NCBI RefSeq assembly: GCF_004745485.1
Contig: NZ_RHFG01000011.1
Location: 62,001 to 126,000 of the forward strand
Reading direction: 5' to 3'
Source: Brevibacterium sp. S22
Lineage (GTDB): Bacteria; Actinomycetota; Actinomycetes; Actinomycetales; Brevibacteriaceae
DNA length: 64,000 nucleotides
A program made the translations under genes and the position numbers. This document shows positions 1 to 64,000 of this stretch, in pieces (positions within the stretch are counted from its first letter, which is position 1; every line of letters starts with the position of its first letter). The notes below the pieces were generated by a model. The model did not search any database. It saw only the letters and a program-made list of their open reading frames with translations, and had not been told where the DNA came from.

Positions 1-750
1 CGGGTTCTTCGTCTCGCCGGCGAACTCCACGCCCTGACGGAACCCGAGGTAGGAGAACACGATGCCCGCCGCCGGCAGGGAGGCGAATATCGGTGCCAGG
101 CCGTTCGGGGCGAAGCCGCCGAACTCAGCCATGTGGAAATGTCCGGGGTTGAACGCGAGGATCGCCAGGACGACGAACACGAGGACGATGACGGCGAGCT
201 TCCACCACACGAGCACATTGTTGAACTGAGCGAAGAACTTCACTCCGAACATGTTGATGACGCAGAAGACCGCGACCATCGCGATGCTCACGAAGATGCC
301 GGGAACGGTGAGGACGAGGACGCCCTCCTTCGTCTCCATCAGCCATGGCATATAGCTCGAGGCGTACTGCACGGCTGCGAGCACCTCGATGCCGACGGTT
401 CCCGCCGCCGACAGCCACGTGATCCATCCGCTGGTGTAGCTGGCGAACGAACCGAAAGCATAGTGCGGGTAGCGCACGACACCGCCGGCGACGGGGAACA
501 TGACACCGAGCTCGGAGTAGTTCAGCGCCACGAAGATGATGAGGATCGCGCCGAGAGCCCACGACAGGATCGCGGCGGGGCCGGCCATGCTCGCGGCGTC
601 GAAGGCACCGAAGAGCCACCCGGAGCCGATGATCGACCCGACTCCGGTGAAGAGCAGCCCGGTCTTGCCGATATCGCGTTTGAGTCCTTTGTCGTGGACG
701 ACTGTCACGCTCGTATGCGAGCCCGATGACAGGGGACTGTGTGAGGGCAC
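1..750 (-). CDS. APC-family amino-acid permease (partial, C-terminus outside window)
   Basis: Cytoplasmic-membrane amino-acid/proton symporter of the APC superfamily; 250 codons are visible and the frame is still open at base 1. The translation has the family pattern: a glycine-rich first helix (GSIIGSGWLFG), GVVRYPHYAFGSF, and near the edge the segment FSYLGFRQGVEFAGETKNP typical of aspartate/glutamate-type permeases. I chose the GTG at 748-750 because the complement reads GGGAGG about 5 nt upstream; a second in-frame GTG lies 14 codons downstream. Substrate specificity cannot be read from the sequence. A perfect 13-bp palindrome lies about 70 bp upstream. Confidence 0.85.
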   Translation of the reverse strand, partial: MPSHSPLSSGSHTSVTVVHDKGLKRDIGKTGLLFTGVGSIIGSGWLFGAFDAASMAGPAAILSWALGAILIIFVALNYSELGVMFPVAGGVVRYPHYAFGSFASYTSGWITWLSAAGTVGIEVLAAVQYASSYMPWLMETKEGVLVLTVPGIFVSIAMVAVFCVINMFGVKFFAQFNNVLVWWKLAVIVLVFVVLAILAFNPGHFHMAEFGGFAPNGLAPIFASLPAAGIVFSYLGFRQGVEFAGETKNP

Positions 751-1505
751 CTTTGCCTCCCAGGGTTGACGTCAGATTCTCGGCGGCCAGTTTTCTCCTG
801 TCGATTCGTGATGTCAATTACATAACCGGGTTATCTCTCGAGGTCATGGACGCAGACGACCACGAACACGGTTTTTCCGTGTGCGGGGTCGAATGGTGGA
901 CCTTTTCGGGTCACTATGTGAGGTTTGCGTTCCAGAGCACCGTCTCAGGCCGTCGATCGGGCCACCGGCAGTCGGTTCTGTGAGCGTGAACCTAAACACC
1001 ACATGACCATAGGGTCGGCGCGGAACTGCGTACACGCAGACCAAAAGAGCAGTGCACGACGCGAAAGTGACAAAATGCCGGCTTCGCCGAGGGGGGGGGA
1101 CAGTCAATACGCGTGTACATCAGTCGCGCAGAGCCATCGGACTAGTCCAAGGTGAACGTTCAACCGCACGTTTCCCATCGAGGAGCTTCCACACAAATCG
1201 CCGGCCTGGTTTCAAACCCGACAGTATATTTTGCCCACAGCCATTACCATGTTCATTCTCCGTGTGAGCACAGTCGGCACCAAGACTTATGCAGCGATTG
1301 GAGACATCTGGGCGAACGATCTCATGTGGCTTCATAGATACCAAGCCTCATGACTTCTCGACTTCCAGGCAACAGCTGCGATCGTCTACCGTCGCTGACT
1401 TTGGAATAGCTCATCTAGAATGAGTCAAGAGGGCAGGCTCCCATTACATCGGTCGAGAGTCTGCTGGACAGATGATCTTCAACTTCCAGGATTCCAGGTA
1501 ATCAC
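751..1505. other. Intergenic region without a recognisable gene
   Basis: About 750 bp between the divergent permease and IclR genes. Short ORFs here have no recognisable domains or convincing ribosome sites. Apart from the palindrome at 822-834, it holds a G8 run near 1090 and a small inverted repeat around 1410-1424 (CTCAT/ATGAG), roughly 90 bp before the IclR start. GC is lower than in the flanking genes. Confidence 0.5.
822..834. promoter_or_regulatory. Perfect palindrome upstream of the permease gene
   Basis: ATAACC-G-GGTTAT is a perfect 6-1-6 inverted repeat in an AT-rich patch about 70 bp upstream of the permease start. Position and symmetry suit an operator; the regulator is unknown. 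Confidence 0.4.
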
Positions 1506-2264
1506 ATGTCGAAACCCTCGCAGCCGCATATCAGGGCTGTCGAACGATCCGTCGCGATTCTGCAAGCTCTGGAAAGAACTCAGCGACCTCTACGTCTCAA
1601 AGAGATCAGCGAAGCGGTCAAGCTGCACAGTGCAACTGTGTCGCGGGTCCTGGCTACCCTACAGGCCTCGAACTATGTCGTCGAAGAGGATCAGCGCTAC
1701 CGCCTCGGTGCGGCGGTACTTCGACTCACGCACGGCTACTTGGTCAATGACCCTCTTAGCCAGTTCGCCCGGCCTGTCATGCAGAGCCTGACCAGACTGA
1801 CCGGGCTGACATCGACCCTGCACCTGCTCAGCGGACTAGAGCGACTACTCTCGGTTCGAGTCGATGGCTTCGAACCGATGCAGTACCAGCAGCCGATCGG
1901 ACGCTGGCTGCCTCTGTTTATCGGATCGGGTAAGACAATTGCTGCTTTCATGCCAGCACAACAACAGAAAGAAGTGGCGGCACTCGGTCACGGTCATGAG
2001 ACGACCTCGCAACATGTGCTGACAGCCGCAGAGATCCTCAAGGACTTTGAGAGAATTCGACAGGATCGCCATCTGGTCTCCATCGGTGAACGCGATATCA
2101 GCATCGCGTCCATCTCTGTGCCCCTTTTCACAGACGAGACTGTCGCTGGCTCCCTGTCATTGACGGGACCCAGCGACAGCACGACGCAGGAACAGTTAGA
2201 AAAGATTCTGCCTTCCCTAATCTCAGCTGGCCACGAGATCAGCCGAATGAAAAGTTACAGCTGA
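1506..2264 (+). CDS. IclR-family transcriptional regulator
   Basis: DNA-binding regulator of 252 aa, the usual IclR length. The N-terminal winged HTH spans about residues 12-75, with the recognition segment around SATVSRVLATLQ (42-53). The rest is the IclR effector-binding domain (about 80-248). It converges on the citE-like gene with a 10-bp overlap of stop ends (2255-2264). Its position beside the lyase/CoA-transferase/transporter operon makes it the obvious candidate regulator of that operon and of the divergent dehydrogenase-aldolase gene. IclR proteins often sense small organic acids; the ligand here is unknown. Confidence 0.88.
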   Translation: MSKPSQPHIRAVERSVAILQALERTQRPLRLKEISEAVKLHSATVSRVLATLQASNYVVEEDQRYRLGAAVLRLTHGYLVNDPLSQFARPVMQSLTRLTGLTSTLHLLSGLERLLSVRVDGFEPMQYQQPIGRWLPLFIGSGKTIAAFMPAQQQKEVAALGHGHETTSQHVLTAAEILKDFERIRQDRHLVSIGERDISIASISVPLFTDETVAGSLSLTGPSDSTTQEQLEKILPSLISAGHEISRMKSYS

Positions 2265-3130
2265 GGCCTGGCAACACCCGCGCGTCGCAGAATAGTCTCC
2301 GCCCGAGTCACGAACGGCCGATCGACGAACTGCCCATCGGACAGCATCACTGCCCCGCTCCCCTGCGCTGAGATTCTCTCGGCGGCCTCGACGACTCTGT
2401 GTGCCCAGTCGACCTCCTCACTGTCGGGACGGAATGCGTCTCGCACGGTCTCCAGTTGCATGGGATGCAGGACGGTCCGGCCGAAGAAGCCCATCCCCCG
2501 CAGTCTGATCGAATCCGCTCGCAGACCGTCGAGGTCCTTGATTCGCGGATAGACGGAGCCTGTGGGTGCCTCTTTTCCTGCGGCGGCCAACGCCATGACC
2601 AGGCGGATACGGATCTGGTCGAGAACAGTTTCACCTTCAAGGTTGAGCGCCGCCCGCAGGTCGTTATCGCCTAAGGACACACTCGACGTTTCGTCTGCCT
2701 GGCAAAGTTCCTCGAGCGCAGCCAGACCAAGTGGTGACTCCAGCAGGATCTGGATCTTCTTTCCCGCGCTGACTACGGATTCGATTCGCCGAAGATCGGT
2801 CAACGATTCGACCTTGGGGACGCGAATCCCTTCAACAGCAGGCAGCTCAGCGATCGCGGTCAGATCATCGATTCCCCAGTGCGAATCCAAAGCGTTCACA
2901 CGCACATAGATCCGTGAAATTGCTACGCGGCTGTCCGGTGGCTCGCTCGCGGGACGCTCGCTCACCGACGACAGAAACTCGACAAGCTCGGCTCTGGCGC
3001 TGATCTTCCGATCGACGTGGACAGCATCTTCGAGGTCGAAGATGACGGCATCGGCACCACGGTGCAGAGCTTTGTCCAACTTGCCGCCGCTCGATGCCGG
3101 AGTATAGAGCCAGGTGCAGATCTCGCTCAT
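2255..3130 (-). CDS. CitE/HpcH-family CoA-ester lyase
   Basis: A 291-aa TIM-barrel lyase of the HpcH/HpaI aldolase, citrate-lyase beta family. These enzymes cleave 3-hydroxyacyl-CoA thioesters such as malyl-CoA or citramalyl-CoA to acetyl- or propionyl-CoA plus a 2-oxoacid. Visible family landmarks are LYTPAS near the start, DLEDAV, VRVNALDSHWG, RVPKVES, the LLESPLGL strand, SLGDNDLRAAL and the C-terminal FGRTVLHPMQ, plus a GAVMLSDGQFVDRPFV tail. Its start codon overlaps the CoA-transferase stop (ATGA, 3127-3130), so the two are translationally coupled: CoA activation followed by C-C cleavage. The exact substrate is inferred only. Confidence 0.85.
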   Translation of the reverse strand: MSEICTWLYTPASSGGKLDKALHRGADAVIFDLEDAVHVDRKISARAELVEFLSSVSERPASEPPDSRVAISRIYVRVNALDSHWGIDDLTAIAELPAVEGIRVPKVESLTDLRRIESVVSAGKKIQILLESPLGLAALEELCQADETSSVSLGDNDLRAALNLEGETVLDQIRIRLVMALAAAGKEAPTGSVYPRIKDLDGLRADSIRLRGMGFFGRTVLHPMQLETVRDAFRPDSEEVDWAHRVVEAAERISAQGSGAVMLSDGQFVDRPFVTRAETILRRAGVARPQL

Positions 3131-4368
3131 GAGACCACTCCTCGCGATCGCAGATCAGCAATCGTCTCCGCGTCCACGCCGAGTCCGGACAACACCTCGT
3201 CTGTGTCCTGCCCATGACCTCGCCCTGTCCATTCGACACGGCCTGGCGTGTGCGACATGCGGAACGGAACATTGAGCATCTTCATCGAGCCGAGATCCTG
3301 GTCGTCTATATCGATGACGGACCCCAGCGCCCTGTACTGTTCGTCCTCGATGATGTCCCCAGCGTTGTAGACTAAGGAGGCCGCGGCGTGCGCCTCCCGG
3401 AATGCCGCCAATGCGTCATGTGACGATTTCGTTCTCACCCAGTTGGCGACGGCATCGTCGAGTTCATCGGCGTGCTCGACCCGGCCCTTGGCCGACTTGA
3501 ACCACTCCTGCTCGACATATTCACCGTGCCCGACAAGTTCGATGACCCGTTCGGCGATCGACTGTGACGAGGTCGATACCGCCAGCCACCGACCGTCGGC
3601 CGTTTCGTAGAGATTGCGTGGAGCATTGTTTTCCGATCGATTGCCCAACCGTTTGGGCACCAGGCCCAACTGGTCGAAGACGCTCACCTGTGGGCCCAGT
3701 GCCGAGAGCATGGGTTCGATGAGTGACATATCGATGTGCTGCCCCTGGCCGTCAGACAGGCGCGAATGCACCGCCGTCATCGCAGCGAAGGCCCCCATGA
3801 TTCCGGCTATGGAATCGGCTAGCGCCAAGGGCGGCAGGGTGGGTGGACCATCGGGTTGGCCTGTCATCGACGCGAACCCGCTCATCGCCTCGGCGAGGGT
3901 GCCAAATCCCGGCTCACTGGATTTGGGGCCGAACTGCCCGAACCCGGTGACGCTGATGACGATCAGGCCCGGATTGATCTCCGAGAGAGCCTCGTATCCC
4001 AGCCCCCATTTGGCCATGACACCGGGGCGAAAGTTCTCCACGATGATGTCGACGTCCGTGACGAGGCTGCGAATAAGATCTGCGCCGGCAGCCTCTTTGA
4101 GATTGACTGCGACAGTCTTCTTATTGCGTCCAAGGGTCTTCCACCACAGCCCGGTTCCGTCCTTTTGAAAACCGTGCCCGCGTGCCGCATCCGGCTGCTT
4201 CGGGTTCTCGATCTTGACAACCTCGGCCCCGTAGTCGCCCAGGAGAGTCGCACACATCGGGCCTGCGAATAGGGTCGACATGTCGAGCACCTTGAGGCCG
4301 CTAAGCGCACCTCGTGATGATTCGGCTTCCTTTGGTGAGCTGGTGGGTTGTTGCTTCAAGTCTGTCAC
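3127..4368 (-). CDS. CaiB/BaiF-type (class III) CoA-transferase
   Basis: A 413-aa family III CoA-transferase, transferring CoA between carboxylic acids. Landmarks are LKVLDMSTLFAGPMC (25-39), GDYGAEVVKIE (44-54), VDIIVENFRPG (106-116) and the ADS segment around residue 185, where the catalytic aspartate of this family sits. Characterised relatives activate succinate, citramalate, formyl/oxalyl groups or carnitine. The ATGA overlaps at both ends (4365-4368 and 3127-3130) make a tight operon with the small membrane protein and the CitE-like lyase. The pairing with a CitE-like lyase resembles citramalate and itaconate degradation; this is inference from context. Confidence 0.87.
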   Translation of the reverse strand: MTDLKQQPTSSPKEAESSRGALSGLKVLDMSTLFAGPMCATLLGDYGAEVVKIENPKQPDAARGHGFQKDGTGLWWKTLGRNKKTVAVNLKEAAGADLIRSLVTDVDIIVENFRPGVMAKWGLGYEALSEINPGLIVISVTGFGQFGPKSSEPGFGTLAEAMSGFASMTGQPDGPPTLPPLALADSIAGIMGAFAAMTAVHSRLSDGQGQHIDMSLIEPMLSALGPQVSVFDQLGLVPKRLGNRSENNAPRNLYETADGRWLAVSTSSQSIAERVIELVGHGEYVEQEWFKSAKGRVEHADELDDAVANWVRTKSSHDALAAFREAHAAASLVYNAGDIIEDEQYRALGSVIDIDDQDLGSMKMLNVPFRMSHTPGRVEWTGRGHGQDTDEVLSGLGVDAETIADLRSRGVVS

Positions 4369-4622
4369 TCCTCCTCGTCAGCGGATGTTGCTGACTTGTC
4401 CGTGTAGGTATAGATGAAAGCAAGGATCCCGCTGATCGAAGCTAGCACCACTGCAGGGGCGTTAAGCGTGCTCGACGCCCAGGTCACCAGGGTCGGGCTC
4501 GTTGCGAACAGACCGATGATCTGGGCGAACACGAGAACGAACCCGGTGATGAGAAACAGGCTGAATACGAAGACGAACAGCGACCGGATGAGGCGCGAGC
4601 TCAAAGCTGTGGGCTGAGTCAT
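4365..4622 (-). CDS. Small two-helix membrane protein, probable DctQ-like subunit
   Basis: An 85-aa protein with two predicted membrane helices (about residues 12-38 and 50-72) and an acidic C-terminal tail. It lies 10 nt downstream of the TRAP-like permease and overlaps the CoA-transferase start by ATGA. Ribosome site GGAGAAG precedes the ATG. Canonical TRAP small subunits have four helices and about 160 aa, so this is unusually short. The role as small subunit is inferred from position alone. Confidence 0.6.
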   Translation of the reverse strand: MTQPTALSSRLIRSLFVFVFSLFLITGFVLVFAQIIGLFATSPTLVTWASSTLNAPAVVLASISGILAFIYTYTDKSATSADEEE

Positions 4623-4632
4623 GAGACTTCTC

Positions 4633-5982
4633 CTAACCCTGCGTCGGCACGGGGAGAACCCCGATGCCCACCAGCACCGCGATGAGCAGCACCGGCAACA
4701 GGTAGTAGATGATCAGGGGGATGAATGTCGATTCCGGTTTCGCCTTGACGATGCCTGATGCGATGAAGATCGGCGCTGAGGCGGGTGGTGAGGACCCTTC
4801 TGTCGATGCCGCAACCAAGACCACCGTGATCGCAATGACCGGGTCGATGCCTACGGCGATCATCGACAGCATCGACACTTGCCCGATGGCGGAGACCGTG
4901 GCAGTTGACGACAGCGGACCCGCAATGAGGGCCACGAGGATGACGACAAGCGCGACGAGGACCCACTTCGGCACGTCCATGTTGCTGAGGGTGTTCTCGA
5001 TGTCTCGCGCCAAACCGAGTTCAGTGAGCACCGAGCTCGCAGCGATGGCGAAGAAGAGCAGAACACCGATGGGGGCCAGTCGAGGGATCGAACCGGCGAT
5101 CAGCTCGTAGAGTCCCCGCCCCGTCTTGGGGATCTTCTTCCACCCGATGAGCACGGCGAAGAGAATGATGAGAATCGGGATCCACGTGATGATCGAGATA
5201 TCGCCCATGGCGTCTCCGACCTCTGTCGCATTCTCAAAGAAGGCGGCCAGGGGCCCGATGGTGACGGCGATCGGAATGAGTGCGCCGAGGTATATGAGGA
5301 TCGGCACGCGACCCTGCTTCCAGGCTTGGCTCTTCGAGAGCACGTCGATGCCATCACTAGCCTTGATGTTGTCTCGCCACACGAAGTAGGTGATCAGCAG
5401 AAGGCGGTAGAAGACTTGGTAGAGACCGCTGACCAGCAGTGCGAGATAGACGGAGCCGGTCGATGCCAATCCCCCGGCGAAGCCGAGCATGATGACCATG
5501 GACGTACTCGGCGGAAGGGCGGCGCCCATCGCCGAGTTGCCCGCGACGACCGTCGCTGCCCGGGACGGCTTCCACCCCTCCTTGACCATCCACGGCCCGG
5601 TGATGGCACCGGTTGAGGCGGCGTTGCCCGAGTTCGATCCGGACAGAGCACCCATGACACTGGATGCGAGGGTGTCGACATAGGCAGGTCCACCACGGAT
5701 CTTGCCGAACACTGAGTTCAGCAGGTCGAGGATCTTCTGCATAATTCCAAGCTGGTCGATCAGATACGTCATGAAGACGAATCCAAGTGCCGCGTAGACG
5801 ACTTCGTTCTCCGTAGTCGAGGCGATGCCATCCCACGCGACGGTAAGCGCTTGTGGGCCGGCGAACAGACATGTGGCAATGAAGCCTATGATCATGGCTT
5901 CACTCATAGAGCGCTTAAAGGCAACGTTCCACACGATCAGAACCGCGATGAACACCAGCAGCGCAATCAACGCAATGGGCAT
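4633..5982 (-). CDS. TRAP-type large permease subunit (DctM-like)
   Basis: A 449-aa membrane protein with about a dozen hydrophobic helices. The segment SGSNSGNAASTGAITGPWM (about residues 114-132) followed by a GAALPPSTSMVIML stretch resembles the conserved core of DctM-type TRAP large subunits, which import organic acids with a sodium gradient and an extracytoplasmic binding protein. No DctP-type binding protein is encoded nearby. AAGGAG precedes the ATG. It is the first gene of the operon that continues into the small membrane protein, CoA-transferase and CitE-like lyase, so its substrate is probably the acid those enzymes degrade. Another ion-transporter superfamily family is possible. 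Confidence 0.7.
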   Translation of the reverse strand: MPIALIALLVFIAVLIVWNVAFKRSMSEAMIIGFIATCLFAGPQALTVAWDGIASTTENEVVYAALGFVFMTYLIDQLGIMQKILDLLNSVFGKIRGGPAYVDTLASSVMGALSGSNSGNAASTGAITGPWMVKEGWKPSRAATVVAGNSAMGAALPPSTSMVIMLGFAGGLASTGSVYLALLVSGLYQVFYRLLLITYFVWRDNIKASDGIDVLSKSQAWKQGRVPILIYLGALIPIAVTIGPLAAFFENATEVGDAMGDISIITWIPILIILFAVLIGWKKIPKTGRGLYELIAGSIPRLAPIGVLLFFAIAASSVLTELGLARDIENTLSNMDVPKWVLVALVVILVALIAGPLSSTATVSAIGQVSMLSMIAVGIDPVIAITVVLVAASTEGSSPPASAPIFIASGIVKAKPESTFIPLIIYYLLPVLLIAVLVGIGVLPVPTQG

Positions 5983-6008
5983 ATGTCTCCTTCGTCAAGC
6001 CCTACGGT

Positions 6009-6023
6009 TTGCATCTGGTGCAA
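6009..6023. promoter_or_regulatory. Inverted repeat between divergent catabolic genes
   Basis: TTGCA-TCTGG-TGCAA is a perfect 5-5-5 inverted repeat followed immediately by a TTGACA hexamer at 6024-6029. It lies in the 166-bp region between the divergent permease operon and the dehydrogenase-aldolase gene, the natural place for an IclR operator. Binding is inferred. Confidence 0.45.
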
Positions 6024-6148
6024 TTGACATTCGTACTATGCGATTTCAATGCACTAGAGGTACAGTACGTGGCAACGGTCACAAGCGCAAGAGCGAGTGC
6101 CGAACAGGGATTTCCCGACAACTTTCGCATCACTGCAACGGAGGAATA

Positions 6149-7516
6149 ATGCGCGTATCTATTCTGGGTCTCGGAGAAGCAGGCCGAGTCTTCTCATCAG
6201 CTTTCGCGACAGCCGGGTGGAATGTCTCTGCCTTTGATCCGGCGGACACACCGACCCCGGAGAATGTCGCCCGATTCGACTCTGTAGGCCCGGCAGTCGC
6301 TGATGCCGACCTCATCCTCAGCCTCACAACTGCACGCTTCGCGGCCGGCGCCGCCGCGGATGCAGGTCCGCACCTGAAGGACGACGCGGTCTTCATTGAC
6401 CTCAATGCCGCGTCGCCTGAGCGTAAGCGCAAGGTCGCCGCAGCCCTGGGCAACAAGACTCAGCTAGTCGACGGCGCCGTCCTCGGCTCTGTGATGAAAT
6501 TCGGCCCGAACGTCACGGTGCTCCTCGCCGGCCCACAGGCACAGTGGGGCGCATCACTGCTGTCTCAGATCGGCGCCGAGTCGATTGCGATCGGTGAGGA
6601 GATCGGCTCGGCTTCGCAGCGGAAACTGGTCCGCAGCGTATTCGTCAAGAGCCTCGCCGCGTTGATCGCAGAGTCAATGGATGCCGCACGGGCCTTTGAC
6701 GGCGAGCAGTGGATGAAGAAACAGATCGCGGAATGGCTCACCGACGGTGATTCGACTATCGATCGCCTCGACCACACGACACGCCTGCACGCCGGCAGGC
6801 GCAGCCATGAACTCGAGGACAGCCTCGGCGTGCTGGCTGAGCTCGGGGTCACCTCCACCGTCACCGAGGGCGCCCTGGCCACCCACCTGCGGTATGCGCG
6901 GTCGAACACCGCGGATATTGCAACTGCTCTAGCCGAGGTTCCAACTCCCGCCTTGGGCGATGCCAATGAGCGTCGTGGACTCATGCACTCCGCAATCAAA
7001 CCAACCTGGACATCCCCACGCATCGCTGGGCGCGCATTCACAATCGAGACGAGAGCGGGCGACAACAAGGCGATCCACGACGCAATTGCCGACATCCGCC
7101 CGGGCGACATCGTCGTTATCGACGGTCGCGGCGAAACAGAACGCGCCCTAATCGGGGAACTGATCGCCGAGCGTCTCCGCGATGCCGGCGCCGTTGGAGT
7201 CGTTTTGGACGCAGCAGTTAGAGATGCCAACGGGATCGCAGAACTCGGCTTTCCAGCATTTGCCCGCTCGGTGACTCCTGCTGGCCCCTACCGCCACGGG
7301 CCCGGTCGTTCGCAGATACCGATCTCCATCGGAGGTGTAGTCTGCCAGCCCGAGGACTATATTGTGGCTGATGAAGACGGAGTTATGGTAGTGCCTAAGT
7401 TGGAAGCCGAATCAATTCTGCAACGTGGCCGCGCAAAGCTTGAAGCTGAGACGAAGCAGAGCGAGGACCACCGGAAGTTGATTCAACAAGGCATTGACCA
7501 CATGAGTACAAGATGA
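6149..7516 (+). CDS. Fusion: NAD(P)-dependent beta-hydroxyacid-type dehydrogenase + RraA/HMG-aldolase domain
   Basis: A 455-aa two-part protein. Residues 1-155 form a Rossmann domain with GLGEAG near the start, followed to about 245 by the helical C-terminal domain seen in 6-phosphogluconate-dehydrogenase-like (DUF1932-type) enzymes. Residues about 265-445 are an RraA-like barrel: PGDIVVIDGRGE, IGELIAERLRDAGAVGVVLD, AVRDANGI with the paired Arg-Asp found in 4-hydroxy-4-methyl-2-oxoglutarate aldolases, then GGVVCQPEDYIVADEDGVMVVP. The start was set at 6149 because GGAGG precedes the ATG; an in-frame upstream extension to 5825 reads back through the divergent gene and looks non-coding. It would couple a redox step to retro-aldol cleavage of a branched hydroxy-dicarboxylate. 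Confidence 0.82.
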   Translation: MRVSILGLGEAGRVFSSAFATAGWNVSAFDPADTPTPENVARFDSVGPAVADADLILSLTTARFAAGAAADAGPHLKDDAVFIDLNAASPERKRKVAAALGNKTQLVDGAVLGSVMKFGPNVTVLLAGPQAQWGASLLSQIGAESIAIGEEIGSASQRKLVRSVFVKSLAALIAESMDAARAFDGEQWMKKQIAEWLTDGDSTIDRLDHTTRLHAGRRSHELEDSLGVLAELGVTSTVTEGALATHLRYARSNTADIATALAEVPTPALGDANERRGLMHSAIKPTWTSPRIAGRAFTIETRAGDNKAIHDAIADIRPGDIVVIDGRGETERALIGELIAERLRDAGAVGVVLDAAVRDANGIAELGFPAFARSVTPAGPYRHGPGRSQIPISIGGVVCQPEDYIVADEDGVMVVPKLEAESILQRGRAKLEAETKQSEDHRKLIQQGIDHMSTR

Positions 7517-7898
7517 GCTACTTGGCTTTAGATCCACCACGAGGACGCCACAAGAACCGGAATAGCTGAGCGTCTCCTGCCTTCAAGTCCAGTACCTTTT
7601 ACTGCCCCGCGTCGAGATTCTGAAACTAATTCAAGTTCCTCCTTCTGCAATCCCTGTTCAAGTGTCGTCGTCCGCACAAAAGGAGTGCTTGCGCTTGGTT
7701 TGGCACTTTTGTTGGAGTGGCGCATTGGCCGAATCTCAGATCCAAAGAACCGTGGCCGGGCCATCCAAAGTGATCATCCGACGATGCGCACAGCCGTCTT
7801 CTTACATCCGGCATATGAATTAGTATGCTGGAAATACGAGCCGAGAGACTTGACGGTCTGCGTCTATCGCACGTCTTCCCCTCTCGGACAGAAGATTT

Positions 7899-7928
7899 AA
7901 AGGGGCCTCGCCAACGACGGGGCCCTTT
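7899..7928 (+). terminator. Hairpin, possible terminator
   Basis: AAAGGG pairs with CCCTTT at the ends, continuing with CCTC/GGGG after one bulged G, and leaves a 9-nt loop. No clear U-tract follows. It lies 380 bp beyond the nearest upstream stop, so its assignment to that gene is uncertain. Confidence 0.4.
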
Positions 7929-7989
7929 ATCTGTGAGGAGAACTCAAGCCGCACAACCACCGACAACAGGCCAATAGAGTGGAAACTGA

Positions 7990-8031
7990 CAAACTGATAC
8001 TTGTAAACATGCAATTGCAAGTATCAGTTTG
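7990..8031. promoter_or_regulatory. Long perfect inverted repeat (operator candidate)
   Basis: CAAACTGATACTTG (7990-8003) and its exact complement CAAGTATCAGTTTG (8018-8031) form a 14-bp perfect inverted repeat with a 14-nt spacer containing GCAATTGC. Extra partial copies flank it: AAACTGAC at 7983 and AGTTTGA/AGTTTGA around 8027-8040. Repeated half-sites suggest cooperative binding by a dimeric regulator, possibly the XRE protein encoded downstream. Confidence 0.55.
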
Positions 8032-8045
8032 AAAGTTTGACCTGC

Positions 8046-8119
8046 GCGCGGCCCTCAGCTTCCGGCGTTCGATTCCACGGTCAGGTGGGCCCGTGCCTCG
8101 GCGAACATGGCCTCACGGA
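8046..8119. repeat. Diverged duplicate of the fprA 3' end
   Basis: This stretch aligns over about 75 bp (roughly 80% identity by eye) with 8982-9057, the 3' end of fprA. Read on the minus strand it gives REAMFAEARAHLTVESNAGS and a stop, against REAMLAEARAHLTAEVNAGS for the intact gene. Many differences are synonymous, so the copy looks like the tail of a related functional fprA allele rather than a decayed local duplicate. Together the two copies bracket the XRE gene. Confidence 0.75.
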
Positions 8120-8123
8120 TAGA

Positions 8124-8139
8124 ATTGCGCATACGCAAT
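8124..8139. promoter_or_regulatory. Short inverted repeat before the XRE gene
   Basis: ATTGCG-CATA-CGCAAT lies 17 bp before the chosen XRE start and would overlap its promoter or leader. It is a candidate autoregulatory site. Confidence 0.35.
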
Positions 8140-8156
8140 CGGCGGGAGAACGACGC

Positions 8157-8969
8157 TTGGAAGCATCTGCAATCATCAAGAAGATCCGGACTTCGTCTGG
8201 AATCACTCGCAAAGAGCTCGCTCAGTTAGCTAACGTATCGCCATCGACCATCGGTCGCATCGAGCGCGGAGAGATGGACCCGACGTGGGCGACGATGCAG
8301 AAGATTCTCTCTGCATCTGGCCGCCAGACTAACGGGACTTCCGTCGTTTCCAGCGGAGACACCTCAGCGATCCGTGCTGCTGCACCTCTCTTCACCGAGC
8401 TCTTTCTATGTGCTGAGAAAGCATCTGTACGAGCGGCCACCGCGGCGGCCTCCGCGATGGAAGCCGTCGGCGATCCGTGGGCAGAACGATGGAAGCGGGC
8501 GGGATGGCTTAATGACTCGATGGGTCTGGATGACCTGATCGCAATCGCCGTGTCGGCAGGCATCGCCGGTACGATTGCCCGGCGTCCGGCAACTAGATCT
8601 TCGGTGGCCATTGAAGGCGGTTGGCGAACACTCGTCGACCGACTGAAGACGAGTGAGTTCGATTATGCCGTGACTGGATTCGTCGCGACACGGCGAGACC
8701 GATCCGAACAGACCGCCGGTGCTCCGTACGTCTATGTCAGCGATCCACGAGCAGCGGCTGAACCCATCGGCCTGATTCGAGCACGCGCAGGGCAAGGAAT
8801 TCTCCTCCTCGAGGCTGAACTCGACGACCTGAATCAGGTTGAAGTCGAAGGAGGAGTCCGCTTCGTCCCGAAGGCACGAGCACTGCTCGACGCTTTCTCC
8901 GGTCCAGGCCGCGATCCGGACAAAGCCGAAGACCTGCTCCGCACAATGTGGGAACAGGTCTTCGGATAA
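8157..8969 (+). CDS. XRE-family regulator with AbiEi-like C-terminal region
   Basis: A 270-aa protein. Residues about 5-55 are a Cro/CI-type HTH (ITRKELAQLANVSPSTIGRIERGEMDPTW, split here as seen). The remaining 200 aa include YVYVSDPRAA and a terminal RALLDAFSGPGRDPDKAEDLL segment, which remind me of the C-terminal part of type IV toxin-antitoxin AbiEi proteins; this is a weak resemblance. No partner nucleotidyltransferase toxin is adjacent. I preferred TTG 8157 (GGGAGA 7-8 nt upstream) over TTG 8037, because the extra 40 residues of the longer frame are translated antisense to the fprA tail copy. It sits between the two fprA tails and is probably acquired DNA. Confidence 0.7.
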   Translation: MEASAIIKKIRTSSGITRKELAQLANVSPSTIGRIERGEMDPTWATMQKILSASGRQTNGTSVVSSGDTSAIRAAAPLFTELFLCAEKASVRAATAAASAMEAVGDPWAERWKRAGWLNDSMGLDDLIAIAVSAGIAGTIARRPATRSSVAIEGGWRTLVDRLKTSEFDYAVTGFVATRRDRSEQTAGAPYVYVSDPRAAAEPIGLIRARAGQGILLLEAELDDLNQVEVEGGVRFVPKARALLDAFSGPGRDPDKAEDLLRTMWEQVFG

Positions 8970-8983
8970 GAACCTCGGCCCCC

Positions 8984-10393
8984 TCAGCTCCCGGCATTCA
9001 CCTCCGCGGTCAGATGGGCGCGCGCCTCGGCGAGCATGGCCTCGCGGGTCGCGATCTTCACGCGTTCACGCCCTTCGGCCTCGCCGAGCGCCTTCTCCGC
9101 GGACTCGAGCCGGTGGTAGCCCTCCCAATCCGTGAAGTCGACGCCCTTTGATTCGAGCAGCTCGACGATCGACCGCTGGCCCGGGTACACGGGTTCGGTC
9201 AGCGCACCGGCGTCCTGATCATCAAGGATGTGCCCGATCGTCTCCAGCGCATCGCCCTTCGTATGCCCGATGAGCCCGACGGGTCCGCGCTTGATCCACC
9301 CGGTCGCGTACACGCCGGGGATGACGTCCGCCTCGGCGGCCTGGCTCTGATCATCGGCATCGACGACACGGCCCTCGTGATTGGGAATGACCCGCTTGGC
9401 CTCGTCGAAGGGCAGCTGCGGCAGCTGCGTGCCCGCATACCCGATCGCCCGGTACACGGCATCGATGTCCCAGTCGTGGAACTCTCCCGTCCCCGTGACC
9501 CCACCAGTTCCGTCGAGTTCCTGACGTTCCGTGCGCAGCCCGGTCACCCGATCCTCGCCGAGGATGGCCACCGGTGCATGGAGGAAGTGCAGGTGCAGAC
9601 GGCGCTTCGCCCCGGTCTCCTCCCGCATCGCGAAGTCCGTGAGCGTCTTCGTCACCTGCTTGACCTGGTTGCTCGACTCGATGGCCTCGAGCGAGCCCTG
9701 GTCGAACTCGTAGTCCTCGGCGTAGACGATGATGTCGACATCGGCGACCTGCCCGAGTTCACGCAGCTCCAGCGGAGTGAACTTCGCCTGCGCGGGACCC
9801 CTGCGACCGAACACGTGGACATCGGTGACCTGCGAGGACTTCAGTCCCTCATAGACATGGTCGGGGATCTCCGTGGTGTGCAGGTCATCGGCCTGCTTCG
9901 CGAGCACCCGGGCCACGTCGAGGGCGACGTTTCCGTTGCCCAGAACCGCGACCTTCTCCGCCTCCAGCGGCCACGTCTGCGGAACGTCGGGATGCGAGTC
10001 GTACCAGTTGACGAAGTCGGCAGCCCCGTACGATCCGGGCAGGTCGATGCCCGGAAGGTCCAGCGGTGCGTCGACGAAGCAGCCGGTGGAGAAGATCACC
10101 GCATCGTAGCGGTCGGTGAGCTCGCCGAGATCGATATCGACTCCGTATTCGACGTTGCCGAACAGGCGGATGTCACCCCGGTCGAGGACCTTGATGAGCG
10201 CATTGATGATGCCCTTGATCCGCGGATGGTCGGGGGCGACACCGTAGCGGACGAGCCCGAAGGGTGAGGGCAGGCGTTCGAACAGGTCGATGCTTAAGCT
10301 CAGGTCGTGTTCGGCCTTGGTCAGCAGGTCAGCGGCGTAGATGCCGGCAGGTCCGGCGCCGATGATGGCCACTCTGAAAGGGGTAGCTGGCAT
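8984..10393 (-). CDS. fprA: Ferredoxin/adrenodoxin-type NADP reductase (FprA-like)
   Basis: A 469-aa FAD flavoprotein that passes electrons from NADPH to ferredoxin. The N-terminal FAD fold carries GAGPAG (12-17), followed by the family segment SPFGLVRYGVAPDHP, and a second nucleotide fold with GNGNVALDVARVL. Length and landmarks match mycobacterial FprA and mitochondrial adrenodoxin reductase. It is the last gene of the sulfate-reduction operon, 47 bp after the ferredoxin, so its likely job is reducing that ferredoxin for sulfite reductase. Its 3' end is duplicated at 8046-8119. Confidence 0.9.
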   Translation of the reverse strand: MPATPFRVAIIGAGPAGIYAADLLTKAEHDLSLSIDLFERLPSPFGLVRYGVAPDHPRIKGIINALIKVLDRGDIRLFGNVEYGVDIDLGELTDRYDAVIFSTGCFVDAPLDLPGIDLPGSYGAADFVNWYDSHPDVPQTWPLEAEKVAVLGNGNVALDVARVLAKQADDLHTTEIPDHVYEGLKSSQVTDVHVFGRRGPAQAKFTPLELRELGQVADVDIIVYAEDYEFDQGSLEAIESSNQVKQVTKTLTDFAMREETGAKRRLHLHFLHAPVAILGEDRVTGLRTERQELDGTGGVTGTGEFHDWDIDAVYRAIGYAGTQLPQLPFDEAKRVIPNHEGRVVDADDQSQAAEADVIPGVYATGWIKRGPVGLIGHTKGDALETIGHILDDQDAGALTEPVYPGQRSIVELLESKGVDFTDWEGYHRLESAEKALGEAEGRERVKIATREAMLAEARAHLTAEVNAGS

Positions 10394-10440
10394 GAGATTC
10401 CTTGATCAGTCGTCGTAGTTCTGCGAGGAGTCGCTGGTGT

Positions 10441-10767
10441 TCAGTCGTCGGCGTTCTGCGGCGCCAGAGCAGCGATGAAGGGATGGTCTTTGTCGATGAC
10501 CCCGTGGGCGGCTGCCCCGCCCGGGGAGCCGATGTCGTCGAAGAATTCGACGTTGGCCGCGTAGTAGGCCTCCCATTCGTCGGGCACATCGTCTTCGTAG
10601 AAGATCGCCTCGACGGGGCACACTGGCTCGCAGGCCCCACAGTCGACGCATTCATCGGGATGGATATAGAGGGAGCGGGTGCCTTCGTAGATGCAGTCGA
10701 CCGGGCATTCTTCGATGCAGGCTCGGTCCTTCAGGTCCACGCACGGCTGGGCGATGATGTAGGTCAT
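10441..10767 (-). CDS. Seven-iron-type ferredoxin
   Basis: A 108-aa ferredoxin with cysteines at 9, 17, 21 and 25 and a CxxCxxCxxxC set at 40, 43, 46 and 50, the spacing expected for a [3Fe-4S][4Fe-4S] protein. The ATG at 10767 overlaps the cobA stop (ATGA). It lies between cobA and fprA, so it is the natural electron carrier between FprA and sulfite reductase. A close paralogue with the same cysteine pattern is at 50283-50621. Confidence 0.92.
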   Translation of the reverse strand: MTYIIAQPCVDLKDRACIEECPVDCIYEGTRSLYIHPDECVDCGACEPVCPVEAIFYEDDVPDEWEAYYAANVEFFDDIGSPGGAAAHGVIDKDHPFIAALAPQNADD

Positions 10768-11576
10768 GGGTTCCTCACGAGTTCGGATTCGCAAGCTGCA
10801 GCAGGCTCGGTCGCCGAGGTGAACGCACCATCGGCGTAGGGGCTCAAGGTCACGACATCACCGGCGACGATGACGGCCGGTGATCGCACGCCTCGGCGAG
10901 CGGCTCGAAAGGCGATATCGTCCAGAGTTCCGATGGTCACCCGCTGGTCCTCACCGAATCCGTCCTCGACGATCGCGACCGGGCAGTCGGGTCCGCGTCC
11001 GCCTCGGGCGAGCACCATCGCCGTGTTGATCAGCGTCCCCACGCCCATGAGCACGACGACGGTGTGATCGCGTCCCCCGCCGATCTCGGCCAACTGGTCG
11101 TGACCTGTCACAACCGTGTACGAGGTGGCCACGCCTCGGTGGGTGAGCGGGATTCCCGCGACCGCGGGAACGGAGTTCGCACTGGTCACGCCGGGTACGA
11201 CACGGACATCGACTCCGGCGGCCCGGCAGGCGATGACTTCTTCTCCCCCACGTCCGAGGACGAACGGGTCCCCGCCCTTGAGACGCACGACCCTGTGACC
11301 GCGCTTCGCCTGTGCGATGAGGATGTCGTTGATCTGCGACTGCGGCACCGGATGATGGCCCGGCTGCTTGCCGACATCGATGATCTGCGCCGCCAGGGGT
11401 CCACCCCGTTCGGCTTCGAGCTGATCGATGACCGACCTGGCGCCGAGGCGGTCGGCCACGATGACATCGGCCCTCTCCAATGCGCGCAGACCGGTGACGG
11501 TGAGCAGTCCGAGATCGCCGGGTCCAGCCCCGACGAGCAGCACGCTGCCGGGCTGTTGTGGGAGGAATAGTGTCAT
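10764..11576 (-). CDS. cobA: Uroporphyrinogen-III C-methyltransferase (SUMT)
   Basis: A 270-aa SAM-dependent methylase making precorrin-2 from uroporphyrinogen III for siroheme. Landmarks are VGAGPGDLGLLTVTGLRAL near the start, VRLKGGDPFVLGRGGEE and the VVPGVTSANSVPAVAGIPLTHRG stretch (quoted in part). It has only the methylase domain; the precorrin-2 dehydrogenase part of CysG is absent. It overlaps cysN and the ferredoxin by 4 nt at each end, which ties siroheme synthesis to the sulfate-reduction operon. Confidence 0.92.
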   Translation of the reverse strand: MTLFLPQQPGSVLLVGAGPGDLGLLTVTGLRALERADVIVADRLGARSVIDQLEAERGGPLAAQIIDVGKQPGHHPVPQSQINDILIAQAKRGHRVVRLKGGDPFVLGRGGEEVIACRAAGVDVRVVPGVTSANSVPAVAGIPLTHRGVATSYTVVTGHDQLAEIGGGRDHTVVVLMGVGTLINTAMVLARGGRGPDCPVAIVEDGFGEDQRVTIGTLDDIAFRAARRGVRSPAVIVAGDVVTLSPYADGAFTSATEPAAACESELVRNP

Positions 11577-12931
11577 GAGGTCGGTTCCTCTGCTGATGAG
11601 GGCTGATCGGGAGTGTGGATTCCAGCCGCGAGCGTATTTCCCGACTGCGAGTCGATGACGACGAAGGCGCCGGCCGTGCCGTGTTCGCGGAAGTCCGGGA
11701 CCGGCAGCTCGGCGGACAGCTTCAACTGTGCCAGTCCGATGTCGTTGCCGGCGAGCACCTCGGCGGTCTCGAGTCCGGCGGTCTCGAGGTTGCGTTTGGC
11801 CTCGATGGTGACGATGCCCTTCACGGTCGTCGTCCCCGTCTTGATGAGCACCCGGTCACCCGTGCGCAGACCCTCGGCCGTGAAGGGAAAGACCTCGGCA
11901 CGCAGCTCCCGTCGCGGCGTGGGCAGGGTGCCGGCCGCGGCGATGACGCTGCCGCGGGCGGTATCGACGTCATCGGCCAGCCGCAGCGCCACCGACAGCG
12001 GCGCACTCGCAGTCTCGAGCGGACCGCTGGCGGTATCGATTCCGGTCACGGTCGTCCTGATCCCGGCGGGGTGGATCTCGATCTCATCGCCGAGGCTGAC
12101 CCGCCCGGCCGTGATCTGTCCGGCCACCGCCCGGTAGTCCCGGAATTCCTCGGGGTCGAGTCCCGGAGCCAGTCCCCCTTGCGGACGCAGCACGGTCTGC
12201 ACATCGAGGCGGAAGGCTTCGAGGTCGGCGGTGTCTTCATCCGCGCTCGGCAGGGTCTCGAGCAGCTCGAGCAGCGCCGGACCCTGATACCAGGGAGTGT
12301 TGTCCGAGGTGGCGGCGATATTGTCTCCGGCCAGTGCGGAGATCGGGATGAGGTGCGGGGTCTCGAGGCCGATCTCGTTCGCGAGGGCCCGCACATCGTT
12401 CTCCACGGCCTCGACCGCAGACTGGTCGAAGTCGATGAGGTCGATCTTGTTGATGGCGATGATGACGTGGCGGATGCCGAGTCGGGAGACGACGGTGAGG
12501 TGCCGGCGGGTCTGCTCGGTCGCTCCGGTGCGGGCGTCGATGAGGACGACGACGGCATCGGCGGTCGAAGCTCCGGTGACCATGTTCCGGGTGTACTGCA
12601 CGTGCCCGGGGCAGTCGGCGAGGATGAACGACCGGCGGTCGGTGGCGAAGTAGCGGTAGGCGACATCGATGGTGATGCCCTGTTCGCGTTCGGCCCGCAG
12701 TCCGTCGGTGAGCAGAGCGAAGTCGAACTCTCCGCCCAGGAACCCGCGTTCCCGACTGGTCGCAGTCACGGCGGCGAGCTGGTCGGCGAGGATCGCCTTC
12801 GCATCGTGGAGGAGTCTGCCGACGAGGGTGGATTTGCCGTCGTCGACGGATCCGGCGGTGGCAAACCGCAGCAGCGTCTTCGTCGTCGTGTCCAACGAGG
12901 CGGTCGTATCGGTGGTGGTTGTGGTCGTCAT
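11573..12931 (-). CDS. cysN: Sulfate adenylyltransferase large subunit (GTPase)
   Basis: A 452-aa elongation-factor-like GTPase that drives APS formation together with CysD. P-loop GSVDDGKST (27-35), switch II DCPGH and NKID are visible. There is no fused APS kinase domain, consistent with direct APS reduction by the Fe-S type CysH next door. I set the start at 12931 (MTTTTTTDTT), where ATG overlaps the cysD stop by one base (TGATG); the longer upstream frame is a shadow of cysD. The first 17 residues are a low-complexity Thr-rich leader. Confidence 0.93.
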   Translation of the reverse strand: MTTTTTTDTTASLDTTTKTLLRFATAGSVDDGKSTLVGRLLHDAKAILADQLAAVTATSRERGFLGGEFDFALLTDGLRAEREQGITIDVAYRYFATDRRSFILADCPGHVQYTRNMVTGASTADAVVVLIDARTGATEQTRRHLTVVSRLGIRHVIIAINKIDLIDFDQSAVEAVENDVRALANEIGLETPHLIPISALAGDNIAATSDNTPWYQGPALLELLETLPSADEDTADLEAFRLDVQTVLRPQGGLAPGLDPEEFRDYRAVAGQITAGRVSLGDEIEIHPAGIRTTVTGIDTASGPLETASAPLSVALRLADDVDTARGSVIAAAGTLPTPRRELRAEVFPFTAEGLRTGDRVLIKTGTTTVKGIVTIEAKRNLETAGLETAEVLAGNDIGLAQLKLSAELPVPDFREHGTAGAFVVIDSQSGNTLAAGIHTPDQPSSAEEPTS

Positions 12932-13872
12932 CAGAAGTACCCGTCCTTCTTGCGGTCTTCCATCGCCGCGGCCGAGATCCGGTCGTCGGCGCGAGTGGCT
13001 CCGCGCTCGGTCACGGTGGTGGCGGCCACCTCGGCGAGGATGGATTCGAGATCGGTCGCCTGCGATTCGACGGCACCGGTGCAGCTCATATCGCCGACGG
13101 TGCGGTAGCGGACCTGACGGTGGGTCAGCGTCTCCCCCTCTCGCGGGGTGGAGAATTCGCCGGTGGCCCACCACATGCCGTCGCGGTGGAAGACTTCGCG
13201 GTCGTGGGCGAAGTAGAGCTCGGGCAGGTCGATGCCTTCGCGGGCGATGTAGCTCCACACGTCGAGTTCGGTGAAGTTCGAGATCGGGAAGACGCGCACA
13301 TGTTCGCCGGGCAGGTGGCGGCCGTTGAAGAGATTCCACAGTTCGGGACGCTGGCTGCTGGGGTTCCAGCCGCCGAATTCGTCCCGCAGCGACAGGATCC
13401 TCTCCTTCGCCCGGGCCTTGTCTTCATCCCGGCGGGCGCCGCCGAAGACGGCGTCGAAGCGCCCGTTGGTGATCGCGTCGAGCAGCGGCTGGGTCTGCAG
13501 GGTGTTGCGTGTTCCGTCGGGGCGTTCGCGCAGACGGCCGTCGTCGATGTAGTCCTGGACCTTCGCCACCGTGAGGTCGAGGCCGTACTTCTCTGCGGTC
13601 TCGTCGCGGAAGCGGATGATCTCCGGGAAGTTGTGGCCGGTGTCGACGTGGAGGAGTCCGAACGGGATCTTCGCCGGCCAGAACGCCTTCGCCGCGAGGT
13701 GGAGGACGGTCACGGAGTCCTTGCCCCCGGAGAACAGCAGCACGGGGCGTTCGAACTCGGCGGCGACCTCGCGGATGATGTGGATCGCTTCGGATTCGAG
13801 GACGTCGAGGGTCGACAGGGTGGTCGGTGCCGCCTCGGTGGTCGGGCTGGTGGTGTGGGTGGTGATGCTCAT
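12931..13872 (-). CDS. cysD: Sulfate adenylyltransferase small subunit
   Basis: A 313-aa PP-loop ATP pyrophosphatase that adenylates sulfate with CysN. SGGKDS is at residues 48-53, and HVDTGHNFPE follows. The start at 13872 (MSITTH) gives an ATGA overlap with cysH, like most other junctions in this operon; ATG/GTG codons farther upstream lie inside cysH. A 20-residue Thr/Pro-rich leader precedes the conserved part. Confidence 0.93.
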   Translation of the reverse strand: MSITTHTTSPTTEAAPTTLSTLDVLESEAIHIIREVAAEFERPVLLFSGGKDSVTVLHLAAKAFWPAKIPFGLLHVDTGHNFPEIIRFRDETAEKYGLDLTVAKVQDYIDDGRLRERPDGTRNTLQTQPLLDAITNGRFDAVFGGARRDEDKARAKERILSLRDEFGGWNPSSQRPELWNLFNGRHLPGEHVRVFPISNFTELDVWSYIAREGIDLPELYFAHDREVFHRDGMWWATGEFSTPREGETLTHRQVRYRTVGDMSCTGAVESQATDLESILAEVAATTVTERGATRADDRISAAAMEDRKKDGYF

Positions 13873-14630
13873 GTGTGGAGTCCGCATTCTGTTTTGTTCG
13901 ATCCGGCCCAACGACCGGCGCGGGGGTCTTCCCCTTCTGCGACGGGGCGAGTGCAGGGCTGGCAGCCGATCGACGGGTACCCCTGCGACAGCAGCGGGTT
14001 GACCGGGACGTCGAAGGCGCGCGAGTAGTCGAGGAGGTCATCGAAGGACCATGCGGCCAGCGGGTTGACCTTGACGAGTCCGTTCTTCTCATCGAAGGTG
14101 ATCAGCGGTGTGTTCGTCCGGGTCGGGGCCTCGTCGCGGCGGACGCCGGTGAACCAGAGTTCGTAGCCGTTCAGCGACTTGCTCAAGGGTGCGACCTTGC
14201 GGCGGGCGCAACACAGGCCCGGGTCGCGGGCGAAGAGGTTTTGGCCGAATTCGGCGTCCTGCTCTTCCACGGTCTGCTCCGGGAGGACGTCGACGATGTG
14301 GACGTCGACACGGTTGGCCACCTCGTTGCGGGTGTCATAGGTCTCCGGGAAGTGGTAGCCGGTGTCGAGGAAGAGGACGTCGACGCCGGGCTGGTACTGG
14401 GCGACGTAGTGCGGCAGGGCGGCGTCGGCCATCGAGCAGGCCACGGCGCAGGCTTCGGTGTCGAAGTTCCGGGAGACCCAGCGGATGACGTCGGCAGGGT
14501 TGGCCTCGGCCACTCCGTTGTCCGGGTCACCGGCGAGTTCACGGGACCCCGCCTCGGCGAGGGCTTTGAGTTCTGCGACGGGACGCGGTTCCGGGCGCAG
14601 GCTCCGTCGGGGTGTGGCGGTGTGGGTCAT
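13869..14630 (-). CDS. cysH: APS/PAPS reductase, Fe-S type
   Basis: A 253-aa reductase giving sulfite. Cysteines C140-C141 and C223/C226 form the CC...CxxC pattern that binds a [4Fe-4S] cluster, marking APS-type reductases, and C249 in KTECGLHT is the catalytic cysteine. LDTGYHFPETY is also conserved. The start at 14630 overlaps the sir stop (ATGA); the frame extends upstream but only into sir. Absence of a CysC/APS kinase here agrees with APS as substrate. Confidence 0.93.
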   Translation of the reverse strand: MTHTATPRRSLRPEPRPVAELKALAEAGSRELAGDPDNGVAEANPADVIRWVSRNFDTEACAVACSMADAALPHYVAQYQPGVDVLFLDTGYHFPETYDTRNEVANRVDVHIVDVLPEQTVEEQDAEFGQNLFARDPGLCCARRKVAPLSKSLNGYELWFTGVRRDEAPTRTNTPLITFDEKNGLVKVNPLAAWSFDDLLDYSRAFDVPVNPLLSQGYPSIGCQPCTRPVAEGEDPRAGRWAGSNKTECGLHT

Positions 14631-16354
14631 TTCAGCTCCTCTTCGTCGACGCGGTTGGCCCATTCGGAGAACGTCTCGGTCTCCGCCCGGCCGGCGAGGA
14701 AGCGGCGGACGAGGGTTTCGACGTATTCGGTGAGGTTGTCGGCGGTGACCTTGAGGCCGCGGACGGTGCGTCCGAGCCCGGCTTCGTCACGGTCCTTCGA
14801 GGCCAGGCCTCCGCCGACGTGGACTTGGAAGCCGGGGACCTGTTCGCCTTCGTCGGTGGTCACGATCTGACCTTTGAGTCCGATGTCGGCGGTCTGGATG
14901 CGGGCGCAGGAGTTCGGGCAGCCGTTGAGGTGGAAGCTGATCGGGTGGGGCAGCTCCTCGATGTCGGCGAGGCGTGCTTCGAGCTTCTCGACGGCATCGG
15001 CGGCGGTCTGCTTGGTCTCGACGATGGCGAGCTTGCAGAATTCGATGCCGGTGCATGCGATCGTCGAGCGGCGGAAGAGGTCTTTGCGGCTGGACAGGCC
15101 GAGGGCGTCGAGGCCGGCGACGACGTCATCGACATCGGCTTCATCGATGTCGAGCAGCAGGACCTTCTGGTGCGGGGTGGTCCGCAGCCGGGTGGACCCG
15201 AACTTCTCGGCGAGGTCGACGAGCTGGCCGAGCAGGGTGCCCGAAGCACGGCCGGCGATGAGCGTGACGCCGATGTAGTAGCGACCGTCGGCCTGTTGGT
15301 GCACGCCGACGTGGTCGCCTGCAGTGAGCGGTTTGGCGGGTGCGGGGCCGTCGGCGAGCGTGTAGCCGAGGTACTCGGTCTCAAGGATCTCGCGGAACTT
15401 CTCCGGTCCCCAGTCGGCGAGCAGGAATTTCAGGCGGGCCTTGTTGCGCAGGCGGCGGTAGCCGTAGTCGCGGAAGATCTGAGTGACGCCGAGCCAGGTG
15501 TCGACGACCTGGTCGGGGGCGACCCAGGTGCCGAGGCGTTCGGCGAAGCGGGGGACGACGGACAGGGCGCCGCCGACCCACAGGTCGTAGCCGATGCCGT
15601 GTTCGGGGTGCTCGACGGCGACGAAGGAGCAGTCGTTGATCTCGTGGACGACGTCCTGGCTGGGGTGGCCGGTGATCGCGGTCTTGTATTTGCGCGGCAG
15701 GTTCGACAGTGACTGGTCGCCGATGTAGCGGCGTGAGATCTCTTCGATCGCCGGGGTCGGGTCGATGAGCTCGTCGGCGGCGATGCCGGCTACGGGTGAG
15801 CCGAGGATGACGCGGGGGACGTCGCCGCAGGCCTCGGTGGTCTGCAGGCCGACGTCTTCGAGGCGGCGCCAGATCTCGGGCATGCTCTCGATCTCGACCC
15901 AATGGAGTTGGATGTTCTGGCGGTCGGTGAGGTCGGCGGTGCCGCGGGCGAACTCGTTGGAGATGTCTGCGATGACCCGCAGCTGTTCGGTGGTCAGCTT
16001 GCCGCCGTCGATGCGGATGCGGAGCATGAAGTATTCGTCTTCGAGTTCATGCGGTTCGAGCTTCGCGGTGCGGCCGCCGTCGATTCCGGGCTTGCGCTGC
16101 GTGTACAGCCCCCACCAGCGAAAGCGTCCGTGCAGGTCATCGGAGTCGATCGAGGAGAATCCGCGCTTGGCGTAGATGGTTTCGATGCGGTCGCGAACGT
16201 TGAGGCCGTTGTCTTCGGCCTTGTCGATCTCGTTTTTGTTCAACGGTTCATGACCGTCGATCTTCCACTGCCCATTGGACTTCTTCGGGCGGGCGGGGCG
16301 CTTTGATGTGCGTTTACCTGCCGTTTCCTTGTTCTCTTCCACCTGAGTGGACAT
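14627..16354 (-). CDS. sir: Ferredoxin-dependent sulfite reductase
   Basis: A 575-aa siroheme/[4Fe-4S] enzyme reducing sulfite to sulfide with six electrons. Cluster cysteines are in CTGIEFC and NGCPNSC; substrate-site regions include TDRQNIQLH and CGDVPR. The tyrosine of WWGLYTQRK and the cysteine of EACGD correspond to the covalent Tyr-Cys pair known in mycobacterial SirA (family knowledge). Start 16354 was chosen for GGAG 6 nt upstream. The first 40 residues are a Lys-rich extension. It follows cbiX after a 139-bp gap. Confidence 0.93.
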   Translation of the reverse strand: MSTQVEENKETAGKRTSKRPARPKKSNGQWKIDGHEPLNKNEIDKAEDNGLNVRDRIETIYAKRGFSSIDSDDLHGRFRWWGLYTQRKPGIDGGRTAKLEPHELEDEYFMLRIRIDGGKLTTEQLRVIADISNEFARGTADLTDRQNIQLHWVEIESMPEIWRRLEDVGLQTTEACGDVPRVILGSPVAGIAADELIDPTPAIEEISRRYIGDQSLSNLPRKYKTAITGHPSQDVVHEINDCSFVAVEHPEHGIGYDLWVGGALSVVPRFAERLGTWVAPDQVVDTWLGVTQIFRDYGYRRLRNKARLKFLLADWGPEKFREILETEYLGYTLADGPAPAKPLTAGDHVGVHQQADGRYYIGVTLIAGRASGTLLGQLVDLAEKFGSTRLRTTPHQKVLLLDIDEADVDDVVAGLDALGLSSRKDLFRRSTIACTGIEFCKLAIVETKQTAADAVEKLEARLADIEELPHPISFHLNGCPNSCARIQTADIGLKGQIVTTDEGEQVPGFQVHVGGGLASKDRDEAGLGRTVRGLKVTADNLTEYVETLVRRFLAGRAETETFSEWANRVDEEELK

Positions 16355-16438
16355 TGCTGTCTCCAAACGCTGAGGGGAACCAGTGACGAATCACGCTACA
16401 TGAATGCCGAATTGCTCAACAAATAAGTAGAGGCTTTG

Positions 16439-16453
16439 TGTCATGGAATGACA
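16439..16453. promoter_or_regulatory. Perfect palindrome between cbiX and sir
   Basis: TGTCAT-GGA-ATGACA is a perfect 6-3-6 inverted repeat, 85-99 bp upstream of the sir start in an AT-rich gap. It suits an operator for a sulfur-responsive regulator and suggests that sir onward has its own promoter. Confidence 0.45.
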
Positions 16454-16493
16454 TAAGACGACACAGACCGGCGGTGAGCGCGGCGCTGTGCGC

Positions 16494-17519
16494 TTAGGCG
16501 TTGAGCATCTGCGGGGCGGAGCCGTGAGGGTGGGCGGCGTCATGAGCGTGGGCGGTGTCATGAGCGTGGGCGCGGGCGTACTCGTGGGCGCCGTCTTGGG
16601 CGTGAGGGCCGTGAGCGCCGCTGTCGGTGCGCGTTCCGCCGAGGTTGCCATCGTGGCAACAGGCGCGGACACCAACCTGAGTGTGAGTGCCGTTGGGGTC
16701 GCCATCGTGGCCGCAGGCGTGGACGCCTTCGCGGACTTGGCCGCGGGCGTTGACGCCCTCGTGAACTCGGTCGCAGCCGTGGATGCCTTCGCGAACTCTG
16801 TCGCGGACAATATCGACGAGTCGGTACGGCACCGCGGCACTCCTGCCGCCGCCGGAGAGCAGGGGCGGAGCGAGAACGCCGGACGAGTCACTGCCGCCCG
16901 CGGCCACGAGTTTGCGTGCGAGATCGTCAAAGAAGCCCGGGGCCAGCAGATAATTCGCGAGCACAGGTTGGGCGCCGCGGCTCCGACTCTCTTCGACGAT
17001 GTCCTTCAACGGCACCCCTCCACCGGCGAGGAATCCGACCTCAACGGGACGCTCGAGCTCTGCGGCCAGCAGCCTGCCCACCTCACGGCAGGACTCGTTC
17101 GCCCGCTCGTCGCTCGATCCTGCCGCGGCAAGGATCACGTCATCACCTTCACGCAGGGGCGGGAGGCGGTCGGCGAGAATTGCTGCCAGCCGCGGGTCGG
17201 GCCCGAGAGTGGGGGCAAGCCGAACGTCGCGGCCGGCGGCTTCGGCACGGCTGACTGCCTCGGCGAGGTCGACATGGACGTGATACCCCGGCGAGAGCAG
17301 CAGAGGCACGAGGACGACGGGACGGTCGGCAGGAAGACGGGCGATCACCTCGTCGACGTCGGGCGCCTGGACGTCCACATGGCCGAGCATCACCTCGCCT
17401 GCAAGCCCACGGATGCGCAGGTCCGTGGCGACTTCTGCCGCGAGCACCTCGATGAGGACCTGACCGGTCGGCGATGAGGTTCCGTGGGAGATCAGACCCA
17501 CCGACGGCAGCCCCGTCAC
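16494..17519 (-). CDS. cbiX: Sirohydrochlorin chelatase family protein with His-rich tail
   Basis: A 341-aa CbiX-type chelatase, inserting Fe (or Co) into sirohydrochlorin. The two-lobed core spans residues 1-240 with SHGTSS (His12), LVPLLLSPGYHVHVD (metal-site histidines 80 and 82) and VLANYLLAPGFF. Residues about 240-341 form an unusual tail: short V-x-E-G-x-H/N repeats followed by ACGHDG, CCHDG and an AHAHDTAHAHDAAHPHG run, probably metal-binding. The underlying DNA is repetitive in matching periods. It is first in the sulfate-reduction operon and divergent from the TSUP transporter; iron insertion into siroheme is the expected role. Confidence 0.85.
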   Translation of the reverse strand: MTGLPSVGLISHGTSSPTGQVLIEVLAAEVATDLRIRGLAGEVMLGHVDVQAPDVDEVIARLPADRPVVLVPLLLSPGYHVHVDLAEAVSRAEAAGRDVRLAPTLGPDPRLAAILADRLPPLREGDDVILAAAGSSDERANESCREVGRLLAAELERPVEVGFLAGGGVPLKDIVEESRSRGAQPVLANYLLAPGFFDDLARKLVAAGGSDSSGVLAPPLLSGGGRSAAVPYRLVDIVRDRVREGIHGCDRVHEGVNARGQVREGVHACGHDGDPNGTHTQVGVRACCHDGNLGGTRTDSGAHGPHAQDGAHEYARAHAHDTAHAHDAAHPHGSAPQMLNA

Positions 17520-17856
17520 TGCCCACGCCCCTGGGCCGGATCCGTCGATTGCTCAACGACAGTGAGCGTCGCACTGGCGGCGATCATTGTGTTTCCATGC
17601 ATCCGTACAGCGTAACCGAAGAGTTTCGATGTCGCGTACAGGCTTGTCATCAGCGAAATATTGCCATTCGGCGTCATTTTTCGACACATGGCGACTGAAT
17701 TCGTACGATTTCAATGCTCGTTCTGTTCTGCTCAACAGTTTCGATAGTGTGTGCTGTCAACGCGCTTCTGTACTCCTGACACCGTTCGCATCGTCGACGT
17801 CGTCCGTACCGTCCGCGCCTCCCCCATCCTTCGCGTCATCCACGAAAGGCAAGCAC
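17520..17856. promoter_or_regulatory. Divergent promoter region, cbiX and TSUP transporter
   Basis: A 337-bp region between divergent sulfur genes. The middle (17620-17760) is AT-richer than its flanks and probably holds both promoters. I see no clear riboswitch fold. Reading frames crossing it into the transporter lack recognisable protein sequence. Confidence 0.5.
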
Positions 17857-18777
17857 ATGCGTCAGCTCATCATCCTCGGAATAGTCGGCCTCATCGCGCA
17901 GCTCATCGACGGCTCCCTGGGCATGGCCTATGGGGTCACCTCAACCACGCTGCTGCTTGCGGCAGGTACGGCACCGGCGGCAGCCTCGGCGGCGGTGCAC
18001 TTCTCTGAACTGGGCACGACTCTGGTCTCGGGGATCTCCCATCACCGGTTCGGCAATGTCGACTGGCGGACAGTCGGGATCCTCGCCGGGCCCGGGTTCG
18101 TCGGGGCGATCGCCGGATCGACGTTCCTCGCCAGCCTCGACGGGGAGGCCGTGACCCCATGGATCTCCGGAATTCTGCTGGCGCTCGGGGTCTATGTCAT
18201 CTGGCGGTTCCTCGCTCTGGGCGGCAGGCGTCCGGAGTTCCGGTCGCGGCCGAGTGCGGGGATGCTCGTGCCGGTCGGGTTCGTCGGCGGGGCGCTCGAT
18301 TCCATCGGCGGTGGCGGCTGGGGCCCGGTCGGCACGACGACGCTGCTGTCATCGGGACGACTGGAGCCGCGAAAGGTCATCGGATCGATCGATACGAGCG
18401 AGTTCGTCGTCGCCGTCGGCGGTTCGCTCGGATTCCTCATCGCGCTCGGGGCGCAGGGCATCGAGTGGCATATCGTGGGGGCGCTGCTCGTCGGCGGTGT
18501 CATCGCAGCGCCGTTCGCCGCATGGCTGGTCAAGCTGCTGCCGGCGAAGGTGCTGGCGGTCGCCGCGGGGGGCATCATCATCCTCACGAACGTCCGCACC
18601 ATCCTGCTCACCTTCGGCATCGGCAGCTCGTCGGTGTGGCTGGTGCTCGGAGTCTTGGCTCTCGTCTGGTTCGCACTGCTCGCTCACGTCGTGCGGATCG
18701 AGCGAGCTGCGGCAAAGGCCCGCAAGGCCGAAGAAGCTGCGGCAGAAGCCGGATCCGAAGCCCCCGTCGGCGGCTGA
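17857..18777 (+). CDS. TSUP (TauE/SafE-type) sulfur-anion transporter
   Basis: A 306-aa membrane protein with about eight helices in two homologous halves, each beginning with a conserved patch: GLIAQLIDGSLGMAYGVT and GFVGGALDSIGGGGWGPVGT. TSUP proteins move sulfite, sulfonates, sulfate or related anions. The start was placed at 17857 because AAAGG precedes it and the helix-forming region begins there. Divergent location opposite the sulfate-reduction operon suggests sulfate uptake or sulfite export. The last 25 residues are Ala/Glu-rich, and the 3' end is repeated in tandem at 18787-18809. Confidence 0.85.
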   Translation: MRQLIILGIVGLIAQLIDGSLGMAYGVTSTTLLLAAGTAPAAASAAVHFSELGTTLVSGISHHRFGNVDWRTVGILAGPGFVGAIAGSTFLASLDGEAVTPWISGILLALGVYVIWRFLALGGRRPEFRSRPSAGMLVPVGFVGGALDSIGGGGWGPVGTTTLLSSGRLEPRKVIGSIDTSEFVVAVGGSLGFLIALGAQGIEWHIVGALLVGGVIAAPFAAWLVKLLPAKVLAVAAGGIIILTNVRTILLTFGIGSSSVWLVLGVLALVWFALLAHVVRIERAAAKARKAEEAAAEAGSEAPVGG

Positions 18778-18809
18778 GCGGCCGGGGCCGTCAGCGGCTG
18801 AGCGGCCGG
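18763..18809. repeat. Tandem duplication of the TSUP gene 3' end
   Basis: 18763-18785 (ending GGCGGCTGAGCGGCCGG) is repeated as 18787-18809 (ending AGCGGCTGAGCGGCCGG), a 24-bp period across the stop codon with two or three differences. It lies at the junction with the lower-GC Abi region. Confidence 0.6.
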
Positions 18810-18859
18810 CGACCAGTGAGCGCCCTTCCTTCCGCCGCCCAGCCGCCCAACCGCCTCAA

Positions 18860-18917
18860 GTAACGCGAAACTCGAAAAACACGCCACCAGCGACGCGAAA
18901 AACGAACTTCGCGTTAC
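18860..18917. repeat. Inverted repeat with internal direct repeats
   Basis: GTAACGCGAA (18860-18869) and TTCGCGTTAC (18908-18917) are exact complements separated by 38 nt, which contain further ACGCGAAA copies. Function unknown. Confidence 0.5.
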
Positions 18918-19021
18918 CTGACGCCGATCCCGAGCCACTGCAACGCCAACCGCCCTCGAACAATAGTCACCGAACAGCTTCCGAAATGGCAGCAGCCCCA
19001 CCTCGGCGCTTCTGAAATGGC

Positions 19022-19061
19022 AACGGACCCGACTCTGCGAACGTGCAGCGTCGGGTCCGTT
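19022..19061. terminator. Strong hairpin, probable bidirectional terminator
   Basis: AACGGACCCGAC (19022-19033) pairs perfectly with GTCGGGTCCGTT (19050-19061), with an inner CTGC/GCAG pair. It lies between the convergent TSUP and Abi genes. No long U-tract follows on either side. Confidence 0.65.
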
Positions 19062-19270
19062 ATCTGCCGGGGCGGAATGATGTGTTCGACGGGCCAACTA
19101 GGCGGGGGAAAATTGAGCTGCTCAGATAGCAACCTTCATCGGTCATCAGGGAACTTCACCGTCTCAGCTTCAGACATCGCAAGGCTTTCGAAGTATCTAT
19201 GCCAACTGTCAGCTAGAAGAACTCCGGTCCGCCGTCGCGCTTATGACATCTCGGAAGCGAGCGCCTTGTT

Positions 19271-20338
19271 TTACTCCAGATCCTCCGTATCTCTGGCACT
19301 CGAAAGGGCAGACAACGGCAGGTACCGATGCCCCTGCACGAACGCACTCCCTCGCCCCGTTCGGCCATGGGGTATCGATCCCACCAGCCTTTGCGTCTCC
19401 TCGTCTTTGGGACCGGACAGCAGGAAAACCTGATACACCGGAGCATCCCATCCGAGCTTCTTCGAGGCGCGAATGACAGATGCAAGTTTCTGCTGCTCCG
19501 GATCGCTCGATTTAGCTAATCGATTGGCGTTTGCATTGTTCCAATCGACTGCGTCGAACCAGTTGAGGATCCGTGGAACGTCCTGTTTGATCTCTTTGTC
19601 AGCATAGAAGGCCAAATGATCCACGACCTTGATTGAGCGGCCAGCCTGAAAAACATAGGCGTTCTGTCGACGAACATGATAAAGATCCCAGGCATTGGTT
19701 GCAGACACGACGACGACATTGCGGGGAGCATCGATTGGTCGTTGCTCCCCGATCATGCGGACCTTCTCTATAGACCGCAGCCATTTCTCGGCATCTTTGT
19801 TGATCCAACTGGTCAACCGGAAGATCTTTTGAGCTTCAACTTCCACGTCAAGCTCGATCAGACTCCCATGATGTGCGATTCGGTTGCGAAGCTGATTGAG
19901 AGATTCCAGATATGTCGCTATGACAGATCGATCCGCTTTTGACCCGCGGAACACATACTGGAGTGAATGCCGCCAAAGCTCCTCGTAGTCGTTACCGAAC
20001 ATTGACTGCCAGAACCCAAAAGTGAGGCCCGAATAAATACGCCCAGCCGTAACATCTTTGCCTCGCTTCCTGAGACGCGACGCCACCTCTTCGATGCTCT
20101 TCGCCCCCTGGGTCCACGGCGTACCCGGCAGCATCGCTGGAGATTGTCCGTCGGTCTGGAGCTGAGAGATGATTGCGTTACGCAGAAGCACCTCAAAATG
20201 GTGGATGATCTCGAAGAGAGCTGCGGAAGCTTCAGCGTTCCACTCGTACAGTCTGCTTGCCAAGTCGTGATCACCACTTGCTGCGGCGCTATACTCGTTG
20301 AACCTCTCAACCGACACCCATTTTGGATCTATACGCAT
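19271..20338 (-). CDS. Abi-family HEPN protein with unidentified C-terminal domain
   Basis: A 355-aa protein. Residues 1-195 resemble Abi_2/AbiD-type proteins: an N-terminal FEVLLRNAI segment and LNQLRNRIAHHGSL (148-161), whose R151-N-x3-H156 is the HEPN ribonuclease signature. Residues about 205-355 form a second domain (NVVVVSATNAWDLY, DHLAFYADKEIKQDVPRIL, YQVFLLSG) that vaguely recalls PUA/EVE-like folds; I cannot identify it firmly. The region has lower GC than its neighbours and lies between two core transporter genes, which suggests transfer. Abortive-infection defence by RNA cleavage is the family-based guess. Confidence 0.65.
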   Translation of the reverse strand: MRIDPKWVSVERFNEYSAAASGDHDLASRLYEWNAEASAALFEIIHHFEVLLRNAIISQLQTDGQSPAMLPGTPWTQGAKSIEEVASRLRKRGKDVTAGRIYSGLTFGFWQSMFGNDYEELWRHSLQYVFRGSKADRSVIATYLESLNQLRNRIAHHGSLIELDVEVEAQKIFRLTSWINKDAEKWLRSIEKVRMIGEQRPIDAPRNVVVVSATNAWDLYHVRRQNAYVFQAGRSIKVVDHLAFYADKEIKQDVPRILNWFDAVDWNNANANRLAKSSDPEQQKLASVIRASKKLGWDAPVYQVFLLSGPKDEETQRLVGSIPHGRTGRGSAFVQGHRYLPLSALSSARDTEDLE

Positions 20339-20642
20339 ACTTTTCGATGTTACACTTTTTGCGTGGCCCCAGGTCGGCCTCTGTCGGTATCTTCGGATTA
20401 CGCGGCAAGCCCCTGGGGCTTAGTCATGCCCGTCAATTCTCCCTCACTTCAATCACGGCTCAGTATCAAGATTGCTGTTTGAACCCTCCCTTCGTGGTTG
20501 ATCGCCAAGGCAAGGATCACGTTTAGTGCTCTACGCACTGGCTGTCTCTCCGGTTCCTCAGCAAATCCGGGAGCGTCATTGTGCGGTTCGATTCGAGCTC
20601 CAGGTGGGCCGCCCGGCCGCCTCGGCGGGGTGAACCGAACGG
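20339..20642. other. Intergenic region without a recognised gene
   Basis: Upstream of the Abi gene and downstream of the MHS transporter stop. The only structure seen is GCCCCAGG (20366-20373) with its complement CCTGGGGC (20412-20419), enclosing 38 nt. Confidence 0.5.
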
Positions 20643-21914
20643 TCAGCGCTGGCTGTAGAGCTTCCGGGCCATGATCACGCCGATAAGGGAGAGCAGGGAC
20701 AGTCCGGCGTAGTAGAAGCCGGGTACGGTCAGCAGGCCAGTCGCGCCGAGCAGGGCGGTGAGGATGAGCGGAGCGAAGCCGCCGAAGATCGCGACACCGA
20801 AGCTGTAGGCGATGGTCATACCCGAGCTGCGCACCTTGACGGGGAACAGTTCCGACAGCAGGGCCGGCATCGGGCCGAAGTAGAAGACCATGAACAGGCC
20901 GACGATCGCCTCGCACAGGGTGAGGACAGGGATTGACGGGTTTGCTGCCAGGAGGATGAACATCGGCCAGGCGACGATGATGCCGACGATCGTCGTCGGG
21001 ATCATCACGGTCGTCGCGCCCACTCGGTCGGCGAGACGGCCGGCGAATGGAGCACCGATAAGAGTGATGAGGCCCGCGACGACGGCACCGGGGAACGCCG
21101 CCCAAGCGTCGAGGCCGAGGTTGGTGACGGCGAACTGCGGCAGGTACGTGATGAGGTAGACCGAGATGGTCGCCATCGCGATGATGAGGAACGCGGCGAA
21201 CAGGCGGCCGAAGTACTCACCGAGCAGGACGCGCAGCGGGTTGTCGGTCTTCTCGGCAGCCTGGAACTCAGGTGTGTCGTCCATCTTCGAACGGATGTAC
21301 CAGCCGACAGGTCCGATGAGCAGGCCGATGGCGAAGGCCACTCGCCAACCCCACGAATGCAGTGCCTCTTCGCTCAGGGTCGAGCTGAGGAGCCATGAGA
21401 TTCCGGCGGCCAGGAACATCGAGATGCCCTGGGTCGCGGTCTGGAAGGAGGCGTAGTAGGCCTTGCCGCGTTTGGCGTTCTCGGTGAGGAAGGCTGTGGC
21501 GGATCCGAATTCGCCACCGGCGGAGATGCCCTGGATGATGCGGGCGATGATAAGGCCGATAGCGCCCCAGATTCCGATCGTCGCCTCGCCGGGCAGGACG
21601 ACGATGATGAACACACCGAGCGTCATCAGACCGATCGTCAGCGACAGGGCCGACTTGCGGCCGTGCTTGTCGGAGTAGCGGCCGATGAGGATGGCGCCCA
21701 GCGGACGGACGACGAAGGTGATGGCGAAGGTCGCCCAGGTCATCAGCTGCGCTGACAGGCCCTCGCCCGGGTGGAAGACCGCGGTGATCGAGGTGGCCAT
21801 GAACCCGAACAGGATGATGTCATACCACTCGAGGGCATTGCCCAGTCCGGCCGCAACTACGGCTTTGCGGGCGCGGGCCTTCTCTTCGCGGGATTCGACG
21901 GGTGTCTCAGTCAT
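20643..21914 (-). CDS. MFS transporter, metabolite:H+ symporter (MHS) type
   Basis: A 423-aa, twelve-helix transporter of the MHS branch (relatives carry alpha-ketoglutarate, shikimate, citrate or proline betaine). GNALEWYDIILFGFMAT in helix 1 and the loop GRYSDKHGRKSAL are characteristic, as is GEFGSATAFLTENAKRGKR-like sequence in loop 4-5. I chose ATG 21914 (MTETPVES) with AGAGG upstream; the longer frame adds 27 unlikely residues. No catabolic gene is adjacent, so the substrate is open. Confidence 0.85.
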   Translation of the reverse strand: MTETPVESREEKARARKAVVAAGLGNALEWYDIILFGFMATSITAVFHPGEGLSAQLMTWATFAITFVVRPLGAILIGRYSDKHGRKSALSLTIGLMTLGVFIIVVLPGEATIGIWGAIGLIIARIIQGISAGGEFGSATAFLTENAKRGKAYYASFQTATQGISMFLAAGISWLLSSTLSEEALHSWGWRVAFAIGLLIGPVGWYIRSKMDDTPEFQAAEKTDNPLRVLLGEYFGRLFAAFLIIAMATISVYLITYLPQFAVTNLGLDAWAAFPGAVVAGLITLIGAPFAGRLADRVGATTVMIPTTIVGIIVAWPMFILLAANPSIPVLTLCEAIVGLFMVFYFGPMPALLSELFPVKVRSSGMTIAYSFGVAIFGGFAPLILTALLGATGLLTVPGFYYAGLSLLSLIGVIMARKLYSQR

Positions 21915-22285
21915 CGTGTGCCTCTTCTTGTAGGTGCCCGGGTGCCGTGGTTGGCGAAGCCGGTGGTGGATCGTGGGCTTGCAGGATGCAGGCACCGTTG
22001 CTCGTCACCCGGGGCGGATGTTGCTTATTCACAGACCCGGTTGGAGTCTCTGATCTGACAAGTATGCTCCTGTTCTCGTCAGCGAGACGATTGTAGTCCC
22101 GTAGTATCCGGCCGCAAAGGCAATCTCAGCAGGTGACGAGTCACGTCAGTGCCGTTTTCATTGCCCGGGGACTCTACTCACGGTAGCCTCAAGCACACTT
22201 CACCACTGATCCGTACGCCCGCGAGTCGGCCTTCCTCCCCTACTCAGGCCGGCTCTATGACCTGTCGAAGCAGAAGGACACCGCA
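21915..22285. other. Divergent intergenic region
   Basis: A 371-bp region between the MHS transporter and the alpha/beta hydrolase, presumably with both promoters. I see no strong palindrome or RNA structure. Confidence 0.4.
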
Positions 22286-22993
22286 ATGGCGAGATTCGTA
22301 CTTGTTCCGGGAGCCTGGATGGGCGGCTGGGCATGGCAGGAAGTCGCCGACCATCTTGTTACCCAAGGGCATGCTGCTGCACCTATCACCTACTCCTCCA
22401 TGGACCGTGGCATCGGACTCGACGATCACGTCGCTGACGTCGTTCACGCCATCGACGTTGTCGACGGAGAGGAATCGGGCGAGCGCGCACCGGTCGTGCT
22501 TGTCGGACACAGCTATGGCGGCCTAGTCGCGGGGCTCGCAGTCGATCGCGCTCGGCGTCGGCCCGATCACACCATCTACGTCGATTCTCCTGTTCCGATG
22601 GGGATATCAATGCTCGACGCGATGCCAGCAGACGTCGGTGCCGCTGTCGCAGACCAGGTTGCTGCGACTGGTTTCTGGATGCCCCCATCGTCGGAAGTCC
22701 TTGTCGATGACGGAGTAGGCGCGGCCACTGCGGAGGCCGCTGTCGGCATCTGCGTACCGCATCCGGGGAAGACACTGCAGACGCCTGCCAACACCTCGGT
22801 CCCTCCTTCGGAGAAAGCCGCCACATATATCCGATGCGTCTCCGCGTCTGGGGACTACCTGTCGTTCGCCGGTGTCGACGAGTTCAAGAACTCGTCGAAG
22901 TGGGACTTTCTCACCATCGAGTCTGGTCACTGGCCGATGCTGTCTGCACCGAGCGCGCTGGGGGCTCTGCTGGTCAGGAGAGTAGAGAACTAA
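22286..22993 (+). CDS. Alpha/beta-hydrolase fold protein
   Basis: A 235-aa hydrolase of the small esterase/EstC type. It opens with FVLVPGAWMGGWAW (oxyanion region), has the nucleophile elbow GHSYGG with Ser at about 73, and ends with SGHWPM, whose His is the likely catalytic base. AAGGA precedes the ATG. It is a single gene between unrelated neighbours; the substrate cannot be inferred. The last helix is short but the fold appears complete. Confidence 0.8.
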   Translation: MARFVLVPGAWMGGWAWQEVADHLVTQGHAAAPITYSSMDRGIGLDDHVADVVHAIDVVDGEESGERAPVVLVGHSYGGLVAGLAVDRARRRPDHTIYVDSPVPMGISMLDAMPADVGAAVADQVAATGFWMPPSSEVLVDDGVGAATAEAAVGICVPHPGKTLQTPANTSVPPSEKAATYIRCVSASGDYLSFAGVDEFKNSSKWDFLTIESGHWPMLSAPSALGALLVRRVEN

Positions 22994-23195
22994 CAGCAAC
23001 AGTCCCGAGAGTTCATTGTCGGCCACCCGCGGTCGATAATCCATCTCGCTTCTAGAAGACGCGAACGGACTGCCGAACTGAACAGATTGCAGGTTCTCCG
23101 CCGCCTCGCCGCTTTCGGTGCGCAGGGAGATCCCGAAGATTCAGGGCGCAGACCTGACCTGCGTCCATGTCACCACCGGTTGTTACGATCACGAT

Positions 23196-25724
23196 ATGTC
23201 GACCGAAGCCCGGAATGCTGCCCCTGCCACAGCGGTCGAAGTCCGCGGTGCCCGCGTGCACAACCTGCGCGACGTCGACGTCGATGTGCCGCTGAACACC
23301 CTCGTCGCCATCGCCGGCGTCTCCGGGTCGGGCAAGTCCTCACTGGCCATGGGTGTCCTCTATGCCGAAGGCTCCCGCCGCTATATCGAGGCCCTGTCGA
23401 CCTACACTCGCCGTCGCATGGCCCAAGCCGCCCGCGCCGACGTCGACACCGTCCGCCACATTCCCGCCGCCCTCGCTCTGCGCCAACGCCCCGGAGTCCC
23501 CGGCGTGCGCTCGACCTTCGGCACCTCCACCGAGCTGCTCAACGTCATCCGCCTGATGTTCTCTCGGCTGGCCTCCCATCTCTGCCCGAACGGACACCGA
23601 CAGGAACCGACACTGAACGTCGCCGCCGAGGAGCCGTTCGACTGCCCCGAATGCGGTGAGACCGTGCAGGCTCCCGGCGCCGAGGCGCTGGCCTTCAACT
23701 CCGGTGGCGCCTGTCCCCGCTGCGAGGGCATCGGCACGATCAGAGAAGTCGACGACGCCTCCCTCATCCGGGACCCGGATATGTCGATCGACGACGGCAC
23801 CGTCATCCCCTGGCAGATGTTCGGCTTCAACGTCCAACCGCAGATCGCCCGCGAATTCGGTGTTCGCACCGACGTGCCCTGGCGCGAACTCGAAGAGTGG
23901 GAACGCGAGATCGTCTTCGCCGGTCCCGAGGAGAAGAAGCACATCACCGTCACCTCGAAGAAGGGGCTGCACGACCTCGACTTCACCTTCCGCAACGCTC
24001 GCCTGACGGTGACGGAGGAACTCAAACGCGCCGACAATGAGAAGCGCTTCGCCCGGGTCAGCCGGTTCCTCTCCGAACAGGTCTGCCCCGACTGCGCAGG
24101 CACGCGCCTCTCCCCCGCCGCCCGGGCACCGCGCATCGGTGAGCTCAACCTCGCCGAGGCGACCGCGATGACCCTCGACGAACTCGTCGACTGGGCCGAC
24201 GATGTTCCTGCCCGGCTCCCGACACCGATGCAGCCCATGGCCCGATCGTTGGTAGACACCCTGCTCGGCATGACCCGCCGACTGCTCGACCTAGGCCTGG
24301 GCTACCTCGCCCTCGACCGGGCCGGATCCTCCCTGTCGACCGGTGAACGCCAACGCGTCCAACTCGCCCGTGCCGTACGCAATGAGACCACCGGAGTCCT
24401 CTACGTCCTCGACGAACCCTCGATCGGGCTCCACCCCTCGAACATCAAGGGCCTCCAGGGTGTCATCACCGACCTCCTCGACGAGGGCAACTCCGTCGTC
24501 ATGGTCGACCACGACCCGCTCGTCCTCCGCGAAGCCGACCACCTCATCGAAATCGGCCCCGGGTCCGGCCGCGACGGCGGCACGGTCGTGGCCACCGGCA
24601 CCGTCGCCGACCTCGACAGCCACCACGAATCCCGCATCGGCGCCTACCTCACCGGACGATCCGAGACCCTCGTGCGCACCCCGGCCGCCGCCTCGGCGAC
24701 CTTCGACCACGGTCGGATCCACATGCGCACCGCACCGATCCACACAGTCCACGCCCTCGACGCGGAGATCCCGAGGCAGCGACTGACCGTCGTCACGGGA
24801 GTGTCCGGATCGGGCAAGACGACCCTCGTCCTCGACAGCCTCGTTCCCGCGCTCAAAGCCGCCGACGAGCGTTCGCGGCCCGATCATGTGCATGAGATCG
24901 ACGCCGACGGGATCGACCGCGTCAACGTCGTCGACGCCACCCCGATCGGCATCAACGTCCGCTCCACCGTGGCCACCTATTCCGGTGTCCTCGACGACCT
25001 CCGGCGTGCGTATGCCCGCCTCGATTCGGCGAAGAACGCCAGGCTCAAGGCCGGGGACTTCTCATACAACACCGGTTCGCTGCGCTGCCCGAAATGCGAG
25101 GGAACCGGCGAGATCACCCTCGACGTGCAGTTCCTTCCCGACGTCGACATTCCCTGCCCCGACTGCGAGGGCCGACGGTTCAGCCCCGATGCGGATGAGT
25201 ACTGTCGCGCCTCGGACGCCGATGGTCAGCCGCTGTCACTGCCGGACCTGTTGGCGATGACCGTCGCCGAGGCGCTTCCCCACCTCGTCGAGATGCGCAA
25301 GGTCCACTCGCGGTTGTGGGCACTGCAGGATGTGGGGCTCGGATACCTCACCCTCCACGAGGCGACGCCGGCACTGTCCGGAGGTGAGGCGCAGCGGCTC
25401 AAGCTCGCCACGGAGCTCGGGAAGTCTCAGCAGCACACGCTCTTCGTCTTCGACGAACCGACCGTGGGCCTGCACCCCGAGGATGTACGTGTGCTCGTGC
25501 GCGTCTTCCAGCAGCTGCTCGACCAGGGTGGAACGGTCCTCGTCATCGAACACGACCTCGACATGATCGCCAACGCTGACCACATCATCGACCTCGGCCC
25601 CGGCGGGGGTCAGGACGGCGGAAGGATCGTGGCGACCGGCACCCCAGAGCAGGTCGCCGGCAGCTCACATAGTGTGACCGGTGAGTACCTCAGGGGGCAT
25701 ATGGAGCCGAACTCTGCCGAGTAG
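23196..25724 (+). CDS. UvrA-like ABC ATPase lacking the UvrB-binding domain (UvrA2 type)
   Basis: An 842-aa protein with two ABC ATPase halves: Walker A GVSGSGKSSLA (near residue 45) and GVSGSGKTTLV (near 535), signature motifs SLSTGERQRV and ALSGGEAQRL, and zinc-binding CxxC pairs (CPECG...CPRCEG; CPKCEG...CPDCEG). Between HLCPNGH and CPECG there are only about 20 residues, where canonical UvrA carries the UvrB-interaction domain of over 100 residues. This matches UvrA2 and drug-resistance DrrC-like proteins. I chose ATG 23196; the upstream frame is poor. Likely role is tolerance to DNA-binding drugs or lesions without UvrB recruitment. Confidence 0.85.
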   Translation: MSTEARNAAPATAVEVRGARVHNLRDVDVDVPLNTLVAIAGVSGSGKSSLAMGVLYAEGSRRYIEALSTYTRRRMAQAARADVDTVRHIPAALALRQRPGVPGVRSTFGTSTELLNVIRLMFSRLASHLCPNGHRQEPTLNVAAEEPFDCPECGETVQAPGAEALAFNSGGACPRCEGIGTIREVDDASLIRDPDMSIDDGTVIPWQMFGFNVQPQIAREFGVRTDVPWRELEEWEREIVFAGPEEKKHITVTSKKGLHDLDFTFRNARLTVTEELKRADNEKRFARVSRFLSEQVCPDCAGTRLSPAARAPRIGELNLAEATAMTLDELVDWADDVPARLPTPMQPMARSLVDTLLGMTRRLLDLGLGYLALDRAGSSLSTGERQRVQLARAVRNETTGVLYVLDEPSIGLHPSNIKGLQGVITDLLDEGNSVVMVDHDPLVLREADHLIEIGPGSGRDGGTVVATGTVADLDSHHESRIGAYLTGRSETLVRTPAAASATFDHGRIHMRTAPIHTVHALDAEIPRQRLTVVTGVSGSGKTTLVLDSLVPALKAADERSRPDHVHEIDADGIDRVNVVDATPIGINVRSTVATYSGVLDDLRRAYARLDSAKNARLKAGDFSYNTGSLRCPKCEGTGEITLDVQFLPDVDIPCPDCEGRRFSPDADEYCRASDADGQPLSLPDLLAMTVAEALPHLVEMRKVHSRLWALQDVGLGYLTLHEATPALSGGEAQRLKLATELGKSQQHTLFVFDEPTVGLHPEDVRVLVRVFQQLLDQGGTVLVIEHDLDMIANADHIIDLGPGGGQDGGRIVATGTPEQVAGSSHSVTGEYLRGHMEPNSAE

Positions 25725-25777
25725 AGACACAGCCGACCCATGCGCTTGAGTGCACTTCCCTGGTTATCTGAGCGGCT

Positions 25778-26122
25778 TCAAGCTCCGCTTGCGGCAGCGC
25801 CCACACACAGGACGAGCCCGATGAGCGAGGCAACAGCCATGCCGATCATTGCTCCGGCCATAACCCACAGACGCACTCTGCCTGGTCGAAAGGCGAAGCG
25901 GGCAATGAGGAGGATCAGGTAGAGCACCGCTGCTACGACGATCGTGGTGATCGCTGTGGGCACCGCCGTGCTGCCCGAGACGATGATCGCCGCGAGCACG
26001 CCCGCGATGACGACGAGGAAGATCCCACCGGCGACAATCCAGATGGTGCCCGAGGAACTGCGCAGCGCAGGCTGATCACTGATGCGACGTGACTCGATCG
26101 GCTCGCGTGAACTGTTGTCCAT
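25778..26122 (-). CDS. Small three-helix membrane protein, unknown function
   Basis: A 114-aa protein. A 25-residue polar N-terminus is followed by three hydrophobic helices (about 27-50, 54-75 and 85-110). No catalytic motif is visible. It converges with the uvrA2-like gene, 53 bp apart, and precedes the ABC exporter genes on the same strand with a 57-bp gap. Confidence 0.6.
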   Translation of the reverse strand: MDNSSREPIESRRISDQPALRSSSGTIWIVAGGIFLVVIAGVLAAIIVSGSTAVPTAITTIVVAAVLYLILLIARFAFRPGRVRLWVMAGAMIGMAVASLIGLVLCVGAAASGA

Positions 26123-26179
26123 GTCGTCGAATGTACCCAGCGAACCGCGCCTCGGCTAGAGGGGGCAGAGACTCAGCCC

Positions 26180-27004
26180 TTAGGCTTCTTCCTCCTGCTC
26201 CTGCTCTTTCGCCTTCTCGGCCCTGGTGAACGCCTGGTATTCCCGGATCACCTCAAGGGCCGGGCCATCGGCACGCAGTTCGCCCTTCTCGATCCACAGC
26301 GCACGGTTACACGTGTCCTTGATCGAACGCATCGAGTGCGAGACGAGGAAGACGGTACCCGCGTTCTCACGGATGGAGCGGATGCGCCCCTCGGAACGGT
26401 CACGGAACTTCTTATCGCCCACGTTGAGAGCCTCGTCGACGATGAGGATCTCATGCTGAATCGAGGTCGCAATCGCGAACTTCAGCCGCTGGGACATGCC
26501 CGAGGAATACGTGCGCATCGGCAGGTCGATGAAGTCTTCGAGCCCGGTGAACTCGACGATATCGTCGAACTTCTCGTCCACCTCGGCGCGGGTGAGACCC
26601 AACGCCAGGGAACCGAGGACGATGTTGCGGGCACCGGAGAGATCCGGGATCAGAGCGGCACCGACACCGAGGAGGTTCGGCCGTGACTTCGCATAGATCG
26701 CTCCCTCCGTGGTGGGAGTCAACCCAGTGATCGAACGCATGAGCGTGGACTTGCCTGAGCCGTTGCTGCCGATGATGCCGATCGACTCATTCTTGTGCGC
26801 CACGAAGCTCACACCTTTGAGGGCATGGACTTCCTGGATGCCGCGCTGGCGTTTGAGCACTCCGCCCCCCGCGCCGAGCTTGAGCTTCTTGCCGGTGGCA
26901 AGCGTCTTGTAGCGGACGTGGACGTTGTCGCAGACGACGACGGGCTCATTATTTTGGGCGACCTCGGGAACGCTGCCCGTGTCGTGTTCGGTGTTCTCAC
27001 TCAT
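26180..27004 (-). CDS. Polysaccharide/teichoic-acid exporter ATPase (TagH/Wzt type)
   Basis: A 274-aa ABC ATPase. Walker A GSNGSGKST, signature YSSGMSQRL, Walker B ILIVDEAL and the switch HS are present. The sequence HALKGVSF followed by a late GVGAALIPDLSGARNI is typical of TagH/Wzt ATPases energising export of lipid-linked polymers. The chosen ATG at 27004 overlaps the permease 3' end by 8 nt. It ends in a Glu/Gln-rich tail. The polymer is unknown; no glycosyltransferases are adjacent. Confidence 0.87.
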   Translation of the reverse strand: MSENTEHDTGSVPEVAQNNEPVVVCDNVHVRYKTLATGKKLKLGAGGGVLKRQRGIQEVHALKGVSFVAHKNESIGIIGSNGSGKSTLMRSITGLTPTTEGAIYAKSRPNLLGVGAALIPDLSGARNIVLGSLALGLTRAEVDEKFDDIVEFTGLEDFIDLPMRTYSSGMSQRLKFAIATSIQHEILIVDEALNVGDKKFRDRSEGRIRSIRENAGTVFLVSHSMRSIKDTCNRALWIEKGELRADGPALEVIREYQAFTRAEKAKEQEQEEEA

Positions 27005-27854
27005 TGCGACCGTACCTTTCCTCGGCCTGCCAGAAGAAGATGAAGCCGAAGATGAAGATGCCGAAGGCCCAGATGGCCAAGTGCCAGAAGTAGTCGTAGG
27101 GAACGACTCCATCCTTCATGAGGATGCCGCGGGCGATGGCGAGCACATTGTTGATCGGCTGCCAGTCGGCGAAGGGCTGCAGGCTCGGATTGATCTTGTC
27201 GACCATGACCTTGAGGTCGAAGAAGACGCCCGAGGTGTAGAAGATCATGCGGGAGATGAACGGAGTGACCTGTGACAGGTCCCGGAAATGCACGGTGACG
27301 CGCGCGAAGATGAACGCCACACCCTGGTTGAAGACCCAGAACAGGAAGACCAACGGAATGAAGAGGAACCAGTCCCAGTCCGGTCTGCCGCCCCACATCA
27401 TCGCCAACAGCGCCATGAAGATGAAGGTGGGGATGAAGTTGAGCAGGTTCTGGAACACGATGGCGATCGGCAGAACGATGCGCGGGAACGGCAGCGACTG
27501 GACGAGCGAGGCGTTGTTGATGATCGACTTCGCGCCGCCGTTCATCGAGGTGTTGAAGAACTCGAGGACGAAGACACCGATGACGACGAAGGGGGCGAAG
27601 TCGTCGGGACGTGCGGTGGCGCCCTTCATAATGACGCCGAAGACCGTGCCGTAGATCAGAGCTGAGAATGACGGTCGCAGCAGCACCCAGAGCATGCCGA
27701 GACGGTTGCGTTCGTTCTCCGACTGCAGCCGATACTTCGCCAGCGTGTACGTGAAGTCGCTGCGGCTGATCAGATGCTTGACGTACTGGGGCAGAGACGG
27801 CCGTCCACCCACTCTCTCGAGTCCGTGCTCGGCAGCAAGCCTGGCCATATCCAT
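26997..27854 (-). CDS. Polysaccharide/teichoic-acid exporter permease (TagG/Wzm type)
   Basis: A 285-aa ABC-2-type permease with six helices. The region SENERNRLGMLWVLLRP ahead of helix 1 and the later FYTSGVFFDL match TagG/Wzm permeases. It overlaps the ATPase gene by 8 nt and forms with it a complete exporter of a wall or capsule glycopolymer in the cytoplasmic membrane. The LCP ligase at 51795-52838, far away in the window, could act on such a polymer. Confidence 0.87.
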   Translation of the reverse strand: MDMARLAAEHGLERVGGRPSLPQYVKHLISRSDFTYTLAKYRLQSENERNRLGMLWVLLRPSFSALIYGTVFGVIMKGATARPDDFAPFVVIGVFVLEFFNTSMNGGAKSIINNASLVQSLPFPRIVLPIAIVFQNLLNFIPTFIFMALLAMMWGGRPDWDWFLFIPLVFLFWVFNQGVAFIFARVTVHFRDLSQVTPFISRMIFYTSGVFFDLKVMVDKINPSLQPFADWQPINNVLAIARGILMKDGVVPYDYFWHLAIWAFGIFIFGFIFFWQAEERYGRNE

Positions 27855-27927
27855 GAACAGTAGATTCTCTCGTCGGCAACTGGGGATAGAACAAATGAAA
27901 AGTCTACGTGATGAGACTAGCGTAGGT

Positions 27928-29241
27928 TCACAGTCGGCTGTGAGCCTTGAAGTCGAAGTTCGGGTCCTCTAATCGGGCTCTCGTGGGGATGTGGTTACCT
28001 CCGAGTACACGTCGGGCAGCCGCCTGCATCGGCGGCCAGTTGAGCGTTTCGACTCCGACGAGCTTCGACTCGGGGTCGGGCCCGTCGAAGTGGAAGACCT
28101 GGAACTTCGCGCCGGTGGGGTCGTGCCGGATGATCGTGTCGTCGGCGTCTGGGCTCGTCAGCCCCGCCGTGAACACCTTTTCCGGGCCTTGGAAGCTCCA
28201 GTGCCAGGGGACGTCCGACCAGACTTTAGGCTCGGCTTCTGACCCATTTCCCGGGTTGAGTTCAGACGTTCTCTCACCATCATCCCCGGTTTCCTCCGGC
28301 ACCTCGGCGAGGAGTTCGGCGAGGAACTTCCCGTGGCTTTCAGCCACCGGTTCACATGCCCACGGGTGATCGAGAGCATAGGGACCGGCGGTGACGATGG
28401 CGCAGTCACCGGCAGCGAAGACACCCGGATGGGATGTTGCCAAACTCTCATCCACGTCCCAGGCAGAAGCAGGTCGGTGACCGTCGATCGGGATCAGCCG
28501 AGGACGCGCTCCGACGCTGGTGATGAAGAGGTCGTGAACATCGGCGCGAATGTCGTCCGGGCTCGCCGTGTGGGTGACGAACTCGACGCCGGCGGCCCTG
28601 TGCTTCTCGAACAGCGCCTGTCGCACGGGAGCGGAGAGCTGTTTGCGCAGGGGCTCGCCCCCGCGCAGGTAGACCGTGGCGTGGTGTCCGGCAACCACCG
28701 CCGAGGTGGCCACTTCCATTCCGAGATAACCGGAGCCCAGCACCCCGACGTTGAGGGCTTCGCTTGCGTTGTTCACGCGGTCGAGGATCCATTCGGCGTC
28801 AGCGAGGTCATAGACCGGCAGGGCGTCCGGATAGGCGGGGATCTGCGGGCGGTTGGCTTCCATCCCGGTGGCGAGGATGCAGTGGGTGAAGTCGATGGAC
28901 TCTCCAGTGGCCAGGTGGATGGTGCCGACGGTCGCGTGGTGGTCGGCAAGCCGATGGGGGTGTCGCTGGGTCTCGGAGGTGTAGCGTGTCTCGGCGGCCG
29001 CCTCGGCGAAGGTGATCTCCTCTGCCCAATCCCGGACGAAGGTGATGTTCTCGGTCGATTCAAGGTGGTAGGGCAGATGGTGACGGGAGCCGTCGAAGAG
29101 GTGTTTCGACAGAGGCGGACGCTCGCAGGTCTCGCCGGCGTGCGGGTCGATGATGGCGACCGATTGGCCGCGCGCGTCCAACTCTCGGGCCGCAGTCGTG
29201 CCAGCCAGTCCCCCACCGATGATGACGATCCGCTTGCTCAT
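27928..29241 (-). CDS. FAD/NAD(P)-dependent ferredoxin-reductase-like oxidoreductase
   Basis: A 437-aa flavoprotein with FAD motif GGGLAGTTAA (8-17), ERPPLSKHL, ILATGMEANRP, the NAD motif GSGYLGMEVA and the FAD-contacting GVFAAGDCA. This is the rubredoxin/putidaredoxin-reductase fold. The C-terminal 130 residues include an acidic insertion of about 25 residues (ETGDDGERTSELNPG region) before a conserved WSFQGPEKVFTAGL segment. No partner ferredoxin or oxygenase is adjacent. Confidence 0.83.
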   Translation of the reverse strand: MSKRIVIIGGGLAGTTAARELDARGQSVAIIDPHAGETCERPPLSKHLFDGSRHHLPYHLESTENITFVRDWAEEITFAEAAAETRYTSETQRHPHRLADHHATVGTIHLATGESIDFTHCILATGMEANRPQIPAYPDALPVYDLADAEWILDRVNNASEALNVGVLGSGYLGMEVATSAVVAGHHATVYLRGGEPLRKQLSAPVRQALFEKHRAAGVEFVTHTASPDDIRADVHDLFITSVGARPRLIPIDGHRPASAWDVDESLATSHPGVFAAGDCAIVTAGPYALDHPWACEPVAESHGKFLAELLAEVPEETGDDGERTSELNPGNGSEAEPKVWSDVPWHWSFQGPEKVFTAGLTSPDADDTIIRHDPTGAKFQVFHFDGPDPESKLVGVETLNWPPMQAAARRVLGGNHIPTRARLEDPNFDFKAHSRL

Positions 29242-29281
29242 GTCTCCATGCTAATCCTCGCCGAGGCGTGCTCACGCGAGG

Positions 29282-30244
29282 TCAGGAGGGCACAGAACGA
29301 TTCTTCAAAGGAGTGCCATCACAGTAGCGTTGCAAGTTGTCGATGAACAGAGCAGTGAAGTTGTCGTGACGTTCCACCGTCTCTCCTGCCATATGCGGGC
29401 TGATAACGACGTTGCGGGCGCTGAGGAGTGGATGGCCGTCAGGCAGTGGCTCCGGTGCGGTCACATCCAGCACCGCCAAAGAATCGGGTCTCGCCGCAAG
29501 TGCGTCGGCCAGAGCAACCTGGTCAACCGTGCTGCCACGACCGACGTTGACAAAGACTGCCGCGCGTCCGAGCCTGTCCAACAACGTCCTATTGATAAAA
29601 CCTTCAGTGGACGGTGTCGCAGGCAGACACGCCACGACGGCATCAAAGTCGCCGATTCTTGCGGGAAGGTCGTCGGCACTCACATATTCGTCGAAGATCG
29701 GGTCCAATCGCAGCGGGTGACGACGGAAGCCGGCAACTGCTCCGAATCCCGCCTTTTTGAGTGTTCTTGCGCACTCTGTCCCAATGCCTCCAGCTCCCAG
29801 AACCAAGGTCGTCATTGATCGGTTAGCAAGAGGCTCCCGCGGCATCCAGCGTCCCTGCTGAGTGTCAAGTACAGATACGTGTAGACCCTTCGACCACTGG
29901 AGGACGGCACCCAAGACGAATTCGGCGATCGCTGCGTCAAGAACTCCTCTTGAATTTGTAAGCATCACACCGCGGTCCTTGAGAAGCTGAAGGTCGACAT
30001 GATCGAGACCTGCCATATTCAGGTGGATCCATTTCAGGTCGGGAGCAAGCCCAAGCAGAGATTCCATGTCAGTCCAGAAGCCGCCGCGTACGAGCATGAC
30101 CTCGGTACGGTGGTCCAAGGTATTGATCGCAGCCGGAAGCAGACGTTGCACCTCCACGTGGGACGGAAGGTTAGCAAACAGCGGGGAGTCCGCTCCCCCT
30201 GGCCGATCGAGGATGGCGACTTTGAGCTCGGCAGCTCTTACCAT
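29282..30244 (-). CDS. D-isomer-specific 2-hydroxyacid dehydrogenase family protein
   Basis: A 320-aa NAD(P) oxidoreductase. The central Rossmann motif GAGGIGTECA (about 152-161), VVACLPATPSTEGFIN, FVNVGRGSTVDQ and the catalytic-site HMAGETVERH are visible. It starts at an ATG that overlaps the stop of the double-Lrp gene by 7 nt, so the two are co-transcribed. In this module it probably reduces or oxidises a 2-oxo/2-hydroxy acid made after deamination; that assignment is from context. Confidence 0.85.
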   Translation of the reverse strand: MVRAAELKVAILDRPGGADSPLFANLPSHVEVQRLLPAAINTLDHRTEVMLVRGGFWTDMESLLGLAPDLKWIHLNMAGLDHVDLQLLKDRGVMLTNSRGVLDAAIAEFVLGAVLQWSKGLHVSVLDTQQGRWMPREPLANRSMTTLVLGAGGIGTECARTLKKAGFGAVAGFRRHPLRLDPIFDEYVSADDLPARIGDFDAVVACLPATPSTEGFINRTLLDRLGRAAVFVNVGRGSTVDQVALADALAARPDSLAVLDVTAPEPLPDGHPLLSARNVVISPHMAGETVERHDNFTALFIDNLQRYCDGTPLKNRSVPS

Positions 30245-31326
30245 CGGCCTTCGCCTCCCTCTAACAGGCGCGTATCGGCAGTTTCGGGTGGACTGTCAGA
30301 TGATGACAAAGTCGACCCAGGCGGCTTGAAGAGCCAGTCCGGGCCCGAAATCCCGACATAGGAACTACAGGAAACCATGTTCCATACACGCTTGTACGTC
30401 TCCGTCTGCATCATGATCTCCGATTTCTTGATGCCGTCGATCGCTCCGAGAACATCTGTCATGAATGCGTGCATATCGGTGTGGTACCTCAGCACGAACT
30501 GTCCGACGAGGTTGTACCGTCCGGCCGTCGCAAAGAGAGTCTTGGTCTCCTTCATTGCCGCGAGTTCCGTACCGATGGCTGACAAACGAGAAGGTTCGAC
30601 ATTGAGCCACGCCCAAAAGGAGGTCTGAAAGCCCAACAGCTCAGGTTCGACAAGCACTCGGAAGGACACGACGTCCCGACTGATAAGGGACTCCAGGATT
30701 CGCCTTGCGGTACTCTCGGACTTCCCGATCGGCTCTGCCAAATCGCTCAGCGAGGTCCGTCCGTCTTCCAGCAGCAGTCCGAGCACAATCAATTCTTCAC
30801 GGGACAGCCGTGAACCCATTCTCTCCTGTCGGACGTCTATTTCGCGGTTCACTGTGTCAGGGAGCCAATCCTGGCCCGAAGTGTAAGTGTGGGTGACGAC
30901 GAACAGTTCCGCTTCAACGTCAAACTGCAGGGTGACCTCGTGGATTATGCGTTGCACTCCGACGAGTGACGGCATGACGATCTCGGCGACGCATCCCGCA
31001 GACCCTGCAACAGCAGCAACGTACCGCACATCCTGACGGGCCTGCAGCGATTTGAGGAAGTCCGGCCGCGATGAATCCCTCCCGCGGAATTGGACCATGA
31101 CGGGGACAGCGAGATCCAAGCCGGCGACATCCACTCGGCCGGTCACACGCAGACGCCCGTCACTGTGGAGCGATTCGAATCGCCGTCGGACAGTGCTCGT
31201 CGAACTGTTCGCCATTGCAGCAATGCTCGACCACGCTGCGCGCCCGTTCTTGTGGAGGGCGCGGACGATCTCCTGGTCGAGATCATCCAAGACCGACAAA
31301 CCTGACCCTTCAAGTGATGAACCCAT
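30238..31326 (-). CDS. Tandem-fused Lrp/AsnC-family regulator
   Basis: A 362-aa protein made of two Lrp units. Unit 1 has an HTH (LDQEIVRALHKNGRAAWSSI and STSTVRRRFESL, about residues 16-57) and an effector domain to about 150; unit 2 has a second HTH (IVLGLLLEDGRTSLSDLA and SESTARRILESL) and a second effector domain. Ordinary Lrp proteins are half this size. I chose ATG 31326 with AAGGA upstream; the longer frame crosses the promoter. The last 30 residues are Ser/Pro-rich. It is divergent from the ABC importer and probably controls that module in response to an amino acid. Confidence 0.82.
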   Translation of the reverse strand: MGSSLEGSGLSVLDDLDQEIVRALHKNGRAAWSSIAAMANSSTSTVRRRFESLHSDGRLRVTGRVDVAGLDLAVPVMVQFRGRDSSRPDFLKSLQARQDVRYVAAVAGSAGCVAEIVMPSLVGVQRIIHEVTLQFDVEAELFVVTHTYTSGQDWLPDTVNREIDVRQERMGSRLSREELIVLGLLLEDGRTSLSDLAEPIGKSESTARRILESLISRDVVSFRVLVEPELLGFQTSFWAWLNVEPSRLSAIGTELAAMKETKTLFATAGRYNLVGQFVLRYHTDMHAFMTDVLGAIDGIKKSEIMMQTETYKRVWNMVSCSSYVGISGPDWLFKPPGSTLSSSDSPPETADTRLLEGGEGRW

Positions 31327-31382
31327 TTGGTCATTTCCTTCATTTAGAACTACCTCTATGAACAAATATAGCGCACAAGCTC

Positions 31383-31412
31383 TTGACATGGCATAGATGC
31401 TCATAGTTGTAT
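31383..31412 (+). promoter_or_regulatory. Candidate promoter for the importer operon
   Basis: TTGACA at 31383-31388 and TTGTAT at 31407-31412 are 18 bp apart, about 80 bp upstream of the binding-protein start. The region between the divergent genes is AT-rich. Confidence 0.4.
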
Positions 31413-31494
31413 TTAGAGACAACGCCTCACGCCGAGTGCACCTGATGACTGATCGACCAATCAAAGACGATCCCGACCACAATCGAGGTAACCC

Positions 31495-32379
31495 ATGGCT
31501 GTATCCGCATTCGCGACGAAGGCAGTGTCTCGGACTGCTAAGATCGTCGCTCTCGCAGCATCTCTGGCTCTTGTCATGTCCGGCTGCTCAGCGGGTGACG
31601 AGAAGAGTACGGTCGCTGAAGACTGTGAGCCCACCGCTGAAGTCGACACGCTGCACAAGGGGAAACTCACAGTTCTCGTGGCCGAACATCCTCCTTTCGT
31701 CACCACCGAGAACGGAAACCTCACCGGCATCGAGGGTGAGCTCATCAACGAGGTCGCCTCAGATCTCTGCCTCGAAGTGGATTCCTCGACTACGTCGTTC
31801 TCTGCGGTCATCGAGGGCCTCCAGTCCGGCCGAGCTGATCTGTCAGCCGGAAACTGGACCGTCAACGACGAACGCAGAGAGCTCTTCGAAGTCAGTGATG
31901 GGCTGTACGAGGGAGGAATGGGGATCGTCACGCGCGGCGAAGAACTCACCGAAGTCGACTCGCTCAAGGGGAAGTCGCTGGGGACGCCGCAGGGATACCT
32001 ATGGATCGATCAGCTGCACAAGCTCTACGGCGATGACACCGTCCGAGAGTACCAGTCTGACAACGCAGTCCTCGACGATGTCAAAGCGAAGCGAATCGAC
32101 GTCGGAGTGGTCAGCATCCTCGCTAATACGTGGAGGCTCACACAGGACCAGTACTCCGATCTCAAGATCAACAAAATGCAGAACTCGCCCGATCTGCCAT
32201 ACACCCAAGCGCCACCCCTCTCGGTCGTCCTCGTCCAAAAGGGCAATACTGCCCTCAAGGACGCCACGAACCAGTCGATTGCTGACTATAAGGATTCGGG
32301 CGATATCGACAAGAGCTTCGAGAAATATGGCCTTGATCCAGCACTCGTGACACCCAACGACGGCTCAGACTCCAACTGA
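31495..32379 (+). CDS. Extracellular amino-acid-binding lipoprotein (SBP family 3)
   Basis: A 294-aa solute-binding protein. The signal peptide ends in the lipobox VMSGCS (lipidated Cys at about 31). The mature part has the family 3 pattern: LTVLVAEHPPFV, GIEGELINEVA, GRADLSAGNWTVNDERRELFEVSD, LKGKSLGTPQG. These bind amino acids or related amines outside the membrane for an ABC importer. GAGGT precedes the ATG. The ATPase and two permeases follow directly, so the transporter is complete. Confidence 0.9.
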   Translation: MAVSAFATKAVSRTAKIVALAASLALVMSGCSAGDEKSTVAEDCEPTAEVDTLHKGKLTVLVAEHPPFVTTENGNLTGIEGELINEVASDLCLEVDSSTTSFSAVIEGLQSGRADLSAGNWTVNDERRELFEVSDGLYEGGMGIVTRGEELTEVDSLKGKSLGTPQGYLWIDQLHKLYGDDTVREYQSDNAVLDDVKAKRIDVGVVSILANTWRLTQDQYSDLKINKMQNSPDLPYTQAPPLSVVLVQKGNTALKDATNQSIADYKDSGDIDKSFEKYGLDPALVTPNDGSDSN

Positions 32380-32409
32380 TCCAAGAGCAGACAGAGAGGA
32401 GTTCCGAGA

Positions 32410-33171
32410 ATGTCTGAGTCCCGAGTGTTGCTCGACGCAGAGTCTATCGAGAAGTCGTTCAAGGACAACGAGGTCCTAAAGGGGATCACCTTGGAGGTAC
32501 ATGCCGGCGAAGTGATAGCTCTCATCGGGCCAAGTGGAGCTGGCAAGAGCACGTTTCTCAGATGCCTCAACTATCTCGAGCGCCCGACCGGCGGAAGCCT
32601 GAGTCTTGACGGAGAGCCGGCGTTTACAGACCCGCTCAGGCCCTCGAAAGCGGAACTGCTCCGACTTCGGCGCCGAGTGGGAATGGTCTTCCAGACCTTC
32701 AACCTGTTTCCGCACTTAAGCGTCCTAAAGAACATTGTGCTTGCCCAGAAGCTCAATGGGCTGAGGAGCACTGGAGAAGCCGAAGAGTATGCACACGATC
32801 TACTTAGGCAAGTCGGGCTAGTCGACAAGGCACATGCCAAACCCGCAGAGTGCTCGGGCGGACAACAACAACGAATAGCTATTGCCCGGGCATTGTCTCT
32901 CGATCCCGAGCTCATGCTGTTCGACGAGCCCACATCTGCGCTTGACCCTGAAGTCGGAAACGATGTCCTCAAGGTCATGCGTGATCTGGCCGATCGCGGC
33001 ACCACCATGATCGTCGTCACGCACGAGATGAAGTTCGCGGAGCGCGTTGCCGATCGGGTCCTCCTGCTCGACCGCGGGAGCATCCTCGAAGAAGGTCCCC
33101 CGGAACAAGTATTCCGCAACCCTTCCCACGAGCGGACCCGTGACTTCCTCCAGGCGGTGCTCGACAGATGA
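32410..33171 (+). CDS. Amino-acid ABC transporter ATPase (GlnQ type)
   Basis: A 253-aa ATPase. Walker A GPSGAGKST, Q-loop FQTFNLFPHLSVLKN, signature CSGGQQQRIAIARAL, Walker B LMLFDEPTSALDPE and switch VTHE are all intact. The sequence matches polar amino-acid importers. It follows the binding protein by 30 bp and overlaps the first permease by ATGA. Confidence 0.92.
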   Translation: MSESRVLLDAESIEKSFKDNEVLKGITLEVHAGEVIALIGPSGAGKSTFLRCLNYLERPTGGSLSLDGEPAFTDPLRPSKAELLRLRRRVGMVFQTFNLFPHLSVLKNIVLAQKLNGLRSTGEAEEYAHDLLRQVGLVDKAHAKPAECSGGQQQRIAIARALSLDPELMLFDEPTSALDPEVGNDVLKVMRDLADRGTTMIVVTHEMKFAERVADRVLLLDRGSILEEGPPEQVFRNPSHERTRDFLQAVLDR

Positions 33172-33824
33172 GTGACTTCTCGTTCGTCTCTCTCCTGCAG
33201 ACTCTGTTTGCGGGATTGGGAATCACGATCCTCATGACTGTCGTCTCCTTCGCAGCCGGAACATTGCTCGGGATCCCCCTAGCGATCATGCGAACGTCGA
33301 AACGATGGACGGTGCGGGCTCCGGCAATGGCTGTCATCGACATCTCGCGTGGGATTCCTCCTCTCGTCTGGCTGCTCATCATCTACTACGGCGTCAGCCC
33401 GGTCCTGCCGCTCGAACCACTTCCGGCCGCCCTCATCGGCCTAAGTGTTATCTCAGCCGGCTATCTGGCAGAGAACTTCAGAGCGGGCATCGATAACGTC
33501 CATACAGGTCAGAAAGAAGCAGCTGCAGCACTGGGGCTCACTCCGAGCAATCAGTTCTGGCGGATTGTGGCACCGCAAGCGCTCAATATCTCGATCCCAC
33601 CCTCCGCCTCGTATGCGGTCGCCCTGCTCAAAGACACTGCCATCGCGTCGATCATCGGTGTCGCCGACATCATCTTCCTGGCGCAGAACGAGGTTTCGCG
33701 CGGCGGTTCGGCAGTCTTCGTGTTCGCTGTCGCGGCCGTGTTGTACCTCCTGGTAGGAATTCCCCTGTCGTACTTCTCACGTTTCATCGACGGCGTCGTA
33801 CGCTCAAAGGTGGTCTCGGTCTGA
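33168..33824 (+). CDS. Amino-acid ABC transporter permease 1
   Basis: A 218-aa HisM/GlnP-type permease with about five helices. The EAA loop (KEAAAALGLTPSNQFWRIVAPQALN) and DISRGIPPLVWL are conserved. Overlaps: ATGA with the ATPase and TGATG with the next permease. It forms a heterodimeric channel with the second permease. Confidence 0.9.
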   Translation: MSDFSFVSLLQTLFAGLGITILMTVVSFAAGTLLGIPLAIMRTSKRWTVRAPAMAVIDISRGIPPLVWLLIIYYGVSPVLPLEPLPAALIGLSVISAGYLAENFRAGIDNVHTGQKEAAAALGLTPSNQFWRIVAPQALNISIPPSASYAVALLKDTAIASIIGVADIIFLAQNEVSRGGSAVFVFAVAAVLYLLVGIPLSYFSRFIDGVVRSKVVSV

Positions 33825-34462
33825 TGTTCGATCACTGGCTCGAATGGCTGCCTCAGCTACTCAGCGGACTGGGGACCTCGCTACTTCTCACGGCATGCGT
33901 CGCCGTCATCGGCTTTCCGCTCGGCCTCATTCTTGGGCTCCTCAGCACTGCACCTAACCGCGCGGTCCGAGCGTTCTTTATCGCCTTCATCGAAGTGTTC
34001 CGGGGTATACCACTTCTCGCCGTAATCTATCTTCTGTACTTCGGGCTTCCTGCCGCAAACGTGACGATGACAGCCTTCGCCACAATAATCGTCGGGCACT
34101 CTCTTAACCTCGGTGCTTACTCCAGCGAAGTGTTCCGTGCTGGCGTCCTTCATGTCGGCAGCGGACAGCGTGAGGCCGCAGCGAGTCTGGGAATCACAGG
34201 GCGGAAGGCCTTCTTCCACGTCGTACTGCCTCAAGCCATGCGCGCCATTCCGGGACCGCTCATGTCGATGCTCATCATGGTGTTCCAATCGACATCGCTC
34301 GCATTCGCAATCGGTGTTTCGGAGATGACAAGCACAGCGTTCTCGATCGGCTCGATGACGTTCGAATATTTCAATGTGCTCGTTTTGGCGGGCCTGATCT
34401 ACGCCGTGCTCTGCATAGTCTCTGCACGCATCGTTGCTCGAGTAGAGGAGAAACTGAATTGA
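33824..34462 (+). CDS. Amino-acid ABC transporter permease 2
   Basis: A 212-aa partner permease. EVFRGIPLLAVIYLLYFGLP and the EAA loop REAAASLGITGRKAFFHVV are the family landmarks. It overlaps the next gene (TTGA), so importer and flavoenzymes are translated as one coupled operon. Confidence 0.9.
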   Translation: MFDHWLEWLPQLLSGLGTSLLLTACVAVIGFPLGLILGLLSTAPNRAVRAFFIAFIEVFRGIPLLAVIYLLYFGLPAANVTMTAFATIIVGHSLNLGAYSSEVFRAGVLHVGSGQREAAASLGITGRKAFFHVVLPQAMRAIPGPLMSMLIMVFQSTSLAFAIGVSEMTSTAFSIGSMTFEYFNVLVLAGLIYAVLCIVSARIVARVEEKLN

Positions 34463-36513
34463 GCACGGACCCTGGCACACCCAACATGGACAGTGTCCTC
34501 TTCACCCCGTTCTCGGTCGGCGGCGTGGAAGTCAAAAACCGAATAGTCAGCACCGCGCACTCGAATCGCTACACTCTCGGAGGACTGCCCACCTCACGCT
34601 ATCGCCGATACCAGGAGGAGAAAGCAAAAGGTGGTGTCGGGCTCATCACTATCGGCGGCTCCGCTGTCGTCAGCCGAGACAGCGCCCCCGCCTTCGGAAA
34701 CATCACGATGTATCGCGATGATGTCATCACACCTCTCAAGGAGATCGCTAGTGCCTGCCAGCAGCACGGAAGCAAAGTCTTCATTCAGCTCACTCACCTA
34801 GGCCGCAGGACCGGCGACCATGACTCCGACTGGCTACCTACAGTGTCCTCCGCTTCGATGAGGGAACCGGCCCATCGCTCATACCCGAAAGCAGCCGAGG
34901 CCTGGGACCTCGATCGCATCGTCGATGACTTCGTATCTGCCGCTCAGAGAGCTCGCGCTGCCGGTATCGATGGGATCGAACTCGAACACTATGGACATCT
35001 GCTCGATGCCTTCGCCTCCCCCTGGCACTTGTCACGACTTGGCCCTGACTCGCAGAAATTCGCTCGCGAGTTCCCCGGGCGAGTCATCAGGGCGGTCAAG
35101 AAGGTCACTGGGCTTGATATGGCTCTCGGTATAAGAATGTCGGTCGACGAACTGCGTGTGGACGGCCTCGAGCAAGAATCCGCTATAGCACTTCTGAATC
35201 AGTACATCGCCGACGGAATCGACTTCGTCAATGTCATAGTCGGCACCATCGAGTCTCAAGGGAAAATGACCGACGTCATTCCGGGATCAGGAAAATTGTC
35301 GGCACCTTTTCTCGACATTGTCGCAAATGTGAAGAGAACAGTGGACATCCCAGTCATCCATGCTGCGAAGATCGACGATTTTGCTACAGCGGAATACGCT
35401 GTCCAAGAAGGCAAACTCGATCTAGTGGGCATGACTCGAGCCAACATCGCCGATCCATATCTAGTCACGAAGGTCCAACAAGGTAAAGCAGACCAGATTC
35501 GGCCGTGCATCGGAGCAAGGCTCTGCTTGGAAGCCGGAAGCACCGGCGGAATGGTCTGCCTGCACAATCCAGCGGTCGGTCGCGAAGATATTCTGAAACA
35601 CGAAATCGACCGCAACGCCGAGAATCCCAAGAACGTCATCATCGTAGGAGCAGGTCCGGCAGGACTGGAAGCAGCACATGTCGCTGCCAAACGTGGACAC
35701 CGCGTCACAGTCCTCGAGGCTGCAGCCGAACCCGGGGGACAGATGGCGATGATCGCCCGCCTCCCGCGCAAACGGGAGTTCGGCGGAGCGGTCGACTGGC
35801 GCCTCTCCCAAGCTCTACAGCACGGTGCTGAGTTCAGATTCGATGTCTATGCCGAAGAGACCGATGTCCTCGACCTCTCGCCGGACACAGTCATCATCGC
35901 CACAGGGGGCATACCCCGCTCCGCTGCTGATGTCGGCATCAAGGGCGGGCACCTCATTCGCGACACTTGGGAGGCATTCGAAGCTTCCAGCAAGCAACTC
36001 GGCCACACCATCCTGTTCGACGATGAAGGTCGCTACTCCTCACTGGATGCTCTTGAGCACCTCGCCAACAATTCTGAACGGGTAACGTACGTGACACCGG
36101 AACGCACCCTTGGAATCGACGTCGGCACGCTGAATTTCGCCGATTACCAATCGGTCTTCGACACTCATCGAATCGATGTGAAGCTTGCCCGCTACGTAAT
36201 TTCGTCGGAGAGGAATCCTGACCGTACGTTTCGAATCGAGTTAGCCGGAGAATCGACAGACGTCCTAGAAACACTCGTTTGCGATGCTGTCTATTATTCG
36301 GGTGGGACCTGGCCGAACGACGAGCTCTATACCGCTCTCAGAGAGCATTCGTGCAACGACGGGCGGATCGACATCGAAGCCTTCGTCGGGGCGAAGCCGC
36401 AACCCAATACGGGGGCCTCCGGTTTCAGACTCTTCAGGGTCGGTGATGCTGTCTCCAGTAGAACCATCCATTCCGCGATACTCGACGCCCACCGCATCGC
36501 CCTGACTATCTGA
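34459..36513 (+). CDS. TMADH/dienoyl-CoA-reductase-like flavoprotein, probable N-demethylase or amine dehydrogenase
   Basis: A 684-aa enzyme. Residues 10-340 are an old-yellow-enzyme FMN barrel (FTPFSVGGVEVKNRIV, FIQLTHLGRR, GIDGIELEHYGHLLDAF). Residues about 390-680 are a FAD/NAD fold with GAGPAGLEAA. Between them lies CIGARLC...C, where trimethylamine dehydrogenase-type enzymes have CxxCxxC...C; the second cysteine is Ala here. As far as I recall, N-methylproline/stachydrine demethylases also carry this change. TTG start with GAGGAG upstream, overlapping the permease stop. Coupled to an amino-acid importer, oxidative demethylation of an imported N-methyl amino acid is likely, not proven. 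Confidence 0.78.
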   Translation: MSTDPGTPNMDSVLFTPFSVGGVEVKNRIVSTAHSNRYTLGGLPTSRYRRYQEEKAKGGVGLITIGGSAVVSRDSAPAFGNITMYRDDVITPLKEIASACQQHGSKVFIQLTHLGRRTGDHDSDWLPTVSSASMREPAHRSYPKAAEAWDLDRIVDDFVSAAQRARAAGIDGIELEHYGHLLDAFASPWHLSRLGPDSQKFAREFPGRVIRAVKKVTGLDMALGIRMSVDELRVDGLEQESAIALLNQYIADGIDFVNVIVGTIESQGKMTDVIPGSGKLSAPFLDIVANVKRTVDIPVIHAAKIDDFATAEYAVQEGKLDLVGMTRANIADPYLVTKVQQGKADQIRPCIGARLCLEAGSTGGMVCLHNPAVGREDILKHEIDRNAENPKNVIIVGAGPAGLEAAHVAAKRGHRVTVLEAAAEPGGQMAMIARLPRKREFGGAVDWRLSQALQHGAEFRFDVYAEETDVLDLSPDTVIIATGGIPRSAADVGIKGGHLIRDTWEAFEASSKQLGHTILFDDEGRYSSLDALEHLANNSERVTYVTPERTLGIDVGTLNFADYQSVFDTHRIDVKLARYVISSERNPDRTFRIELAGESTDVLETLVCDAVYYSGGTWPNDELYTALREHSCNDGRIDIEAFVGAKPQPNTGASGFRLFRVGDAVSSRTIHSAILDAHRIALTI

Positions 36514-36528
36514 ACTCGAGGCCATGCT

Positions 36529-37722
36529 ATGAAGATTGCAGTCATCGGACTCGGCGCAATAGGTGCCCAGATCTTTTGGAATCTCGCAAGAACTTCCGGG
36601 ATCGACGTTACCGGTTTCGAATCCGCTTATGTGGGGCACCCCTTTGCAGGGGCAGGCGGAGAAAGCCGGCTCTACCGGAATCTCGAGGTCGGTGACCTCG
36701 AATATGTTCCCGTCATCCGCCGCGCACAGCAGCTCTGGAACGAACTAGCTACCGAGTCGGACCGAAGTCTGCGCCGACTCACCGGCGTTCTGTTCATTGG
36801 CGAACCCGACAATCCTCAAGTGATCAACGCACTGGAGTCTGCGGCGATGCTCGATGCACCCCACGAGACACTCAACACTCGAGACATCGCCGAGCGTTTT
36901 CCACAGTTGTCCCCAGGCTACGAGGAGATCGGAATCTGGGATACCGAGGCTGGGGTCATCGATCCGGCAGCGACGGTCACCGCCGCAGTATCGCGCGGCG
37001 TTGCGCATGGCGGTGACGTTCGTGAGTACACACGTATCGATCGCCTCGAATCACGCGAGGCAGGGGTGCGACTGCATACCTCTCGAGGTTTCTTAGACTT
37101 CGACCGAGCAGTCGTCGCCTGCGGCGGATGGACGACGAAGCTCATACCCGACCTTCGAGATTCCGTCGTGTCGAAAAGGCTGACCTCTGCGTGGTTCGCA
37201 GGAACTGCTGACACTGCATTGTATGGTCTCCCACCCTTCATGCGTGCTGCGCCGCACTACTGCTACGGGATTCCGACGCCGGACGGGCTGACAGTCAAGC
37301 TCGGTCTTGGATTCAACGATCATTTGTCGACGGCAGACCCGGATACGGTCGAGCGTGACCTGCGAGGAAACGCCGCACGAATCGAAATCGACCGGTTCAA
37401 TCGCAAAATCGCCGACCTTCTGCCCGTTCTGCAACCAAACCCGGTGCGTCTTGACACGTATATCGAAAGCTATACGCGAACAATGCACGAACACATCCGA
37501 CTGCACCCGGACGACTCAAACATTGCCGTGTTGACCGGGTTCTCCGGGCATGGTTTCAAGATCAGTCCTGCAATCGGAGAGGCCGGTGCCCAGCTCATCA
37601 CCACGGGGCGCACAGATCTGGATCTGGAATTCCTCACAAGAGCTTCTCCACTCTTCGACATTGAAGATGCCTCCACCGGGATAACTACTCATAATCCACT
37701 CACTTCAAGCACACCCGTTTGA
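36529..37722 (+). CDS. FAD-dependent amine/amino-acid oxidase, MSOX/N-methyltryptophan-oxidase-like
   Basis: A 397-aa D-amino-acid-oxidase-fold protein. FAD motif GLGAIGAQIF (7-16), GGESRLYR near 42, VVACGGWTTKL and GFSGHGFKISPAIGE match monomeric sarcosine oxidase relatives. The cysteine that binds FAD covalently in those enzymes, in a C-L-Y-T motif, is not present; the aligned segment reads ESYTRTM. It would oxidise a secondary or primary amine, giving aldehyde or imine plus peroxide. It follows the TMADH-like gene by 15 bp; GAGG precedes the ATG. Confidence 0.82.
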   Translation: MKIAVIGLGAIGAQIFWNLARTSGIDVTGFESAYVGHPFAGAGGESRLYRNLEVGDLEYVPVIRRAQQLWNELATESDRSLRRLTGVLFIGEPDNPQVINALESAAMLDAPHETLNTRDIAERFPQLSPGYEEIGIWDTEAGVIDPAATVTAAVSRGVAHGGDVREYTRIDRLESREAGVRLHTSRGFLDFDRAVVACGGWTTKLIPDLRDSVVSKRLTSAWFAGTADTALYGLPPFMRAAPHYCYGIPTPDGLTVKLGLGFNDHLSTADPDTVERDLRGNAARIEIDRFNRKIADLLPVLQPNPVRLDTYIESYTRTMHEHIRLHPDDSNIAVLTGFSGHGFKISPAIGEAGAQLITTGRTDLDLEFLTRASPLFDIEDASTGITTHNPLTSSTPV

Positions 37723-37792
37723 ATAGACGCCGCGTTCGAACCAAACGAAATCCAGTAAGCCGCTCAATCTCTACTGAAACTAGGAGCATCTC

Positions 37793-38464
37793 TTGACCAT
37801 TCAGACGCCGATCGCCACATTCGACTGCTATCGCACGCTGGTCGACTTCGACCTGAACCGAGCGGCGCTGCCGATCGTTCAACACAGTTTGGACGAAGTC
37901 GGAGTCGACCACAATGAATTTCTCGACAACTTGCGCGTCGCACGCTTCTACGCTGTCGCGCAGGGTCCTTATACCCGGTATCAGGATCTCATACGGAAGA
38001 CGCTGGAGACGACGATGCTTCAGCACGGGGCACCGTATGACAACGCCTACGGTGACCAATTGGTGGAGGATGCGAAGAGCTTTCCCGTCTTTCCCGAGGT
38101 GCCCTCGGCGCTGCGCGCGCTCAAAGAGAAGGGAGTCGAGTTGGCTATCATCTCCAACTCGGACCGAGACTTCATTTCCCATCACGTCGCGACCATCGGT
38201 GTGGAGTTTGATTTCGTCATCACTGCCGAGGACGCGGGCTGGTACAAGCCCCGAGACGGTGCCTTCAACCATCTCTTCCGGACCATCGATCGAGATCCTG
38301 CATTTATCACCCACGTCGCTCAAGGCTGGGAATACGACATCATGCCGGCTAAGAAGTACGACGTCCGGCGAATCTGGGTAAACAGGTACAACAGGCCCGG
38401 AAGCAACTTCTATCAGCCGTATGTCGAAATTCCTGACCTTTCTGAGCTTCCGGATCATTTCTGA
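37793..38464 (+). CDS. HAD-superfamily hydrolase (haloacid-dehalogenase type)
   Basis: A 223-aa hydrolase. Motif I FDCYRTL (nucleophile Asp10, but with Cys in place of the usual Asp acid two residues on), motif II ISNSD, lysine in GWYKPRD and a late GWEYDIMPAKK. The pattern is closer to 2-haloacid dehalogenases than to phosphatases. TTG start with AGGAG about 6 nt upstream. It is the last gene of the importer/flavoenzyme module; its substrate is unclear. Confidence 0.8.
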   Translation: MTIQTPIATFDCYRTLVDFDLNRAALPIVQHSLDEVGVDHNEFLDNLRVARFYAVAQGPYTRYQDLIRKTLETTMLQHGAPYDNAYGDQLVEDAKSFPVFPEVPSALRALKEKGVELAIISNSDRDFISHHVATIGVEFDFVITAEDAGWYKPRDGAFNHLFRTIDRDPAFITHVAQGWEYDIMPAKKYDVRRIWVNRYNRPGSNFYQPYVEIPDLSELPDHF

Positions 38465-38591
38465 GAACAACGAATCTGACTCGTCGTACACGACTGCGGG
38501 CTGTTCCCGTTAAGGCGGTATCACGCAGGTTTGCTCAACTCACCGCAGAGTTTGAGCATCTCGGTCTCGTGATTGTGAGTCCCTCCGGCAC

Positions 38592-38810
38592 CTACATGTT
38601 TGACGCCAGACTGAGCCTCATCTTGATGACGAGAACGTGGACTATGCCGTGTTCGCGGCCGAGGCCGAAGTCGGTCTTGATCCAATCGAAAAATTCGGCA
38701 GCTTTGACCGAGTCAGCGTACTTGTCGCACTGCATAGCCATATAGATGGACTCGCATGGAGTATGGCCTGTCTTGTCTTCAAACGTGTCGAGAGAGGTCC
38801 CGAACGACAT
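38592..38810 (-). CDS. Small DUF4287-like protein
   Basis: A 72-aa protein. LDTFEDKTGHTP and the later KAAEFFDWIKTDFGLGREHG match the pattern of the DUF4287 family (K-T-G-x-x-P ... W-L/I-K-x-D-x-G-L-G-x-x-H). Function of the family is unknown. AAAGGA lies about 9 nt upstream of the ATG on the minus strand. It sits alone between the HAD gene and the stress-protein gene; flanking bases hold no other gene. Confidence 0.6.
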   Translation of the reverse strand: MSFGTSLDTFEDKTGHTPCESIYMAMQCDKYADSVKAAEFFDWIKTDFGLGREHGIVHVLVIKMRLSLASNM

Positions 38811-38991
38811 CGGGGGTCCTTTCGGATGAAGATGCTGGTCGACCTTGCGCGAGACCGAAAGGTACTGAGTCGAGCCCTCCTGGAAGAGAGGATAGTCACT
38901 TCGGCATGCCCGTTCCGAAGCTACGTGGTCCTGTGCAGTATCAGATGTGGCAGGCGCCTAAGCTACTCGACGCTCTGAAACCTCGTGCCGC

Positions 38992-39840
38992 TCAGAGTTC
39001 TGTGGTCTGAGTGCCTCCGGCTGGTCTGTCCCCGGTGATTTTGGACTTGACCATGCGGAACAGGCCTGCGGCCTTTCCGCCGGGCAGGCCCCAGTGCTGG
39101 GCGGAGTGGGTGACGACCTTGATGAGCCCGAGATTCGGGTCCCGGCGGTCATCGAACCACGCTGTAGCGGAATCCGACCAAAGCTCATCGACCTTGGTCT
39201 CATCGTCGACGAACTCGACTCGCCCGGCCACCGACAGCCAGTTGCCTGCCTCGGCGATGCTGATATTGACCTCGGGGTTCGTCTGCAGTGCCTTCGCCTG
39301 GTCGCCGTCGAGGGCGAGGAAGAACCAGACATCGGCGTCCTCGGTGACCTCCTGCGGTGCCATCGGGTGGGCGAGGATCTTGCCGTCGGCGAGCGCGGTC
39401 GCGAGCATGACGGAATCGCCGCCGCGCAGGATCTTGACGACATCGGCCTGATCGAGCTCATCCGTCGCAGCCTCACCTGCGGGAGCTGGTCCGTCGCCGA
39501 TGGTGGAGACCTGGCCGGCTTCAGTGTCGTCGGTGGCGGCGGTGCGAGCCGGGGCTGGGCTCTCGGAATACTTGGATTCGGAGCTCGAGGTCGCCTCGGC
39601 GACTTTCGAATCGTCGACCGCCGTATGCGAGCCGTCGGGATTGCGGTGCAGCGTCACGCCTTCTTCTTCGGCGGCGTTCTGGGCGCGTGCCTCGACGTTC
39701 TGCTCGGTGTATCCGACCTCGGCGTGAGAGTTCATGTTCGACGTCCCGGCCAGCGGCTCTGCCGCCTCGTCCAGTTTCGCTGCGACGTCACGGGCTTTCG
39801 CCTCGGCCGACGACTCGTCACTCTTGTCTCTGTTGTTCAT
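38992..39840 (-). CDS. General stress protein 26-like, pyridoxamine-phosphate-oxidase fold
   Basis: A 282-aa protein. Residues about 140-270 are a split-barrel flavin-binding domain of the GSP26/PNPOx type (VMLATALADGKILAHPM, VWFFLALDGDQ, NWLSVAGRVEFVDD, SAQHWGLPGG). The first 130 residues are an Ala/Glu/Asp-rich, probably disordered region containing AAEEEGVTLHRNPDGS. Start at 39840 chosen for AAGGG at proper spacing. A truncated, frameshifted copy of the barrel half lies at 40511-40858, and a small acidic protein with a similar linker motif is at 48159-48452. Confidence 0.82.
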   Translation of the reverse strand: MNNRDKSDESSAEAKARDVAAKLDEAAEPLAGTSNMNSHAEVGYTEQNVEARAQNAAEEEGVTLHRNPDGSHTAVDDSKVAEATSSSESKYSESPAPARTAATDDTEAGQVSTIGDGPAPAGEAATDELDQADVVKILRGGDSVMLATALADGKILAHPMAPQEVTEDADVWFFLALDGDQAKALQTNPEVNISIAEAGNWLSVAGRVEFVDDETKVDELWSDSATAWFDDRRDPNLGLIKVVTHSAQHWGLPGGKAAGLFRMVKSKITGDRPAGGTQTTEL

Positions 39841-40059
39841 GACCATTTCCCTTCGCAGACGGTTCCTGGCGCTGCAGTCGTTGGTGCGAGCCGTGACCGT
39901 TGCACGCGAGCCGTGAACGGCCGGCGCATCAAACGCCTGCACGGTCATTCTCACACGCCTCTCCGGTCGACAACAGCCCCCTTGGAGTGGGGAGACGGGC
40001 TTGGATTCGGACTCTTCGGCCGGGTGCGAGCACCTGGCTTGCGTGCCTAGACTGAGGTC

Positions 40060-40389
40060 ATGGATGAAGAAACGACCGTCACTGTCAACGACATCCCCGA
40101 AGGGGCCGCCATCGTCGACGTCCGCGAGGACGATGAGTGGGAGGCCGGGCACATCGAGGGCGCGATCCACATGCCGCTGGGCGAGCTGCCGACGCGCCTC
40201 GACGACCTTCCCCTCGATGACGATATGTACGTCATCTGCCGCACAGGCGGACGTTCGAACCGAGCCGTGGCGTGGCTCAACCAGAATGGCTTCGACGCCT
40301 TCGACGTCGCCGGCGGCATGGGGTCGTGGAACCTCGACAACGGCAAGCCGATCGTCTCCGAGACCGGCGAGGAGCCTTGGGTGAAGTGA
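40060..40389 (+). CDS. Rhodanese-like sulfurtransferase domain protein
   Basis: A 109-aa single rhodanese domain. DVREDDEWEAGHIEGAIHMPL and the active-site loop ICRTGGRS (catalytic Cys at about 67) are clear. Such small proteins transfer sulfane sulfur from thiosulfate or persulfides. GAGG precedes the ATG. Its last 38 bp plus 21 bp after the stop are repeated at 42812-42870. Confidence 0.88.
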   Translation: MDEETTVTVNDIPEGAAIVDVREDDEWEAGHIEGAIHMPLGELPTRLDDLPLDDDMYVICRTGGRSNRAVAWLNQNGFDAFDVAGGMGSWNLDNGKPIVSETGEEPWVK

Positions 40390-40410
40390 CGGGTTCGGGC
40401 CGCTGACCGT
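40352..40410. repeat. Rhodanese gene tail, original copy of repeat R
   Basis: Aligns without gaps to 42812-42870 over 59 bp with about five or six differences (roughly 90% identity by eye). It spans the stop codon and ends GGGCCGCTGACCGT, after which the two loci differ completely. Confidence 0.85.
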
Positions 40411-40510
40411 ATGCGGCTGAGGACGCCCGCTCTCGAGACAGGAGTCTCGACACGACAGCGAGCGCCAGGCTGCGGGCGTGCAGACCATCGCTCGTCTGTT
40501 TGCTTTCGCG

Positions 40511-40858
40511 TCAGAGTTCGGTTGTGTCGCTTCCGCCGCCCGCGCGCTGACCGGTCACCTTGGACTTGACGATCCGGGCCACGGCGGAGAGCTTTTAGCC
40601 CGTGAGGCCCCGTGCTGCGCGGAGTCGCTCGTGACCTTATAAGGCGAGGTTCGGGTCGTTGCGTCCCTGTTCAAACCACGCGACGACGGAATCGTCCCAG
40701 AGTTCGTCGACCTTGGAACCGTCGTCGACGAATTCGACGCGGTCGGCGACCGAGAGCCAATTGCCCGCCTCGGCGACGGCGCTGTTGACAAACGGATTCG
40801 TCCGCAATGCTGTCGCCTGGTCGCCGTGCAGGTCGAGGAAGCACCACAGCATCGGCAC
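40511..40858 (-). pseudogene. Truncated, frameshifted copy of the GSP26-like gene
   Basis: The minus strand reads WCFLDLHGDQATALRTNP... and NWLSVADRVEFVDDGSKVDELWDDS, matching the C-terminal half of the stress protein at 38992-39840. The frame then breaks near 40640 and again near 40590; the end in another frame is IVKSKVTGQRAGGG...TTEL and a stop, as in the intact gene. The 5' half is missing: homology ends abruptly at about 40860. It is a dead gene fragment next to the rhodanese tail. Confidence 0.8.
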
Positions 40859-40976
40859 ATGCCCTCAGTTCCACAACAAGAGTTGTTTCATGAGGGACGT
40901 TATCCCAGTTCTCACAGGAGCCGCAGCGCCTTGCCATCGGCTGCGGATATCGAGACGGCCCCTCCACGCACCGAGG

Positions 40977-42005
40977 TCAGAGTCGAATATCTCTAAGCCG
41001 TGGAAGACTGGACCAGATGCTGGCCGTGTAGTTCGGGTCGAAGATCGCGTGGTAGCCGCCGGTGTGCCAGAAGAGCACCGGCCCCTCAAGCGTGCGCCGG
41101 CGCGCCATATCGATGATTGCCGCGACTGCTTTCGCCGTGTAGACAGGGTCGACGACAATTCCCTCGAGCCTGGACATCAGATCGATGGCTTCGCTGACGC
41201 CGGCAGCGGGCTCTCCGTAACCTTCGCCGAGATAATCCTCTGTCGTCTCCAAGTCCGACGGAGCGATAGTGACTTCCGGCGCGACGAGCGCTGCGGCCTC
41301 GTTGGCCAGCCGGAGGTAGTTACCGGGGACATCATCGTAGACCTCACCGGCGACGATGACACCGAGGATGCGGGTCGTTGACTGGCTGATTGCTCGGCCG
41401 AGGGTGAGGCCGGCATGCGTGCTTCCGGCGGAGCTCGCGTGCACAATGGTGGAAAATTGCGAACCCTGTGCTCGAATCTGCTCATCGGCTTCGATGTAGG
41501 CGCGGGCAAAGCTGGTCGCACCGCGGCCGGTCGCTGAGCCTATGGGAAGCCGATAGACACTCTCGCCGGTGTCTTCCAACTCCCTGACAACATCCTCGGT
41601 ACGGCGGGCAAGCTCCACCCACGAGATATCGCCGACAAGGCGGAGGTCGGCTCCGAAGAGCGCGTCGAGAAGCAGATTTCCGACGGGTTCTTTCGGCTCA
41701 TCGTGGCACAGCACCAGCGTGCACTTCATCCCGATCGCGGCTGCCGCAGCCGCGGCAGCCCGGGTGGCGTTGGAATGACGGGAGCCTTCTGTGACGATAT
41801 GGGTCGCACCCAGGGACTGCGCATGAGCGAGCTCCATCTCGAGCTTGCGAACCTTATTTCCCGCAAGCCCCACTGAACCCAGGTCGTCGCGCTTCGCCCA
41901 CACCTCGATGTCGAGCTCTTCGCTGAGCCGGGACAGGAACTGCACGGGCGAGGTGAATCCGCGGAGGTCGATGCGCGGCAGGTCGTTCATCTGTGATCCA
42001 GTCAT
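40977..42005 (-). CDS. D-cysteine desulfhydrase / ACC-deaminase family PLP enzyme
   Basis: A 342-aa fold-type II PLP enzyme. The Schiff-base lysine lies in LAGNKVRKLE; TEGSRHSNATRAAA contacts cofactor phosphate or substrate; HASSAGSTHAGLTLG is the glycine-rich phosphate loop; VLFWHTGG is near the end. Family members deaminate D-cysteine or 1-aminocyclopropane-1-carboxylate. ATG 42005 (MTGSQ) was chosen; a second ATG is 5 codons on, and neither has a strong ribosome site. Divergent from the Lrp gene, a common arrangement for amino-acid enzymes and their regulator. Confidence 0.83.
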   Translation of the reverse strand: MTGSQMNDLPRIDLRGFTSPVQFLSRLSEELDIEVWAKRDDLGSVGLAGNKVRKLEMELAHAQSLGATHIVTEGSRHSNATRAAAAAAAAIGMKCTLVLCHDEPKEPVGNLLLDALFGADLRLVGDISWVELARRTEDVVRELEDTGESVYRLPIGSATGRGATSFARAYIEADEQIRAQGSQFSTIVHASSAGSTHAGLTLGRAISQSTTRILGVIVAGEVYDDVPGNYLRLANEAAALVAPEVTIAPSDLETTEDYLGEGYGEPAAGVSEAIDLMSRLEGIVVDPVYTAKAVAAIIDMARRRTLEGPVLFWHTGGYHAIFDPNYTASIWSSLPRLRDIRL

Positions 42006-42107
42006 ACCGCCAGACAGTAGACACAAGTTTCCACCTGCACAACCAATACAACTTCGAGTGTGCATCTGCTCAGTCCGACTAGACCATAGGCATGTACTGT
42101 TGATCAT

Positions 42108-42581
42108 ATGTATAGCCTTGACGCGACTGACGCTCGAATACTGCTAGCCAGGGACAGCTCCCTGGATTCTCCTCTGGTCGAATTGAGCAACCGCTTGGGA
42201 CTGTCGCGGAACACCGTGCACGCTCGCTTGAAACGCCTCCGCCGCACCGGCGCCCTCGGATCACCCAGCGCCACACTCTCGCCATCGAGTCTCGAGCGAC
42301 CGCTCATCGCCTTTGTCACGCTCTCGGTGTCACAGCAGCTCATCGACTCCGTCTACGAAGCAATCGCTGGAATTCCCGAAGTCATCGAGGCCCACACCAC
42401 CACCGGTGAAGCCGACCTCATGCTTCGTGTGATCGCTCGGGACACAGTCGATCTTCACCGGATCACTCAGAGCATTCAGCTGGCGCCTGGGGTCCAGCGA
42501 AGCAGCACATGTGTAGCGACGACGGAAGTAATCTCCTACCGGATGTCACCGCTGCTCGACCAACTCGCAACAGGGAACTGA
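42108..42581 (+). CDS. Lrp/AsnC-family regulator
   Basis: A 157-aa regulator: HTH about residues 5-50 (LVELSNRLGLSRNTVHARLKRL) and a RAM effector domain about 65-140 (AFVTLSVSQQ, GEADLMLRVIA). No ribosome site precedes the ATG, so the mRNA may be leaderless. It is divergent from the PLP enzyme and separated by 102 bp, so it probably controls that gene. Confidence 0.87.
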   Translation: MYSLDATDARILLARDSSLDSPLVELSNRLGLSRNTVHARLKRLRRTGALGSPSATLSPSSLERPLIAFVTLSVSQQLIDSVYEAIAGIPEVIEAHTTTGEADLMLRVIARDTVDLHRITQSIQLAPGVQRSSTCVATTEVISYRMSPLLDQLATGN

Positions 42582-42636
42582 ACGCCGGGCGGAATCCAAA
42601 CGCCCCCGGGTTGCTCCGCGCGATCACTCGCCTGTG

Positions 42637-42815
42637 TAGCCCTCCTCGGCGGGGTCCGGGATCTCATCGGGCCGATACTTCGGCAGCCGAGAAGCCGGCA
42701 CTGCCGCGACCAGGCTGATCCCGGCAAGGATGAGGAACCCGAGCTTGAGCGTGCGCAGGGGCTGCTGAGAGTTCAGCTCGACGGCATTTTCGACCTGCTC
42801 CGGCGTCGCCGTCGT
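42637..42815. repeat. Copy of the MFS gene tail (repeat M)
   Basis: Aligns without gaps to 45271-45449 over 179 bp with six differences that I can count (about 97% identity). It carries the last 59 codons of the MFS gene, on the minus strand, without the rest of the gene. Homology ends exactly where repeat R begins, with TCGT shared at the junction. Confidence 0.9.
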
Positions 42816-42870
42816 CTCCGAGACCGGCGAAGAGCCCTGGGTGAAGTGACGACTTGGGGCCGCTGACCGT
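42812..42870. repeat. Copy of the rhodanese gene tail (repeat R)
   Basis: A 59-bp near-copy of 40352-40410, including the rhodanese stop codon, fused directly to repeat M. The fusion joins two gene tails that are otherwise 4.9 kb apart. Confidence 0.85.
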
Positions 42871-42922
42871 GTGAGGTTCGTCGACCTCTACCCACCCCGG
42901 CTCGACTGTCTGTAGCGTCGCG

Positions 42923-43972
42923 ATGGCCAACAGGCAGTCGAGCCGATTTCGTTGCGGCTGCCGTCTCCAACACCGGAACGGGGTCAGCTCACGCGTGGCG
43001 AACTCGCTGTCGAAATCGCTTGGCCGCAGAGAACGGCCAGTTCTTCTCTCTGTCATCGGCGTGCTCATCATCGTCGTCATTGTTCAGGCAGTCGCACCCA
43101 CGTTGCTCCACGATGAGGATCCGGCACCGACGATGACAATCGGTTCAGCCACACAGCTCGTTGACGAGCTCTCATCTCAAGGATGGGACTGCTTCGATTC
43201 GGACGGCGATGCTCAACTGAAACGGTGCTTTGCGAACGACATCCACGAAGCGACTGCCTCGGTGTCGGTCCTATCCAAAGATGATGCGGTGGCCATGATC
43301 AAGGCCGAGGCCTCAGGCTCGGACAGTGATGCGATCGACGGCACCCTCGCCACTGCGGTCGAGTCGATGGACAAGGCGCTTCTCCCCTCAGGCGAAGAAC
43401 CGATCAAGGGGCTGATGAACGGCAAGGCTTTCGAAGCGCAGGAGCTGCCCGGTGGCGTGCTGGTCGAAACCGCCCCGAGCTCCATCAAGATTCTCAACGG
43501 CAAGGATGGCGGCGCTTCGGCAAGCACCGTCTACCAACCGAAGGCTCTCCCCCTGCCGGATCAACAGGCATTCGGTCTCGAACAGAATGGCTTCACCTGC
43601 CACAGCGAATTCGACACCCGATGCGACGCCGAGCTCGACGGCGTCGACGCCTCGATCAGCCAAGGAGTTCGGCCCATCGACCCGCACATGATCGAGGTGC
43701 GCCTCGACCATGTCGACGAGGCCACGACAGGTAGTCAGTCGAAGGCTTCGAATGCCCAGGAACAACTCGGCAAGATTCTCGCTGATGACGCAGTGGGCCT
43801 CACCGATACAGCCGGCGCGAAGTTCCTCGCCCATGACGCCGAGACCGGAAACCAAGGAGACTTCGCCGGTTATGAGATGACAGTCATCACCGGCGTCGAC
43901 GATGACAGCGGTTCGATCACACTCGAGTTCACCTCCATAGTGCCCGAAGCCACGCCCGCTTTCGCTTGGTGA
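42923..43972 (+). CDS. Membrane-anchored extracytoplasmic protein, unknown family
   Basis: A 349-aa frame; the start is uncertain (ATG 42923 lacks a ribosome site, and GTG 42995 is an alternative). One membrane helix (about residues 40-60) follows a basic stretch, so the rest is outside the cell. The outside part holds two related units, each with L-x5-G-W/F-D/T-C and a second cysteine 8-11 residues on (CFDSDGDAQLKRC and CHSEFDTRC), probably disulfides. Rich in Asp, Ser and Ala. No family recognised. It begins just after the chimeric repeat, in accessory module B. Confidence 0.6.
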   Translation: MANRQSSRFRCGCRLQHRNGVSSRVANSLSKSLGRRERPVLLSVIGVLIIVVIVQAVAPTLLHDEDPAPTMTIGSATQLVDELSSQGWDCFDSDGDAQLKRCFANDIHEATASVSVLSKDDAVAMIKAEASGSDSDAIDGTLATAVESMDKALLPSGEEPIKGLMNGKAFEAQELPGGVLVETAPSSIKILNGKDGGASASTVYQPKALPLPDQQAFGLEQNGFTCHSEFDTRCDAELDGVDASISQGVRPIDPHMIEVRLDHVDEATTGSQSKASNAQEQLGKILADDAVGLTDTAGAKFLAHDAETGNQGDFAGYEMTVITGVDDDSGSITLEFTSIVPEATPAFAW

Positions 43973-44232
43973 AAAGACATGGTTCTGACCAGCATCAGAC
44001 ATTGATATGGCAACTTACCCGTATCCGATTCAGGCCCTTGGCACTATCGTTGCGGAGCTCGACGATTCGTGTGAGTACTGAACTAAGTTTCTCACGTGCC
44101 CAGAGAGCTGTCGTCACGGTCTGTGCCGACAAGGCAGTGGCCAATACAGCATCGCCAGTGACGTCAGAGTCATCCTGTGCGGGAAAGAGCTTGTCCCCGC
44201 CTGGAGCTGCCGAGTGTGGGAAATTGATTAAC

Positions 44233-44251
44233 TTAACCTACCCTTACCTAA
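44233..44251. promoter_or_regulatory. DtxR/IdeR-type iron box
   Basis: TTAACCTACCCTTACCTAA resembles the 19-bp DtxR/IdeR consensus, with an excellent right half (TTACCTAA) and a weaker left half. It lies 13 bp upstream of the siderophore-interacting protein start, overlapping the expected promoter. Iron-dependent repression is likely. Confidence 0.65.
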
Positions 44252-44264
44252 GTAAGATGTGGTC

Positions 44265-45158
44265 ATGGATTCAATCAAGTCTGCAATTCGGGAAATCGGT
44301 CGACAGCGACCGCTGATCACGATGAATCTCGATGTCCTCGACGTCACCGATGTGTCTTTCGGGTTTCGCCGCCTGACCTTGCATGGACATGAAATCGATG
44401 AGTATTCCGATCCTCGCGCAGCGGATGCCTTCAAGGTCATGATTCCTCCCCTCGACGCCCTCGACCGCCGATCACATGCTCCTGTGCGGGACGCCCAGGG
44501 CCTGCCGACCTGGCCCGGGCAACAGGATCCGCTGCTCCGTGCCCTGACCGTCAGGAGTCTCGATCGTGCCCGACGGCTCATGACCGTCGACGTGTCCAGC
44601 CACTCCGATGGCCTGCTCAACCTCTGGCTTTCCGCGCTGTCGCCAGGCGACACCGTGTCTATCAGCGGGATGCGCGCGGAGTGGTACCTGCCGGCGGAGA
44701 TTGAGCAATTGGTGCTGATTGCCGACGACGCTGGAGCACCTGCGCTGGCATCGATCATCGAAGCGCTGCCCACCGAGACCGCCTCGACTCACACTCACAT
44801 CATTGCGCCGGAGTCGACGCGTGACTATTTAGGAGCGGCCGGGACAGAAGGGTCGAACTCTGCCGTGACATTCGTGCCGAGTCTGACTGATCTCAAGGCA
44901 GAGGGGATCGTGGGCAACGGTGCCCGATCGCAGGTATGGATCGCCGCCGAGACTTCCACTGTCCGCACACTGCGCTCCGTGGCGAAGTACGACTGGAACG
45001 TGAACACTCAGGATCTGCTGGCTCGCGCATACTGGCACCGAGGCCTGAGCGGCACCGATGTTGATGCCCGCGACCTCGAGCGCTACCGGAAGGCATTGGA
45101 CGAGGGTGCAGATATGCACAGCCCGCAGCTTGCAGAGGACATCAGCCTGAACGACTGA
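44265..45158 (+). CDS. Siderophore-interacting protein (SIP family ferric-siderophore reductase)
   Basis: A 297-aa FAD-binding reductase that releases iron from imported siderophores in the cytoplasm. An N-terminal barrel contains LTVRSLDRARRLMTVDVSSHSDG and LSPGDTVSISGMR; the C-terminal part has LVLIADDAGAPALASIIEALP and ends with a YWHRGLSG segment. ATG 44265 was preferred over GTG 44259; no ribosome site is present, so a leaderless transcript is possible. A DtxR-like box lies just upstream. No siderophore transporter is nearby. Confidence 0.83.
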   Translation: MDSIKSAIREIGRQRPLITMNLDVLDVTDVSFGFRRLTLHGHEIDEYSDPRAADAFKVMIPPLDALDRRSHAPVRDAQGLPTWPGQQDPLLRALTVRSLDRARRLMTVDVSSHSDGLLNLWLSALSPGDTVSISGMRAEWYLPAEIEQLVLIADDAGAPALASIIEALPTETASTHTHIIAPESTRDYLGAAGTEGSNSAVTFVPSLTDLKAEGIVGNGARSQVWIAAETSTVRTLRSVAKYDWNVNTQDLLARAYWHRGLSGTDVDARDLERYRKALDEGADMHSPQLAEDISLND

Positions 45159-45195
45159 CAGCCGGGAGAGAACCGAGCATACACGTCGAGTTGGT

Positions 45196-45229
45196 GGATC
45201 GCTTCATACCAAGGGGATCACTTCATACC
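45196..45229. repeat. Short direct repeat
   Basis: GGATC(G/A)CTTCATACC occurs at 45196-45210 and 45215-45229, between the SIP gene and the MFS tail. Function unknown. Confidence 0.4.
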
Positions 45230-45269
45230 GTCTGGGGCGATGTCGCCCCCTTCCGGATGGACCGGAACT

Positions 45270-46898
45270 CTAGCCCTCCTCGGCGGGGTCCGGGATCTCA
45301 TCGGGCCGATACTTCGGCAGCCGAGAAGCCGGCACTGCCGCGACCAGGCTGATCCCGGCAAGGATGAGGAACCCGAGCTTGAGCGTGCGCAGCCGCTGTT
45401 GAGAGTTCAGCTCGACGGCATGCTCGACCTGCTCCGGTGTCGCCGTCGTGCCTGCGAGCACCTCCCGCAGTTCGTCGTTGCTCACGAAGTTCGCGTTGTC
45501 GAGGTCGACCTGCTCGACGAGCTCCGGCGGCAGTTCGGGATGATCATCGGCGGCCGACGCCAAGCCGGCCGAAAGCACCGTGACCAGCAGAGCCCCCATC
45601 ACCGCGGTGCCGACAGCCGAGGCGAGATTCTGCGCGGTGCCGCGAATCGACCCGACATCACCGGCCAGATGCTTCGGCGCGGCCGTGACCAGAACATTGA
45701 ACACCAGTGTCACCAGCGCACCCTGCCCGATGCCGAAGACGATGAGGCCGAGAATCGTCGGCAGAGTCTCCCAATTGTTCGTCACGACGAACGCGAGCCA
45801 GACAAGCGCGGCGGTCGTCAGCCCGAACGAGAACAGTGCGATGGAGCGCGGCGAGTATCGCTTGTAGAAGCGGATGATGAGTGTGGCGGTGACGAACACT
45901 GTCAGGTTGAACGGCAGCATCGCCAACGACGTGTCGAAAGGGGTCCTCCCCTGCACGACCTGGATGTAGGTGGGCACGGTGAAGTTCACCGCCGCCTCCA
46001 TGGCCACGATGACGAACATCGCATAGACCGCCGCCCGTTCGCTCGGCCGACCGAGCACGCTGATGTCGACGAGAGGCACCTTCCCCGCCGCCTTCCGTCG
46101 CTTCGTCCACACGAAGAACAGCTGCCCGAGGACGACGCCGACGACGATGAACACCGGCGCCGGGGACAGCCCGGCGATCGAGAACGGCGCCCCATCCTCG
46201 GCGCGGATGACACCCCACCCGTTGAGGTTGTTGAACCCCATCGTCAGCAGCACGACCGCCGCACCGATGAGCGCCGAGGCGACGAGGTCGATCCGGATCG
46301 CCGCGTCGCCCTTGTCCGACTTCAGCGTGAACGTCAGCGCGAAGACGATGACAGCCAGGCCCAGCGTGATGAAGAAGATCGGCCGCCACCCGACGAACGT
46401 GCCCAAGGTGCCGCCGATGAGGAAGGCGCTCATCCCGGAGAAGGCTCGCGCCGAGCCGAGCGAGCCGACCGCCGCGGCCTGCTGGGCGCCGCGGTAGTTC
46501 TCCGCGATGAGCGCGACCAGGGCGGGCACGATGATCGCGGCGGCAGCACCGGCGAGCAGCTGACCGGCGATGACCCAGGTCACGGTGCGAGAGAAGATCA
46601 TGAGCAGCGAGGAGGCCGCGAAGACGACGAGGACGATGCGGAAGATGAGCACCCACCCGATCCGCTGACCCAGCTTCGCACCGGTCATCACGAATGCCGC
46701 GACAGCGAGGCCGTAGACGACGATCGTCGACGAGGCGACCGTGGGCGGAACCCCGAAGTCCTCGACCATTCCGCCGAGCGAGATCGGCAGTGCGGCGACG
46801 TTGAAGGACATGAGGACCTGAGCGAGGAAGAGCCCGATCATCGGCGCCCAAGATCTGCGCTCCTCGGTGTCGGCAGTCGATCCGGTGGCGGTGTTCAT
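45270..46898 (-). CDS. MFS transporter (drug/metabolite type)
   Basis: A 542-aa transporter with about fourteen hydrophobic segments. SFNVAALPISLGGMVEDF in helix 1, GAKLGQRIGWVL in loop 2-3 and a long C-terminal extracytoplasmic or cytoplasmic region (ADDHPELPPELVEQVDLDNANF) before a last helix resemble the DHA2/14-helix group. Its ATG overlaps the glutaminase stop by one base, so it may move a glutamine-derived product or work in acid tolerance; that is inference. Its 3' end is duplicated at 42637-42815. Confidence 0.82.
   Translation of the reverse strand: MNTATGSTADTEERRSWAPMIGLFLAQVLMSFNVAALPISLGGMVEDFGVPPTVASSTIVVYGLAVAAFVMTGAKLGQRIGWVLIFRIVLVVFAASSLLMIFSRTVTWVIAGQLLAGAAAAIIVPALVALIAENYRGAQQAAAVGSLGSARAFSGMSAFLIGGTLGTFVGWRPIFFITLGLAVIVFALTFTLKSDKGDAAIRIDLVASALIGAAVVLLTMGFNNLNGWGVIRAEDGAPFSIAGLSPAPVFIVVGVVLGQLFFVWTKRRKAAGKVPLVDISVLGRPSERAAVYAMFVIVAMEAAVNFTVPTYIQVVQGRTPFDTSLAMLPFNLTVFVTATLIIRFYKRYSPRSIALFSFGLTTAALVWLAFVVTNNWETLPTILGLIVFGIGQGALVTLVFNVLVTAAPKHLAGDVGSIRGTAQNLASAVGTAVMGALLVTVLSAGLASAADDHPELPPELVEQVDLDNANFVSNDELREVLAGTTATPEQVEHAVELNSQQRLRTLKLGFLILAGISLVAAVPASRLPKYRPDEIPDPAEEG
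45271..45449. repeat. MFS gene tail, original copy of repeat M
   Basis: Partner of 42637-42815 (179 bp, about 97% identity). Differences are at six positions, several of them synonymous in the MFS reading frame. Confidence 0.9.
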
Positions 46899-47914
46899 CA
46901 GCGTCCCTTCTGTGGGCGTTCGGCGACGGCGTTCGATGCGAAGAGGTTCATGCCCAGTACCCGCGAGATGTGGAAGCACGCACGCTGACCGCGCACGCTG
47001 TTGCCCGCGGAGTCCAGCCTCGGCGAGAAGGTGCCCAAAGCTCCCTTGCCCGGGGCGATGGCGACGATGCCGCCGGAGACCCCGGATTTGGCGGGCAGTC
47101 CGATCTCGAAGAGCCATTCGCCGCTGTTCTCATACATCCCGCACGAGGCGAGCAGCGCGAGCGTGTCACGGGCCACCTCGGCGGACACGACCTGCCGACC
47201 GGTCAGCGGATTGATGCCGCCGTCTGCGAGGGTGGCTCCCATCACCGCGAGGTCGTGCGCGGTGACCAGCAGCGAACACTGCCGGGTATAGATGTCGACA
47301 GTGTCGAGCGGGTCGGTGATGATCCGACCGTAGCTCTCGAGCAGACGGGCCAGGGCCTTGTTGCGCTGGTTCGTCTTCATCTCCGATTCGTACACTCGAC
47401 CGTCGAGGCGAAGCGGCCGCCCGGCGAAGCGGGAGAGCCCGGAGCGGATGTTCTCCCATTTCTCCGCCGAGGTGGCTCCGGGCATGAGCGCGGTCGTGGC
47501 GATGGCCCCGGCGTTGACCATCGAGTTCAACGGCTTGCCGTCGTTGAGCTCGATCGCCATCACCGAGTTGAAGGCGAGCCCGGTGTTGTTGACGCCGACG
47601 CGTTCGTGGACGAGTTCGGAGCTGCGGGACTGGCAGACGAGCGCGAAGACGAAGGCCTTGGAGATGGATTGGATGGAGAACTCGATGTCGACGTCTCCGG
47701 CCTCGTGCACGGTCCCAGCCGACTCGATGAGGCTGAGTCCGAACCACCGGGGATCCGCCTCGGCGAGGATCGGGATATAGTCGGCGACCTCACCGTCGTC
47801 GAGTCCGCGGTAGCGTGCGTGGATGTCTGCCAGGGCCGCGTCGATGAAGCTGTCGGAGGGCAGGCCGCCGGTGGAGGCTCGCTGTCTGACCGATTCCGCG
47901 TCGGGCCCGACCAT
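46898..47914 (-). CDS. glsA: Glutaminase
   Basis: A 338-aa serine-dependent glutaminase converting glutamine to glutamate and ammonia. It has the beta-lactamase-like SxxK in FSIQSISKAF, the MVNAGAIATTAL segment, a tyrosine-bearing SYGRI region, and PAKSGVSGGIVAIAPGKG near the end. Start 47914 chosen for GAGG 7 nt upstream. It is coupled to the downstream MFS gene. A palindrome lies 60-75 bp upstream. Confidence 0.92.
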   Translation of the reverse strand: MVGPDAESVRQRASTGGLPSDSFIDAALADIHARYRGLDDGEVADYIPILAEADPRWFGLSLIESAGTVHEAGDVDIEFSIQSISKAFVFALVCQSRSSELVHERVGVNNTGLAFNSVMAIELNDGKPLNSMVNAGAIATTALMPGATSAEKWENIRSGLSRFAGRPLRLDGRVYESEMKTNQRNKALARLLESYGRIITDPLDTVDIYTRQCSLLVTAHDLAVMGATLADGGINPLTGRQVVSAEVARDTLALLASCGMYENSGEWLFEIGLPAKSGVSGGIVAIAPGKGALGTFSPRLDSAGNSVRGQRACFHISRVLGMNLFASNAVAERPQKGR

Positions 47915-47973
47915 ATCTGATCCTCGTCCCAATCATGTGGGTTCGCGTGGGGCAGGTCTCAGCGCCTGCCCGC

Positions 47974-47989
47974 AGAGTGATTTCACTCT
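47974..47989. promoter_or_regulatory. Palindrome upstream of glutaminase
   Basis: AGAGTGA-TT-TCACTCT is a perfect 7-2-7 inverted repeat 60 bp upstream of the glsA start; operator candidate. Confidence 0.4.
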
Positions 47990-48158
47990 ATCTCAGCGCT
48001 CTCACCTTGCACAGGGCCCCGAGCGTCGGTCCCGACCCCCTTGCCCGCACGCCGTGATGGGTCTACCGTCGGCACCATGGATCACTGCCGTATCTCGCGT
48101 GATCCCCGAACCACCGTCGAATGCGGTGATCGTGTTCAACTCCGAAAGGAGCGAAGTC

Positions 48159-48452
48159 ATGAATGACCAGAAGACGAACCTGCCGGAGAACGCAGCGGAA
48201 CAGCAGACCGACGACGAGCAGGAGATCGAGAGCACTGCCGTCGGAGTCGGTGCCGAGACAGACGCCGAAGGCAGCTCCCAGACTCCTGAAGAGAGGCTCG
48301 GGCGCATTGCCGCCGAGCATGACGTTCCGATCGAGCGGGACCCCGAGGCCGCCCAGACCAAAGCCGAAGGGTCCTCCCCCGACAAAGACCGAGATATCAG
48401 CGGTGGAGACACCAAGGAAGAAGACGACGACTCCGTGGAGCCGCCGGACTGA
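48159..48452 (+). CDS. Small acidic disordered protein
   Basis: A 97-aa, very acidic protein rich in Glu, Asp, Ser and Thr, with no hydrophobic core. AAAGGAG lies at good spacing before the ATG. The segment IAAEHDVPIERDPE resembles AAEEEGVTLHRNPD in the disordered N-terminus of the GSP26-like protein at 38992-39840, so both may carry the same linear motif. Function unknown; the gene precedes pgm by 155 bp. Confidence 0.65.
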   Translation: MNDQKTNLPENAAEQQTDDEQEIESTAVGVGAETDAEGSSQTPEERLGRIAAEHDVPIERDPEAAQTKAEGSSPDKDRDISGGDTKEEDDDSVEPPD

Positions 48453-48607
48453 GTCTGCGCCTCGGCGGGATCTGCGCTCCGGAAGACACGGCACGTCATC
48501 GGACTCCGGGGCGCGATATCTCGCTCCGGCGCGCCCGCAGAGTCCACGATGCAAGAACACCGTGGACACAACTGTGCGCAACCGCAGTCATTTGGTTAGG
48601 TAGAAGA

Positions 48608-50248
48608 ATGACAACACGCGCCGGCCAGTTGGCCCAAGACAAGGATCTCGTGGACATCCCTGCCCTTCTCGATTCCTACCACGACTTGGTCCCCGACCCG
48701 TCGGTGCCGTCGCAAGCAGTGAGCTTCGGGACTTCGGGCCACCGCGGTTCGAGCTTCAACCGCTCTTTCAACGAGGCGCACATCGCTGCCATCACCGCAG
48801 CTATCGTCGACCTCCGTCGAGACAAAGGCATCCGCGGGCCGATCTTCCTCGGCCGTGACACCCACGCACTGAGTGAGCCCGCATTCCTCACCGTCCTCGA
48901 GGTGCTCGCCGCCGCCGAGGTGCCCGCGCTCATCGACGAACGCGACGGCTTCACCCCGACCCCTGCCGTCTCCCATGCGATCCTCGGCTTCAACGCGGGG
49001 AAGTCCCGCGAGGATGCTCAGGCCGACGGCATCATCGTCACTCCCAGCCACAATCCGCCTGCCGACGGCGGCATCAAATACAACCCGCCGCATGGCGGAC
49101 CTGCCGGCACCGAAACGACGACATGGATCGCCGAACGCGCGAACACCTACCTCGCCGAGGGGTGGGAGAAGATTCCGCGCACCGCCTTCCAGCGGGCCTT
49201 TCACCTGGAGAACACAGAGAACTTCGACTACGTCTCGAACTACGTCGACGATCTCGAGTCGGTCATCGACCTCGATGTCATCCGCACCTCCGGGCTGAAG
49301 ATCGGAGCCGATCCGCTCGGCGGAGCCAGCGTCGACTTCTGGGCGGCGACCGCCGAGGACTATGACCTCAACCTCGACGTCGTCCATCCGGACGTCGACC
49401 CCACCTGGTCGTTCATGACCCTGGATTGGGACGAGAACATCCGCATGGACTGCTCCTCCCCCTACGCGATGGCCGGTCTCATCACCTCTCGCAGCGACTT
49501 CGACATCGCCACCGGCAATGACGCCGACGCCGACCGCCACGGCATCGTCACCCCCGACGCGGGCCTGATGAACCCCAACCACTATCTGGCCGCCGCCATC
49601 GACTATCTGATCGAGACCCGCACCGAGTGGCCCGCCTCGGCGGCGATCGGCAAGACACTGGTCACCTCGTCGATCATCGACCGGATCGTGACCGCTCACA
49701 ACCGCACCCTGTTCGAGGTGCCCGTCGGCTTCAAATGGTTCGTACCCGGACTGCTCGATTCGACGCTGTCCTTCGGCGGCGAGGAATCGGCCGGCGCATC
49801 GTTCCTGCGCAGGAACGGCAAGGTGTGGTCGACGGACAAGGACGGCATCATCCTCGCCCTCCTCGCCGCCGAGATGACAGCGAAGACGGGCCAGACGCCC
49901 TCGCAGCGCTACGCGGGTCTGGCCGCCGAACACGGCACCAGCTCGTACGCCCGCCAGGATGCCCCGGCCACCCGCGAACAGAAGGCACGGCTGGGGACCC
50001 TTGATGCCTCTCAGGTGAGCGCGAAGACCGTCGGCGGTGAACCCGTGAAGGCGGTGCTCACCTCGGCGCCGGGCAACAATGCGCCCATCGGCGGACTCAA
50101 GGTCACCACGGACAACTCCTGGTTCGCCGTGCGGCCTTCAGGCACAGAAGACGTCTACAAGATCTACGCGGAATCCCTGCGCGACGAAGACCACCTGCGA
50201 GCCGTCCAGCACGACGCACGGACCCTCGTCGACGGGGTGCTGGAGTAG
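48608..50248 (+). CDS. pgm: Phosphoglucomutase (alpha-D-glucose phosphate-specific)
   Basis: A 546-aa cytoplasmic enzyme interconverting glucose-1-P and glucose-6-P. GTSGHRGSS near residue 40, catalytic serine loop VTPSHNP (about residue 145), metal loop GNDADADRHG and sugar loop GGEESAGASF, then phosphate-binding RPSGTED near the C-terminus. Length matches bacterial Pgm of the E. coli type. The start lies in a purine-rich context. Feeds glycogen, trehalose and wall-polymer synthesis. Confidence 0.95.
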   Translation: MTTRAGQLAQDKDLVDIPALLDSYHDLVPDPSVPSQAVSFGTSGHRGSSFNRSFNEAHIAAITAAIVDLRRDKGIRGPIFLGRDTHALSEPAFLTVLEVLAAAEVPALIDERDGFTPTPAVSHAILGFNAGKSREDAQADGIIVTPSHNPPADGGIKYNPPHGGPAGTETTTWIAERANTYLAEGWEKIPRTAFQRAFHLENTENFDYVSNYVDDLESVIDLDVIRTSGLKIGADPLGGASVDFWAATAEDYDLNLDVVHPDVDPTWSFMTLDWDENIRMDCSSPYAMAGLITSRSDFDIATGNDADADRHGIVTPDAGLMNPNHYLAAAIDYLIETRTEWPASAAIGKTLVTSSIIDRIVTAHNRTLFEVPVGFKWFVPGLLDSTLSFGGEESAGASFLRRNGKVWSTDKDGIILALLAAEMTAKTGQTPSQRYAGLAAEHGTSSYARQDAPATREQKARLGTLDASQVSAKTVGGEPVKAVLTSAPGNNAPIGGLKVTTDNSWFAVRPSGTEDVYKIYAESLRDEDHLRAVQHDARTLVDGVLE

Positions 50249-50282
50249 GGCGAAGGCAGTTACCGAGGGACCTGCGCCGTCT

Positions 50283-50621
50283 TCACTGCCGCCCGAGGTA
50301 GTCCTGGTTCTGGGGCGGCAGTGCGGCCACCTTCGGGTGGTCGGTGCCGATGTTGCCGAGCTTCGCTGCGCCTCCGGGCGAACCGAGGTCATCGAAGAAC
50401 TCGACGTTGTAGCTGTAGTAGGCCTCCCACTCGTCGGGGACGTCGTCTTCGTAGAAGATCGCTTCGACGGGGCACACCGGCTCGCAGGCACCGCAGTCGA
50501 TGCACTCATCGGGATGGATGTAGAGGCTGCGTTCGCCCTCATAGATGCAGTCGACAGGGCATTCGTCGACACAGGCCCTGTCCTTGACATCGACACACGG
50601 CTGCGCGATCACATAGGTCAT
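50283..50621 (-). CDS. fdxA: Seven-iron-type ferredoxin (second copy)
   Basis: A 112-aa ferredoxin with the same cysteine spacing as the one at 10441-10767 and about three-quarters identity over the cluster domain. It ends in YLGRQ rather than NADD. It converges on pgm (34 bp) and stands alone, so it is probably the housekeeping copy, while the other serves sulfite reductase. Confidence 0.92.
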   Translation of the reverse strand: MTYVIAQPCVDVKDRACVDECPVDCIYEGERSLYIHPDECIDCGACEPVCPVEAIFYEDDVPDEWEAYYSYNVEFFDDLGSPGGAAKLGNIGTDHPKVAALPPQNQDYLGRQ

Positions 50622-51174
50622 GGGAACCTCGATTCATGGGCTTCGTCTCGCCCCTTCCGCTGTCGCCACATGTCCGTGTGCCGACCGCGGTCGGGGATGT
50701 CTCCACCATAGTCAGGCGCCGCAGTTCCGCATATGATCTGCGTCACTATCGCGGTCGTGGATGTTCGCTCCACCCGCAGAGACTTCCCCGCCGAGGCGGT
50801 CGTCTGTCATCGCCTGGGCTGTGGTCCAGCCCCTCGCCGGCAAAGCCGGTCATCGAGACGTCGGCGAGATCACGATCGCGTATCGCCACGCAGAAGAATT
50901 CGTCGTAAACCCTGTCGGTCCCGATCGCCGACAGAACCGGGAGCTCTCACGAAACGACGTCATCACCACCGGTTTCACAGGCAAGAGCCGTTGCCGTCAA
51001 CCGATAGTCTGCACACCTGAGACGCCGCTGCCGCACGATTGCAATGTTGCTGTCTTCGTGCTGTTATCCGCTCTGAGTTCGCTCCCAGAGACCGTTGCCG
51101 CGACCTCAGAATCGGTCGGAATACTGATCATGCCACCGAGCAGTGGCAGCACCTGAGAAGAAGGGATCGACACC
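50622..51174. other. Intergenic region without a recognised gene
   Basis: About 550 bp. Short frames (for example 50761-51156) show no domain I recognise and no clear ribosome site. A CTGTCGG/CCGACAG inverted repeat lies near 50911-50935. The last 20 bp carry AGAAGGGA, the ribosome site of the next gene. Confidence 0.45.
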
Positions 51175-51645
51175 ATGAAGACCACCATGCGCAACCGTGC
51201 AGCAGCCTTGGGCATCGCCACAGTCGCCGGAGCAGCCGGCCTCGGACTCGCCGGCGGACCGGCCCTGGCCGCCGACACATCCTCTGCGAGCTCATCGAGC
51301 CAGTCGGCAGACGCAGGAGTCGGCACACAGTCCGTGTACTACCCGGTCGAAGCTGGGAAGTATGCCGATGAGCTCGTGATCGCCTGGGGCCAGGACAACA
51401 CTGATCGCGTGGAAGCCTTCGCTTCCGCGGACGTCGCCGACAAGCTGGCCAACCACAGCAATGAGAACGGCTCTCACTGGAGGAACACCGGCGCCGAGGG
51501 GGCCGCGGGCACGACGTACATCACCTACCGGAACTCCACGACCGGAGAGAAGATGACGCTCGGCGTCTCCAATGAAGCCATTGCGGACCAGAACGAGTGG
51601 GGTGCAGCACCACACGCTGTGCACCAGGTCAGCTTCGAGGGGTGA
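51175..51645 (+). CDS. Secreted protein of unknown function
   Basis: A 156-aa protein. A twin-basic N-terminus and hydrophobic stretch ending GPALAADT look like a Sec signal peptide cleaved near residue 33, followed by a Ser-rich linker. The mature part (about 55-156) has ADELVIAWGQDN, GSHWRNTGAEGAAGTTYITYRN and a GEKMTLGVSN stretch; I have the impression of a conserved actinobacterial secreted domain of unknown function. A strong terminator follows, so it is monocistronic. Confidence 0.75.
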   Translation: MKTTMRNRAAALGIATVAGAAGLGLAGGPALAADTSSASSSSQSADAGVGTQSVYYPVEAGKYADELVIAWGQDNTDRVEAFASADVADKLANHSNENGSHWRNTGAEGAAGTTYITYRNSTTGEKMTLGVSNEAIADQNEWGAAPHAVHQVSFEG

Positions 51646-51690
51646 ATCTCCTGCCCCGTCGCGGATCGTGATCGGGTTGTGGTCCAGATG

Positions 51691-51733
51691 CACCGAGCCC
51701 CGCTCCGGGAAACTTCCGGAGCGGGGCTCGGTG
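51691..51733 (+). terminator. Strong rho-independent-type hairpin
   Basis: An 18-bp perfect stem (51691-51708 with 51716-51733) around a GAAACTT loop, followed by TTTGACT. It lies between the convergent secreted-protein and LCP genes and could serve both. Confidence 0.85.
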
Positions 51734-51794
51734 TTTGACTCAGCGGAGCTGGGCCGCCGCGTTCGCGGCTGCGGTGAGCCGCCTCGGCGAGGTC

Positions 51795-52838
51795 TCAGAG
51801 GTGGGCCTCCGGGGCGTTCTGCACATAGTCGGCCACGGTGTCGTTCTTGAACGCGTCGCGGACCTTCTTCAGCTCCTCCTCGTCGACGTTGACGATCGAC
51901 TGACCGTCCGGGGAGGTGCCGACGCCGGCGACGGGAGCGGTGAAGAACTCGATGTCGCCGGGGCGGACGTCGCGCATGTTGAACGCGGTCGATGAGATGT
52001 ACTTCGCGTCCAGCCCCGAGTCGACGTACATGTACGGCGCGAAGTTCTTGACCATGTCCTGGATCTTCTTCGGGTTCGACAGAGTGTCGGCCGAGATCAT
52101 CTCGTTCGTCAGCCCGCGGATGAACGCCTGCTGATTGCGCGCACGCTGGAAGTCGCCGTCCTGGAACTGCTTGCGTTCACGCACGAAGGTCAGCGCCTGA
52201 TCGCCGTCGAGGACGTTCTCGCCCTGGGTGAAGGAGTAGCCGTTCTTCTCGAACGCCTGTTCGGAGTTCACGGTCACCCCGCCGAGGCTGTCGGTCAGCG
52301 CCTTGAATCCTTCGAAGTCGATGATCGCCACGTGATCGAGTTCGGTGCCGATGAAGTCCGAGACCGTCGACACTGCCAGCGGCAGACCGCCGTAGGACAG
52401 GGCCGCATTGATCTTCGCCTTGCCGTGGCCGTCGATGTCGACATAGGTGTCACGCGGGATCGACATGATCTGCACGTTGCCACCGTCCTCGGGCAGGTGC
52501 ATGACCATGATCGTGTCCGAGCGCAGTCCACGGGAATCGTTGACATCGACATCGCTCATCGACTCATCCGAGCCCAGCAGCAGGATGTTCGTGCCGTCGC
52601 CTTCCTTGCCGCCGGCGCTGTCCTTGCCGAAGACCTGCTCATCACTGAGCTGGTTCGCGTTGTTGTCGAACGACCGGCCGACGTTCCAGACGTAGAGTCC
52701 GATGCCGAGCACGCCGAGGATGACGATGATCAGCAGCACGACGAGGACCTTGCGCCACACGCGCTTCTTCTTGCGCGGGCGCTGCTGTTCCTCGTTCTGG
52801 TGGTCGAAGAGATCGTCGAAGGTGGTGTTGTCCGTCAT
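51795..52838 (-). CDS. LytR-CpsA-Psr (LCP) family phosphotransferase
   Basis: A 347-aa type II membrane protein. A basic stretch RPRKKKRVWRK precedes one membrane helix (about 30-52). The LCP domain has NILLLGSDE, RGLRSDTIMVMHL, MSIPRDTYVDI, KINAALSYGG and FVRERKQFQDGDFQRARNQQ, with the Arg/Asp residues that bind the lipid-linked donor pyrophosphate. LCP proteins ligate teichoic acid, arabinogalactan or capsule to peptidoglycan. Start 52838 follows a GGAGT motif; the longer frame upstream is unlikely. Confidence 0.9.
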   Translation of the reverse strand: MTDNTTFDDLFDHQNEEQQRPRKKKRVWRKVLVVLLIIVILGVLGIGLYVWNVGRSFDNNANQLSDEQVFGKDSAGGKEGDGTNILLLGSDESMSDVDVNDSRGLRSDTIMVMHLPEDGGNVQIMSIPRDTYVDIDGHGKAKINAALSYGGLPLAVSTVSDFIGTELDHVAIIDFEGFKALTDSLGGVTVNSEQAFEKNGYSFTQGENVLDGDQALTFVRERKQFQDGDFQRARNQQAFIRGLTNEMISADTLSNPKKIQDMVKNFAPYMYVDSGLDAKYISSTAFNMRDVRPGDIEFFTAPVAGVGTSPDGQSIVNVDEEELKKVRDAFKNDTVADYVQNAPEAHL

Positions 52839-53149
52839 CGGCACTCCGGGGTTTGTGCGGTCGGCGCCAGGCGCCGCGGAAAGTGGGCAATCCCGCTCAT
52901 TGTATAGCGACCGGGGTGACCGATTTCTCAGCCGCGCGCTGGGCCATGCTCGCAAGGGCGGGGACGAGCGGGCGGCCGGGGCCGCCTCGGCGAGGTGTTC
53001 TGCCTTGTCAGACGTTGTGATGCCTGATTTCGACTGGGCTGACTGGGACTGATGCCGGTTCGTGACCCGCCGATGATTTCCGACGCCGAGGTGAGGGGAC
53101 TCACCAGTAATAACGCGGGGTTCGTCTGGCTGTGATCCGGGGCGCTCGG

Positions 53150-53161
53150 TAGACTTTCCTG
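53150..53161 (+). promoter_or_regulatory. Probable -10 element of a leaderless transcript
   Basis: TAGACT at 53150-53155 ends 6 nt before the GTG start of the MFS gene and there is no ribosome site, the typical arrangement for leaderless actinobacterial mRNAs. The 323-bp gap back to 52838 holds no recognised gene. Confidence 0.5.
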
Positions 53162-54403
53162 GTGTTCAACAACTATCGGGAAATTCTGTCTCTTCCCGGT
53201 GCTCTCAAGTTCTCTTTGGCCGGTCTCATCGCACGCATGCCCATCGCCGTGCTGGGTCTGGGCATCGTCCTCTTCATCCAGGGCGTGACCGGATCGTACG
53301 GCATGGCGGGAATCGTCTCCGCCGTGTACATGATCGTCCAGGCACTTGCCGGCCCGGGGATCGCTCGCCTCGTCGACCGCCTCGGTCAGGCGAGGGTCAT
53401 GGTGCCCATCGTCATCACCCACCTCATCGCGTTGGCCCTGCTCATCGTGTCAGTGTACGAGGAATGGTGGACGGGATTCGTCTTCGTCTTCGTCGGCATC
53501 GGCGGTGCCACCGTCGGCTCCGTCGGTTCGCTGGTGCGTTCGCGCTGGTCGCATATCGTCGATACTCCGAAGAAGCTGCAGACCGCGTTCTCGTGGGAGT
53601 CGGTCGCCGATGAGCTGATGTTCGTCTCCGGGCCGGTGCTGGCTACGGTGCTCGCCACAGCCGTGTGGCCGCCTGCCGGGATCATCCTCTCGATGATCAC
53701 CGTCGGCGTGGGTTCGCTGCTGCTCTACATCCAGAAGGCGACCGAACCCCCGCCGGTGGAGCGGTCCACCGAGGCGAAGGGGCACGTGTTCTCGAACCCG
53801 GGCATCTTCGCGATCATCATCGTCAACATCTTCCTCGGGGTGAACTTCGGTGCCATCGACGTCATCGCCGTCGCGTTCGCCGACGAGCTCGGAGTGAAGT
53901 CGTCGGCCGGTATTCTGCTGTCGTGCCTGGCCCTGGGCTCGCTGGTGTCCGGTGCCCTGTACGGGGCCCGGAACTGGCAGGCCGCTGTCCACCATCGCTT
54001 CGGCGTGGCCGTGTCGGCCTTGGCCGTGGGCGCCTGCCTGATGCTGCTGGCGAACTCGATGGTCACCTACGGAATCATTCTAATCGTCGTCGGTTCCGCG
54101 ATCGCCCCGAGCCTCATCGGCGCGAATTCGGTCATCAAGCAGTTGGCTCCCCCGCGCAGGCTCACCGAGGCGTTCGCCTGGTTGGGCACCTCGCTGGGCT
54201 TCGGCGTCGCCTTCGGATCGGCCGTCGCCGGCAACATCATCGACGCCTTCGATGCGAAGACCGCGATGCTCCTGCCTGCTGGCTGTGCCGTGCTGGGTGC
54301 TGTGATTGCCCTGTCGCTGCTCAAGCTGCTCAACCCCAAGCGGTCGAGCCACGAAGCCCGTCTGGAGAAGGACCGCCGACGCGTGAAGGTTGTGGAGTCG
54401 TAA
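53162..54403 (+). CDS. MFS transporter
   Basis: A 413-aa, twelve-helix major-facilitator protein. RLVDRLGQARVMV stands at the loop 2-3 position and RSRWSHIVDTPKKLQTAFSWES between helices 4 and 5 (quoted in part), which I have seen in uncharacterised actinobacterial MFS proteins. The tail is basic (RLEKDRRRVKVVES). Its last 20 bp plus following bases are duplicated immediately downstream (54438-54483). Substrate unknown. Confidence 0.8.
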   Translation: MFNNYREILSLPGALKFSLAGLIARMPIAVLGLGIVLFIQGVTGSYGMAGIVSAVYMIVQALAGPGIARLVDRLGQARVMVPIVITHLIALALLIVSVYEEWWTGFVFVFVGIGGATVGSVGSLVRSRWSHIVDTPKKLQTAFSWESVADELMFVSGPVLATVLATAVWPPAGIILSMITVGVGSLLLYIQKATEPPPVERSTEAKGHVFSNPGIFAIIIVNIFLGVNFGAIDVIAVAFADELGVKSSAGILLSCLALGSLVSGALYGARNWQAAVHHRFGVAVSALAVGACLMLLANSMVTYGIILIVVGSAIAPSLIGANSVIKQLAPPRRLTEAFAWLGTSLGFGVAFGSAVAGNIIDAFDAKTAMLLPAGCAVLGAVIALSLLKLLNPKRSSHEARLEKDRRRVKVVES

Positions 54404-54483
54404 GAGGGCGCCGGGGCTCGCTGGCGTCGGGCAGCGGGCGTGAAGGTTGTGGAGTAGGGGCGCCGGCGCTCGCTGGGGTCGGC
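54381..54483. repeat. Tandem duplication of the MFS gene 3' end
   Basis: GCGTGAAGGTTGTGGAGT and about 30 further bases (54381-54430) recur at 54438-54483 with a few differences and a 4-bp gap; the period is 57 bp. The copy starts inside the MFS coding end and lies next to the accessory region with the broken Abi gene. Confidence 0.8.
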
Positions 54484-54510
54484 TGCAGCTCAGGCTCAGT
54501 CTCAGGCGCG

Positions 54511-54590
54511 GCATCCTTCACCGTCAGCGCGACACCCTCGCGCTAGCCGCATACCGCACCATTCCTTGCGCATCCATCACCGTCAGCGCG
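54511..54590. repeat. Two copies of a dispersed short repeat
   Basis: GCATCC(T/A)TCACCGTCAGCGC occurs at 54511-54531 and 54570-54590. Related copies appear at 56620-56634, 56649-56669, 56719-56739 and 56759-56779, on the far side of the accessory block 54745-56596. Confidence 0.7.
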
Positions 54591-54618
54591 AAAACACCCC
54601 GTTCGGGCGGGGTGTTTT
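54591..54618. terminator. Hairpin terminator
   Basis: AAAACACCCCG pairs with CGGGGTGTTTT around loop TTCGGG; the A-run/U-run at the stem base makes it functional in both directions. It lies between the MFS gene and the broken Abi gene. Confidence 0.85.
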
Positions 54619-54744
54619 GCCGTTTGCAGTGGGGGATGCATGCGGGATCCATGTTCATTGCGCCGCTCATCCTTCCTCCGCACCGATCAATGTGTGCTCC
54701 CATAGAGCCCAAACACCCCTCCTCACGGAGAATGGCCCTCGAAG

Positions 54745-55381
54745 TCAGATCGGAGGTCGGCGAGCCAGAACTCCTGGAACTCGCGAGAGATCACGAAGCA
54801 TCCGCTCCGCCCTATCGTCGACGTACTTGGCAATCAGATAGATGTCCGCCAAGTACTGTTCCGGAAACTTCTGAAAAACGGGCTCATGATGCGCCACTCG
54901 ATTACGCAGGTCATTTACCCGAGTGGCCGCTTCTTCCAAATCGGCACGACTGCGAAGGTGCCGCGGGACTCCCGAGAACCCAGGAGCGATTTTGGGCCAG
55001 ATCGTTGATGAGTAGTGGACTCCGAGCAGATACCGCCAGAAGCCGAATGAAAATTCCGCAATCACCTTGCCCGGCTTTTCGGGAACACTTCCATTCCTCG
55101 TTGCGCGGCGGATTGCGACCGTGATGTCTCTTTGAGCGCGCCGGGTGAACGGAAATTGGGGATCGATGTACCCATCGGCCGTCGTTGCTCAAAGGCGCTA
55201 GTCGGCCGTGAAAAACATTCCTGAGTAGGATCTCTGCGTGCCCTGAGATCTCGAAATATGCCGAGCTGAGTTCGGCGTTCCAAAGATAGAGCGCACTCGT
55301 CGGTTCTCTCTCTTGGGCGTATCGCGAGAGCCTATCCGCACTAACCCACTCCCGGAGGAGCGACTCTTCCGGCAGATACAT
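54745..55381 (-). pseudogene. Frameshifted Abi-family HEPN gene
   Basis: The N-terminal part (55381 to about 55180) reads LYLWNAELSSAYFEISGHAEILLRN, similar to the intact Abi protein at 19271-20338. The frame then shifts near 55160-55200 and continues in another frame as YIDPQFPFTRRAQRDI, FSFGFWRYLL and DLRNRVAHHEP, the HEPN RNxxxH motif. The product would lack the second domain of the other protein. A single frameshift breaks it; programmed frameshifting or sequencing error cannot be excluded. Low GC against its flanks. Confidence 0.72.
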
Positions 55382-55811
55382 TCAGCCTCCTCACTGAAGC
55401 AATGTGTTAAACTTCATCGCGAAAGCCCCGGAATGATCCCTGATCTGAAAGATTGATCAAATCACCGGGGCTACTGATTTTCTGAGACAACCCTGAAGTC
55501 GCTCCCTCGCCCGGCACTCCCGCATCTTCACCACTTCACACTCAACGTACTTAGCCACAGAACACCGCGTTGCAACGGGGTGCTTTCGCCTTGATGGTGC
55601 GGTATGTACAAACCTGTCTCTGGCCCGCCGCACGGGTCGGCCGCCACACACCGCCGCCCACTCAACGAGCATCTCCCTCCCCACCGCACATCACGCCTTG
55701 GTTATCCGCGAAACCGCGGGACCACCTCGGCGGTGTCAAAGATCATTGACATACTTATGTCAAACATGCTTTACTTTTGGATGTAAAGATAAGTTGACAT
55801 CAAGGAGCCAC
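55382..55811. other. Intergenic region with hairpin and promoter of the XRE/membrane pair
   Basis: No gene recognised. AGCCCCGG (55425-55432) and CCGGGGCT (55466-55473) form the base of a hairpin enclosing GATC-containing inner repeats. The region ends with the operator/promoter at 55746-55777. Confidence 0.55.
55746..55777 (+). promoter_or_regulatory. Operator overlapping the promoter of the XRE gene
   Basis: TTGACATACTTATGTCAA (55746-55763) is a perfect 8-2-8 palindrome whose left arm is a consensus -35; TTTACT at 55770-55775 could be the -10 (18-bp spacing). A further TTGACAT half-site is at 55794-55800. The layout implies autorepression by the XRE protein. Confidence 0.65.
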
Positions 55812-56024
55812 ATGGAAGTTCAGACCTCGGACCTCAAACAGGTTCGCAAGGCCGCTGGGCTCACCCAGGCCCAGCTCGCACAACTCACCGGTGTCTCGCG
55901 ACAGACGATCATCGCGACCGAGCGCGGTGACTACGCACCGAGCGTCTATCTGGCGCTGCGCATCGCCCGCGCACTCGAGACCGCCGTGGAAGAGATCTTC
56001 TCGCTGAAGGAGGAATCACAATGA
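55812..56024 (+). CDS. Small XRE-family HTH regulator
   Basis: A 70-aa protein that is almost only a Cro/CI HTH (LKQVRKAAGLTQAQLAQ, SRQTIIATERGDYAPS). AAGGAG lies just before the ATG. It overlaps the membrane-protein gene by ATGA. Such minimal XRE proteins paired with a membrane protein are widespread; the regulator normally controls its own operon. Confidence 0.88.
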   Translation: MEVQTSDLKQVRKAAGLTQAQLAQLTGVSRQTIIATERGDYAPSVYLALRIARALETAVEEIFSLKEESQ

Positions 56025-56596
56025 ACAGCACGAGCGACAAGAAGAAGCCCAGCAACGAACTCGCCAACCGGATCGCCGGCTTCAACGACCCTTCGATGGG
56101 CGACGAACGCGAACGGGACGTCATCCTGCGCGCCTACACCCTGGGGGCTGTCGTCTCCACTTACGTGTTCTTCGCTCTCGGGCTCATCTTCGCCATCCTC
56201 GGCGCCGGAATCTGGAGCGCGCTCATCGTCCTCGGCTCCATGGTCACCAGCGTTGTCATTTCGGCATATTGCAATCGCGAAAACGTGGATTTTTCGATGG
56301 CCATGGCTCGCGTTTCGCCGAGGCGGCTGATCATCGGCAACATCGTGGGCGCCGTATTTGCCATCGTCTGGGTTGGCGCAATCTTCTTCCACATGAGCGA
56401 GGGGTATCCGCTCATCGATGCCGGCATGGGAGCAAGCACTACTCTCGGCGTCTCAGTCAGCGCGTACAGCATTGTGTTGGGTGCACCCTTCGGTTTCATC
56501 ACGGCGCTCACCCTGATGACGATCTCGCGTGTTCGCAAGATCAAGCAGGCCCGCGCCGAGGCGGCCGCCGTCGCAGAGATCGAAGACGAGGACTGA
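56021..56596 (+). CDS. Four-helix membrane protein paired with the XRE regulator
   Basis: A 191-aa protein with a polar N-terminus (about 35 residues), four hydrophobic helices (about 40-62, 66-84, 105-125 and 143-165) and a charged Ala/Glu-rich tail. It recalls DUF2178-type partners of small HTH proteins, but I am not certain. GGAGG in the upstream gene serves as its ribosome site, and the ATGA overlap couples the two. Function unknown; possible sensing of membrane state or peptides. Confidence 0.7.
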   Translation: MNSTSDKKKPSNELANRIAGFNDPSMGDERERDVILRAYTLGAVVSTYVFFALGLIFAILGAGIWSALIVLGSMVTSVVISAYCNRENVDFSMAMARVSPRRLIIGNIVGAVFAIVWVGAIFFHMSEGYPLIDAGMGASTTLGVSVSAYSIVLGAPFGFITALTLMTISRVRKIKQARAEAAAVAEIEDED

Positions 56597-56619
56597 GGCG
56601 GCACGCTGGGCCGCCGACG

Positions 56620-56779
56620 GCATCCGTCACCCACGTGTAGGGCCGTCAGCATCCATCACCGTGAGCGCGTCGACGCACCGGATCTCAGCTGCGGAGCCCC
56701 CAGCAGGCGGCATCGGCAGCATCTGTCACCGCTAGTGAGTGATCGCACCGTTGGTGATGCATCCACCACCGTTAGCGGC
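56620..56779. repeat. Cluster of the dispersed short repeat
   Basis: Four degenerate copies of GCATCCATCACCGTCAGCGC at 56620, 56649, 56719 and 56759, spaced 29-70 bp. The last runs into the long hairpin at 56769-56818. The same repeat occurs at 54511-54590. Confidence 0.65.
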
Positions 56780-56818
56780 ACACCACCCCGTTGCAGCGGG
56801 GTGGTGTGCCGCTAACGG
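56769..56818. terminator. Very strong bidirectional hairpin
   Basis: A 22-bp perfect stem (arms 56769-56790 and 56797-56818) with loop TTGCAG, between the convergent XRE/membrane pair and dld. No U-tract is needed at this stability. Confidence 0.8.
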
Positions 56819-56857
56819 GGTTGGGTGCTGCGCCGGGCGCGCCAGAGGTTCCGACTC

Positions 56858-58567
56858 TCAGACCCAGTTCTTCCTCGGAGAGGTCTCGCCCACGCCCGGG
56901 TTGAAGACGTTGCCGGGGTCGAGTTCCTTGAAGTGGGCTTCCATCTCCGGCGGCACAGGGTAGAGCCGCCCATAGTTGTGCTCGGCAGGTACGGCGGCAC
57001 CGCGGGCTTCGAGCAGCTCGGTCATCTGCTTCTTCAGCGCCACCGTGTCCACACCCTTCTTCGCCACATGGTCCTGGTGGAAGACGTGGCAGAAGAAGTG
57101 CCCGTAGTAGGAGCTGATGTGCAGCTGGTCGGCGATCTCGTCCGGCAGCACTTCAAGCCAGTCCTCATCGTCACGACGCAGAGCCACGTCGAAGGTGATC
57201 ATGTCCGAAGAGTCTTCGCGGTTGAGGTTGAAGTACCGAGTCGCAGCACTCGCCGCTCCGAAACGGTGCAGCATCGCGGACTGAGCCTCATCGGCACTGC
57301 ACACGAAATAATCGCCGTCGTGGGCCGCCTCGGCGAAGAACTCGTCGAGGAATGCGCCCATCCGGTCCTTCTCCTCGCCGCTGACGACGAGCAGCAGGTG
57401 GTGTTCGAACCGGTCGCGGTACTCAAGCATGCGCTTCGGCAGCTGTTGCGGGAGCAGGCCGAACGCGTTCTGCGCGATCGTGTCGGCGACGGTCTCACCG
57501 AAGAACGGCAGCTTCGCGAACACCCCGTTGGCCCAGTTCTTCAGCGCGAAGAGTCTGATCTGCTCGCGACTGCCGGCATGCTTGATCGAGACGAACGTGT
57601 CCTTGCCATACTTCTCGGCGAGGTCGAATGAGGGCCGGCCCATGTACTCACCCGAGATCGGCAGCGGCATGTCCGAGGTGAGGATTGCGCGACGCAGGTC
57701 TTCGAGTTCGGCCGGACTGTTCGTGCCGACGTAGAAGGTGGTCGCACCTGTCTCCTTCGGGAAGGTGCGGGTGCGCACGGCGAAGACCATGAGCTTGCCG
57801 GCCGAACCGGATGCCTCATACAGGTAATCCGAGTTCGCGTTGAACCGGGCCGGAGAGTCGACGATCCTGCGGACCTGCTCGCCGTATTCGGTCTCCGTCG
57901 TGTCCTCGGGTGCGGGGGTTACTCCGGTCGGATCCCAGTCACCGCGTTGGAGTCTGTCGAGGATCTGGGCAGGGTCATCACCGAGCTCGACGCCGAGGTG
58001 ATTGACCAGCTCGAGGCGCCCCGCCTCGGTGACCCGGGCGAAGATCGCGTGCTTCGTGAATGCCGGTCCTTTGCGGATCTGGGATCCGCCGGAATTGTTC
58101 GCGATCCCGCCGACAACCGAGGCCCCGATCGAGGAGGAGCCGATGACCGAGTGCGGTTCGCGGCCGAGCGGGGCGAGCGCCTCGTCGAGTTCGTACAGAG
58201 TGGATCCGGCCAGGCAGATCGCTTCGCGGGCGTCGTTGATGAGGTGGATCTGGTTGATCCGCAGGGTCGAGATGATGACGATCGGGCGGTCGTAGTCCTG
58301 AGCGCCGGGTCCGGAACCGCCGGTCAGACCGGTGTTGGCCGACTGCGGGATGACGATGAGGTCGTGGTCGACGCAGACCTGCAGTGCCCGCCACATATCG
58401 ACGAGGCTGCCGGGCCGCAGCACAGCGAGCACGTTGCCGCCGCCGAAGCGGTTGCCCTTCGCATAGGGAGCGGTCGCGCGTGCGGAGGTGAGCACATAGC
58501 GGGGGCCCATGATGTCGATGAAGGCACCGACCGCCGGCGCTGGTCTCTGTCGTTGACTTCCGAACAT
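56858..58567 (-). CDS. dld: Quinone-dependent D-lactate dehydrogenase
   Basis: A 569-aa peripheral membrane flavoprotein oxidising D-lactate to pyruvate. The FAD domain shows GNRFGGGNVLAVLRPGSLVDMWR-type sequence, QSANTGLTGGS, LGREPHSVIGSSSIGAS and GGIANNSGGSQIRKGPA (in part), closely following E. coli Dld. The C-terminal membrane-binding domain includes LHISSYYGHFFCHVFHQDH and ends at DPGNVFNPGVGE. I chose ATG 58567 because AGGAG is 9 nt upstream, not the upstream TTG 58597. Confidence 0.93.
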   Translation of the reverse strand: MFGSQRQRPAPAVGAFIDIMGPRYVLTSARATAPYAKGNRFGGGNVLAVLRPGSLVDMWRALQVCVDHDLIVIPQSANTGLTGGSGPGAQDYDRPIVIISTLRINQIHLINDAREAICLAGSTLYELDEALAPLGREPHSVIGSSSIGASVVGGIANNSGGSQIRKGPAFTKHAIFARVTEAGRLELVNHLGVELGDDPAQILDRLQRGDWDPTGVTPAPEDTTETEYGEQVRRIVDSPARFNANSDYLYEASGSAGKLMVFAVRTRTFPKETGATTFYVGTNSPAELEDLRRAILTSDMPLPISGEYMGRPSFDLAEKYGKDTFVSIKHAGSREQIRLFALKNWANGVFAKLPFFGETVADTIAQNAFGLLPQQLPKRMLEYRDRFEHHLLLVVSGEEKDRMGAFLDEFFAEAAHDGDYFVCSADEAQSAMLHRFGAASAATRYFNLNREDSSDMITFDVALRRDDEDWLEVLPDEIADQLHISSYYGHFFCHVFHQDHVAKKGVDTVALKKQMTELLEARGAAVPAEHNYGRLYPVPPEMEAHFKELDPGNVFNPGVGETSPRKNWV

Positions 58568-58654
58568 TGTTGTTAACTCCTCTTGCATCGATGCCAACGT
58601 CGTTCACTCTACAAACTGCGTCTGGGATGGTGCCTGCGCCCTTCCGTTGTTTGT

Positions 58655-59998
58655 TCATGTGTCGCCATCGCCTGACGGGTCATTGTCGGCGCGGCCTTCG
58701 TGCTGACGTTTTTCAGCACGCATCCGATCCCACTCGGACAGACGCTGCGCGATGATGTGCTCGTAACCGTTGCTGGTGGGCCGATACACTTTCTCCGGTG
58801 TCATGCCCTCAGGGAAGTAGTTCGCACCTGAGAAGCCTCCCGGCCTGTCCGGGTCATACTCGTATCCCTCTCCGTAGCCGAGGTTCTTCATCAGCTTCGT
58901 CGGGGCGTTGAGGATATATGCAGGTGGCATCAGAGACCCTGTCTGTTTCGCGAGCTTCTTCGCTGCGTTGAATCCACGGTAGACGGCGATGGACTTCGGT
59001 GCGGTTGCGAGGTAGACGACGGCTTGAGCGATGGCGAGTTCCCCTTCTGGGGAGCCGAGACGTTCGAACACGTCCCATGCCGCCAGCGCCTGTTGGATCG
59101 CTTGTGGGTCGGCAATCGCGATGTCTTCGTTGGCGAATCTGACCAGCCGTCGGGCGACATAGAGGGGATCTTCCCCACCTTCGAGCATGCGCGCCAACCA
59201 ATACAGTGACGCGTCAGGGTCAGAACCGCGCATTGACTTATGCAGTGCGGAGATGAGGTTGTAATGCCCCTCTTGGGCTTTGTCGTAGATCGGTGCGCGC
59301 TGTTGAACCAGTTCGACGAGGCCAGAGGTGTCGAGAGTACCTCTGACAGTTTGGAGTTGCTCGATGAGGTTGAGCAGGTAACGGCCATCACCATCAGCCA
59401 TCGCCACAAGAGCATGTCGTGCCTGCGCATCAAGAGGCAGTTCTCTCTCAGCGGTTTCCTCTGCTCGTGTGATGAGCGTGGTCAGCGCCTCCTCGTCGAG
59501 GCGTTTGAGGACGAAGACCTGGGAGCGGGAGAGCAATGCTGAGTTGAGCTCGAAGCTGGGGTTCTCCGTGGTAGCACCGACGAGCACGACCGTGCCGTCT
59601 TCCACGTAGGGGAGGAAAGAATCCTGCTGGGCGCGGTTGAAACGATGGATCTCGTCAACGAACAGCATCGTGCCCTGGCCGATCTCGCGTCGTTTGGCAG
59701 CTGATTGGAAGACTTTGCGGAGTTCGGCGACTCCGGAGAATGTTGCTGAGACCGATTCGAAGACGAGGTTGGCGCGTTCGGCCAGCAACCGCGCGATGGT
59801 TGTCTTCCCACAACCCGGCGGTCCCCACAGCACCATCGAGACCAGCCTGGACTCAGCGACCATCCGACCGATCGGCGCATCGCCCCCCAGCAGATGATCT
59901 TGCCCGATGACATCACCGAGGGACTTCGGACGCAGACGATCAGCCAGCGGACGGCCCACGTCATCAGGCTCAAACAATGACGGCGCTTCTTGACTCAC
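58655..59998 (-). CDS. rarA: Replication-associated recombination ATPase RarA
   Basis: A 447-aa AAA+ ATPase of the RarA/MgsA/WRNIP1 family acting at stalled forks. LADRLRPKSLGDVIGQDHLLG, Walker A WGPPGCGKTT, Walker B MLFVDEIHRFN, sensor VGATTENPSFELNSALLSR and the C-terminal HYNLISALHKSMRGSDPDA are typical. I chose GTG 59998 because GGAGGT lies 6 nt before it; the upstream frame adds 17 residues without a better site. Confidence 0.93.
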   Translation of the reverse strand: MSQEAPSLFEPDDVGRPLADRLRPKSLGDVIGQDHLLGGDAPIGRMVAESRLVSMVLWGPPGCGKTTIARLLAERANLVFESVSATFSGVAELRKVFQSAAKRREIGQGTMLFVDEIHRFNRAQQDSFLPYVEDGTVVLVGATTENPSFELNSALLSRSQVFVLKRLDEEALTTLITRAEETAERELPLDAQARHALVAMADGDGRYLLNLIEQLQTVRGTLDTSGLVELVQQRAPIYDKAQEGHYNLISALHKSMRGSDPDASLYWLARMLEGGEDPLYVARRLVRFANEDIAIADPQAIQQALAAWDVFERLGSPEGELAIAQAVVYLATAPKSIAVYRGFNAAKKLAKQTGSLMPPAYILNAPTKLMKNLGYGEGYEYDPDRPGGFSGANYFPEGMTPEKVYRPTSNGYEHIIAQRLSEWDRMRAEKRQHEGRADNDPSGDGDT

Positions 59999-60089
59999 AA
60001 TGTCACCTCCAACCCCATAGCTCAGGTTCAATCTTCGCAGTCTCGGCACAACGGTGGTTGTTCACCCGCAGGCAGTAGCGGTTGTGCAA

Positions 60090-60452
60090 TTACGGACGGT
60101 CCTCGAGCGGCACCTGCTCCCAGGCAAGGTCATAGGAGTCTTGGACAAGCTCCTCAACCACTGCGGCGGTGATGCCTGACCCGGATCCGATGGAGATCCA
60201 GTGGTCTTTGTCGAGGTAGTGCCCCCGACTGATCGAATCGTGGTCGCGCCGAAGAGCATCACCGCGGTGGGACTCGACCTTGACAGTGATGATCTCCAGT
60301 TCAGGGTCATCCTCCGTCACGATCAAGAACACCTTCACCGCGACCTTCCACACCTGCAGGTGCTTCGTGAACGGATAGCCGCTGCTGGTGCCGGCCAAGC
60401 CACGGGCAACCTCCCGGGCCCTATCCTGGATGTTCTGGCCGCTGAGACTCAC
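60090..60452 (-). CDS. MmcQ/YjbR-family protein
   Basis: A 120-aa CyaY-like-fold protein: SSGYPFTKHLQVWKVAVKVF, ESHRGDALRR and HWISIGSG. The family is annotated as DNA-binding-like; the biochemical role is unknown. It precedes rarA with a 91-bp gap and is probably transcribed separately. Confidence 0.85.
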   Translation of the reverse strand: MSLSGQNIQDRAREVARGLAGTSSGYPFTKHLQVWKVAVKVFLIVTEDDPELEIITVKVESHRGDALRRDHDSISRGHYLDKDHWISIGSGSGITAAVVEELVQDSYDLAWEQVPLEDRP

Positions 60453-60580
60453 GGCACCTCCTTCGCGAAGGCGGCTGTGGACGGACCGCCTCTCTGAGGA
60501 ACGATACCCGGGGCGACTCGGCTGAGGAAGGGACCGCCAACTGCGACCGCAGCCAGCAGACCCGTCGTCGATGACGCGCC

Positions 60581-61834
60581 CTACGCCTTCGAAGTCGACC
60601 GGGCCGACGCCAACGCAACAGCGCCGAGGCTGAGCAGGCAGACCAGTGCGACGGCCCCCAGCGAGACGCTATAGGACATGACAGGCAGCAGAGCCGCAAG
60701 CACGGTGGGCAGCAGGAAGCCGGAGTAGGCCAGCGAATAGTAGACACCGGTGATCCCTGCCAGATCCTTCGGCTCGGCGATGGCTTGAACGATGACTAGC
60801 CCGGCGACAACACAGATGCCGTAAGCGGCGCCGAGGACGATGGCCACGACGAAGGCGATGATCGGGTTGGCGACGAAAGCGGCGATGACGGCAAAGCCCA
60901 TTCCAATAGTCATCAGCGCCAATCCCACGACCAAGCCGCGCCCTCCGGTCCACCGGTTGATGGCCGGGACAAGGTTCTGCACCAGCGCTCCAGCACCGAG
61001 GGTGGCAACGGCGAGCACGGTCGCGAACAGGGTCGTCCACTCCCCCAGCTCCTCCTGGACCAGCGCGGGCATCACAGCGTAGGCGACCCCGGCGGCCCCG
61101 AACACCCACGGGGCCGCGGGGACGATGAGGCGGACGAAGGTCCGGTGCCCGACGAGCGGGATCCGCAGTCCCTGCCACCAGTGCTGCTGCGACCGTCGAT
61201 GTTTCGGCAGCGATTCGGGAGCAGCGAGGACGATGATGAGAGCGACGAGGTTGAGCACCCCGTGGACGGCGTACGGCGTCATCTCGGGGGCCGGCCCCCA
61301 CTGGGCCAGGCACCCGGTGACAAGGGCGCCGAGGGCGAAGCCCAAGGTCAGGGTGAGTGCGGGACGACGTGCCCCGGCGGTGATGCCTGCGGCATTGTCG
61401 AAGGGTGGAGCCGAGAGCTCTTTGATCCAGCTCGTACCGACAGACATCGCGACGCCGACACCGATGCCGGCGAGCACCCGCCCCAGGCAGAGCAGCCAGA
61501 ACAGATCGAAGCCGAGGGCGAGGAAGAGGCTGCCGAGGATTGCGGCAAGAGATCCGGCGATGAGGACCGGTTTGCGTCCGCGACGATCCGACAGCGCCGA
61601 GGCGACCAACAGTCCCGGAATGAGCCCGCCCACGTACATGCCCAGCAGCAGGTTCGCCTGCCAGATAGCGTACCCGCCGTCTTCTTCGTACATGTGCACG
61701 AGCGGGGTGAAGTGGTTGCCGCCCCACGCGAGCAGGAACATCGCGGGAGCCACCCGAAGCCATGCACGGCCGGTGGGAGCCGCCTCGGCGGAGGTGTCGG
61801 CCGTCTCCGTGGCGGTGTGGGTATGGGCGGTCAT
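60581..61834 (-). CDS. MFS transporter linked to a GntR regulator
   Basis: A 417-aa, twelve-helix transporter. GGNHFTPLVHMYEEDGG in helix 1, SDRRGRKPVLIAG in loop 2-3 and a GVGVAMSVGTSWIKELS stretch are visible. ATG 61834 has a strong GAGGAGG site, and lies 8 nt after the GntR stop, so the two form an operon. Substrate unknown. Confidence 0.85.
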   Translation of the reverse strand: MTAHTHTATETADTSAEAAPTGRAWLRVAPAMFLLAWGGNHFTPLVHMYEEDGGYAIWQANLLLGMYVGGLIPGLLVASALSDRRGRKPVLIAGSLAAILGSLFLALGFDLFWLLCLGRVLAGIGVGVAMSVGTSWIKELSAPPFDNAAGITAGARRPALTLTLGFALGALVTGCLAQWGPAPEMTPYAVHGVLNLVALIIVLAAPESLPKHRRSQQHWWQGLRIPLVGHRTFVRLIVPAAPWVFGAAGVAYAVMPALVQEELGEWTTLFATVLAVATLGAGALVQNLVPAINRWTGGRGLVVGLALMTIGMGFAVIAAFVANPIIAFVVAIVLGAAYGICVVAGLVIVQAIAEPKDLAGITGVYYSLAYSGFLLPTVLAALLPVMSYSVSLGAVALVCLLSLGAVALASARSTSKA

Positions 61835-61842
61835 GATCCTCC

Positions 61843-62514
61843 TCAGCGGGACTGCGGGAAGTGGGAGCATTCGATGTGGACGCGGACGAGGCGGGCGAAG
61901 CCGGTCGGGTCGCCCGCCTCGGCGCGGTCGGTGAGCGCCTCGTGCTCTGCCAGGAGCGTGTCGAGCGTGTGCGGCGCTTCGATGGCGACCTGAAAGGTCA
62001 GGCGGGCCAGGCGAGGGCCCATGGTCGTGAGCATCTCGGTGACGATGGCGTTCTCACCGCTGCGGATGAGGCGGGCATGAAAGGCGTTGTCGGCGCTGGC
62101 GAAGCCGAGCGGGTCGCCGGTGTCCAGGGCTGTCTTCTGCTGGCCGAGCAGGGTGCGCAGGTCGGCGGCCAGGGCAGCGAGGTCGCCTCCGTCGGCCAGG
62201 GTCTGGACGGCGTCGATCTCGAACATCGAGCGCACGGCGAGCAGGTCACGCCTCTCCTTGGCAGTCACCGTGGTCACGAGCGCACCCTTCTTCGGGACGA
62301 GGCGGACGAGGCGCCAGCGCTCGAGCTGAAGCATCGCCTCCCGGGCCGGGGTGCGGCTGGCGTCGTGCGCCTCGGCGAGGTCGGCCTCGATGAGGAGTTC
62401 GCCGGGTTTGCGCCGGCCTTCGATGATCTCGCGGGCCGTCGACGCGGCCATCCGGGCAGCGATCGGTGAGGAGTCGTCGGTGCTCTGCCAGGGCAGTGTC
62501 AGCAAGTCATTCAC
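61843..62514 (-). CDS. GntR-family (FadR/FCD) regulator
   Basis: A 223-aa regulator: winged HTH about 15-80 (ELLIEADLAEAHDASRTPAREAMLQLE, seen in parts) and an all-helical FCD ligand domain with the metal-site pattern DNAFHARLI and late HEAL / HIECSH histidines. An inverted repeat of the right type precedes it. It likely controls itself, the downstream MFS gene and perhaps the divergent DHA2 gene. Confidence 0.88.
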   Translation of the reverse strand: MNDLLTLPWQSTDDSSPIAARMAASTAREIIEGRRKPGELLIEADLAEAHDASRTPAREAMLQLERWRLVRLVPKKGALVTTVTAKERRDLLAVRSMFEIDAVQTLADGGDLAALAADLRTLLGQQKTALDTGDPLGFASADNAFHARLIRSGENAIVTEMLTTMGPRLARLTFQVAIEAPHTLDTLLAEHEALTDRAEAGDPTGFARLVRVHIECSHFPQSR

Positions 62515-62527
62515 ACCCCGAGAATAA

Positions 62528-62555
62528 CAGATGCATACATTGATAGATGCATCTG
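62528..62555. promoter_or_regulatory. GntR operator candidate
   Basis: CAGATGCAT (62528-62536) and ATGCATCTG (62547-62555) are exact complements with a 10-bp spacer, 13 bp upstream of the gntR start and in the region shared with the divergent transporter. Confidence 0.6.
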
Positions 62556-62713
62556 ACCTCGCTTATGAAGATCGTCGAAACCTGCTACATTCATTCACGG
62601 CCGCCACCGGCCACCAGCACCGCATCGACGAAACGACACGCGAAGACCCAGGTCACAGGGTCCTTCTGACACGGCACGATCGAGCTTTCACCCGCCGAAC
62701 GTCAGGAGACTTC

Positions 62714-64000
62714 ATGACCTCGCCCGTCAATGCCCGCCCCCGATCCGCAGAAGAGTCCGCCGGCACACCCGCCTCCGCGAAGCCCCACCGCGCCGGGTGG
62801 ATGATCGCGGTCGCCGCGGCCGCGGCCTTCCTCGCCACCTTCAATGAGACCTTCCTCAACGTCGCGTTCACACCGATCATGGCCGACCTCGGCGTCGATG
62901 TCGCCACCGTGCAGTGGCTGACCACGGCCTACCTCCTCGTCGCCGCGATCTTCGTGCCGATCGCCAACGTCCTCTACCACCGGATCCCGACCCGGGCGCT
63001 GTTCGTCTGCGTCACCGCGGTCATGGTCGCAGGTTCCGTCGTCGGCGCCTTGGCACCGAACTTCGCAGTCCTGCTCATCGGACGACTCCTTCAGGCCATC
63101 GGCACCGGCCTGCTCACCCCGATCGGTATGAGCATCACTCTGGCGGTCTCCCCGCGGGACAGGCTCGGGATGAACATGGGCATCATGGCCGCGATGACGA
63201 CTCTGGGGCCCTCGGTGGCCATCGTCACCTCGGGAATGCTGCTCACCATCGCACCGTGGACGACGCTGATGTGGGTCTTCGGCGGCCTGTGCCTCATCGT
63301 CCTCCTCGCCGGCGCGGTCTTCCTGCGCACCGTCGCCGAGCTCGGACGCCCGAAGTTCGACACACTGTCTTTCCTCCTCGTCGCGGTCGCCCTCGTTGGC
63401 ATCCTCTACGGAGTCACCGCTGCCTTCGACGGTTCGGCACTCATCGCCGGCGGAAGCTGCGTGGTCGGTCTGCTCGCCCTGTGGGTCTTCATCGCTCGGC
63501 AGCGTCGCATCGAACACCCGCTGCTCGATCTGCGTCCGTTTGCCAGCCGACCCTTCGTCCTCGGCGTGGTCATGACGATGTTGGGACTCGTGTTCGTCTT
63601 CGCCATGAACGTCGTCATCCCACTGTTCCTGCAGTCGGCGAAGGGACTGCCGCCGATGGGCGCCTCGCTGGCCCTGGCTCCGGGCATCCTGCTGACCGTG
63701 GTGCTCGGTCCGGTGGCCGGACGACTCTTCGACCGCCACGGCGGACGCTGGTCGATCCCGCTCGGGTTCCTCGTGATGGCCGTCTTCGTCACGCTCGTCG
63801 GCGTCGGCGCCGGGTATGACTCGATTCTCGTCTTCGCCGTTCTCTACATTCCGGCGGTTCTTGCCACTGCGTTCGTCATCGGGCCGGCACAGACCTTCGC
63901 CCTGTACAGCCTCGATCATGAGTCGAGCCCACACGGCGTCACCGTGGTCTCGACGAGCTTCCAGATCGCCGGCTGTGTCGGCACCTCGCTGGCCGCCGGG
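62714..64000 (+). CDS. DHA2-type MFS efflux transporter (partial, 3' end outside window)
   Basis: 429 codons are visible and the frame is open at the window end. FLATFNETFLNVAFTPIMADL in helix 1, QWLTTAYLLVAAIFVPIA in helix 2, RLLQAIGTGLLTPIGMS in helix 4 and GPSVAIVTSGMLL in helix 5 are the EmrB/QacA pattern. GGAGAC precedes the ATG. It is divergent from the GntR/MFS pair by about 200 bp. Multidrug export is the usual role of the family. Confidence 0.88.
   Translation, partial: MTSPVNARPRSAEESAGTPASAKPHRAGWMIAVAAAAAFLATFNETFLNVAFTPIMADLGVDVATVQWLTTAYLLVAAIFVPIANVLYHRIPTRALFVCVTAVMVAGSVVGALAPNFAVLLIGRLLQAIGTGLLTPIGMSITLAVSPRDRLGMNMGIMAAMTTLGPSVAIVTSGMLLTIAPWTTLMWVFGGLCLIVLLAGAVFLRTVAELGRPKFDTLSFLLVAVALVGILYGVTAAFDGSALIAGGSCVVGLLALWVFIARQRRIEHPLLDLRPFASRPFVLGVVMTMLGLVFVFAMNVVIPLFLQSAKGLPPMGASLALAPGILLTVVLGPVAGRLFDRHGGRWSIPLGFLVMAVFVTLVGVGAGYDSILVFAVLYIPAVLATAFVIGPAQTFALYSLDHESSPHGVTVVSTSFQIAGCVGTSLAAG

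Follow-up and report, generated by a model that had tools for sequence, protein, structure and literature searches.

Many gene-turnover hotspots lack mobile-element genes, and the way in which such hotspots gain content, and do not only exchange it, is a question of its own. A locus of Brevibacterium sp. S22 (G000) bears on it, as two alternative contents appear to have been added together there. The addition left a scar that can be read and a likely tract of crossover, and each of the older joints is present in relatives. Within the window, the 64,000-nucleotide stretch of DNA that we analysed, accessory modules A and B adjoin between one intact rhodanese gene (R) and one intact MFS gene (M). 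A fused scrap of both flanking genes, a copy of the MFS 3' end (M') joined to a copy of the rhodanese 3' end (R'), stands between the modules. The resulting order, R-A-M'R'-B-M, had been proposed in a sequence-only reading of the window, and both repeat matches and gene content show it to be real.

Gene content was assigned by Pfam matches (Table 1), which agree with the module contents given in that reading; the membrane-anchored protein of module B, described there as of unknown function, has no Pfam match, and its reading frame is open from 42923. The stress-gene fragment of module A is 73% like the first stress gene, which lies left of R, and a glutaminase (PF04960) was among the genes scanned at the locus. 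The start codon of the PLP enzyme gene is uncertain. As the rhodanese and MFS genes are convergent, an insertion between their ends would leave both genes connected to their promoters. Control is likely to be brought by each module itself, with the Lrp gene beside the PLP enzyme gene in A and, upstream of the SIP gene in B, a putative iron-box-like stretch.

Table 1. Features of the stacked locus, in positions of the window
Feature	Position	Strand	Basis
R, rhodanese gene, intact, bounding the site on the left	40060..40389	+	PF00581; match in 57/57 genus genomes
R tail, copied as R'	40352..40416	+	89% over 65 nt to R'
DNA after R, A-type	40390..40554		of 40 relatives, G003 and G024 alone have homologous DNA behind R
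Module A: decayed second stress gene, fragment	40555..40860	-	85%/87% to second stress gene of G003/G024
Module A: PLP enzyme, ACC deaminase / D-cysteine desulfhydrase-like	40977..41993	-	PF00291; names of near relatives
Module A: Lrp/AsnC regulator, divergent from PLP gene	42108..42581	+	PF01037, PF13404
M', copy of MFS 3' end	42637..42815	-	97% to 45271-45449; first 122 bp identical
TCGT common to M' and R' at the joint	42812..42815		sequence overlap
R', copy of rhodanese 3' end	42812..42876	+	match to R tail 40352-40416
DNA after R', B-type leader	42872..42981		83% behind R in G018; start of 1.1-kb match (76%) in G039
Module B: membrane-anchored protein	42995..43972	+	~76% DNA identity behind R in G039
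Module B: siderophore-interacting protein (SIP)	44265..45158	+	PF08021, PF04954
M, 3' end of the MFS gene proper, paired with M'	45271..45449	-	97% to M'
MFS gene, intact, bounding the site on the right	45270..46898	-	PF07690

We found that M' and M form a direct repeat of 179 nt with six differences, exactly as the sequence-only reading had it, and that R' is indeed a copy of the rhodanese tail, its 65 nt (seven differences) slightly exceeding the 59 bp stated there. The M'|R' joint has a four-base overlap, TCGT, and nothing else shared. This overlap had been taken to make end joining at microhomology likely, but 2.9% of random joints between these rhodanese and MFS genes (20,000 simulated draws) share at least four bases, and TCGT may be a trace of microhomology joining, suggestive and short of proof. 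An identical arrangement in all relatives, which the reading had said would count against it, is not what we see: the M'|R' joint was found in no other of the 57 genus genomes, and G000 is alone among them in having two long (>150 bp) MFS-end matches. A 21-base pattern of the joint is present in one viral contig, which we attribute to chance as only 22 bp of that contig match the window.

We compared the site between species in 40 fetched relatives, all of other species. Homologous DNA follows R in two of them, G003 and G024, and in each an A-type gene separates R from MFS. The DNA after R' is clearly common to G039, with the membrane-protein gene of B behind R, and G018, with just 110 bp of the B leader, and to no other of the 40. 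Scores exceeded 40 shuffles for the R flank in the first pair only and, clearly, for the R' flank in the second pair only. R and MFS lie less than 400 bp apart in eight relatives, G056 and G046 hold other cargo between them, and the R-to-pgm distance spans 97-12,998 bp, in 21 size classes across the species of the 40 genomes. Module swapping at a fixed site, as the reading had suggested, is supported in its core, between species, by A-type-only, B-type-only, near-empty and other-cargo relatives. Its two supposed lineages, R-A-M and R-B-M, are seen in their inner layers: what relatives share is the second stress gene in A and the membrane protein in B, whereas none of the 40 relatives was found to have the PLP enzyme, Lrp or SIP genes at the site. 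The SIP gene is 86% identical to one in G041 and 73% to one in G046, both on another contig than the site. In protein clusters, the PLP enzyme is represented on 13 contigs (P0007) and the membrane protein on two (P0001).

As species that have one module type alone carry R|A or R'|B respectively, these joints are old and separate, and only M'|R' is new. Their separate inheritance disfavours the alternative named in the reading, in which R-X-M was duplicated in tandem inside a single genome and the content of each copy was later replaced or lost. A duplication endpoint at M|R would make the M'R' joint, and the likeness of M to M' would suit it; we nevertheless regard it as a very improbable history, as the two joints match different species and later loss would have to recreate both, and no remnant of A beside R', or of B beside R, was seen in G000.

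Still less credence, indeed very little, goes to the view that the arrangement was produced by faulty assembly, or is an element that a site-specific recombinase moves by way of the rhodanese end. The assembly is in 72 contigs with repeats at the joint, but the entire locus is on a single contig (C5), contamination is given as 0.14%, and a repeat-induced misjoin would link M' to further MFS sequence, not to R'. As for a recombinase, R-tail copies bound inserts in three genomes, with G005 and G046 showing the same signature at R around other cargo and G044 representing the empty site; an IS4/5-type transposase gene lies within the interval of G003, and a transposase gene near R in G053. Among the scanned site genes of G000, however, there is no integrase or transposase, and the R' copies begin at different points of R, base 293 in G000 versus 113 in G046 and 116 in G005, unlike a fixed attachment site. 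We rejected such a site and an integrase-driven element on these grounds. A plasmid origin was also rejected: among 72,556 plasmid records there are 22 matches, each with an identity of 60-80% and none covering 80% of the query, and the ten matches listed concern the MFS part only.

The repeats themselves suggest which module arrived second. The M/M' differences fall at columns 123, 124, 129, 152, 153 and 168 of the 179-column alignment, so that 122 identical bp are followed by 57 of which six differ, and the clustering of all six there has a P of 0.0002 to 0.004, depending on baseline. R and R' differ at about the rate seen past the identical tract (7/65 versus 6/57), at only 2/38 in the coding part of the tail, and their longest identical run is at most 19 bp, which makes the R end a poorer crossover site than the MFS end. 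We consider it probable, with confidence a little above even, that a joined-up (circular) R'-B-M piece from a related species came in beside resident module A through one crossover within the MFS end.

The sequence-only reading had likewise stacked two haplotypes through a joined or circularised segment, which suits joints that match different species, but had A as the newcomer, whereas the sequence favours B. In its direction, a crossover in the rhodanese end would have brought a closed R'-A-M' piece into a resident R-B-M. The order would come out the same, relatives carry both of the older haplotypes, and the truncated R' copies of G005 and G046 are what a crossover in R is expected to leave. 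It predicts, however, M/M' differences along all 179 bp, of which the first 122 are in fact identical, and it would use the shorter shared stretch (65 versus 179 bp), the one without a long identical run; we think it unlikely.

Several observations bear on how the identical tract is read. Gene conversion between M and M' after the event would give the same tract, and in a tree of the 179-bp MFS ends, an alignment too short for the purpose, nine of 13 inner branches are open and the placements of M and M' are not separated. In the same MFS stretch G027 and G039, which are sister species, differ at 14 positions and yet are identical over a run of 113 bp, so long identical tracts are not unique to M and M'. 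Recent allele exchange was set aside as the source of their run, since the pair is close over the whole 5-kb stretch compared and thus little informative. Two of the six changes in M' are amino-acid replacements that are private or close to it, in keeping with decay of that copy once the event had happened.

Under the capture of B by an MFS-end crossover, the incoming piece would have consisted of a rhodanese end, module B and an MFS end from a related species, its broken ends probably joined at TCGT to close it. RecA-type recombination would then have paired the incoming MFS end with that of the resident R-A-M, a direction suggested by the M/M' tract, to yield a product that retains full R, A and full MFS, with M'R' left as the scar; no integrase would be required. 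Two of the traces that single-crossover integration is expected to leave were found: duplication without visible loss and a new joint between non-homologous ends. The insert is bounded by end copies, one of them truncated, whether read as M'/M around R'-B or as R/R' around A-M'. Ku and ComEC-type genes are present.

Alternatively, a linear piece could have entered by homology-facilitated illegitimate recombination, one end pairing with the chromosome and the other joining at TCGT. The overlap falls within the 3-10 bases common to most such joints in the account given in PMC3240628 (Amarir-Bouhram, Goin and Petit 2011), and the process is proposed for stacked Vibrio modules in PMC5361080. We judge it quite unlikely here, as by the former account it generally deletes recipient DNA, whereas part of R is duplicated at this locus and no loss of recipient DNA is visible in the comparison with other species.

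Going further, we tentatively suggest, as a possibility we consider less likely than not, that the convergent rhodanese and MFS ends form an integrase-free docking site in Brevibacterium, at which a single crossover adds end-joined circles of DNA from related species to what is already there, each leaving a truncated flank copy that gives arrival order and direction. If true, the sequences of strains from a few species would put additive capture without an integrase to a direct test. The kind of event is familiar from the laboratory, whereas a natural fossil resembling this locus has, to our knowledge, not been described. The papers found on rhodanese in connection with integration hotspots, convergent genes or Brevibacterium do not concern such a site, judged by title, none was found on single-crossover capture, and the terms rhodanese, hotspot, glutaminase and phosphoglucomutase were absent from two Brevibacterium genome papers.

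Like the gene-turnover hotspots without mobile elements of Oliveira et al. 2017 (PMC5635113), the site has variable content between conserved flanks and no integrase among the genes scanned in G000; there, a double crossover in the flanking genes is suggested to swap content among strains of one species, whereas here, in a comparison between species, content was added and a scar left. As in the stacked effector-immunity modules of Vibrio cholerae (PMC5361080), modules were added beside older ones with few shared joint bases and no integrase found, but where V. cholerae displaces older effectors and keeps immunity genes, both modules stay here, a flanking-gene copy is added and no recipient loss is seen. 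The tandem duplications made by transformation in Streptococcus pneumoniae (PMC3784515) likewise duplicate chromosome parts through recombination between copies; those span ~100 to 900 kb and arise by unequal crossover between repeats, in contrast to a few kb and a non-homologous joint here. PMC3240628 describes duplication and no visible loss in 56/60 clones (by PCR, with 14 sequenced), which it interprets as single-crossover integration of a molecule that had been degraded and recircularised. In both cases an intact and a truncated copy of the homologous end flank the insert, there is duplication and not loss, and the joint has little or no homology. Unlike that plasmid in a laboratory conjugation assay, the present locus lies in a natural chromosome, its donor and recipient were probably different species, and its scar fuses both flanking genes.

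Between the rhodanese (R) and MFS genes of Brevibacterium sp. S22 (G000; 72 contigs, completeness 100, contamination 0.14; the window is 62001-126000 of contig C5) lie two modules. Module A holds genes for a PLP enzyme and an Lrp regulator along with a fragment of a stress gene; module B holds genes for a membrane-anchored protein and for a siderophore-interacting protein (SIP). What separates them is a fusion of two gene-end copies, one from the MFS gene (M') and one from the rhodanese gene (R'), which overlap by TCGT. M' differs from the true MFS end (M) at 6 of 179 bases. Between R' and R the count is 7 of 65, with 2 of these in the 38 coding positions. A sequence-only reading had described this R-A-M'R'-B-M order, the 179-bp M' with its six differences and the shared TCGT, all of which we recover; R' is also present, but is longer than the 59 bp given there. 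The two-module arrangement is real and beyond chance: two alternative modules have been stacked additively in a natural genome, most likely via a joined piece and one crossover. An AT-rich stretch upstream of the SIP gene resembles an iron-regulator box and is a candidate for one.

Features in and beside the locus (window positions)
Feature	Position	Strand	Remark
9.1-kb gene set	29325-38462		left of stress gene
DUF4287-like reading frame	38592-38810		
R, rhodanese gene	40060-40389	+	
AT-rich stretch	44228-44257		upstream of SIP gene
MFS gene	45270-46898	-	converges with R

A rhodanese match is present in 57 of 57 genus genomes and a long MFS-end match in 14 of the 56 relatives, downstream of R in all 14. 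From the R stop to this match the distance is 38, 64, 79, 79 and 85 bp (G021, G052, G029, G036 and G027, respectively), 207, 291 and 362 bp (G053, G032 and G002), 479 bp (G018), 1241 bp (G024), 2150 bp (G003), 2617 bp (G039), 5858 bp (G056) and 10178 bp (G046). Because the distance is short (38-362 bp) in eight genomes, R adjoining M is the plain state of the site. The stretch around R was compared in 40 of the 56 relatives. Six without the MFS gene (G014, G048, G009, G026, G043 and G019; stretches L150, L151, L152, L153, L158 and L163) retain, behind R, a 54-66 bp piece of the neighbouring glutaminase gene, and G045, G044 and G005 retain MFS-end pieces; these residues suggest that an MFS-glutaminase block was lost in such genomes. 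Transposable elements visit the neighbourhood too, given that the R-M interval of G003 contains an IS4/5-type (DUF4096) transposase gene (L164 12463-12867) and that G053 has an rve-domain gene immediately left of R (L156 14533-15789).

Counted in 200-bp size classes, R to pgm (97 to 12,998 bp; 21 classes, 40 genomes) is the most variable of six neighbourhood intervals, but not the sole variable one. The neighbourhood is plastic, since pgm to X1 (14 classes, 31 genomes), X2 to X3 (11, 20 genomes) and U to stress (7, 26 genomes) vary as well; stress to R spans 366 to 1219 bp (5 classes, 28 genomes) and X1 to X2 70 to 312 bp (2 classes, 33 genomes).

G024 and G003 carry a second stress gene between R and M, which the module A fragment matches at 87% and 85%, respectively, versus 73% to the first stress gene of G000 itself. 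Brevibacterium oceani L016 shows the same arrangement as G024, and the two are perhaps one genome. On the B side, a membrane-protein gene between R and M in G039 matches window 42871-43974 at 76%, and G018 has only the 110 bp leading up to it (window 42872-42981, 83%). Comparison of these two genome pairs found no match to A-side DNA in G039/G018 or to B-side DNA in G003/G024. Across 40 relatives scored, G003 and G024 were the only ones in which the 150 bp after R outscored every one of 40 shuffles, and G018 and G039 the only ones in which the 150 bp after R' did so by a wide margin; for the latter stretch G006, G042 and G035 scored 28 against 25 for the best shuffle, a 3-point excess that we read as noise. 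Because A-side DNA matches only the first pair and B-side DNA clearly only the second, R|A and R'|B are separate, inherited joints, and M'|R' is the new one, as no genome but G000 among the 57 carries two long MFS ends. Stacking of two haplotypes is very probable.

What relatives have in common with either module at the site is its inner layer alone, and therefore each module likely grew stepwise. The expectation that relatives would hold one module between the same tails thus stands in part: the A-type gene (G003, G024) and the B gene (G039) do lie between R and MFS, but as inner layers only. The PLP-Lrp part has only matches below 100 bp in the other 56 genus genomes, and a search for the PLP enzyme at 1e-60 found no match in a sample of 296 other genomes from the order; the closest relatives of the enzyme that carry a name come from Microbacterium (84%). 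The SIP gene matches genes of G041 (86%) and G046 (73%), in neither case on the contig that carries R. Among the candidates scored for the membrane protein there were five relatives apart from the protein itself, the sole named one being from Brevibacterium siliguriense.

Read from the stop codon, M and M' stay identical for 122 bp, with all six differences in the remaining 57. A baseline of 45 pairwise comparisons of MFS ends (ten genomes), in which the last 58 columns hold 284 of 1168 differences, puts the chance of this clustering at 0.0002; it is 0.0008 with 105 pairs (15 genomes) and 0.004 without the fast first 15 columns, assuming that differences are independent. R and R' share no identical run longer than 19 bp, and their overall difference rate is similar to that of M and M' beyond 122 bp. 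The pattern fits an exchange in the MFS end between a donor and a recipient that differed by about 10%, the distance seen in the MFS gene between G000 and its relatives. The resident state would then be R-A-M, to which a closed R'-B-M piece was joined by a single crossover in the MFS end. The sequence-only reading also had a joined segment entering, but as R-A-M; stacking is favoured here with the direction reversed, on account of the 122-bp tract. We lean slightly towards this specific route, with B as newcomer, but the sister species G027 and G039 share a 113-bp identical run in the same region despite 14 differences. Two further points count against the route: the identical tract would also result if M and M' had undergone conversion at a later time, and M' has amino-acid changes in two codons (R to P and H to N), which fits its decay.

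A second case occurs in G046 and G005, where a full R is followed by about 9.3 kb, a truncated and internally deleted R' and native downstream DNA. Inserted in G046 are genes for a solute-binding protein, an ABC ATPase, a permease, an FMN oxidoreductase, a DAO-type oxidase and a HAD hydrolase. G044 represents the empty site, matching G005 at 96% until 9 bp beyond the stop codon of R, then again from a point inside R' onward. The signature is that of G000, with cargo and break point different; it is found in three genomes, G000 included, and reflects at least two events, because G046 and G005 share one. The 9.1-kb set in G000 (transporter, FMN oxidoreductase, DAO-type oxidase, HAD hydrolase) is the same set as that between R and R' in G046 and G005, collinear at about 73-74% identity. 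The DUF4287-like frame matches at 69% over 196 bp an intact DUF4287 gene of G046 that sits behind R', and looks decayed in G000.

End-joining and DNA uptake are possible in G000, which carries a Ku gene and a ComEC-type gene. According to PMC5635113, integrases and transposases are absent from 27% of hotspots, and double crossover in flanking core genes is suggested; PMC5361080 proposes homology-facilitated illegitimate recombination for module stacking in Vibrio cholerae. Of 60 E. coli clones obtained from cut plasmid DNA, as described in PMC3240628, 56 had a duplicated homologous end (14 sequenced), interpreted as degradation, recircularisation and single crossover. The other four were assigned to homology-facilitated illegitimate recombination, which generally deletes recipient DNA, three without shared bases at the joint. 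With a duplication and no visible loss, the G000 locus resembles the recircularisation clones as described there, and for this reason we prefer recircularisation and a single crossover over homology-facilitated illegitimate recombination.
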